A stretch of 36,615 nucleotides of DNA from Leptolyngbya sp. CCY15150 (lineage in GTDB: Bacteria; Cyanobacteriota; Cyanobacteriia; RECH01): contig NZ_JACSWB010000077.1 in NCBI RefSeq assembly GCF_016888135.1, forward strand, positions 1 to 36,615. The letters run 5' to 3'. Position 1 is the stretch's first letter, and the number at the start of each line of letters is the position of its first letter. Shown piece after piece: positions 1-36,615 of the stretch. The notes beneath the pieces are model-generated. The model saw only the letters and a program-made list of their open reading frames with translations. It did no database searches and was not told the origin of the DNA. The position numbers and the translations under genes are program-made.

Positions 1-90
1 CAGGCGATCGCCAATGTTGCCTCCCAAACAATGACGAAAGACATTCTACAAATGGGGCAAGAAGCGGCGGATTCCATCCTCGCTGTCTAA
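1..90 (+). CDS. C-terminal end of an unrecognised protein (partial)
   Basis: An open frame enters from the left edge and ends at TAA (88-90), giving 29 residues that finish in ADSILAV. The sequence is helical and ordinary in composition, and it contains a HIP1-type GCGATCGC near position 4. Too little is present to recognise a family. It is called only because the frame is open from the edge to a stop, and a chance ORF cannot be excluded. Confidence 0.4.
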   Translation, partial: QAIANVASQTMTKDILQMGQEAADSILAV

Positions 91-91
91 G

Positions 92-295
92 CCTAGTGCT
101 GGGCGGCAAAAATCTCCTGGCTATCGTCGTCCAAGCGTCTCGTTTGCAGCAAGCCAGATCAGTTGCCTTAGGCCTGGTATGGCTTGTGGTGGCTATATGG
201 TCAGGTTCCAGCAGGGCATTCACCTGCTGAAACGCCAAATGTATGGTCGAGCTGGCTTGGATCTCCTCGCCAAGCGATTCATCATGGCGGTGTAG
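92..295 (+). pseudogene. ISL3-family-like transposase C-terminal remnant
   Basis: Codons from about 209 to 280 read FQQGIHLLKRQMYGRAGLDLL, and the stop is TAG at 293-295. The LLKRQMYGRAGxDLL signature is characteristic of the C-terminus of ISL3-family (IS204/IS1001/IS1165-type) transposases, where it follows the last catalytic acidic residue. The frame is open back to about 92, but residues upstream of 200 do not look like transposase, and the catalytic core is missing. This is therefore a short decayed fragment, with an ATG available at 179. The family assignment rests on recall of the motif. It fills the space between the partial gene at the left edge and the convergent helicase gene. Confidence 0.5.
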
Positions 296-379
296 AACAA
301 ACCCAGAGGGGCGGCATTAAGCATCACCAAAAGCTGGGAAGAGCCCAAGGTAGTTGACATTTCACATTTTGATATTCCT

Positions 380-3300
380 TCATCGTTTTTCGTGAATCTG
401 AACATCAATTGCCGAATCGTCGCTGCGAACTTCGTAGTAACGCTCTGGCTTGCGATAAACATTCACCATTTGATGGCCGGTTGAGAAGGTGTTTTCCTCA
501 AGGTAATTTGCATTGCCCCAGATCATTTCCTCAATAGTACTGGACGCATGTTCAACGAACGCATCACCTGGCTTCTTCACAAGCCCTTCAAGCTTGGCAA
601 TTTTGTACAGATTTCTTACGCCCTCCGTTTCATCGTCCGGCATCACGATGAACAGGTAGTCCCGCGCTCGACTGATAGCCACATTCAGGATATTCTGCTT
701 ATTGAGGAACATCTGAGGGCTTGTAGAGATGGATGGTGGTGGATTAAAAACAGCAATGATGATGTCGCATTCGTCACCTTGGAAACCATGAATCGTGCCA
801 ACCTGAATCTCTACACCATTAGGCTTGGAAGCCCATGAGTCGTTTAGCCTACTCAATAGGTTTGCTTGGGCACGATAAGGGGCAATGACCCCTATGCGGA
901 ACTTATCTGCATAGCCGACCTGTATTTGTCCTGCAAGCCACCGAACAAACTCGAAAGTGAACAGTGCCGAATAGGTCTGATAGGGCGTTCCGCTCTCCAA
1001 CCGTTTCGCGCGGTAGATGCTTTCGTATTTGCTGACGGGAAACTTGATGAGGTTGATCGGTTGAACATCAATGTTGTTGAGATTCAGCGGGCGCTGCGTT
1101 TCAGGCGTGCGGTGGTGCTTCAAGATGCCGTCATAGGTGAAACGGCTGAAAATTTCGCCGATGGCTGGGATACTTCGGTATTGCGTTTCCAGATTCGTCA
1201 CGGAGTAGTTATGTGGCTCCGTAGCAGGCTTTGCAAAAGCTCCTGCCTTATTGAGGCCGACCAGCGTGTAGATGTTTTCGTCCTTCCATTGCTCAACTGC
1301 GACAATCGGTTCAATCTGGAAAGGGTCTCCGGCAACGATGAACTTCCCGGGCTTCTGACGATACAGCGGATAGATGATACTGGAAAGCGAAATCATCGAA
1401 GCCTCGTCAATGACAATCGCATCCCACTCCGTTTCGTACAGCTTCTTGCTACCATACTTGACCGCAAACCCATCGTAGGCGAAGCGGGCAATAGTCGTGA
1501 CTGTTACGGAATGACTCAGTGTGCCGATGTCAAAGGAGCGATCTCGCCACACGCCAGCTTTCTCGATACGTTCGTCTGCTGAAGTTCCGAAGCGAACCAG
1601 CCAGTTCAGATATGAAGTATCTGTACCCATCTTCTCTATGATGCGGGTCGTCAGCACATCCGCTGCCTTGTTGGTCGGCGTCAGAACCAAAACCCTTGTT
1701 GGCTCCGTTCCCTGCATCATAGGTATCAGTATCTTCTCTGCAAGGTGAGTCGTCTTGCCCGTTCCTGGTGGGCCGAATACAAACTCGATGTCGGGTGTCA
1801 AGCTCTCCTTCATGCCGAATTTTTCGTCAAACCCCAGCTCACGCAATCGCTCCAGCAACTCTTGCAACAGAAAGGACGGGTTCTGGACTTCGATACGTGC
1901 CTCTAATACCTCGCCCAAATCAATTCCGCTCAATTCATCTGCGGATACCAGTTTGCCGAGCAATGAGAACTCTCTGGCTGTAAATGATTCGATATGAAGC
2001 TTTCCTGTGCGGCCATTGCCAAAATCGAGATCCACACGCACACCCGAAAACTCTTCGATGGATTGCGGAATAAAGCGGCTCGGCTCTTTTAGGACAATGC
2101 TTCTGGACGATTGACTATCCGACTCCACTTTGCCAAAGCGGATGGAAATAGTCTTGCCGTCTGCATTCTTTTCGCTGCTTGCCATGCACTCCAGTTCCAG
2201 CAGGGCGAGAAACCAACCATAGCTGTAACGCGGCAGCGCATTAGCTTTGTCATGCAATGCCTGTTCGTGCTCTAAGCGATCAAGCTCACTGGCATAACGA
2301 TCTTTGGCGCGATCCAGCTTTTTGCCGTAGTTCACAGTTTTCGGGGTGTAGTCGTCCGCGTCTTCGTTGGCATCATTTGGCTGGGCGGATGGTGTAGGAT
2401 CGCTTTCCTGATGACCCGACGATTTGACGTGCTTGACGGATGGGCGACGGTTTTCAATTTCCTGCATCAGAGTCGATCCATGTAAAATTCTATCTCTACC
2501 GCTCTTACCTCTTGAGGGTTGAACGCTCTTTTTGCGTTTTGCGTCCTCAAGCGCAACTAAGATTTCATCTTCAGATAACCCTAATTGTGCGATTTTATCT
2601 GCCAACTCGATTTTTCGTACTTCCTCCTCGCTTAAATGCGCGGTGTCGTGAGCCTCATCTTGAATTTCTAAAAATTCAATGAGCGCCTTTGCCCTCTCAC
2701 TGTCTTTGTCATATTCGTCAGAGAGGGTTTGAATTGTGACAGCATCAGCAGAAACCAGTTCGCCTGTCTTATTGAGAATCCATTGTGCTGATAGCAGCCG
2801 CTGTTCTTCTGTGGATATGAAAAGCTCATCTTTACTATAGTAATAAAACCATGTATGCCGGCCACTCAATTTCTGAATGAGTCTCGGAAGCATTCGCCAG
2901 AGCAAGAGCGAACGAGCCTTGTTGATGTCAGAAATGATCTCCTCACAACCGTCTAGAATTTTATCTTCCAGATTGTGGTTGCGCCCCTCTGTCGATAGGT
3001 TTCCTTCATGCAATTCTTTCTTTGTAGGAGTCCAGTTATCATGAATTACTTTCGGCAGACTCGATACTCCTAGCTTCTCAAAAAAGACATAAAGTATTTC
3101 ATAGTCTTCTTTATCAACCATTTCATGGTATTCATCTAGTCGTAAAAACTGGGTATCCGGCTTGGTTTCAAACCACTCCTCTAAATCCTGAGTTGGTAGA
3201 TAAACATCTTCAGCCATACCGCGATAAACATTATCATCTCCAACCGTCACGTATAAGAGAAACTCCTTATCTTTTATCAGATCAATAAATTTTGACACCT

Positions 3301-5107
3301 CATTGTTTTTACACTCTTTAAAGTAGCGGAAAAACTTCTTAAAGTGCGGGGATGTATCAATTTCCTCGTCGGTGCTGTATGTCGGAAGAATCTTGTTGTA
3401 AATCTCGTCGCGGAGGCTTGGTTTTTTGATGCCAAATTTCTCGATGAACTCACGAGTGTCTTTGTCTGATAACAGATCTTTTTTGACAGTTATGTAGCCT
3501 TCAATATCGTCATCGGGAAGAAAAAGAACATGATGCCCACCATCGTCAAACGCCGGAACTGCATTGCCCTCTTGGTCGAGAAAAATAGGCTTATCCTTCA
3601 CGAACCTCTGGTAAGAAGCACGCTCGGAAAGGTAGGCATAAAGTTTGTGTAGCCATTGCTGAGATTGTGCGGCGATGAAGTCAGCGGTGATTTTTTTAAG
3701 CACAACTTCAGGGTCGAGGCTTGAAACAATCAGATTTGGCTCTTTACCAGACCAGCGAGTACCTCCATCAATGTAATCCGCTAACGGTTTATTGGATCTC
3801 TGGACTTCCTCCCTGCCAAGCCCCCGAAAAACCCAGTGAGCGTTCTGTGTACCAGTTAATTGCGCCAGATGCTCGTCAGAAAACAGTTCAACCAATCCGG
3901 GGTAAAATGCCCAATAAGAACAGCTCTTTGGTGAACACTCTCCATTAGCGGCTGGCAATAGGGTATCGGTCTGGAGTTTGTGCTTGATGGCAGTAAAGAA
4001 GGGCTCGAATGAAATCCTGCGTCTGTCGTCTAGAGCGCTAAATCTCGTTTCGTCATAGGGAATGATGTTAAGGATGCCATCGTCTATCAGCTTTTCATCC
4101 CGTAGTATGGGCAAACTGTCTGCGGCAAGTTGCGCCAACTGTTGAACCAATTCTTGGTTATGCTTTTTCCCAGCCTTGATTCCTTCCCGGCTATCTGTCA
4201 GAAGAAACGGCGCGTGAAGGAGGAAATTTAGATTCGTCACCTCTTTGGTAGGAAAAAAACAGAATGCAGGACGGTCAATAGGCATGATTCTTCCGTTCTC
4301 TCCCAAGCCATACCCAATGGAGCAGGGATGTCCGCTCTCGCTGTTTCGCGTGAACATCAACAAATTCTGAGAAGTCGTTTCGCCATTTACGACCAATGTC
4401 AGCGTGATCCACTGAACCGTTATATCTCCTTGCTCAATTTCCCGCGTAACTTCCTTGGTGTATTTACCCGTGACTTTCTCTGCTTCAAAGGACACAGATT
4501 CTAGATTAGAAAGGAACAGGACAGGAAACTCTAGAGCTTTTAGTTTCTCAAGAATTTCGTCATGACTCTCTTGGGGCTGTTTTTCCTGGTGGTCAAACGG
4601 AAAGAAGAACACCGTCTCTGAGGCTTTTCGCCAATCAAGGTCGGAATCCAGCCTGTGTGGCACGATGAAGCGTTCGATCTTGAACTGAATTTTCGGGTCG
4701 TAAATGTGCGGTGTTTGCGTATATTGAAAGACCGCCTTAAACCCGACGCCGAATTTTCCGATGGAAGCCTGCGTCTTGTTTGAATTGGCGATGGAAGTAA
4801 TGGCGTTAATATGCCCCAGAGTGCCGTTATGTGTATCCACTTCTTCGTTCTGTGGATTGGAAACGGTGAATCGGACAGAGCCGTTATGTGTGAAACAAAG
4901 TCCGCTTGCCCCAAGGCGGAATGTGGCAGTTGTAGCCTTGACATCATCTGCATTTTGCAGAAGCTCGTAGATGAAGTGCGCTTGATCGGAATATTTGTCC
5001 ACAACACTGCGCTGGACACCACGCATGGACGGCTTCTCCAGCATTTTGGAGCTGTCAGCGCGATCCTTCGTCAACGCATCGAACCACTGTTTATCTTGTT
5101 CAGTCAT
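380..5107 (-). CDS. Sacsin/HSP90-type ATPase fused to SF1 (UPF1-like) helicase
   Basis: A 1575-residue protein. Residues about 20-300 match the sacsin/'NO VEIN'-type GHKL ATPase fold: FIYELLQNADD near residue 48 is the Mg/ATP-binding N-box and SIGKFGVGFKAVF is the glycine loop. The middle (about 300-1050) is long and unassigned, with a charged coiled-coil stretch near 950-1010. Residues about 1090-1530 form a superfamily 1 helicase, with Walker A GPPGTGKTTH (about 1110), Walker B AIVIDEASM (about 1229), VAGDPFQIEPI, GTIHGFQGDECDI (about 1436) and NVAISRARDYLFIV (about 1472). Such fusions are known from bacterial conflict systems, where they are thought to sense or remodel nucleic acids; that role is inferred here. 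It is the last gene of a three-gene minus-strand run, 92 bp after its neighbour. The ATG at 5107 fits the start of the conserved domain; no strong ribosome-binding site is seen. Confidence 0.85.
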   Translation of the reverse strand: MTEQDKQWFDALTKDRADSSKMLEKPSMRGVQRSVVDKYSDQAHFIYELLQNADDVKATTATFRLGASGLCFTHNGSVRFTVSNPQNEEVDTHNGTLGHINAITSIANSNKTQASIGKFGVGFKAVFQYTQTPHIYDPKIQFKIERFIVPHRLDSDLDWRKASETVFFFPFDHQEKQPQESHDEILEKLKALEFPVLFLSNLESVSFEAEKVTGKYTKEVTREIEQGDITVQWITLTLVVNGETTSQNLLMFTRNSESGHPCSIGYGLGENGRIMPIDRPAFCFFPTKEVTNLNFLLHAPFLLTDSREGIKAGKKHNQELVQQLAQLAADSLPILRDEKLIDDGILNIIPYDETRFSALDDRRRISFEPFFTAIKHKLQTDTLLPAANGECSPKSCSYWAFYPGLVELFSDEHLAQLTGTQNAHWVFRGLGREEVQRSNKPLADYIDGGTRWSGKEPNLIVSSLDPEVVLKKITADFIAAQSQQWLHKLYAYLSERASYQRFVKDKPIFLDQEGNAVPAFDDGGHHVLFLPDDDIEGYITVKKDLLSDKDTREFIEKFGIKKPSLRDEIYNKILPTYSTDEEIDTSPHFKKFFRYFKECKNNEVSKFIDLIKDKEFLLYVTVGDDNVYRGMAEDVYLPTQDLEEWFETKPDTQFLRLDEYHEMVDKEDYEILYVFFEKLGVSSLPKVIHDNWTPTKKELHEGNLSTEGRNHNLEDKILDGCEEIISDINKARSLLLWRMLPRLIQKLSGRHTWFYYYSKDELFISTEEQRLLSAQWILNKTGELVSADAVTIQTLSDEYDKDSERAKALIEFLEIQDEAHDTAHLSEEEVRKIELADKIAQLGLSEDEILVALEDAKRKKSVQPSRGKSGRDRILHGSTLMQEIENRRPSVKHVKSSGHQESDPTPSAQPNDANEDADDYTPKTVNYGKKLDRAKDRYASELDRLEHEQALHDKANALPRYSYGWFLALLELECMASSEKNADGKTISIRFGKVESDSQSSRSIVLKEPSRFIPQSIEEFSGVRVDLDFGNGRTGKLHIESFTAREFSLLGKLVSADELSGIDLGEVLEARIEVQNPSFLLQELLERLRELGFDEKFGMKESLTPDIEFVFGPPGTGKTTHLAEKILIPMMQGTEPTRVLVLTPTNKAADVLTTRIIEKMGTDTSYLNWLVRFGTSADERIEKAGVWRDRSFDIGTLSHSVTVTTIARFAYDGFAVKYGSKKLYETEWDAIVIDEASMISLSSIIYPLYRQKPGKFIVAGDPFQIEPIVAVEQWKDENIYTLVGLNKAGAFAKPATEPHNYSVTNLETQYRSIPAIGEIFSRFTYDGILKHHRTPETQRPLNLNNIDVQPINLIKFPVSKYESIYRAKRLESGTPYQTYSALFTFEFVRWLAGQIQVGYADKFRIGVIAPYRAQANLLSRLNDSWASKPNGVEIQVGTIHGFQGDECDIIIAVFNPPPSISTSPQMFLNKQNILNVAISRARDYLFIVMPDDETEGVRNLYKIAKLEGLVKKPGDAFVEHASSTIEEMIWGNANYLEENTFSTGHQMVNVYRKPERYYEVRSDDSAIDVQIHEKR

Positions 5108-5199
5108 TGAAGTAGCCTAATCGCGAATATCAAATGTCGATTACTTTGGGGTCTTCCAAGCTTTTGGCAAATGCTCTGAATTACAGCCAATAGAGGCAG

Positions 5200-6642
5200 T
5201 CAAGCCATCATAAAATCGTCAAGTTCATCTGTGTTGTGGATGATATCGGATTCTGCAACGGCAAAGGCTCTAGCTAGATCAATACTGGATTGAAGGCGGA
5301 GCGCTGCATTGCGGTTTAGATCAAAGGCTGCATCCATCAAGTTGCCCAAGTCTTCCAGCATTGCTGTAATCTTCTGCAAGACAGCTTGATAGGTGGCTTC
5401 TATTTTTTGAGTCCATTGCTCCTGATAGTCTGCAATCCAGGCTTCAAGTTTGCCCGTTTGCTCTGTCAGATAGGTCTTACCAAAATCAATCACCATGCGG
5501 CTGGCTATGGTACCCAGCACGGCTCCAAGTACAGGGATTGGAATAACGGCTTGTCCAATGGCAGAGCCTACGGCTACCATTGCTGATTCGAGGCAAGCAA
5601 TTTGTCCTAGGGATAGAAATTCATCTAGGTCGATCTCTCCTTTGCGGTAGCGATCGGCGAGGCTTGCAACTGAGTAGCCTGCACTAACGACGGCTCCAGC
5701 TAAGGGCGCGGAAAGGTTGGCAAAGTTGGTTAGGGCATAAATGGAAGCACCGGAAATTCCTCCCATTGCGCCTCCTTGGGCAGCGGAGATGCCGATGTCT
5801 TGCCAGTCTTCTAGTTGGAAGTCACCGTGGAATGGATTTTTGCCGTCTCGTACTTTTTCAATGACTTTAAATGTAACTTTCAAGACTGCGCCAAATGCTG
5901 CACCCTTGATCGCAACTTGACCCATCTCGTGGAGATTCGCTTGATGCTCTAGTTCAATGCTTTGTTTCTGATCAGCGTTGCGATCGCGTATCTCATCTTC
6001 GTGCTGATCCAGCGTTTCGTGAATTTTGCCTTGCTGAACTTCGGCATAGGATGAAACGCCTGGCTTGACGACGGTTGTGAAGGGTTGACCGGTTCTTTGC
6101 TCAATAAGCTGGATATGCTCTTGAAGTTTGCGGACGGTTCGAGGGGCTAAGCCATCAACTGATTCCCCGTTGAGGACTTTTTCAATCACCGCATAGTGAT
6201 CGCGGGGGATATGATAATAGGAGCCGTCGCGTCCAAAGTTTTGGTATTTACTCATGTGTTCCAACACATGATCTAGATTCTTGGTCGCACCATTGATAAA
6301 TTTTGATTGAACTTCAACGCCGTCAACTAGGTAGTCAGCCGGTGCTGTCCGTCCAATACCCTCGAAGGTGGCGGTCGGCAAATTCCGCGCAATCAGATCA
6401 CGGGCATTGCGAATGCCGACTTCAACTTGTTCTGCAATTTCACCATGCTTGGTTAATGGACTCCCTAAGATGTGTTCGGGTACTCCTACAAAATCGCGCA
6501 CTTTGTCTATTTCCTGGAGTGCATCAATGAGGGCGTTTCCTTGGCGTCCGAGTGAGTCTTGCAGTTCTGTCCAGCGCTGATGGTTGACGGATGTAACGAA
6601 TCCACCAATCACCTGAGTTGTCTGGTGATGATTTTCTTTCAT
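5200..6642 (-). CDS. Glycine-rich membrane-associated protein with possible nuclease-like N-terminus
   Basis: A 480-residue protein I cannot assign to a named family. The N-terminal part has KHGEIAEQ (about 65-72), followed by PADYLVDGVEVQSK (about 101-114). This resembles the E...D...(E)xQ/K pattern of restriction-endonuclease-fold toxins, with D107, E110, Q112 and K114 as candidate site residues. Residues 205-245 are a charged helix rich in H, E and Q. Residues about 285-395 alternate small and hydrophobic residues (glycine-zipper-like, for example AAQGGAMGGISGASIYAL and PIPVLGAVLGTIASRM) and could insert in membranes. A helical tail follows. No signal peptide is visible. It starts 12 bp after the stop of the upstream gene (6655-7503), which also carries a glycine-rich hydrophobic core, so the two probably act together. 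The nuclease reading is tentative. Confidence 0.75.
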   Translation of the reverse strand: MKENHHQTTQVIGGFVTSVNHQRWTELQDSLGRQGNALIDALQEIDKVRDFVGVPEHILGSPLTKHGEIAEQVEVGIRNARDLIARNLPTATFEGIGRTAPADYLVDGVEVQSKFINGATKNLDHVLEHMSKYQNFGRDGSYYHIPRDHYAVIEKVLNGESVDGLAPRTVRKLQEHIQLIEQRTGQPFTTVVKPGVSSYAEVQQGKIHETLDQHEDEIRDRNADQKQSIELEHQANLHEMGQVAIKGAAFGAVLKVTFKVIEKVRDGKNPFHGDFQLEDWQDIGISAAQGGAMGGISGASIYALTNFANLSAPLAGAVVSAGYSVASLADRYRKGEIDLDEFLSLGQIACLESAMVAVGSAIGQAVIPIPVLGAVLGTIASRMVIDFGKTYLTEQTGKLEAWIADYQEQWTQKIEATYQAVLQKITAMLEDLGNLMDAAFDLNRNAALRLQSSIDLARAFAVAESDIIHNTDELDDFMMA

Positions 6643-6654
6643 GATGACAACTTC

Positions 6655-7503
6655 TTATGCAATTTTTTTCTTGAGAAGATACGACAGGGAGTGAACGTGA
6701 TTGATGAGGGCGGCTAGCATTTCTTTTTGTTCTTGGGAGAATTGTGAATAGTCGACAGGGGCTTGTTCGTAAAGCCTTAAAAGACACGATCGCACACCAT
6801 CGGCATGGCGGCGGGTCAGAATGGATAAGGCAGCGACTTCTTTGAAGGCTGATCTCAGTTTGTGAATTTCTGCTCTCAATTGCATATCAGCTTGGGTAGC
6901 TTCTTTGGCGACTTTTTCGTTCTGGCTATGGCTCCAGACGGCTCCACCGGCTATGGCTAAGCCGCCGATTGTCCAACCGATGGGCCCGGCGAGGGCAAGT
7001 AGGGCTTGTCCACCGGCCATGCCGGCTCCTCCTGCGGCGAGGGCTCCTCCTCCTAGCCACGCTAGGGCTGCGTTGGCAGCAGCGGCTCCAGATAATGCTG
7101 AAATGGCGGTTCCGGTAGAGGCAGTTCCAAAGGTGGTAGCGATCGCGATCGCGGCGGTGGGGCCCAAGGCGGCAACTCCGGCTCCGGCAGCAACGCCAGC
7201 GCCAACGGCGGAGTCTCGGATGGTTTCTTGTTGTCTGACTTCAAGTTCAATTTGACGGCTTAGGTCACGGAATTGGCGATATTCAATTTTATATTCGGCG
7301 ACGGTCTTATCAAATTCTTTGGGGGAGTTGGCCAGGATATTAACGTAGTCCTCGCATTCCTGAATGCAGGTTTCGGCGGTTTTTAGTCTTTGATGAAAGA
7401 GTTCTTCTGCTTTTTCGGTGACTTGAGTAATCCAATTTTGATAGGATGCCTGAGATGCTTCGAGATTCTGAATGGCTTGTTTTTTGGCGTTGTGATTCAG
7501 CAT
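6655..7503 (-). CDS. Coiled-coil / glycine-alanine-rich hydrophobic core protein
   Basis: A 282-residue protein with a clear three-part layout: a charged helical coiled coil (about 1-95), a long Gly/Ala hydrophobic segment (about 97-190), and a second helical region (about 195-282). In the middle segment AAGAGVAALGPTAAIAIATT and similar stretches give a glycine-zipper pattern. This helix-hairpin-helix design recalls alpha-helical pore-forming proteins and membrane tethers, but no family is recognised. It is the first gene of the minus-strand run, and its stop lies 12 bp before the start of the 480-residue protein. A purine-rich AAGGA lies 11 bases before the ATG. High GC in the Gly/Ala segment produces long shadow ORFs on both strands, which should be ignored. 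Confidence 0.75.
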   Translation of the reverse strand: MLNHNAKKQAIQNLEASQASYQNWITQVTEKAEELFHQRLKTAETCIQECEDYVNILANSPKEFDKTVAEYKIEYRQFRDLSRQIELEVRQQETIRDSAVGAGVAAGAGVAALGPTAAIAIATTFGTASTGTAISALSGAAAANAALAWLGGGALAAGGAGMAGGQALLALAGPIGWTIGGLAIAGGAVWSHSQNEKVAKEATQADMQLRAEIHKLRSAFKEVAALSILTRRHADGVRSCLLRLYEQAPVDYSQFSQEQKEMLAALINHVHSLSYLLKKKIA

Positions 7504-7628
7504 GATTTAAATGATCCTTGATTACGGTAGCGATGATGGATCTGACCGCATAGTTTTAATGTGCCCAAATCAATGAGTCGGATTGAGGACGGGTCTACCA
7601 GTGTTCTGTTCTTGATGATTCTTTACTG

Positions 7629-7647
7629 TTGTTTACACAATAAACAA
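7629..7647. promoter_or_regulatory. Perfect inverted repeat upstream of the three-gene operon
   Basis: TTGTTTA and TAAACAA flank a 5-bp spacer (7-bp arms, perfect). The site lies about 126 bp before the start of the 282-residue protein gene. An operator for a dimeric repressor is possible. No strong -35/-10 pair could be fixed around it, so its function is a guess. Confidence 0.3.
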
Positions 7648-8006
7648 TATTCTGAGGAAAGAATAATCGGAAGAACGGATAGCAAGGGAAATATCTTGGG
7701 TGGGTAGGGCGTATCAATGGATGGGATGCTGCTGAGGTGTACTACTGAGGATAGGTACGCGGGCGTGGATGTTTGAGGCTACCATCAACTGGGTTTTGGG
7801 ACTCAATCCGGTTTGCTCTGACTCCAGTCGTATCAACAGCACCTAGTCAACGATCGCTTCTTTGACGCTGATAGGACATCAGCCAAATCGATACTTTGTG
7901 TCATCAGTTGCTTTGTACAAAGGTCTGAGGCGCATAGCGATGAGGTGCTACGGTAACTCAATGTATGGCAGTGTATTGAGTTTCGGTGATGCAAGGGGTT
8001 GACTCG

Positions 8007-8012
8007 TATAAT
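8007..8012 (+). promoter_or_regulatory. Candidate -10 element (TATAAT) before conjugation operon
   Basis: A perfect TATAAT hexamer occurs 89 bp before the GTG used for the VirB10-like ORF and 33 bp before an ATG at 8045. No -35 hexamer sits at ideal spacing: TTGACT is only 2 bp upstream. The call rests on the -10 match alone. Confidence 0.3.
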
Positions 8013-8100
8013 GCATGATAGCTGCTGTATCACTGATTTGACCCATGCCAACCCGCCGTCCTAAATCCTCAGCGATCGCTTCTCCTTCAACTGTGCCAAA

Positions 8101-9069
8101 GTGGTCAGCGCGGACGGAACGTCAGGATCTAATGTGGCGTTGGTGCCAGAACCCGAGATTGATGCACCGGGAACGGTTGTACCCCAGGAAACAACGGACA
8201 CGGCTGACAACTCAGATTCGGACACCGTGTCGTTTCCTGCCGATACTGTTGGCGATGATCCCGTACCGTTGCCCAACCAAGGTGGCATCACCCGTCGTGA
8301 GACCCAAACTGCATCGTCTTCGCCAGGCGCACAGGGCATTATCCAACAGCGTTCTGTTCCATCTACCCGTGAAACGTCTGCAGAAACGACGAATACGAAC
8401 GCACGTCAGCAGGTGGCGATCGGCACTTCGACGGAAGGACAGGTGATTGTCCCGGTAATTTATGCGGGCGGGGAGGCGTCGGCCCAGGGGCGCTTTGCTA
8501 TCGAATTAGTTGAACCGTTGACAGACATCAATGGCGATGTGGCACTCGATGCCGGGACGGTGCTCATTACTCAGATTGCTGAGGTGCTCGATGCCAACAT
8601 TCTCCGGCAGCAGGTCGTGGCCATTGTCTATCGCGATGCCAACCATCAGGTGCGACAGGAAGCGATCTCGCCGGGAGTTCTACTTGTACGTGGGGAGAAC
8701 AATCAACCCCTGGTCGCGGAGGTTCACCATGATGGCCATGACAGCGACCTGGGTGAGGATTTGCTGGTGGGTACCCTATCGGCACTGGGCAACATCGGCG
8801 CTGTGGTCAATGCACCGGATACGGTCAGCACGGCGGTTTCAGAAGCGGCAGGCAATGACACAACGACGAGCACTTCAACAACGGTGACCCGTGGTCAAGA
8901 TGATGATGTCGTGGCCGCCGCACTTGAAGGCTTTTTCACTCCCATTAGCGAACGCGTGGCGGAACGGTTTGACCCACAACAGCAAACGACATCTTCTCCT
9001 TACTTACTAATTCCGGAAGGGGAAGAGGTCTCCATTTTTGTCAATGGATGGTTGGAGGTAGCTCAATAA
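8101..9069 (+). CDS. VirB10/TrbI-like conjugation protein, N-terminally shortened
   Basis: A 322-residue frame that ends in LIPEGEEVSIFVNGWLEV, a typical VirB10/TrbI C-terminus (IPxGxxVxIFVNxxL). The core GRFAIELVEPLTDINGDVALDAGTVLITQ fits the beta-barrel domain that forms the outer-membrane part of type IV secretion channels. The first 100 residues are rich in T, S, P and D, like the periplasmic linker. The N-terminal membrane anchor expected in this family is missing: the frame is closed by TAA at 8062-8064 and no anchor is found upstream. The gene may be truncated, or its true start may be lost by a frameshift. The stop overlaps the next gene as TAATG. GTG at 8101 is only the first available start; the frame is open from 8065. 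Confidence 0.65.
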   Translation: MVSADGTSGSNVALVPEPEIDAPGTVVPQETTDTADNSDSDTVSFPADTVGDDPVPLPNQGGITRRETQTASSSPGAQGIIQQRSVPSTRETSAETTNTNARQQVAIGTSTEGQVIVPVIYAGGEASAQGRFAIELVEPLTDINGDVALDAGTVLITQIAEVLDANILRQQVVAIVYRDANHQVRQEAISPGVLLVRGENNQPLVAEVHHDGHDSDLGEDLLVGTLSALGNIGAVVNAPDTVSTAVSEAAGNDTTTSTSTTVTRGQDDDVVAAALEGFFTPISERVAERFDPQQQTTSSPYLLIPEGEEVSIFVNGWLEVAQ

Positions 9070-9908
9070 TGCGGACACAGTGGTTTTCCTGGATGGTGCT
9101 TAGCAGTCTGGTGTTGGGCATGACGGGCGCACAGGCGCAGGCACAGCCGTTGCCGCCGATACCCACTCCCTCAACCCAGCGGGCGATTCCCTCAACCAGT
9201 GTCGTGTCGCAGGAACGAGCAAGACAGTATGCATCCCCGGTCTGGCTCTATCTCGGTCGCAACAGTGTGATTGATTTTTCGGGGACGGATGAGGTGATCA
9301 CCTATGTGCAGCTCAGCGATGTCTCCCAAGTGGTCTACAACACCAATGCGCCCATTGACAGTGGGGCAGCTCGCACCATCATTCTGCGGCTGATTCAACC
9401 GCTGCACGTTGAAGGTACGTATACCGCCACCATTCCCAATTTGGTGGTGACGACGGTGGATCTCAGTGGACAGACCCATACCTATCTCTTCGATCTCTAT
9501 CACAGTCCAGATCTAGTTCCCGATGCCGATGACGCCAGCGGCATTGCCATCATGCCCGCACCTGATGTCCGAGACATTCAGTTGAGCCATCAGAACCCCA
9601 CTCAACCCAATATCATCCGCACGGACGCGGGCGATGCCACGCTCAACCATCTTGAACGGGGGCTATCGGTTGCCATTGAGGCGGACTATACACCACCAGG
9701 TGATCCCATTGTTTTGGCGGTTCGAGAAGCGATCGCCTTGGCACGCAATGGCACGCCCATCCGCACGGCCGCTCGACAGCTTCACATTGACTTGGCAGTG
9801 CTGACGTCGTTAGGGGAACTGGGCATTAATGCCAATGGCGAGACGGATGACGATATCCCTGTCCTGGAGCTATTGGAGATTCAAACGGACGTTGAGGAAC
9901 GCTTGTAA
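9069..9908 (+). CDS. Exported VirB9/TraK-like conjugation protein
   Basis: A 279-residue protein if started at the ATG at 9069-9071, which overlaps the VirB10-like stop (TAATG). An upstream start at 9048 is possible but would precede the signal sequence. The N-terminus is a clear signal peptide: MRTQW, a hydrophobic stretch, then AQAQAQ as the likely signal-peptidase site. Residues about 55-150 (LYLGRNSVIDFSGTDEVITY through TIPNLVVTTVDLSG) form a beta-rich domain similar in style to the N-terminal domain of VirB9/TrbG or TraK, which contact VirB10 in the outer-membrane core complex. That assignment comes mainly from position between VirB10-like and VirD4-like genes plus the fold style, so it is moderate. 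The gene overlaps the next by TAATG, indicating translational coupling. Confidence 0.65.
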   Translation: MRTQWFSWMVLSSLVLGMTGAQAQAQPLPPIPTPSTQRAIPSTSVVSQERARQYASPVWLYLGRNSVIDFSGTDEVITYVQLSDVSQVVYNTNAPIDSGAARTIILRLIQPLHVEGTYTATIPNLVVTTVDLSGQTHTYLFDLYHSPDLVPDADDASGIAIMPAPDVRDIQLSHQNPTQPNIIRTDAGDATLNHLERGLSVAIEADYTPPGDPIVLAVREAIALARNGTPIRTAARQLHIDLAVLTSLGELGINANGETDDDIPVLELLEIQTDVEERL

Positions 9909-11686
9909 TGCTGTTGGCAAATGTATGGACTGAGCCATGGGTCGAGGCGTGGCAGGTCATCAAGGACATTCTTGGCTCGCCTCGCGGGATGCTCCTGCTG
10001 GGGTTGATCCTTGTGATCTATCTCTTGAGTCTGTTGGCTCCGTCTAGACAACATCTCACGTCGGGTCGCTTTGCCCAACGGGGCGACAAGCTCAAGGCTA
10101 GTCGTCAAGCCTATCAACAACTCAACCGTGGTGATGCCGATGAGGTGGTGCTCTGGTGTGGCTCACCGCCAGATGCGCTACACAATGGTCTGATGGCTGG
10201 TCTGGCCACTGCCGTGACGGGGCAACCGCCCACGGTTTACGTGCCCGATGCGAATCGTAGTGCCGTAGTGATTGGCAAGGCCGGATCTGGGAAAACCTTT
10301 TCGGTCATCGACCCCATGGTGGCGTCAGCCATTGAACAAGGACATCCCATTTTGCTGTATGACTACAAGGCGGATGCCTATGGGAAGGGTGGACAAATCA
10401 GCTACTTGGCGACGCTAGCAGCTCGCCATCAGTACAATGTCCAAGTGTTTGCGCCGGGGCGTCCCTATAGCTGCATCATTAATCCGCTTGATTTTTTGCA
10501 GGACGCGAACGACAGCACCACGGCCGGTGTGCTCGCAGAGGTGTTTCATCGCAACCTCACCCGTGGCGGTGGCAAAGCGGATGCCTTTTTTGGCCCAGCG
10601 GGACAGCGGCTCATCCAAGCCCTGATTCAGTTTGCTAAGTCTACCCAATATCCCGATCTGGCCATGGCGTTTTGTGTGGTGCAGTTGCCCAATTTAGTCC
10701 AGCGGCTGTCCTATGCCGCTCAGCAAGAGCGATTACCCTATTTTGTTCAGGTGAATTTTGCTCAGTTCATCAGTACTGGTTCGAGTGAGAAAACGGCGTC
10801 TGGAATTCTAGCCACAGCCAGTGATGTGCTCACGCGATTCATGGCTCCTGACCTATTGCAATCGCTCTTGGGGACAACCAATGTCTCTGCTATCCTCGAA
10901 CGCAAGGAACTATTGGCCTTTCAATCGGACATTTTTCGCCAGGATGTGATCAATCCCCTACTAGCAGCCATCATCAATGTCGTTGTCAATCTCAACTGTT
11001 CGGTGCAGCGACAGGCTCCCTTCATTTTTAGTGCGGACGAATTTCCCACCATCTACATGCCGCAGGCTCCCAATTGGCCCAACCAACATCGCTCTAAGGG
11101 CTTTACCGGCATCTTTGGCTTTCAGTCGTTCCCCCAAATTGTTGAAACCTATGGGCAAGAGCAAGCCAAGGCACTCCTCTCAGCTTGCAGCACTCGCTTC
11201 TGGTTCAATCCCGGTGATGTGCAAACCGCTCAGCGCTACAGTGATGAGCTAGGTGAAACGGAGGTCACCTTCAGAACTCACTCCTACAGCCGCAGTCGCG
11301 GCGATGACTGGGGACGTAATCGTTCCACGTCAGAGCAGGTGCGCACCAAGAAGTTGATGACGCCCGATGAAGTCATGCGGTTTGGCGTCGGTGAATGCCT
11401 TTACATCAATCCAGCCTTCAATCAATACCCCATTCACTATGAACAAGTCCCGATCCCTAAACGCGATCGCCGCCTCAAAAAGGACTGTGAAGGACTCTGG
11501 GAAACCATTCGCGACCGCATGATACGCAGAGAACATAGCCGCCGACCCAATCTCGATATGGAAGACCAAATTCGCATCCGACTTAAGGAGGCCGATCGCC
11601 TGCTCCCAATGCCGCCAGAGGAAGGGGAAGACGCACCACCACCTCAAAAGCGATCTGCTCAAACCATTAATCTGCCTGAGTTTTAG
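9908..11686 (+). CDS. traG: VirD4/TraG-type type IV coupling protein
   Basis: A 592-residue coupling ATPase that links the relaxosome to the type IV secretion channel at the inner membrane. One transmembrane helix is seen at residues 28-45 (MLLLGLILVIYLLSLL). Walker A is VIGKAGSGKT (121-130), and Walker B lies in FIFSADEFPTIYM (about 371-383). Further conserved segments include LLYDYKADAYGKGG and STRFWFNPGD. The length is normal for the family. The start overlaps the previous stop as TAATG (9906-9910). The C-terminal about 140 codons (from 11258) are the source of two further tandem copies downstream. No relaxase is present in the window, so this is a partial transfer region. Confidence 0.9.
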   Translation: MLLANVWTEPWVEAWQVIKDILGSPRGMLLLGLILVIYLLSLLAPSRQHLTSGRFAQRGDKLKASRQAYQQLNRGDADEVVLWCGSPPDALHNGLMAGLATAVTGQPPTVYVPDANRSAVVIGKAGSGKTFSVIDPMVASAIEQGHPILLYDYKADAYGKGGQISYLATLAARHQYNVQVFAPGRPYSCIINPLDFLQDANDSTTAGVLAEVFHRNLTRGGGKADAFFGPAGQRLIQALIQFAKSTQYPDLAMAFCVVQLPNLVQRLSYAAQQERLPYFVQVNFAQFISTGSSEKTASGILATASDVLTRFMAPDLLQSLLGTTNVSAILERKELLAFQSDIFRQDVINPLLAAIINVVVNLNCSVQRQAPFIFSADEFPTIYMPQAPNWPNQHRSKGFTGIFGFQSFPQIVETYGQEQAKALLSACSTRFWFNPGDVQTAQRYSDELGETEVTFRTHSYSRSRGDDWGRNRSTSEQVRTKKLMTPDEVMRFGVGECLYINPAFNQYPIHYEQVPIPKRDRRLKKDCEGLWETIRDRMIRREHSRRPNLDMEDQIRIRLKEADRLLPMPPEEGEDAPPPQKRSAQTINLPEF

Positions 11687-11707
11687 CGCTGAAAACTATC
11701 TTTGCTA

Positions 11708-11733
11708 AAACCGATAAAACGTTTTATCGGTTT
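11708..11733. repeat. parS-like palindrome 1
   Basis: A 26-bp perfect palindrome with core GATAAAACGTTTTATC, 22 bp after the traG stop. It is one of five copies lying between traG and parA. A terminator is unlikely because there is no GC-rich stem and no T-run follows. Confidence 0.65.
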
Positions 11734-11753
11734 ATAGACATTCAATGGGTGCA

Positions 11754-11779
11754 AAATCGATAAAACGTTTTATCGATTT
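11754..11779. repeat. parS-like palindrome 2
   Basis: A 26-bp perfect palindrome with the same 16-bp core as copy 1; its centre lies 46 bp from that of copy 1. The second traG-tail copy starts immediately after it. Confidence 0.65.
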
Positions 11780-12124
11780 ACGGAGATCATCTTTAGACCT
11801 CACTTCTACAATCTCAGAGATGACTGGGGACATAATTGCTCCACGTCGGAGCAGGTGCGCACCAAGAAGTTGATGACACCGGATGAAGTTATGCGATTTG
11901 GGATCGATAAAACGTTTTATCGATTTGTCGGTGAAGGCCTTTACATTAGTCCGGACTTCAAGCAGTACCTCATCCACTATGCACAAGTACCAATCCCTAA
12001 ACGCGATCGCTACCTCAAAAAAGAATGTGAAGGGCTCTGGGAAACTAGTCGCGATCGCGCGATAAAACGGGAAAATAGTCGCCAAATGCTATCGTCTCAA
12101 ACGATCATTCTGCCTGAGTTTTAG
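11780..12124 (+). pseudogene. Duplicated traG C-terminal fragment, copy 2
   Basis: It is homologous to the last part of traG but diverged and shortened. The protein-level match runs from RTKKLMTPDEVMRFG to LPEF and the TAG at 12122-12124. Relative to the parent it has an in-frame 24-bp insertion carrying a palindrome (residues IDKTFYRF) after MRFG, and it has lost the RRPNLDMEDQIR...PPPQK block. A GTG at 11855 could start 89 residues, but there is no promoter or ribosome-binding site and no ATPase domain. It is treated as a non-functional copy. Confidence 0.75.
11903..11924. repeat. parS-like palindrome 3, inside a coding copy
   Basis: A 22-bp perfect palindrome with the common core, lying inside traG copy 2. 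Comparison with the parent gene shows that 24 bp (11903-11926) were added without breaking the frame. Confidence 0.65.
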
Positions 12125-12149
12125 CACTAAACACTATTTCTACTAAAAC

Positions 12150-12167
12150 CGATAAAACGTTTTATCG
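12150..12167. repeat. parS-like palindrome 4
   Basis: An 18-bp perfect palindrome with the common core, in the tail after the stop of traG copy 2. Its left flank resembles palindrome 1 and its right flank resembles palindrome 2, which suggests recombination between copies. Confidence 0.65.
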
Positions 12168-12171
12168 ATTT

Positions 12172-12750
12172 ACGGAGATTATCTTTAGACCTCACACCTA
12201 CAGCAGCAGTCGCGGGGATGACTGGGGGCGTAATCGTTCCACATCAGAGCAGGTGCGCACCAAGAAGTTGATGACACCCGATGAAGTCATGCGGTTTGGC
12301 GTCGGTGAATGCCTTTACATCAACCCAGCCTTCAATCAGTACCCCATTCACTATGAACAAGTCCCGATCCCCAAAAGCGATCGCCTCCTCAAAAAGGAAT
12401 GTGAAGGACTCTGGGAAACGATTCGCGACCGCATGATACGCAGAGAACATAGCCGCCGACCCAATCTCGATATAGAAGAACAAACTCGCCGACGACTCAA
12501 GGAGGCGGATCGCTTACTGCTGATGCCGCCAGAGAAAGGGGACAACGCGACATTACCTCAAACGTGATCGGCTCAAACCACTAATCCTGGTTGACTGACA
12601 AATCTTTTTGCTTAGGCTGGGTTGAGCAACGTGAAACCCATAGCCAGCATAGATTCTTCTGGGTTACGCTGACGCTAACCCAACCTACGCGAGAATCAGG
12701 ATTGCAGGAGTTTTGTCAGCCAATAAGCCACTAATCTGCCTGATTTTTAG
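12172..12750 (+). pseudogene. Duplicated traG C-terminal fragment, copy 3, split by a MITE-like element
   Basis: It matches the parent from FRPHTYSSSRGDDWGRNRSTSEQ onward. An ORF from the GTG at 12253 ends prematurely at TGA 12565-12567 (104 residues). Beyond the TGA the copy continues (SAQTT), is interrupted by 141 bp at 12587-12727, and resumes as LPDF with TAG at 12748-12750. It has no ATPase domain and no start signal, so expression is unlikely. It keeps the RRPNLDIEEQ block that copy 2 lost. Confidence 0.75.
12587..12727. mobile_element. MITE-like element with 9-bp target duplication
   Basis: A 141-bp element is flanked by direct repeats CCACTAATC (12578-12586 and 12728-12736). Its ends are inverted repeats matching at 14 of 18 positions (CTGGTTGACTGACAAATC against the complement of the right end). 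The interior includes a TGGGTTA...TAACCCA hairpin of a kind common between cyanobacterial genes. It encodes no transposase, so it would need one acting in trans. The insertion is proven by comparison with the parent traG tail, where the flanks are contiguous. Confidence 0.75.
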
Positions 12751-12775
12751 CGCTGAAAACTGTCTTTACTAAAAC

Positions 12776-12793
12776 CGATAAAACGTTTTATCG
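12776..12793. repeat. parS-like palindrome 5, upstream of parA
   Basis: An 18-bp perfect palindrome with the common core. It ends 74 bp before the likely parA ATG, so it may also act in parAB autoregulation. Confidence 0.65.
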
Positions 12794-12867
12794 ATTTTGC
12801 GTCAAATTTTATGTGAAAGAAACGAGAAGCACTGCTACAGTAAACATGTACTTTGATCGACGCTTCT

Positions 12868-13512
12868 ATGATCATAACTACGGCATCAGACAAGGGCGGC
12901 GTAGGCAAATCTACGCTATCTTTTCATCTAGCCGCCGCTATTGCAGAGTTAGACAACGCCAAGGTTTTGCTGGTTGATGGAGATGCGAATCGCTCCGTAT
13001 TAAGCTGGTCGGAGAGATTAGACGCCAGCAAGCTACCTTTCACCGTTGTGGGTGAAAAACACGCCTCCAAATGGTTTCAGAAGGGAAATCAGGCTGATCA
13101 CATCATCGTAGATACCCAAGCCAGACCTAGTGATGAAGACCTTAAAGATTTATTGGAAGACACAGATCTTCTACTTGTACCCACAACAGCTCAAGCTTTG
13201 AGTCTCGATACTCTACCTCAATTTATGAAGCGCTTATCTGTACTGAGTGGAGATGTTCCCTTTACGCTTTGCCTAACGATTGTGGATACTCGCACCAAAG
13301 ACGAACAAGACGCCCGTGAATTTTTGAAAGCCCACGATCAACCAGTACTGGATGGTTTCATGCGTGCCTTCTCTGCTTACACCAAAGCATCAGCCCAAGG
13401 TGTTCTGGTTCGGGATGCTCGAACAGATTCAGGCAGAAAGGATAGTAATGCAGGGATTGCATGGAATGATTGTGTCGCGATCGCTAAGGAAATTCTGGAG
13501 GGGATGGCGTGA
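12868..13512 (+). CDS. parA: ParA-type partition ATPase
   Basis: A 214-residue Walker-type ParA ATPase, which binds the nucleoid and moves plasmid copies apart with ParB. The deviant Walker A motif is ASDKGGVGKST (about 6-16), with both the signature and catalytic lysines. VLLVDGDANRS and HIIVDTQARPS match the A' and B motifs. The family starts closely before the P-loop, so ATG at 12868 (MIITTASDKGG) is preferred over an in-frame TTG at 12853. It has no N-terminal DNA-binding extension, typical of type Ib or VirC1-like ParA proteins. Its stop overlaps the parB start (GTGA, 13509-13512). Five palindromes immediately upstream are candidate centromere sites. Confidence 0.92.
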   Translation: MIITTASDKGGVGKSTLSFHLAAAIAELDNAKVLLVDGDANRSVLSWSERLDASKLPFTVVGEKHASKWFQKGNQADHIIVDTQARPSDEDLKDLLEDTDLLLVPTTAQALSLDTLPQFMKRLSVLSGDVPFTLCLTIVDTRTKDEQDAREFLKAHDQPVLDGFMRAFSAYTKASAQGVLVRDARTDSGRKDSNAGIAWNDCVAIAKEILEGMA

Positions 13513-14486
13513 GCAAGTTTAAAAATATTGGTTCTTGGAATAGCGTGACCCAAGCAGCTAAGCCAAGTGAACCAGAGACTCATCATGAAACATCGCCACT
13601 AGATCACCAGAAACTGGTTGAGGGCGATCTAAATCGCATTCGCAGAGGACGAAAGCAGTACCGATCCCATACCGAAGAAGAGCATATTCAGCAGCTCATG
13701 GCGAGTATTCGGGAACATGGCTTTACCGGTAGCTTGCCTGTTATCGCTATCAAGGATAAAGAGTATGACTATGAGTATCTAGGGGGACACACAACTGGAG
13801 AGGCGCTCAAACGTTTGGGTTACACCAAGGTGTTGCTGTCTGTAGAAGATGTCGATAACCCGCTGGCGATCGCTGAATTTTCCTATCAACTCAATGGTGC
13901 AAACCGTCCGCTGAATGCGCTAGATGATACGCTTGCCATCCTTGACATTTTGTCGGAAGCACTCTCGTCACAGATGGGGACGGTTGAGCCAGATGAAATT
14001 CCAACACTCATTCGACAAATTGCACGGGACACCGCAAAGGTCGATACCACAAAGGTTAATTGCATTCAAGAAACCTGGGAACGGAATCAGTTCGCTATTA
14101 CGATTAAAAGTTTTGCCGCCAGTCGTTTACCCTTACTGCAATTATCTGATGATCTCAAGCAGGCAATCCAGCACGGTATTTCTCCCGTGAGTGCGCTTGA
14201 AATTAACAAAGTTGAGGATCCAAAGATCAGAGCAGCACTGATTGAAAAGGCAATGCAGATGTCAGTTGCTGAGGTGAAGCAAGCTGTTCGTGAAGCGACT
14301 AAAGCCGAAATGCAACCTCGTCCAGCACATCAGCAAGAATGGGAACCCTTAAAAGTTTTCCGGTCAATTGGTAACAAGGCCAAGAAAATTGACTTTGACG
14401 CTATTCCTACCAGCAAGAAAAAAGAACTGACCAAAGCCATTCAGCGTGTTCAGGAACTGATTGAAGCGATTGAAAAAAAATCTTAG
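13509..14486 (+). CDS. parB: ParB-like partition protein
   Basis: A 325-residue partner of ParA. Residues about 30-110 resemble the ParB/Srx N-terminal domain (GDLNRIRRGRKQYR, IQQLMASIREHGFTGSLPVIAI). The box usually written GERRxRA is replaced by GGHTTGEALKRLG (92-104), so CTP handling may differ from canonical ParB. Residues about 155-270 are helical and probably bind DNA. The C-terminus (about 295-325) is a charged helix that could dimerise. The GTG start overlaps the parA stop by four bases, showing translational coupling. The likely DNA target is the palindrome array upstream of parA. Confidence 0.85.
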   Translation: MSKFKNIGSWNSVTQAAKPSEPETHHETSPLDHQKLVEGDLNRIRRGRKQYRSHTEEEHIQQLMASIREHGFTGSLPVIAIKDKEYDYEYLGGHTTGEALKRLGYTKVLLSVEDVDNPLAIAEFSYQLNGANRPLNALDDTLAILDILSEALSSQMGTVEPDEIPTLIRQIARDTAKVDTTKVNCIQETWERNQFAITIKSFAASRLPLLQLSDDLKQAIQHGISPVSALEINKVEDPKIRAALIEKAMQMSVAEVKQAVREATKAEMQPRPAHQQEWEPLKVFRSIGNKAKKIDFDAIPTSKKKELTKAIQRVQELIEAIEKKS

Positions 14487-14618
14487 CGCGATCCGTACAA
14501 TCTTTCATTCCCTCTTCGCATTCCATAGAGCGTACTCTGCTTTTATTGGTCGCTTAGATTTGCAAAGAATCATCCCGATCGTTGCATTGTCAGTTAGGTG
14601 ACGCAGCAAATCATCCGA

Positions 14619-14845
14619 GACTTACGCAAGGCAAGCGTTATCCTTAGGGAATGAGCCTTTGTCAGTACCGCAAAGCGAGGATTCAGCACAATCACATTGC
14701 TTGTGCGCTACTCGTCTGGGCACGGTTGAAGACACTTGCTTATCAGCGGGGGCAAAGGATTTATCAAATCAAGCATGGCCTGCTGTCCAACTACTTGATG
14801 GCGCAACTCAAGCAACCGGCGAACTCAATGGTTCTTGCATAAGTC
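14619..14845 (+). mobile_element. Internally deleted insertion sequence with both ends
   Basis: The ends GACTTACGCAAG (14619-14630) and CTTGCATAAGTC (14834-14845) are inverted repeats that match at 11 of 12 positions. Between them only the C-terminal part of a transposase remains, so most of the element has been deleted. This leaves a short non-autonomous relic of about 227 bp. No clear target duplication was found. Confidence 0.6.
14651..14842 (+). pseudogene. IS4-like transposase C-terminal fragment
   Basis: A 63-residue frame beginning MSLCQYRKARIQHNHIACAL and ending in MVLA. The pattern RKxRxQxNHIACxLLxWxRLK...YQxKxGLLSNYL is that of the C-terminal helix region of IS4/IS701-type transposases frequent in cyanobacteria. 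The catalytic DDE core is absent. It ends inside the right inverted repeat of the relic, as usual for such elements. The family call comes from motif recall. Confidence 0.6.
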
Positions 14846-14898
14846 CTGCAAGCTACTCAACGAGCTAGAACAGTATGCTGAAGAGGGTTGAAGCCCTG

Positions 14899-14936
14899 CT
14901 CTCAACCTAATCAAAACGTTTTGATTAGGTTGAGAG
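14899..14936. repeat. 38-bp perfect palindrome sharing the parS-like centre
   Basis: Two 19-bp arms are fully complementary with no loop, centred between 14917 and 14918. The central ten bases AAAACGTTTT equal the centre of the five palindromes upstream of parA, but the outer bases differ. There is no T-run and the next gene is convergent and distant. It could be a further partition or replication site, or a transcription stop. Confidence 0.6.
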
Positions 14937-15001
14937 TTGGTGCATCATTAATTCATTGGCTAGTGTAAACATACACCAATCGTTCTACTCTTCTGGAGCA
15001 T

Positions 15002-15277
15002 TTATTGAATAAAAATAGCGATACCAAACTTACGGAGATAGGCTCGTCGCTTGCCAAACAGCACCTGCCCTAGCTTAAAAAGCGTAGTAAATGTCGTCCC
15101 CTCTGCTACCAATCCCCAACGCCGGATGCGAAGGTCATCAGAATCAATGTGCTCCAGGCCAACATAGCGCTCAATGCCCTCCACCTCTGGATCAGAACAG
15201 CGAGCTTTACTAAGTCTGACCACATCGCCAAACCTCACGAGAGTCCACATTGGTTTCAGACTCTCACTATGCACCAT
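15002..15277 (-). pseudogene. hsdS: HsdS N-terminal fragment (type I restriction specificity subunit)
   Basis: 91 residues carry the opening of the first target recognition domain of HsdS: WTLVRFGDVVRLSK, YVGLEHIDSDDLRIRRWG and LGQVLFGKRRAYLRKFGIA. In complete proteins the next residues are a conserved VCSGDI-like segment and about 300 more residues; here the frame ends in IFIQ then TAA. Only the beginning remains, and no hsdM or hsdR is near. The ATG lies inside the vapC 3' end (11-bp overlap). The break point at about 15000 adjoins the plasmid part, which suggests that a rearrangement removed the rest. Confidence 0.75.
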
Positions 15278-15671
15278 TACTCGCCTCCGTCACATCAAAA
15301 GGATTACAAAGGGGCAACTCAGGAACGCGCTTGAAATCATCTACATTTCTAGTTGCCACACAAGCAGAACAATGCAGTGCTGTCGCAGCGATTAGTGCAT
15401 CGGGCAACTTGAGGCGGTGCTGTCGCCGTAGCTGAATGGTGCGGTTTTCAATTTCGGATAGTAAAGGAATCCGTTCAAACTGCATCAGTAGATCGGCAAT
15501 AATCTCTTCTTCTTCGCTGGATAGTTCGGGGAAACTCAGCAGCTCAATCCGCACAATAGTCGAAATGATAACCTCATGTTGGCTGAGAAATAACTCGGAG
15601 AAAAACGGCAAGACGGCTGGCTCCTCAGCCAGATAGTAAATAAAGATATTGGTATCGTACAGATACTTCAC
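15267..15671 (-). CDS. vapC: VapC-type PIN-domain toxin ribonuclease
   Basis: A 134-residue PIN-domain protein, the usual VapC size. Acidic site residues are D6 (YLYDTNIF), E43 (IVRIELLSF), D91 (LPDALIAATA) and D111/D112 (TRNVDDF), the expected quartet for Mg-dependent RNA cleavage. The frame is open further upstream, but the GTG at 15671-15669 overlaps the vapB stop as GTGA and gives the standard start (M)KYLYDTN, so longer versions are rejected. It lies directly downstream of vapB and is probably translated with it. Its target RNA cannot be read from sequence. Confidence 0.9.
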   Translation of the reverse strand: MKYLYDTNIFIYYLAEEPAVLPFFSELFLSQHEVIISTIVRIELLSFPELSSEEEEIIADLLMQFERIPLLSEIENRTIQLRRQHRLKLPDALIAATALHCSACVATRNVDDFKRVPELPLCNPFDVTEASNGA

Positions 15672-15865
15672 CGCTCCCACTCCTGGCGGATAGCATTGAG
15701 ATGGGCCAGCATTGCAGATCGCTTTTCCTTCAGCAGTCCCTTCGCCCTGGCAACCTTTGCATAATCCCGCTGCCATAGCGACACCACCTCAGCGGGCACA
15801 TCCACCATAATGAATTCATCATTTTGCTCAACCAGATACTGCTTGGGGATTTTAATGAGTGGCAT
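15668..15865 (-). CDS. vapB: VapB-like antitoxin
   Basis: 65 residues, first gene of a two-gene toxin-antitoxin operon. It opens with a short beta-rich segment (MPLIKIPKQYLVEQNDEFIMVDVPAEV), followed by a charged helix that would wrap the VapC toxin. The antitoxin role is assigned from its size, its position and the four-base overlap with vapC; the DNA-binding fold itself is not certain. A 6-bp dyad about 33 bp upstream could be its operator. Confidence 0.75.
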   Translation of the reverse strand: MPLIKIPKQYLVEQNDEFIMVDVPAEVVSLWQRDYAKVARAKGLLKEKRSAMLAHLNAIRQEWER

Positions 15866-15897
15866 GGTTCATTCCCTTACATGTTTTCATTCCAGTC

Positions 15898-15918
15898 ATG
15901 ATCACGATAGGCGATCAT
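15898..15918. promoter_or_regulatory. Candidate vapBC operator
   Basis: ATGATC and GATCAT flank a 9-bp spacer, upstream of the vapB start. Dyads at this position are commonly bound by the antitoxin-toxin complex. No binding evidence is available from the sequence alone. Confidence 0.3.
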
Positions 15919-15970
15919 ACAATTCCCGACTCTTATTCAGCTCGTAATTCACGGACTGAGAGAAGCTAGC

Positions 15971-16000
15971 ACAGAGGAAAAAATCCATCTTTTCCTCTGT
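15971..16000 (-). terminator. Hairpin after the decayed antitoxin gene
   Basis: ACAGAGGAAAA and TTTTCCTCTGT form an 11-bp perfect stem with an 8-base loop, just past the stop of the minus-strand antitoxin gene (16004). The stem is A/T-rich at the loop side, and no clean T-run follows on the minus strand, so termination strength is uncertain. Confidence 0.45.
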
Positions 16001-16003
16001 CCT

Positions 16004-16304
16004 TTAATAAAATGCACTACCAGCTAGAGGTCTACCCTGGTAAGAGTGACGTTCTTGGGCAATTTCATCAAAGATTTCAGCAATTTCAGGATCATCTTTC
16101 CAACCACCGAGCGCTGCTCGAATTTTGGCAATGCGATCTTCTTTGCTTAACCCCCTGAGGGGATGAAACGGTAGGGGTTTAGTGACATCGCGGTTAATCA
16201 GCACAATGACATCAACGGTGCTGCCTACGGGTAAACTCTGCAGATCGTACTTCAATCACACCTCCAGGTCTGACTACGGCTGTTTGCCTGAGTTCATTCA
16301 ACAT
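16004..16304 (-). pseudogene. Frameshifted cyanobacterial antitoxin-like gene
   Basis: From the ATG at 16304-16302 the frame reads MLNELRQTAVVRPGGVIEVRSAEF and then stops after TRRQHR. Removing one T from the TTT in GAGTTTACCC joins it to the downstream frame SLPVGSTVDVIVLINRD..., which runs to 16004. The joined product has the same opening as the neighbouring antitoxin (VxPGGVIEV, then LPxGxxVxVIVL). The downstream piece alone could start at TTG 16255 (83 residues), but this is unlikely to be the original start. Its C-terminal half (LRGLSKEDRIAKIRAALGGWKDDPEIAEIF) differs from the neighbour and suits toxin binding. No toxin partner remains beside it. Confidence 0.65.
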
Positions 16305-16377
16305 GTTTTGTTTCCTCTAAAATTCATACTGACTTTAACGTTGGTATCCAAATCGATCTGATCATCCTGTAGTGCGC

Positions 16378-16620
16378 TTAGGAATCCCATTCGTCCCTTT
16401 GCTCGCGAATGAACTGGTCAGCTTCCTATGAAGTAGCAAAGCTGCCTGGGGCTGACCCAATAAGGCTTGTGAGCGATCGCTCAGTTTCTTTAGCTAATTC
16501 AGCAGAGTCTTGGAACAACACAATCACCTCCACGATCGCCCCTTCTGGCAAATCCGGTGAAGTTAGCTCAATGACGCCCCCAGGCTTCACGATAGTCTGT
16601 TGTTTAATTGCACTCAACAT
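16378..16620 (-). pseudogene. Antitoxin-like gene interrupted by an in-frame TAG
   Basis: The frame starts MLSAIKQQTIVKPGGVIELTSPDLPEGAIVEV and reaches SLIGSAPGSFATS, where TAG (16426-16428) stops it at 64 residues. Past the stop the same frame continues with EADQFIREQRDEWDS and a TAA at 16378-16380. That tail matches the usual end of this antitoxin group, FATPEEAD.FIRxERDxW, as I recall it. A single base change (GAG to TAG) would explain the interruption. The short form may still be made. No toxin gene follows. Confidence 0.65.
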
Positions 16621-16631
16621 TTTCTAAAACC

Positions 16632-17258
16632 TTAGTCCAGATTTTGCTCACACAGTTGAAAGATATAGCGCAGTCGCCCCAGCAATAGATCCATATCCCC
16701 GGTGGAATAGACTGGAGTTTCGTAAACCGCGCCATCTGGAATCATGCGATAGAACTGCCAAGCCCGGCCATTGGTGACGATGCCGTAGACATCAATCTCG
16801 CGGACAGCCTGACGATTCTGCCACTGGCAGGCCTGCATTTCGACCAGGCATTGGGCCAGCCCTTTTTCAAAGTCGTCCTTTTTGGCTTCGATGATACACA
16901 GTAGGGGAATGTCTAGGTATCGTTTCCGTTCGGCTATTAGATAATCGACGTAGCCTGCGGTAGTGTCACCTTCGAGTTGGGCTCCCTTCCAGATTTTGAG
17001 ATGGTCAGTGCTAGCGATCGCCTCTTCGCAAATGGCATCAATCAGCAGCTTTTTCGATTCTTCGTAGCCTTCCAGATCAAAGGTTTGCTCCAGGCGATGC
17101 AGCCGCTCTTGGAAGAAGGTGCTGGGCTCCGCTCGGGGAACATCTAGTACCCAGGGGATGAGATCGTTTAAGTTGAGCTGTTTGAACGCTTCGGCGTAGC
17201 CAAAACTAGAAAAATTTTTCTTTTTAGATTTTGGCACCTTAGCCGATGTACCCGCCAT
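16632..17258 (-). CDS. PD-(D/E)XK nuclease-like protein
   Basis: 208 residues resembling the N-terminal nuclease domain of type I restriction HsdR and related stand-alone proteins. D105 (GYVDYLIAER) and E124-A-K126 (CIIEAKKDDFEKG), followed by Q136 in AQCLVEMQACQ, give the D-(E)xK-Q pattern with normal spacing. YGIVTNGRAWQFYRM is the usual later strand of this family. The N-terminus is basic (KVPKSKKKNF). The gene starts 12 bp after the stop of a 53-residue ORF, so the two form an operon. No helicase or methylase is attached. Its role in restriction is inferred; many such proteins are uncharacterised. Confidence 0.8.
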   Translation of the reverse strand: MAGTSAKVPKSKKKNFSSFGYAEAFKQLNLNDLIPWVLDVPRAEPSTFFQERLHRLEQTFDLEGYEESKKLLIDAICEEAIASTDHLKIWKGAQLEGDTTAGYVDYLIAERKRYLDIPLLCIIEAKKDDFEKGLAQCLVEMQACQWQNRQAVREIDVYGIVTNGRAWQFYRMIPDGAVYETPVYSTGDMDLLLGRLRYIFQLCEQNLD

Positions 17259-17270
17259 AATGCTGACCCC

Positions 17271-17432
17271 CTATGAACGTCTACCTAACTCTCTTCGCAG
17301 GAGTTTACTCATTCGGAGCAGCCCCTTAAACGGATCGCCCCCATGCTCGTAATACACCTGCTGATTTAGCAGTGGCACCGGAAAAATGTTCTTAACGAAA
17401 ACAGCGGGGCGGGTGGGGTGGAGTTCGGACAT
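17271..17432 (-). CDS. Small 53-residue protein upstream of the nuclease-like gene
   Basis: ATG at 17432-17430, TAG at 17271-17273. The product runs from MSELHPTRPAVFVKNIFPVP through LLNQQVYYEHGGDPFKGLLR to a basic end LLRRELGRRS. Composition looks like a real protein: a proline-containing strand region, then a basic helix, with a clean frame across 160 bp. It lies 12 bp before the PD-(D/E)XK gene on the same strand. The 162-bp length is below most gene-calling cut-offs. No family is recognised. A regulator, antitoxin or subunit of the nuclease-like protein are all possible. Confidence 0.55.
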   Translation of the reverse strand: MSELHPTRPAVFVKNIFPVPLLNQQVYYEHGGDPFKGLLRMSKLLRRELGRRS

Positions 17433-17727
17433 GCTCTAGACTCCGTGGCTCATCCCATTGTACGAGACGAACAAAATCTGTCCGAACTTAGCCGGTATTG
17501 CTTAACAGCTTTGGTCTCAGCCCTATCGCCCGGCCCCACCCATGGCTACCCTAAGAAGCACTCACCGCTCTACATAGAATGCCCATTGGGCTCTACCACA
17601 TGACCCCCATCAGCAACCTAGCTACCATTGTGCAGGCCGGCACCTTTTTAACCAAAACTGGGCTGTAAGTCAACAAGGCCGACTACATCTCTGTTGAGTA
17701 CAATTGAACTAAACAGATGACAGTACA

Positions 17728-18240
17728 ATGCTCAAGCTAAAGCGTGGCAACCTCCTAGACGAAAAAACAGAAGCCCTCGTGAACACCGTCAACTGCGTGG
17801 GCGTCATGGGCAAAGGAGTGGCGCTGCAATTTAAGCGAGCGTTTCCAGACAATTTTAAGCAGTATCAAAAGGCGTGCAAAAACAACAAGGTCGAGCCAGG
17901 CCGCATGTTTATTGTCTCCACCGACTCGCTGCTCAACCCTCGGTATATCATCAACTTCCCCACCAAACGCCACTGGCGACAATCCTCCCAGCTTGACGAT
18001 ATCAAGACTGGGCTAGCCGCTTTAGTAGCAGAAGTTCAACGATTGGAGATTCAATCCATTGCCATTCCCCCCTTGGGCTGCGGCAATGGGGGGTTAGACT
18101 GGGCCGAGGTCAAACCACTCATTCTAGAAGCCTTCAAGCCATTGCCCAAGATTGAGGTGATTGTGTTTGAACCGGCCGGGGCACCCTTAGTTAAAAGCGA
18201 GGGCGATCGCCACCTCAAAGCCGCCGATGACGGCCTTTAG
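17728..18240 (+). CDS. Macro-domain protein, DarG-like ADP-ribose hydrolase
   Basis: 170 residues that are almost entirely a macro domain. GNLLDEKTEALVNTVNCVG (7-25) carries the ADP-ribose-binding asparagines N19 and N22, GVMGKGVALQFK (25-36) is the glycine loop, and PPLGCGNGGLDW (114-125) is the phosphate loop. This set is closest to DarG/TARG1-type domains that remove ADP-ribose from DNA bases. Full DarG proteins carry a second domain that binds DarT; it is missing here, and no DarT toxin is present in the window. It may be a solitary protective hydrolase or the rest of a lost DarTG pair. The start ATG directly follows a repeated AGTACAAT; the first copy of this repeat (TACAAT) could serve as a -10 element. 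Confidence 0.88.
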   Translation: MLKLKRGNLLDEKTEALVNTVNCVGVMGKGVALQFKRAFPDNFKQYQKACKNNKVEPGRMFIVSTDSLLNPRYIINFPTKRHWRQSSQLDDIKTGLAALVAEVQRLEIQSIAIPPLGCGNGGLDWAEVKPLILEAFKPLPKIEVIVFEPAGAPLVKSEGDRHLKAADDGL

Positions 18241-18287
18241 AGCTGCCCTAATTCGGATTTTAAAACTCTACAGGCTGCCTGGACATA

Positions 18288-18351
18288 GCGCTAGTCGCAT
18301 CGAAATCAATCCTCTTCTCCCAAAACAAACACCTTGAAGAGGCCCTAGCGC
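18288..18351. terminator. Nested inverted repeats between convergent genes
   Basis: GCGCTAG (18288-18294) pairs with CTAGCGC (18345-18351). Inside it, CCTCTTC (18311-18317) pairs with GAAGAGG (18336-18342). The structure lies between the ends of the macro gene (+) and the methyltransferase gene (-). A bidirectional stop is plausible, but no T-runs are evident. Confidence 0.35.
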
Positions 18352-20361
18352 CTAATCCATGAGCTTAAGTCGAATTAGTCGATGTCCTTTTAACTCAGTC
18401 CCGTGCTGTAACAAGCATTTCTCCCAGCCCCGGCGATCAAAAATCGCTTTTACATCGTCTAGCAAACCCCACTTTTGCTCTTGCTGGCTGAGCTTGGTGA
18501 ACTTAGCATAGCCAGGATAGTCAGGTGTGACCACCTGGTCTTTTTGGTGCAGTAGCGGCGGGTTGTCGGGATCATAGTCACGGTAGCGGACATGGAGGTC
18601 GCGCAGACCAATGGCCATGCTGGTTTCCAATGCCGGGTGTGGTTCTTTGTCGAACGCAGGGAAGGACAAATAGGTGATCTGGGGCTTCTGGACGTGGAAT
18701 TTCACCACGGTAGCTTCTTCAGGTCGGCCGATAGTGCGAGAAGCACAGCCTTCGTAAAGGCGCAGTAGCGGGTCAAGCTGGTCTAGAGCAGAAACATGTA
18801 CCCAAAGGGAGTTGGGGCGCTGCTGTCCGATCGCACTCTGACGACAGCGTTCTTCAATCAGGTCTGTGCTGCCCAGGCTCATCAACATCAAGTCGGCGGC
18901 GGTGCAGGCTTGATGGTAGCTGCCGAAGAGGGCTTTGATATCTTGCTGAAGCTCGGGGGAGAGGTCTTTGAACTTGGGGCGCTTGCCGAAGTGGCTGAGA
19001 GCTAGGTAGACCAGCAGGTCGTTGCGGCGCTTGTCGGCGATCGCGTCCCATTCCCCCACATCCGTCGCCTGCAGAACGACGGTAAAGGCTCGCTTGATGC
19101 TGCCAAAGGTCTCTTGCAAGGATGTCAGCTCTTGCGCCCCCAGTTCTTCCACCGCCGGGAGCCGACCGCGATTGGTGTAGAAGTCCATCAGGGGTTGGAG
19201 GCGATCGCGGTATTCCTCAAACTTGCTGACCTTAAGGCGAATGCGGGGAGCCGTGGCGCGGGAGCGGAACCGGGAGGCCCGAAAGGCTTCGGACTGAGCC
19301 TCGTCCCGAAAGACAAAGTAGATACCCAGAGCGATGGGGATGGCGTCTACGCCCAGCACCTGGTCGATGTAGGCTTTGAGTTCTTCTTGCTCGTAGTACT
19401 TTTGAAATGTGTTGCGACTGGTGATGATGCCGTCGCCATAGGCGATGACGCCTCGGGTGCGATCATCGATCAACACCTGGGCAGCAACGATTAGCACCTT
19501 CTGGGCTAGGCTCCAGGCATTGATCAGGGCTTCTCGTCGCTCGGCAGTGTCTTCAATAACGTTGATGATATAGCCCAGGTTGACCACATCGGCTGGGGTG
19601 TGGGGAATGTCAGGGCGAAAGTGGGGATCCCACCCGGCGCTGGTTAACCCCAGACGGTGAATGTATTCGATGTCGGCCCCGTGGCCGCAGCCGTAGTCGA
19701 AGTAGGTGGTTTCAGGCGAGAAGAGTCCGGCTTCGACAGCGAGGCGGACGGGTTTGGAGGCAGTGACGCGGGCGATCGCCGCTTTATGCCGCTGAATCTT
19801 TGGCTTGGGCTGGGTTTGCTTAGCCGCCGCGGTTATCGGACAGGCGAGGGCATGGCCATGAATAACCAGCTTGCGCTCTTGCAAGCGTTGCTCCCAAGCA
19901 TGGCGAAAGCCAATACCACGTGGGTCATCTAGCAGCCCCAGGGTATCTTCCTGCTTGGTTAGCCAGGCGAAGGTGGCATAGTGCGGATAGTCAGCAACGA
20001 CAAAGGTTTCTTTGCGGTGCAAGACGGGAGGATTGTTGGTGGTGCTGTAGTCGCGGCTTGTAGCTTGCAGAGTTTCTAGATTGACCTGAATGCTAATTTG
20101 AAGAGCAGGGTGGGCCTCTGTATCAAAATCTGGATAAAACAGGTAGGCAACTTGCGACTTGTTGATGCTGAACTTGACCAGGGTTGCTTTTTCAGCGAGG
20201 GTTGTGTGGGTTCTGGCCTGCTTCTCAACAGCTTGTAGGATGGGGGCAAGGTGCGCCAGAGCAGAAACATGGACATAGAGAGCATCGGGCAGTCGCTTAC
20301 CAACGGAACTGCGCTGGCACAGTTCCGAGTAGGGCGGCAGTTCTGTCGAGACTTTGTCCAT
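18352..20361 (-). CDS. DNA phosphorothioation-associated putative methyltransferase
   Basis: 669 residues. The central domain (about 190-500) has a SAM-binding motif I, TTYFDYGCGHGADIEYI (about 214-230), followed by NVIEDTAERREAL. This matches the putative methyltransferase that accompanies dnd/ssp phosphorothioation loci. About 150 residues at the N-terminus (LYVHVSALAHLAPIL, ATLVKFSINK, YPHYATFAWLTKQE) recur at the C-terminus (LWVHVSALDQLDPLL, ATVVKFHVQK, YPGYAKFTKLSQQE), so the protein has flanking duplicated domains of unknown role. It is divergent from sspB with a 358-bp gap. The substrate is unknown; methylation of phosphorothioated or neighbouring DNA is only a guess. Confidence 0.8.
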   Translation of the reverse strand: MDKVSTELPPYSELCQRSSVGKRLPDALYVHVSALAHLAPILQAVEKQARTHTTLAEKATLVKFSINKSQVAYLFYPDFDTEAHPALQISIQVNLETLQATSRDYSTTNNPPVLHRKETFVVADYPHYATFAWLTKQEDTLGLLDDPRGIGFRHAWEQRLQERKLVIHGHALACPITAAAKQTQPKPKIQRHKAAIARVTASKPVRLAVEAGLFSPETTYFDYGCGHGADIEYIHRLGLTSAGWDPHFRPDIPHTPADVVNLGYIINVIEDTAERREALINAWSLAQKVLIVAAQVLIDDRTRGVIAYGDGIITSRNTFQKYYEQEELKAYIDQVLGVDAIPIALGIYFVFRDEAQSEAFRASRFRSRATAPRIRLKVSKFEEYRDRLQPLMDFYTNRGRLPAVEELGAQELTSLQETFGSIKRAFTVVLQATDVGEWDAIADKRRNDLLVYLALSHFGKRPKFKDLSPELQQDIKALFGSYHQACTAADLMLMSLGSTDLIEERCRQSAIGQQRPNSLWVHVSALDQLDPLLRLYEGCASRTIGRPEEATVVKFHVQKPQITYLSFPAFDKEPHPALETSMAIGLRDLHVRYRDYDPDNPPLLHQKDQVVTPDYPGYAKFTKLSQQEQKWGLLDDVKAIFDRRGWEKCLLQHGTELKGHRLIRLKLMD

Positions 20362-20719
20362 AGAGTGCTGGCAAACTCCACCGATGTCGCGCTAATAGCT
20401 CTTAATCCTACCGAACTTAAAGCTTTTCAAAACTTTGCAGGAGGTACTTCGAGCATATAGTATCTCTATACGAATACAACTACTACCTGTAGAGTTTGAT
20501 CAGGATTCGTTAAACAATTGTATCCAAATGGGACACTTCAGTGAAAACCTAGTCAGAGTGTTGCAGCGAACTACCTATTCAGGGTTTCACTGCAACAGGC
20601 TCAACGGGACGGGTTTGCAACCTTAAGCAGGACTTTTTAGATGAAATACTCCCAGGGAAGAATCTAGAGAAATTAGCCCAGCACCGCCATAATGAAACAA
20701 TACTTTTGATCTATCCAAG
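20362..20719. other. Divergent intergenic region with nested inverted repeats
   Basis: 358 bp separate the methyltransferase gene from sspB and presumably hold promoters for both. Nested inverted repeats occur: CAGTGAAAACC (20539-20549) with GGTTTCACTG (20583-20592, one base bulged), and GTTGCAG (20560-20566) with CTGCAAC (20590-20596). No convincing gene is seen. Confidence 0.4.
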
Positions 20720-21640
20720 ATGAGAAATGTCGCAGTCAAAGAAAAACCCAAGGCTACGGCGGTCTTCGCTCGTCATGAGACCTTTCATCCTCGCTTTGGC
20801 TGGCTGAAAAAGGGCTATGACCTGGCAGTAGCAGATCCCAATATCTTCTTGAGAGAAGACGCGCCAGTGCTGCTTGGCGTAGGAAAGAACATGGTGCGCT
20901 CAATTCGCTACTGGTGTAGCGCATTTAAGGTGCTGGTGGAAACTGATCGCCAAACTTTGCCGACCGGGCTAGGTCAACAACTGCTGAGTGACGAGGGCTG
21001 GGACCCATTTCTAGAAAATCCGGCCAGTCTCTGGCTGCTCCACTGGAATTTACTCAAAGCCCCCTGCACTGCTACAGCTTGGGCCTATGCCTTTGGTGAA
21101 TTTCAGGCGGCGGAGTTTACCCCAGAGCACCTGGTAGATGACTTGCGAGACTACGCCAATAGCTTTAGTGCCAACATTGCCGACTCGTCTCTACGAAAGG
21201 ATGTGAACTGCCTCTTACGCATGTACGCTGACCAGGAAAGCAAAAAGGGGCCGACCGAAGATTCTATCGACTGCCCCTTCACTGCCCTGCGGTTGCTCTA
21301 CAGCGTGGGGGATGGTAGGCGCTACGAGTTTCAGGTTGGCCCCAAGGAGACGTTGCCTGCTGAACTGGTGGTGGCAGCCTGTCTAGAATTTGCCGGGATG
21401 ACTGAAAATGAAAGCTCCGCCATGGGCGTTTCCCGCTTGGCTTATTTAGCAGGCAGCCCAGGGCGGGTGTTGAAACTTTCGGAGGCAGCGATCGCCGAAG
21501 CCATTGAGCACGTTGCCCGGCAACGCAACGACCAAGAAGATCTGTTCATCTCAGACAGCGCTGGATTGCTACAACTTCAATACGAAGGCGATCCGCTGGA
21601 GATGTCTGAGGCTATTCTTGACGAGTATTTTTCCGCCTAG
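20720..21640 (+). CDS. sspB: SspB-like DUF4007 phosphorothioation protein
   Basis: 306 residues with the DUF4007 opening: HETFHPRFGWLKKGYDLAV (residues about 15-33), then LGVGKNMVRSIRYWCSAF. In single-strand phosphorothioation systems SspB is described as the DNA-nicking component that works with the SspC ATPase and the SspD sulfurtransferase. The ATG at 20720 directly precedes the conserved block. It is followed after 45 bp by sspC on the same strand. The family assignment is firm from sequence; the nickase role comes from published work on the system and no nuclease motif is read directly. Confidence 0.88.
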   Translation: MRNVAVKEKPKATAVFARHETFHPRFGWLKKGYDLAVADPNIFLREDAPVLLGVGKNMVRSIRYWCSAFKVLVETDRQTLPTGLGQQLLSDEGWDPFLENPASLWLLHWNLLKAPCTATAWAYAFGEFQAAEFTPEHLVDDLRDYANSFSANIADSSLRKDVNCLLRMYADQESKKGPTEDSIDCPFTALRLLYSVGDGRRYEFQVGPKETLPAELVVAACLEFAGMTENESSAMGVSRLAYLAGSPGRVLKLSEAAIAEAIEHVARQRNDQEDLFISDSAGLLQLQYEGDPLEMSEAILDEYFSA

Positions 21641-21685
21641 TTGCGTGTAATCATGGGTTGGTATGTAGTCGCGAGTTGATAGGTA

Positions 21686-24600
21686 GTGAGTTCTCAACGT
21701 TTAGCCGAGTTTCTGGGTGTTAACCGCCGCTATGCCCGCTCTATCAACTTAGAGCGCGATTTTGACGCATCGGAGGCGGTAGAGGGCTACATTCTCACCG
21801 ATCGCGCAGTTGATGCCCTGCGGCGAATCTTGGCGTCGATGTTTGGCCGTAAGCGCACCACGGCCTGGACGCTGACGGGGGTCTATGGCACAGGTAAATC
21901 GGCCTTCGCCCACTTTTTGACCAGCCTGTTTGGACCGGTGGAAAGTCCGGCGCGGCAACTTGCCTTAGACATTGCCCGACATAGCCTCCCGCTCGACAGC
22001 CCAGAATATGAGGCCCTGCAAAAGAAATTTCCCCAGCAGGGCTTGTTTCGAGCGGTGGCCACCGCCCAACGAGAGCCGCTGAGACACACGTTGGTTAGAG
22101 CCCTCACTAAAGCTACCGATGACTTTTGGGCATTGGGATGCGAGCCAGAGGTTGTTAGAAAGCTAACCGACTGGGAAGGCGAGCTAGCGTTTAACGAGGC
22201 TTCCTTTGGCGATCGCGACATTCTCAACCTGATCAAGCAGCTCTCTAAAGTCGTCGATACCGACATTATTCTCGTCATCGATGAACTGGGCAAATCTCTA
22301 GAGCACGCCACTCAGAACCAGGGCACGGCTGATCTATATCTGCTTCAGCAGCTCGCAGAGCTGTCGCGCAAGAAAGACACCCGACTTTATATCTTTGGTC
22401 TGCTGCACCAGTCCTTTGCCGACTATGGTCAGCGGCTTGCAGCGGTGGAAAAAAACGAATGGGCCAAAATCCAAGGACGGTTTGAGGATATCCCCTTCAC
22501 CGAGTCGTCTCAGCAGATGCTGCGGCTGATGGGGCAAGCCATCAATCGATCCCAGGCAGAAACCCTCACGTTCCCGGTGCGACAGCTCACTCAAGACTGG
22601 TGCGCCGTCCTTAGCGAGAAAGCCAACCTCACGGAACTCTCCCCCAAACTCATAGAGGCCACCTACCCCCTCCATCCCCTGGCGGCTATGGTGTTGCCGG
22701 AGCTGTGCATTCGCTACGCCCAGAACGATCGCTCTCTGTTTACGTTTCTCACCAGTGCCGAACCTCACGCGTTCCAGGGATTTTTAGAGTCGGCGGAGAT
22801 TGAAGAAATTCCAATTCCAGGCGTCGATGGAGCGGGAGTAAAGGCTTTGCCAACTCTGAAGCTGCACCACCTCTACGACTATTTTGTGGAATCCCTTGGG
22901 GCGGGTATGGGATCTCGTCCGGGGCTACAGCGTTGGCTAGAGATCCAGACCCTGGTGGCCGACGCTCAGCACCGGGGCGCAGATACCGTGGTTCTGCTCA
23001 AAACCATTGGCTTGCTTAACCTGGTGACCAGTACCGGCCTGTTTCGCGCCACCCGCCCCCTAGTGAAATTGGCCTTGGTCGATCAACCCGACACCGCCGC
23101 CCTGGAGCATTGGGAAGAGCAGATCAACGTGGTCACCCACCAGCAGGGCATTGTCACCTATCGGCGGGCGGTGGATGAGCTGCGCCTGTGGGAAGGGTCT
23201 GACTTTGACGTGGAAGCGGCGATCGCCCAATACATCGCCAAAGACACCCTGCCCCTGGCCGACCTGCTCACCGAGACCTATCCGCTCAAGCCCATGGTGG
23301 CCCAGCGCCACAGCTACCGCACCGGCACCCTGCGCTATTTTGAGCGCCACTACTTAGCCAGCAGCAGCACTTTAGAAACCCTAGCCTGCACCCAGGCCGA
23401 TTGTGATGGCGTTGTAGCCTACTGGCTGAGCGAAACGACCCCTAGCTCGGTGCCCGCCCAAACCATAGATGGCAAGCCCCTGTTAGTCATTGCGGCGGCG
23501 AACCTACCGCTGTTAACTATTCGGGCCAAGGAATATCGTGCCCTCTGCCAAATCTATAGCCGGGAAAGCGCCCTGCAAAGCGATAAGGTGGCTCTGCGAG
23601 AAGTGCGTCATCGCCGCTTGCAGCTCAAGCAATTGCTAGATGACACCCTCTCCCAGGCGTTTAACTTTGGCACCCACCACAATGCCTGCTGGGTCGAGGG
23701 CAAGCCCCAGGGCATCGGTAGCGTTACGGATTTTAATGCCCTGCTGTCGGCGGTGTGCGATCGCACCTATCCCAAAACCCCCGTCCTTTGGAATGAGCTG
23801 ATCAACCGCCGCACCCTCACATCCCAAGGGGCCAAAGCGCGCCGAGTGCTGCTCGAAGCCATGCTAGAACAACCCGAGATTGAGCGCCTGGGGCTGGAGG
23901 GCTATGGGCCAGAGGTAGCCATGTACTATTCCGTACTCCAGCAGACCGGCATTCACCGTCAAGAGCTAGACGAATGGGGCTTTTACCCGCCGCGCCCATC
24001 CTCTCAGTCTTCTTCTTCTAGCACAGGAGCAACGAGAACTCTCCCCTCCGGTTCCCCTCTCCCTGGGGGAGAAGAGCTAGGGATGAGGGCCACTCTTGGC
24101 CAATCAAACCTTGGCCCCATCTGGACAGCGATCACCAAGTTTTGCCTCGGGGCCACCGCTGCGCCCTTATCTCTCGGCCAGCTTTACCAGACGCTCAACG
24201 CTCCGCCCTACGGCATGAAATCAGGCGCAATTCCGGTGCTGCTGGCAGCGGTATTGCTGCACTACAGTGATGAGGTCAGCGTCTACAAAGAAGGCACCTT
24301 TATCCCGGTGTTGGGGCCAGAGCATTTTGAGCTGCTGGTGAAAGATCCCGCCCGGTTCTCGGTCAAGCACATTGAAGTTACCGGGGTGCGTAGCCAGGTC
24401 TTTCGTGAGCTAGAAGAGATTTTGCGGGGTGGCGTGGGAAAACCCCACCGCCAGTCGAAGGCGCGAAACCTGACGGTGTTGTCGGTGGTCAAGCCGCTGA
24501 TTCAGTTTGTGCGCAAGCTGCCCAATTTCACGCTCAAAACTCGTCGCATTAGTGGGCGATCGCGTGCTGTGCTGCAAACGTTGCTCCATACCCAAGAGCC

Positions 24601-25333
24601 CGATGAGCTGCTATTTGAGGCGCTTCCCCAGGCCTGCGACCTAGCGCCCATCGTGGTTTCTGAGGCCGATGATGGCACCATCGCTCGCACCTTTCGGGAG
24701 CACTTGGTGGAAGCCCTGCGCGAGATCAATGGCGCTTACGATGCTCTATTGACCGAGTGCCAAGACCTGCTCTACAGCGCCTTTGGGGTACACAGCGATC
24801 GCACCCAACTGCGCCAAGACCTTCAGTTTCGCGCTAGCCGAGTGTTGGGCAACTGTGTCGAGGCCAGCCTTAACCGTTTCGCTAGGGCAGCGGCGGATGA
24901 GGCGGTGGGCGATCGCCAGTGGTTAGAAGCGATCGTCATGGTGATTGCCGATAAACCAGCAGAATCTTGGAAAGATGAGGATATGACTCGCTTCGAGCTA
25001 AACCTCAGCGACCTTTCCCGCCGATTTAAAAATCTAGAGGCGTTGCAGGCGACCGTGAAAGCCACCAGCAAAGGTGGGTTTGAAGCCCGGCGGCTGACGG
25101 TGACTCGCCCCGATGGTACCGAGGTCAACAAGATGGTCTGGGCCAGTGACGAGCACCAAGCCAAGGTAGACCCCTCCATCGACGATATCTTCAAACAGTT
25201 CCCCGACCCGCAACTGCAAGAGGCTTTACTAACTCGGTTAACCGAGCGCATGTTTGATGAGTCAAAGTCCTATCAGGAGCCTGCCGGCGATGGCCGTCGC
25301 CGCAGGACAAGACCGAGGCGTTCTAAGGGATAA
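21686..25333 (+). CDS. sspC: SspC-like large ATPase of the phosphorothioation system
   Basis: 1215 residues. Walker A is TGVYGTGKSAFAHFL (about 63-77) and Walker B is DIILVIDELGKSLE (about 194-207), an AAA-type P-loop module related in style to large BREX-type ATPases. The remainder is long and helical, ending in a basic tail (RRRRTRPRRSKG). The GTG start at 21686 matches the family start (LAEFLGVNRRYARSI). Position between sspB and sspD supports SspC. One odd stretch, residues about 784-803 (nt 24035-24094), has the sequence of a dispersed palindromic repeat and lies in a low-complexity Ser-rich linker after SSQSSSSSTGA. It is likely an in-frame insertion that the protein tolerates. Confidence 0.87.
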   Translation: MSSQRLAEFLGVNRRYARSINLERDFDASEAVEGYILTDRAVDALRRILASMFGRKRTTAWTLTGVYGTGKSAFAHFLTSLFGPVESPARQLALDIARHSLPLDSPEYEALQKKFPQQGLFRAVATAQREPLRHTLVRALTKATDDFWALGCEPEVVRKLTDWEGELAFNEASFGDRDILNLIKQLSKVVDTDIILVIDELGKSLEHATQNQGTADLYLLQQLAELSRKKDTRLYIFGLLHQSFADYGQRLAAVEKNEWAKIQGRFEDIPFTESSQQMLRLMGQAINRSQAETLTFPVRQLTQDWCAVLSEKANLTELSPKLIEATYPLHPLAAMVLPELCIRYAQNDRSLFTFLTSAEPHAFQGFLESAEIEEIPIPGVDGAGVKALPTLKLHHLYDYFVESLGAGMGSRPGLQRWLEIQTLVADAQHRGADTVVLLKTIGLLNLVTSTGLFRATRPLVKLALVDQPDTAALEHWEEQINVVTHQQGIVTYRRAVDELRLWEGSDFDVEAAIAQYIAKDTLPLADLLTETYPLKPMVAQRHSYRTGTLRYFERHYLASSSTLETLACTQADCDGVVAYWLSETTPSSVPAQTIDGKPLLVIAAANLPLLTIRAKEYRALCQIYSRESALQSDKVALREVRHRRLQLKQLLDDTLSQAFNFGTHHNACWVEGKPQGIGSVTDFNALLSAVCDRTYPKTPVLWNELINRRTLTSQGAKARRVLLEAMLEQPEIERLGLEGYGPEVAMYYSVLQQTGIHRQELDEWGFYPPRPSSQSSSSSTGATRTLPSGSPLPGGEELGMRATLGQSNLGPIWTAITKFCLGATAAPLSLGQLYQTLNAPPYGMKSGAIPVLLAAVLLHYSDEVSVYKEGTFIPVLGPEHFELLVKDPARFSVKHIEVTGVRSQVFRELEEILRGGVGKPHRQSKARNLTVLSVVKPLIQFVRKLPNFTLKTRRISGRSRAVLQTLLHTQEPDELLFEALPQACDLAPIVVSEADDGTIARTFREHLVEALREINGAYDALLTECQDLLYSAFGVHSDRTQLRQDLQFRASRVLGNCVEASLNRFARAAADEAVGDRQWLEAIVMVIADKPAESWKDEDMTRFELNLSDLSRRFKNLEALQATVKATSKGGFEARRLTVTRPDGTEVNKMVWASDEHQAKVDPSIDDIFKQFPDPQLQEALLTRLTERMFDESKSYQEPAGDGRRRRTRPRRSKG
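24035..24094 (+). repeat. Dispersed cyanobacterial palindromic repeat inside the sspC coding frame
   Basis: The DNA has the CTCCCC...CCCCTCTCCCTGGG...GAGGG style of repeat often found between cyanobacterial genes, with a TCTCCC/GGGAGA hairpin (24058-24072). It is read in frame as RTLPSGSPLPGGEELGMRAT. It is recognised by resemblance only. Confidence 0.5.
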
Positions 25334-25577
25334 GAACCATGCGGCCACTCAAGCGTCCTGTAAAGCAGATTGACCCACCCCGGCCCGAGACATGCTAGAC
25401 GAGGTGTTTAGCGCGCAACCCTGCATCGGGCGCGAAAACTGCATATCTACCAGATGAGATTAAAGGTAACCCTGTAGGGGCAAGTCTTCTGAAGCAATGC
25501 AACATTCTAGGCTATTGACTGATGATCAAACCCAGCCCCAGGGTACCCTAAAGCAAAGACACCTCCTAAGCAATCCC

Positions 25578-26370
25578 ATGCGCCCGATCGCAGATCTTCT
25601 CGATTTCCTCACCCACCAGATGTCGATGCAGGCGGCACGAGTAGCCAGTGGTGATACTGCACCTGCTGACGCGAGGGGGGCTGGCTACTCGTGCCGACCT
25701 AGCCCGCACCTTGGGTGGGTACGACGAGGTGGGAGCAGAGCATTGGGATCGGGTTTTGATGGACAATCCTAAGCGCTGGTTAGTTGGAAAGCATCAGGTC
25801 GTTATTTATGACAAAGACAACCAGACTTTTTTACTCCCCTTCGACCTGTCCGATGAGCAAGCCGTTGCCGAAGCCCAACGTATCTGCGAAACCGCCATTT
25901 TGACTTGGCTCCAGCGGCGCACAGCCGATGGCAGTCTGGATGATGCCGAAATTTTGCGCCATTACCGGGTGCTGGAACTGGCCAAGCATGGCGATCGCTA
26001 CCACCTGCCCAACCCCGATGGCGAAGCCCAAGATATTGCAATAGATGAGTTTGCCATGGCTGCTGCCACCACTTACCTACACCAATGCTACCCTACCGAA
26101 AAGGTTATTCAGCAGCCCTACACCACTCCAGGATTTGATATCCTAGTGGGTACAGCCCAAGCTCCGGTAATCTATGGCAAAGTAAAGGGAACACTAAAAC
26201 CAATGTCGTCGTTTACCCTATCAGAAGGTGAGCGGCAATTTGCGATAGACCATAGCAATCAATACCAGTTGATGATGGTCTATGCCATTGATCTTAACCA
26301 AGAAACATGTGAAATAAAAGTTCATCAAGGAGCGATAAAGCCAAGCTCATTTTTGTTGTCACTGCTATAA
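25578..26370 (+). pseudogene. DUF3883-type protein gene between sspC and sspD, frameshifted
   Basis: The ATG at 25578 opens MRPIADLLDFLTHQMSMQAA, a fitting N-terminus, but the rest of the protein (VVILHLLTRGGLATRADLARTLGGYD...) is in another frame, open from a GTG at 25648. One extra base near 25647 separates them. The C-terminal domain GFDILV...YGKVKGT...FTLSEGERQFAIDHSNQYQLMMVY has the layout of DUF3883, a restriction-endonuclease-fold domain seen in defence genes. The EVKGT signature expected there is KVKGT, so the catalytic acid seems lost. Lying between sspC and sspD, it may have been an accessory subunit. The downstream part alone could still be made from GTG 25648. Confidence 0.7.
25633..25696. 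repeat. 16-bp perfect inverted repeat at the frameshift
   Basis: CGGCACGAGTAGCCAG (25633-25648) is the exact complement of 25681-25696, with a 32-bp loop. The left arm coincides with the point where the reading frame shifts. The repeat is inside coding sequence, so it is unlikely to be a terminator. Confidence 0.8.
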
Positions 26371-26463
26371 TGGCAAAAAGCCTATTTGCCGAACTCCTAA
26401 AAATATTGATTGTACAGACACTTTTTCTCCCCCTCCAGCAGCAAGCTCACTCACAATAGATAA

Positions 26464-27261
26464 ATGACTAAACCCGTTCGCCATATCATGGGGCTCTCCG
26501 GCGGTAAAGACAGTACAGCGCTGGCGGTACTGCTGCACAAAGAGATTCCAGAAATGGAATATTTCTTTTGTGACACTGGAAAAGAACTTCAAGAAACCTA
26601 TGACTATCTAGAAAAAATCAAAGCTCGACTAGGAATTAAAATCAAGTATCTTAGTCCTGAAAAAGGCTTTGATCATTGGCTAGAGGTTTACGATGGATAT
26701 CTTCCATCACCCAGAAGCCGCTGGTGTACTAAGCAGCTAAAGATTATTCCTTTGGAAAAATTCATAGGCGATGACGAAGCTGTTAGTTACGTAGGCATTA
26801 GGGCTGATGAGAATAGGGATGGTTATGTTTCAACAAAGCCAAATCTTAAACCAGTCTACCCTTTCAAAGAACGAGGCATGCTTAAAGCCGACATAATTCG
26901 ATTGCTAGAAGACCATGGACTAGGATTACCCGACTACTATCAGTGGAGAAGTCGCTCTGGTTGTTTTTTCTGCTTCTTTCAGCGCAAATATGAGTGGGTC
27001 ATGCTTCATGAGAAGCACCCTGATCTTTTCGCTGAAGCTGTTCGTTATGAGCAAGAGCATAAGGATGGCAGAAAATATACTTGGACTGATGGGGAAACAT
27101 TGTTAGAGCTATTAGAGCGAAAGCAAGAAATCCTTGAAAGTCATGAGAGGTCAATTCAAAGAGAAACTCAAAAAGCTCCCAATAAACCTCTGTCAGAAGT
27201 ATTGTCAGGAGTCCTTGATGAAGAAGATGATACGCTTCCTTGCCTGATGTGCCATCTATGA
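26464..27261 (+). CDS. sspD: SspD-like PP-loop (PAPS reductase family) sulfurtransferase
   Basis: 265 residues. The PP-loop SGGKDSTALAVLL (about 12-24) binds ATP and activates the DNA backbone phosphate for sulfur insertion. RWCTKQLKIIPLEKF (about 89-103) and SGCFFCFFQRKYEW (about 165-178) supply cysteines of the family, with C-x-x-C as a possible cluster or sulfur-relay site. The length is close to SspD and shorter than DndC. The ATG at 26464 directly precedes the PP-loop. It lies 93 bp after the broken DUF3883 gene and 367 bp before sspF. A cysteine desulfurase (SspA) is not in the window, so sulfur must come from a desulfurase encoded elsewhere, as proposed for other sspBCD cassettes. Confidence 0.9.
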   Translation: MTKPVRHIMGLSGGKDSTALAVLLHKEIPEMEYFFCDTGKELQETYDYLEKIKARLGIKIKYLSPEKGFDHWLEVYDGYLPSPRSRWCTKQLKIIPLEKFIGDDEAVSYVGIRADENRDGYVSTKPNLKPVYPFKERGMLKADIIRLLEDHGLGLPDYYQWRSRSGCFFCFFQRKYEWVMLHEKHPDLFAEAVRYEQEHKDGRKYTWTDGETLLELLERKQEILESHERSIQRETQKAPNKPLSEVLSGVLDEEDDTLPCLMCHL

Positions 27262-27628
27262 CTTTTTAGGGAAATCTACTAAAAGGAATTGTAGAACTCC
27301 GAGTGCTGTTAAATAAAGCTCCCTATGCCTAAGCTGTAGCCCAGTTTCTATACAACTTTCCCTCTCAAGAAGGATGACGTCTTCAAAATCCTGAATACTA
27401 CTACACTACGGCGGAGACTTTCGACTATTGTCGAGCTCACCTGCAGCAAGCCAGAGGCTTGCGCGACTGTTGATTAGACGGTGAACACATTTACGTCGCG
27501 AAGTACTAGTGAGACTCAAGGTTCACATGGCTCTTTCAATATTTGCCTAATGTTTCTATAAAAAATAACTATTCTTAAACTGCTATAAATGCAATTTCGT
27601 CCCTCAAGCCCAATCAACTATGTAATTT
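27262..27628. other. Intergenic region between sspD and sspF
   Basis: 367 bp without a convincing gene. It has a compact hairpin GCAAGCC-AGA-GGCTTGC (27446-27462) with no T-run, and an A/T-rich zone (about 27540-27600) with two TATAAA hexamers that could be a promoter for sspFGH. A conceptual reading around 27340-27470 has coding-like stretches broken by stops, possibly a degraded gene. Confidence 0.4.
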
Positions 27629-29467
27629 ATGCCATCTCAATCACCTTCTTGCTCTACATCTAATTGGATTAGTTTTTTGCGTCAGTACGGACCAATTCCC
27701 CGTAATGACAATATGTATGACGAGGTGATTCAGCGTACTTTACGACGCAAGAAGCTTCAAGCGATCGCCTTTGAAACTGAGTATCTAGGCGAATTACTTG
27801 ATAACTTCCGCTCAGCTTCGCCCAAGTCGGTCATTTTAACTGGCACGGCTGGAGATGGTAAAACTTACTACTGTCGGCAGATTTGGGAAGAGTTTGGCGG
27901 CTCTGTTGATGATTGGCAAAAGGATAGTAAGATTCAACGGTTGATGTTGGGCGATCAGCAGCTAGTTGTCATCAAGGATTTGAGCGAACTAACTCTAGAA
28001 GAGAAGCAATCGCTTTTACCACAAATAGCAACTGCCATCTTAGGCAAGGACACTTCCAAAGTCTATTTAATTGCGGCAAACGATGGGCAGTTAGTAGAAG
28101 CATGGACAGAAGCAGCGCAGATTGAAGAACTTGAGCCAGTACGAAAGACGATCGAAGATCTTTTAGTGGGAGACTTGCGTGAGTTAGATGGCTTCCAAGT
28201 CAAACTTTATAACCTAAGCCGTCAAAGTGCTGCTGTCTTATTTCCACGGATTCTGAAAGCTATTCTGGAACATCCGGGCTGGGGCGATTGTAATCAATGT
28301 GCTTATCAGAACCAAGGATGTCCAATTTGGCAGAACAAACAGCGTCTAGAAGGAACTGATGCGGATCGAACCACACGAGAACGCTTGACGGATCTCCTCG
28401 AACTGTGCGAGCTAAATCAGATGCATCTTCCAGTGCGTCAATTACTTCTACTGATTGCCAATGCCTTACTAGGTCATCCAGACGCAAGAGATAAGTTACT
28501 CAATTGTCGGAAGGTTTCTGAGATTATTGCTGCTGAAACTACATCGCTTGCCAGCCTCTACCGTAATATCTTCGGCGAGAACTTGCCTGAGCGGCGGCGT
28601 GAGTCAACTGAGGTCTTCAAAGTTCTACGTGGCTTTGGTATTGGTGCGGAAACTAGTAATCAAATTGACAATATTCTGATTTTTGGAGCAGACGATCCAG
28701 AGTTACAGCCGCTTTACACGGATTTAGTTCTATCTGACCCATTCTACGGAGCCGACTTAAAATATCAGGCTCAGCAGCGTTCTTACTTAGAAGGTGATGC
28801 TGCAAAGGGACGTGAAGAATTTCTTAATGTTCTTCAAGCCCAACGGCAGCGTTTATTTTTTACTATTCTCAGCGATCACACCACAGACATGAAGCTTTGG
28901 GATCTCACGATCTTTCAGTATGCTGGAGAATATTTGAACGGTCTTTTCAAAGTTTTACAGGAAGGCGAAAAAATCCCTAAGTCGATTACTTCGCGTCTTA
29001 TCAGGGGATTAAATCGTATCTTCACAGGGCTGTTGGTCAACAATCAAGACGAACTACTCTTAGCAACTTCTGGTAGCTACTCCCAAGCACGAATTAGCAG
29101 GGTTTATGAAGAGTCTATCTCCGTTGCTCGAAAACGGGGTGAAAGTGTGTCAGTAGAGTTGGATAAAAGCCGCAAGAAGCCAATCTTAGTTGTTAACCTT
29201 GCTTCAGAGGTTGAGCCAATTCGTTTCAACCTAACCTTAACCCGGTATGAGTATCTGAGCAGAGTTGCCGAAGGTGCTCTTCCAAGTAGCTTTTCGCAGG
29301 AGTGCTATGAAGATGTACTCGCCTTTAAAACTCAAGTATTCAGGCAGCTTTCAGTCCGACAGACTTTGGAGAGAGAAGACGATGGAGAAGAGGCAATGAA
29401 TATTCGATTGCTGGAAGTGAATAGTGGTGGTATTGCAAGTGAACGAACACTTGAGGTTTACTTCTAA
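27629..29467 (+). CDS. sspF: SspF/DptF-like restriction ATPase
   Basis: 612 residues. The P-loop VILTGTAGDGKTYYC lies at about residues 68-82, and LVVIKDLSELTLEE follows as in DptF-type proteins of phosphorothioation-dependent restriction. A cysteine group CNQCAYQNQGC (about 220-230) may bind zinc. This is the first of three genes joined by TAATG and ATGA overlaps with sspG and sspH. Together they form the restriction half of the locus, acting on DNA that lacks phosphorothioate. Between the Ssp and Dnd naming I prefer Ssp because the modification genes here are sspBCD. The ATG at 27629 is used; an internal ATG at 27710 is a weaker alternative. Confidence 0.82.
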   Translation: MPSQSPSCSTSNWISFLRQYGPIPRNDNMYDEVIQRTLRRKKLQAIAFETEYLGELLDNFRSASPKSVILTGTAGDGKTYYCRQIWEEFGGSVDDWQKDSKIQRLMLGDQQLVVIKDLSELTLEEKQSLLPQIATAILGKDTSKVYLIAANDGQLVEAWTEAAQIEELEPVRKTIEDLLVGDLRELDGFQVKLYNLSRQSAAVLFPRILKAILEHPGWGDCNQCAYQNQGCPIWQNKQRLEGTDADRTTRERLTDLLELCELNQMHLPVRQLLLLIANALLGHPDARDKLLNCRKVSEIIAAETTSLASLYRNIFGENLPERRRESTEVFKVLRGFGIGAETSNQIDNILIFGADDPELQPLYTDLVLSDPFYGADLKYQAQQRSYLEGDAAKGREEFLNVLQAQRQRLFFTILSDHTTDMKLWDLTIFQYAGEYLNGLFKVLQEGEKIPKSITSRLIRGLNRIFTGLLVNNQDELLLATSGSYSQARISRVYEESISVARKRGESVSVELDKSRKKPILVVNLASEVEPIRFNLTLTRYEYLSRVAEGALPSSFSQECYEDVLAFKTQVFRQLSVRQTLEREDDGEEAMNIRLLEVNSGGIASERTLEVYF

Positions 29468-31035
29468 TGCTTGAAATCCTCCCACGGCCCCAATATATCG
29501 AGCAGTCTCAACTCAATATGTGGGTTGACGAATCTATCTGGGGTCATCGGCTATACGATGAGCAAACCCCGTGGCTTTGCATTTTGGAAATGCTTTGCAT
29601 TACACAGTCAGAAGCAAGCAACGGACGGGCTTTTGTAGAGAGCAAGTTGAATGACCTAAGGTACGAAATTTACCCACGCCTTTATCTTCGCAATATCTTG
29701 TTCAACAATCCCCATATTGAGGCTGTCGCTACAGAAGGATTAGATGACAACGAGCGATGGCAGACTTGGATAAATGCTATTGCTAATAACGTAGGTGGGT
29801 TGGCTTCGCCTGACTTTAGCTATCTAAAATCCCGATTTGAATCCTTTAAAGACTTTGCAGAAATTGTCAAATTCCTACAATCAAGTGCCATTGAGGGTGA
29901 CAGCAACAAACGATGGAGTTCTAAGTTCGTTTTTCCATACGGCCCTGACTGTCTCTACGAAGACCTAAGGGTAACTGGGGAGAAAGTGACAAACGACCGT
30001 CGCTTCTTTGGGAGAACAGGCGAGCTTCTATATCTCATGCTCTGCCGAAGCGGTCGGGGTGAGGAAATTCTCTCCCGTTTAGAGAGTACCGGGATAATCA
30101 CCCAGAATTACTCGGTTGAGTATCGAGGCTCCAAGTGGAATCAGCTAGTCCTTGCCCTCCAATCTCCTTCGGAACGGAGCGTGCCTAGAACCAGTGGCAG
30201 CCCACCCTATCTTCCCTATGAGAAGTTGCTTGAGTATGGAAAACTAGCTGACGACTGGCTCAGTATCTTACGCTGTGACCTGCCCGACTACGATTCCCTA
30301 CCTCACATTGTTACTATTACCGGGCTGCACCTGATTATCTACTTGTTAAGCCGTGCCAAGGCAACATTAGGCGAGGCTACCCCAACACAGTTTGTTTTGG
30401 AAATTGTCGCGCCTAAAAAGACAACAGTGCGTGAGTTGGCATCAGATGAATTTCAGAAGAACAATAATCTGCCTCAACGGGCGGTTGAGTACACCGTTCG
30501 TAGCATCGCGGATTCACCAGAATGGCAGGCGTGTCTTGACTCCTATACTCCGGGTGAGGACGCAATCGATTTGCTAGAAGAGCGTTTTGCCTGGTCTGCC
30601 AAAGAGGAATCAGACGGTTCAGGTTCGCCAGAAGATCTTCTAAACTCTTTACGAGAAAGGGCAGTCAAACGACATCAGCAACACCTCGGCAAGTTTCATG
30701 GAACCTGGTCGCGCGAAATCGGTTTGTCGTCTAGTCGGGGTAGCCGTCGCACTCGCTATGCACCTACGGATTCCTTGTTGAGGACATTAGTATTCGCCTC
30801 TGTGCCGACTCGTATGGAGTTTCAGGAGTTTTTGTCGCAACTGCACCAAAAATATGGTTTTGTTATTGGTGATCGCCAAGCCACTGACTTGATCAACTCC
30901 GGTGATGCTGACCGCGAAGACTTTGTAGCCAATGCCGAACGGCTTGAACGTCGCCTTGCCAGTATTGGCTTGCTCAAACGCCTTTCCGATGCTTGTGCCT
31001 ATGTTCAAAATCCCTTTGCCTCAGAGGTGAGATGA
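29467..31035 (+). CDS. sspG: SspG/DptG-like restriction component
   Basis: 522 residues, recognised mainly by position between the DptF-like ATPase and the DptH-like large protein, with overlapping starts and stops on both sides (TAATG at 29465-29469 and ATGA at 31032-31035). It has no clear catalytic motif. The N-terminus (ILPRPQYIEQSQLNMWVDESIWGHRLYDEQTPWLCILEML) is aromatic-rich, and the C-terminal part is charged and helical. The protein probably bridges or regulates the two ATPases. DptG of Dnd loci is of similar size. The functional name is inferred from gene order. Confidence 0.75.
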   Translation: MLEILPRPQYIEQSQLNMWVDESIWGHRLYDEQTPWLCILEMLCITQSEASNGRAFVESKLNDLRYEIYPRLYLRNILFNNPHIEAVATEGLDDNERWQTWINAIANNVGGLASPDFSYLKSRFESFKDFAEIVKFLQSSAIEGDSNKRWSSKFVFPYGPDCLYEDLRVTGEKVTNDRRFFGRTGELLYLMLCRSGRGEEILSRLESTGIITQNYSVEYRGSKWNQLVLALQSPSERSVPRTSGSPPYLPYEKLLEYGKLADDWLSILRCDLPDYDSLPHIVTITGLHLIIYLLSRAKATLGEATPTQFVLEIVAPKKTTVRELASDEFQKNNNLPQRAVEYTVRSIADSPEWQACLDSYTPGEDAIDLLEERFAWSAKEESDGSGSPEDLLNSLRERAVKRHQQHLGKFHGTWSREIGLSSSRGSRRTRYAPTDSLLRTLVFASVPTRMEFQEFLSQLHQKYGFVIGDRQATDLINSGDADREDFVANAERLERRLASIGLLKRLSDACAYVQNPFASEVR

Positions 31036-34000
31036 TGCAGACTATTGAACTGATTGGTCAAGTTGCGGCTGACTTCCTAAAACGCTCAATTCAAACCGAC
31101 GAGGCCAACGAGGGAGTTGCACGGTTTCTGCTGAATCGTCTTACCGCCCAGCAGGTTGCCGCCGTATGCCAAACTATTCTCAATGACTCCGAACTCGCCC
31201 CGATCATCAAGATTCAAGTTCCACGAGATCTCGTAGGCAGCTTCAGCTTACCTGCCGAAATTTTGTCCGATGAGCGTACAGTCCACCTGCGTCACTCAGA
31301 TTGCGATCGCCCTGCACTACTGCTGGCTAATATCAGCGACGACCAGGCTCAATCTCTGAATGACATTACCTCAGTTGGTGCTCAAGAACTTAAGGGACAG
31401 ATTGAGTGCTGGATTAGCTTAGCTGCAAAAGAGTTGGCACTTCCTATTGAGCAGATTGAATACTGGCGCAAAGCCCTCAATGGACTTCAGAAGGTTGGCA
31501 CACTTAGCCTAGAGCATTTTGCGGACTACATTGTTCAAACGAGATCGCGCATCCTTCAAGAAAGCCTTCCAGTTGTAGATGCACTTGGGTGGGCACTTCC
31601 CGCTTTGCGTCTCCCCCGCGATTCTGGTTACTTTCGTGCTATTCCTGAAACCCAATTAGGACAAACTCAACGCTGGGAAAAGCTATTTCAGCAAGCCTTT
31701 TCTAAACGTGCGTGCTTATTGCTGAAGCAAACACCCAACCGCAAACCAATTGACGATCAAGACCTTCAGACTGCTTTTGACAAGGTAAAGGATGGCATTC
31801 CTGCGGTTGCTTATCCTGCTATCCAAACATTCATAGCCAGTTCCGCAGGTTGGACTTCTGAAGCTGAAGCCCTCTCAAAGTTTGAGTGGGAATCGGATAA
31901 CATCAATACGTTGTTTTCTGGGCTACAAGCGCAAAAAACAGACATTGCCTCTCTCACCCTAGATTTCTTTAATGATGAGTATCCCGATACCATAACGGAA
32001 TCAGAAGCTCAATACATTAATGCTTTGAAAAAGCGTAATAAGCGTGAGGCACTAGACGAGGATCGGGAATTTTATGACGCGCATCGTCATGAGCTTGAGG
32101 GCGATCGCAAACTTAAAGCGAAGTGGGATAAATTTGTCTATGGACAACCTATTGAATGCACAGATTTTCTAATTGGTTTGCTACAAGCTTTTGAGCGACT
32201 TTTTGACCAAGCAGAAACTGTTGCTGGTGTTAAATCACTTAAAATTGAAACTCAAAAAAGTAGTAGAAAAAGTAAATGGTTGGAACTCAATGCTAACGTG
32301 GGTCAGTATTTTTGCACTCGCTACCGAGGTATTGAGCAACTGACTGCCCCTCATATTGATTGGGAAACCCACTGGCTGTTCAAATACGATACGTTACTGA
32401 AAGAGACTCAGGAAAAGCAAAAAGCAAAGTACCGTGAGAATACCTCCGTAGCAAAAACTGCAACAGAAATCAAATTCTACGTCGAGATGCGGGATAATGC
32501 TCAGGCTCTCATTGCTAAGACTCAACTGATCTGGCGTTGTCATCCAAATTCAATTGGGATGGAATTGGGCAATGATCTAGGACGGCTACTTAAAAACTCA
32601 CCTTTCCAACTTTCTCAGGTATCGAGAGAGCTAGTTAGTAAGAAGGGACGGTTGCAGGGAATTGCTCTGTTAGATGTTGGTACCCTAATGGCAGCATATC
32701 GCCAAAATCGGGGTTCTTTAGTCAGTAAGTATGATCGCAAGAGCGATCTGGACGAAACCCTTCCTAAAAAACTCGAACAAGCCGTCGCAGATGGTCGCCT
32801 TTCCAAGGATGCGGCTGAAACAATCACCGTCGCCTGGAACACTTTTGCGGAGCGATATAGAGCAGCGATCGTCAGTTTCAACGATGAAGGGCAAGGTATT
32901 GCCAGTCCAGACCTGTTGCACCAGTGTGAAGCCTATGGGAATTTGCTCCAGACTGTTCTAAATCATGCCAAAGGCGACCTCAATCGCATTGACATCTATC
33001 AACCCATCTTGCGCTTGGGCTGCATCCGAGTTGAACGCGGTAACCCTGCTGCTATCATCGCCCCCTGGCATCCGATGCGATTAGCTTCCCTAGCAGTCAA
33101 AGCCCGCCAATTGTCAGGGCTCCTTCGGTATATCATCTCCACACCAGAGGTTAACTTTGGTGATTCCCGTCTATTTTTCGCCGATTTACGTAATGAAATT
33201 GAGCATCCTTACTATCCTGAAGTTTGTGTTGGTTACCAGGGGCAGCAGCCCGAATTGCTGTCTGTATCTGACACGGTCAACGATTACAGCCTAATGGAGC
33301 GCCCTACACAGGACGAGAGAGATCGCACTACCAACGAAAATCCGGCTGAAGCAGCTGATCGTCTGCTAGGAATTATCCGTCGCTACGTGGAACTTCTTCC
33401 TCATGAGAAAACGAATCTGAGCGTAGTTCTGTACCAAACCGATTCAATTAAACTGCCTCAAGCAATCGTTAACAAACTGAGTGAGGAACTACAAGATGGT
33501 CGGGAAGAAGTTCGTTGCCAGGTTGTTCTGCGCCATCGGAATAGGCAAAAACTTACTCAACTCTACGAGCAGATGTTAGAAAGCTCTGCTGCTGATCCCG
33601 ATGCTTTCATTGCCAGTGAGGTTTCCCAGGACTTTATGGCAAGACTGAGAATCTCAGTCATGTCTAACGATGTTCCTTCCACAACTCCTGCAGAAGGCAA
33701 ATTTGCCGACATTGTGTTTCTACAAGATGCAATCTCACGGCAGGCGAAAGTGGTTTGGCAACCATCACCATTTGACAGTAGCACAGCCGAGATGTTGATC
33801 CATTCTCCTGCTCGTTGGGCACGTAAGCGTCCGTCTGCTAAAGATGAGCTTAAATCTACCGTTTATCTCACCTGTCCGAAGCAGACTGTGGTTGGGCAAG
33901 CCTACCTCGACATGGTGTATAGCATTGCTCAAGGTGAAGACTGTTCTCCTGACCAACACTTCTTACCTGCCCGTCAAATTTCCTTTCAGGATGAAACGAC

Positions 34001-36338
34001 GAGGACAACCTTTGATGAAAGCCATCGTTTAGGCGAATGGGTAGTCAATTACGATGACTTGCTAGAGCGACGACAACTCGTCAACCAGGGCGTGAAGGTT
34101 ATTCGCTACCAGCAGAACCGTACTGATGAGCGGAACTTCCTCGTCTCTTCAGACGCCTCTCTGAATGTCCTCAAGGTGCTGGTCAGAAAACGCTTGGAAG
34201 CCTTGAATTTAGGCTTGGAAAGTAACCGTATCGATAGATTGGTAGAGCGCCTAATTAATGAAGCCAACGCTGTTTCCGGTGACATTGTGTTGCGAGCTGC
34301 AAAGTGCGGCAGATTTGCCAGCGAACTAATGGGGGTCGTTTTAAGTAAGGCTTTAATTACCGCCGAAATGGGAACGCAAAACCCGATTGGCTGGTACTTC
34401 CTAGATGACTACGCTTCCTGGTTAGGGCAAAAAGAAGGTCAAATTGCTGACACCATGGCAATTTCACCACAGTATATTGATGACGAACCTATCCTAAAAG
34501 TCATCATTGCTGAGGCAAAATACATCGACGTAGCGGGCTTAGCTGACGCTCGCAAGACTTCACAGAACCAACTCCGGCAAACAGTTGATCGCATTGCCGA
34601 TGCCCTCTTTATTAGTCCAGGTCGCCTTGACCGTGACCTCTGGCTATCTCGCCTCAGCGATCTTCTACTCGACGGCATTGAGTTTAGTTCCGATAACAAA
34701 CTGAACATTGAGCAGTGGCGTGAACAAATTCGCTCAGGTACGCTTCGTATCGACCTATCCGGTTACTCCCAGGTTTTTGTATCGGGTACAAACGACAGCA
34801 ATACTGAAGGGGAGCGATCGCCTATTCCTAAAGTCAAACGATGCTTCCAAGAAGTGTTTGATCGAGAGTCTGTCCGTAAACTGGTTCTGGCTTATGAATC
34901 AGGACAAACACTCTTCTCCGTAAGGGAACAGATTGGCGATGACAAGCCCTGGACAGTAGCAGAAGCATTACTGCCTGCGGATCGAGTTACATGGGTTTTA
35001 GAAATTGAGGAAGTCGAGGCAACAATTTCTCCTCCTCCAATACTTGTAAAAGTTAGTCCGCCTGAAAATCCTGACAGTCCACTTCAGCTAACTTTGCCTG
35101 ATCAGCCCCTTGAAACTGAAGCTACTATCTCTCTAGTTGCATCACCTACTGAGGATGTAGATAATTGGGCGAGTCCAGCACTGGTTTCTTGGTGGCAGCA
35201 GGGGCAAGCTCAGACCAGCCAAGGCGATGCAGAGGCAGAAAAGTGGTTGGAAGAAGCGGCTGGAAAACTGCGAACGGCTCTATTAGGATACAATCTGCAA
35301 GCCAAAATCGAAGGTAAACGCCTGACTCCAAATGCAGCAATCGTTAGATTGAAAGGTTCGGATAATCTGAAGCTAGATGACATCGAGAAGAAGCGATCAC
35401 AACTGCTGACCACTCACGCTCTAAACATTATTAGTGTTTATGGTCAGCCTGGTGAAATTGTTGTCACCGTTGCCCGTCCTCAACGTCAAACGATTTCCCT
35501 ACGGGAAGTGTGGGCAAAGCGAAAGATCAATCGATCGCCCTCTAGCGTCAACCTCAGCTTTGTTATTGGGGTTAAGGAACTGGATGGAGAACTGCTCTAC
35601 CTTAATCTAGGCAGTAGTTTTGAGAATTTGGAGCAACATGCTCCTCACACACTAATTGCTGGTGCCACAGGCAGTGGTAAGTCTGTTCTTCTGCAAAATC
35701 TCATCCTTGACATTTGTGTGACTAACTCTCCCAAAGTGACAAGCATCTACTTAATTGATCCTAAGATGGGAGTTGATTACGCCAACATTAGTGATCTACC
35801 TCATCTCAAAGAAGGAATCATTATTGAGCAAGATCGTGCAATTGAGGTTTTGGATCTCCTGGTTGAAGAGATGGACAACCGATACCGAAAGTTTGTTTCT
35901 CAGAAAGCGAAATCCTTGCAGGACTATAACTGCAAGGTAGCTGAGCAGGACAGACTTCCCGTGTTGTGGCTAGTTCATGATGAGTTTGCGGAATGGATGC
36001 TAATTGATGAGTATAAAGCAGCTGTGTCTGCTGCGGTGCAGCGACTGGGGGTGAAGGCAAGAGCCGCAGGGATTTATCTCATCTTTGCTGCCCAAAGACC
36101 TGATGCCAATGTTCTTCCGGTTCAGCTTCGAGACAACTTGGGAAATCGTTTGATCCTAAGAGTCGAGAGTGTTGGTACTTCGGAAATTTCGCTTGGATAT
36201 AAAGGAGCAGAAAATCTTCTAGGCAAAGGACATCTAGCTGCCCGCTTGACTAACCAATCTGATCTTATTTATGCTCAAGTGCCATTTCTAGCAGATGAAG
36301 AGATGACTGCGATAGCTGAAATTATTAAACAGCAGTGA
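31032..36338 (+). CDS. sspH: SspH/DptH-like large protein with C-terminal FtsK/HerA-type ATPase
   Basis: 1768 residues from the ATG at 31032, which overlaps the sspG stop as ATGA; an ATG at 31035 is equally possible given GAGGTGAG just upstream. The long N-terminal part (about 1-1500) is helical and unassigned. The C-terminus is an FtsK/HerA-like translocase: Walker A LIAGATGSGKSVLLQNL (about 1540-1556), YLIDPKMGVDY, Walker B LPVLWLVHDEFAEWM (about 1640-1655) and LIFAAQRPDANVLP (about 1684-1697). This matches DptH of the Dnd restriction complex and, by gene order, SspH. Such proteins are thought to move on or melt DNA during damage of unmodified DNA; any nuclease site is not visible to me. 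Confidence 0.88.
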   Translation: MMQTIELIGQVAADFLKRSIQTDEANEGVARFLLNRLTAQQVAAVCQTILNDSELAPIIKIQVPRDLVGSFSLPAEILSDERTVHLRHSDCDRPALLLANISDDQAQSLNDITSVGAQELKGQIECWISLAAKELALPIEQIEYWRKALNGLQKVGTLSLEHFADYIVQTRSRILQESLPVVDALGWALPALRLPRDSGYFRAIPETQLGQTQRWEKLFQQAFSKRACLLLKQTPNRKPIDDQDLQTAFDKVKDGIPAVAYPAIQTFIASSAGWTSEAEALSKFEWESDNINTLFSGLQAQKTDIASLTLDFFNDEYPDTITESEAQYINALKKRNKREALDEDREFYDAHRHELEGDRKLKAKWDKFVYGQPIECTDFLIGLLQAFERLFDQAETVAGVKSLKIETQKSSRKSKWLELNANVGQYFCTRYRGIEQLTAPHIDWETHWLFKYDTLLKETQEKQKAKYRENTSVAKTATEIKFYVEMRDNAQALIAKTQLIWRCHPNSIGMELGNDLGRLLKNSPFQLSQVSRELVSKKGRLQGIALLDVGTLMAAYRQNRGSLVSKYDRKSDLDETLPKKLEQAVADGRLSKDAAETITVAWNTFAERYRAAIVSFNDEGQGIASPDLLHQCEAYGNLLQTVLNHAKGDLNRIDIYQPILRLGCIRVERGNPAAIIAPWHPMRLASLAVKARQLSGLLRYIISTPEVNFGDSRLFFADLRNEIEHPYYPEVCVGYQGQQPELLSVSDTVNDYSLMERPTQDERDRTTNENPAEAADRLLGIIRRYVELLPHEKTNLSVVLYQTDSIKLPQAIVNKLSEELQDGREEVRCQVVLRHRNRQKLTQLYEQMLESSAADPDAFIASEVSQDFMARLRISVMSNDVPSTTPAEGKFADIVFLQDAISRQAKVVWQPSPFDSSTAEMLIHSPARWARKRPSAKDELKSTVYLTCPKQTVVGQAYLDMVYSIAQGEDCSPDQHFLPARQISFQDETTRTTFDESHRLGEWVVNYDDLLERRQLVNQGVKVIRYQQNRTDERNFLVSSDASLNVLKVLVRKRLEALNLGLESNRIDRLVERLINEANAVSGDIVLRAAKCGRFASELMGVVLSKALITAEMGTQNPIGWYFLDDYASWLGQKEGQIADTMAISPQYIDDEPILKVIIAEAKYIDVAGLADARKTSQNQLRQTVDRIADALFISPGRLDRDLWLSRLSDLLLDGIEFSSDNKLNIEQWREQIRSGTLRIDLSGYSQVFVSGTNDSNTEGERSPIPKVKRCFQEVFDRESVRKLVLAYESGQTLFSVREQIGDDKPWTVAEALLPADRVTWVLEIEEVEATISPPPILVKVSPPENPDSPLQLTLPDQPLETEATISLVASPTEDVDNWASPALVSWWQQGQAQTSQGDAEAEKWLEEAAGKLRTALLGYNLQAKIEGKRLTPNAAIVRLKGSDNLKLDDIEKKRSQLLTTHALNIISVYGQPGEIVVTVARPQRQTISLREVWAKRKINRSPSSVNLSFVIGVKELDGELLYLNLGSSFENLEQHAPHTLIAGATGSGKSVLLQNLILDICVTNSPKVTSIYLIDPKMGVDYANISDLPHLKEGIIIEQDRAIEVLDLLVEEMDNRYRKFVSQKAKSLQDYNCKVAEQDRLPVLWLVHDEFAEWMLIDEYKAAVSAAVQRLGVKARAAGIYLIFAAQRPDANVLPVQLRDNLGNRLILRVESVGTSEISLGYKGAENLLGKGHLAARLTNQSDLIYAQVPFLADEEMTAIAEIIKQQ

Positions 36339-36367
36339 GAAACCGACATTCCGCAGGTTGACAGGTC

Positions 36368-36615
36368 TTAATTTAGGAGATAGTAGCGGCAGGACGGAAA
36401 GCCCATAAGGCGGATAATTTTGCTGCGCTCCTCAGACAGGTTGCTGACCTGCTGAACTGTGTTCATCGAGACCAAGTAAATCGCCTGGAACTTCTGTAAA
36501 ATCCAGCGAAAGGTCGGAATGGGCGTCGGGCGTTGCTTTTGGTCAAGCACCGTTTCACCCGTCTGGTCTAGTTGGGCTCTGAGCTTGCGCTGCCCCAAAC
36601 TATAGACGAGTAGGG
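36368..36615 (-). CDS. IS1634-type transposase, C-terminal part (partial, runs off edge)
   Basis: The minus-strand frame is open to the window edge and ends at TAA (36368-36370). It reads LLVYSLGQRKLRAQL, then QKQRPTPIPTFRWILQKFQ, VQQVSNLSEERSKIIRLMG and CRYYLLN. This series (LVYxLGQRxLR, PTxRWIxQxFQ, ISNLTxERxxILxxLG, QxYYLL) is the conserved C-terminus of cyanobacterial IS1634/DUF4277-type transposases. The start is outside the window; the TTG at 36598 is not the true start. Its end lies 29 bp after sspH, so the IS borders the defence locus. Confidence 0.8.
   Translation of the reverse strand, partial: LLVYSLGQRKLRAQLDQTGETVLDQKQRPTPIPTFRWILQKFQAIYLVSMNTVQQVSNLSEERSKIIRLMGFPSCRYYLLN

Follow-up and report, generated by a model that had tools for sequence, protein, structure and literature searches.

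A five-copy palindrome array beside parAB as a candidate plasmid centromere in Leptolyngbya sp. CCY15150

The window, by which is meant the whole stretch of DNA analysed (36.6 kb), is an entire contig of the draft assembly of Leptolyngbya sp. CCY15150; no overlap pointing to a circular molecule was found between its two ends. On its plus strand lie an intact traG gene for a type IV coupling protein (9908-11686; Pfam TraG-D_C, 1.5e-28), a parA gene (12868-13512), and a parB gene (13509-14486), with a palindrome array placed between traG and parA. The genes upstream of the array, namely traG and two more, stand in the same order as in Halomicronema CCY15110. Elsewhere in the window, homologues of SspB, SspC, SspD, SspF, SspG, and SspH are encoded in this order at 20720-36338 (PADLOC E-values 1e-113 to 0), representing a DNA phosphorothioation defence system. 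A DarG-like macrodomain protein of 170 aa is encoded at 17728-18240 (PADLOC 4e-81), while the minus strand at 380-7503 carries a TmtA/MkoA-like helicase protein of 1575 aa (PADLOC) and a PDC-M09B candidate defence protein of 480 aa (PADLOC 2.4e-200), neighboured by a 282-aa protein.

The array was first noticed from the letters of the sequence alone, in a preliminary description that reported five perfect palindromes sharing one core. This was borne out by a search of the window, in which the 16-mer GATAAAACGTTTTATC occurs in five exact copies starting at 11713, 11759, 11906, 12151, and 12777, with no sixth copy at up to three mismatches; at that tolerance only 0.18 matches are expected by chance, and none of 100 shuffled sequences reached five. 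Extended to their maximal perfect length, the palindromes P1 to P5 measure 26, 26, 22, 18, and 18 nt, respectively, the last two reaching about 26-28 nt (27 nt for P4) if one broken pair is allowed. P1 (11708-11733, AAACCGATAAAACGTTTTATCGGTTT) follows the traG stop codon by 21 bp, P2 (11754-11779, AAATCGATAAAACGTTTTATCGATTT) comes shortly after it, and P3 (11903-11924), P4 (12150-12167), and P5 (12776-12793) are spread over the remainder. The end of P5 at 12793 lies 74 bp before the likely parA ATG at 12868, exactly the spacing given in the preliminary description, and a conserved promoter-like stretch, CTGCTACAGTA, is found downstream of it. All five do lie between traG and parA, as described there, but this interval is not plain intergenic DNA: it is made up of two degenerate repeats of the traG 3' end and an insert resembling a miniature transposable element (MITE).

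The proximity of P1 to the traG stop raises the question of whether the palindromes act on the traG transcript, as terminators or RNA hairpins, and P1 does fold well as RNA (-15.7 kcal/mol, z -4.2). A terminator search, however, returned no terminator-like match at any of the five copies, P5 folds to merely -6.9 kcal/mol (z -1.5), and there are relatives in which the site lies inside parB or in which no traG is detected. The terminator reading was rejected on the blank search and the weak fold of P5, and its probability is regarded as negligible.

Outside positions 11713-12792, the 5.75-Mb genome contains no exact copy of GATAAAACGTTTTATC and one weak match with two mismatches, and the 16-mer is absent from all 58 related genomes searched. 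An occurrence scattered through the chromosome with no link to parAB, which had been named at the outset as the observation that would speak against a centromere, was looked for and did not occur. Among named genomes, the 18-mer form gave 12 matches, three of which are cyanobacterial (Leptolyngbya SIOISBB, Leptolyngbyaceae SM2_5_2, and Halomicronema CCY15110), and parA adjoins the site in all three; the nine others fall in bacteria such as Sphingobacterium and Vibrio and are presumed to be unrelated or due to chance. Matches to the 16-mer are also present in viral contigs.

The array consists of the native traG end and two decayed copies of it on the plus strand, here called B and C. Copy B (11780-12144) is 75% identical to traG in a gapped match over 11780-12083, and copy C (12172-12586) is 90% identical, also in a gapped match. 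Each copy starts directly 3' of one palindrome and extends to the next, so that the palindromes stand at the copy junctions (P4 at that between B and C), with the exception of P3, a 24-bp insertion within copy B that has CGATTTG microhomology on both sides. Between P4 and P5, at about 12587-12735, an element flanked on both sides by ACTAATC, with 27 matches in the genome including its own copy, interrupts copy C and looks like a MITE. The array arose from an ancestral locus with one or two sites, as the neighbouring traG 3' end was duplicated repeatedly and the site along with it. This coincidence of palindromes with duplication junctions, together with the insertion of P3 within a traG copy, is also what would be expected if the duplications had been driven by the palindrome, acting as a recombination site or as a small mobile element. 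Against that stand the lack of any occurrence elsewhere in the genome and the fact that CGATTTG microhomology suffices to explain the P3 insertion, which indeed looks like a microhomology event between two CGATTTG words.

Comparison with other genomes bears directly on the same question. ParB orthologues were found in five other genomes (77, 69, 62, 46, and 45% identity), and in all five a palindrome lies immediately upstream of parA, at the position held by P5, with a common AAAACGTTTT core and symmetrical flanks. The Halomicronema CCY15110 locus presents traG, two sites, parA, and parB in the order seen in the window. Because three further orthologous loci (L037, L038, and L039) keep the site at parA with no detectable traG, the palindrome follows parA and not traG; moreover, in distant relatives the sites vary in spelling but occupy a single constant codon position of parB. 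The recombination-site reading was rejected on the grounds that the site tracks parA, and a mobile or recombinational origin of the palindrome is considered very improbable. The more distant of these orthologues carry CAGAAAAACGTTTTTCTG, and therefore the half-site is variable, whereas the core and the symmetry are retained. A search of genome contigs with the window ParB returned no relatives, and PLSDB holds only distant ones at a maximum of about 35% identity.

The two proteins conform to a partition system. ParA is a small Walker-type ATPase without an N-terminal HTH (Pfam CbiA, 8.6e-11); its deviant Walker A motif, KGGVGKST at 12892, agrees with KGGxxK[S/T], and it matches NCBIfam ParA_partition at 1.1e-24, yet below the family cut-off. 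ParB combines a ParB-CTPase fold, a central HTH, and C-terminal helices. Its N-domain (Pfam ParB_N, PF02195; 2.1e-7) scores 31.3 bits against a cut-off of 26.3, while the score for TIGR00180 (28.1 bits) is below the cut-off of 58.45. The AlphaFold model has a pLDDT of 88, and its best Foldseek matches are Noc, ParB, Spo0J, and KorB (1e-9 for Noc/ParB). With a symmetrical cis site linked to parAB and apparently cognate to ParB, the locus has the composition of a type I ParABS system. A second palindrome of other spelling, perfect over 38 nt (CTCTCAACCTAATCAAAACGTTTTGATTAGGTTGAGAG), ACGT-centred and with the AAAACGTTTT core, lies at 14899-14936, 413 bp beyond parB. The central 20 nt of this palindrome, TAATCAAAACGTTTTGATTA, are identical to a site that lies within a parB gene of another genome (G010); in its own genome it occurs once.

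Whether such sites form a wider class was addressed in a survey of 48 ParB loci drawn by similarity to the window ParB, in which perfect palindromes of at least 18 nt centred on ACGT were sought in an interval reaching from 2.5 kb before the start of parB to 2 kb after it. Palindromes of this kind, 18-42 nt long, were present near parAB at 36 of the 48 loci, against an average of 0.03 loci in dinucleotide shuffles, and they numbered 56 in 212 kb near parB as opposed to three in 403 kb farther off. Twelve loci possess none; two of these (L045 and L052), whose ParB P motif reads GETR, have instead two copies each of the TCGA-centred palindrome TTAGAAGATCGATCTTCTAA upstream of parB, which is a sister site type. 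Two site positions dominate, either about 700-1100 bp before parB, which is just upstream of parA, or inside parB itself, where the centre falls on a codon boundary (phase 0) in every case, at N/V or D/V codons in the linker between ParB_N and the HTH. After removal of near-identical ParBs, half-site similarity was correlated with ParB identity (Mantel r = 0.41, with none of 5000 permutations as high), a correlation that partly reflects the common descent of sites and genes.

The genome of Leptolyngbya sp. CCY15150 itself provides a telling comparison, since four of its ParB loci have distinct ACGT palindromes. Those of the other loci are TTCCGACAACGTTGTCGGAA, TAGGAATAACGTTATTCCTA (in several copies), and TGTGGAATAACGTTATTCCACA, with half-sites TTCCGACAAC, TAGGAATAAC, and TGTGGAATAAC; a fifth ParB-like gene, on another contig (C136), has no ACGT-type palindrome nearby. 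Distinct spellings within one cell are as expected if the sites must not cross-react. Taken together, the covariation of palindrome and ParB and the differing spellings in the same genome argue for the ACGT palindromes of cyanobacterial ParB loci being a replicon-specific parS family, as judged from sequence, and not a single odd motif.

It could still be proposed that the palindromes are operators only, through which ParB or another repressor controls parAB in the manner of KorB in RK2, with no role as a centromere. The location of P5 just before parA and upstream of CTGCTACAGTA would suit an operator, and KorB is among the structural matches of the ParB model; nevertheless, four of the five sites are 0.7-1.1 kb from parA amid decayed traG copies, and a site inside parB, as in many relatives, makes little sense as a promoter operator. 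A purely regulatory role is accordingly held to be improbable, although less so than the two readings rejected above.

The reading favoured here, at a probability of about 0.9, is that the five palindromes constitute the parS centromere of the plasmid carrying this contig, with ParB binding, partition, and autoregulation being what we infer from them. The sequence itself shows that the sites exist, that they are confined to this locus, are conserved along with parA, and vary together with ParB, that the traG end was duplicated, and that a ParB fold is predicted for the protein. The original proposal of a candidate parS beside parAB has gained from the confinement of the 16-mer to this locus, its constancy with parA in orthologues, and the ACGT equivalents at distant ParB loci, and the suggestion of a plasmid-specific ParABS system from the distinct ACGT palindromes of the four ParB loci in the same genome. 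Mechanistically, a ParB dimer would use its central HTH domain to bind each of the symmetrical sites, and ParA-ATP would carry the ParB-parS complex over the nucleoid, such that daughter cells inherit the plasmid. Binding at P5, 74 bp ahead of parA, probably serves in addition for repression of the parAB operon by ParB. An ACGT centre is shared across the wider family, and the outer half-site would confer replicon specificity, by which several ParABS plasmids could therefore coexist in one cell.

Several known systems may be set beside this one. In the chromosomal ParABS systems (Spo0J/ParB and Noc, with parS TGTTNCACGTGAAACA), the ParB fold with an HTH and a palindrome with an ACGT centre are shared, whereas the outer half-site is wholly different and the array departs from the 16-bp consensus; the early impression that the core is unlike chromosomal parS holds good, as just the central ACGT is in common with TGTTNCACGTGAAACA. 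The parABSm system on pTT27 of Thermus thermophilus HB27 (PMC4409726, PMC10085754) also comprises a parA-parB operon on a large plasmid with a palindromic, replicon-specific parS, and its ParB belongs to the same broad family (29% identity). Gel shifts show ParBm binding to a palindrome that lies within the parBm gene itself (PMC4409726). The published parSm, however, is one 14-mer, AAGGACGCGTCCTT, in parB, as opposed to five upstream sites in the window, and the HB27 ParB retains GERR where the window ParB has GHTT. At the conserved N/V codons of HB27 parBm (+480), a pattern search found the near-perfect palindrome AGGGACAACGTTGTTCCT, and a perfect 26-mer stands at the N/V codons of parB in Thermus brockianus; AGGGACAACGTTGTTCCT may be a further parSm, in which case AAGGACGCGTCCTT may not be the sole Thermus site. 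Plasmid pAQ6 of Picosynechococcus PCC 7002 resembles the window in its small ParA, its ParB, and several identical ACGT-centred palindromes, TACCCATAACGTTATGGGTA, near parAB, but differs in its half-site, in having one copy within parB, and in its canonical GERR motif. The window ParB also lacks those codons of the linker in which the internal site is placed there and at other loci.

The departure from GxxR in the P motif of Box II sets the window ParB apart, together with five relatives, GHTT being found in 6/6 members of this clade and an R-bearing GxxR in 43/43 other ParBs surveyed. The arginine of GxxR is required for nucleotide binding in the ParB-CTPase fold (PMC12704722). Box III is also altered, since in place of ENxxR..LN..EE the clade reads LNGANRPLNALDDT or HNAASRPLNALDDT, EN having become LN or HN, so that neither motif is as in chromosomal ParB. 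The clade is seldom met: five members were found in 65 genomes of the family holding the other known members, only the present genome has one among 386 across the phylum, and a clade-profile search of viral contigs found no members. These changes make the window system a variant ParABS, possibly one that lacks the usual CTP clamp, and loss of CTP control in the clade is a reasonable prediction from the altered motifs, other nucleotides or chemistry being possible. More tentatively, and at somewhat under even odds, the members of the clade, with GHTT for GxxR, LN or HN for the EN of Box III, and the linker site lost, may keep the ParB-CTPase fold and parS while no longer binding CTP in the usual way; some other switch, or binding to the array, would then load them on parS, and in the window the multi-copy array would replace CTP-driven spreading. 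Against the idea that five sites make up for absent CTP-driven spreading counts the presence of only one or two sites in the clade relatives. ParA-ParT-parS of the Streptomyces plasmid SCP2 (PMC12260392) offers a precedent for a CTP-independent partition protein, as suspected for the window ParB, and for a short parS (18 bp), yet ParT is devoid of any CTPase domain, whereas the window ParB keeps the fold with the motif changed.

Cyanobacterial plasmid partition sites have been hard to find because they are unlike known parS, and no earlier description of a partition-site rule for these plasmids or of the GHTT ParB clade was found in the open-access papers searched. The value of the finding is a general site rule and an unusual ParB clade. 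By this rule, a long perfect ACGT-centred palindrome, either upstream of parA or at the N/V codons of parB, predicts partition sites from sequence, which would explain how several ParABS plasmids are maintained in one cell. The rule also gives ready-made sites for tagging DNA in cyanobacteria and for shuttle vectors that are stably kept there, and the GHTT ParB clade offers a natural test of whether ParABS can work without the CTP-binding arginine.
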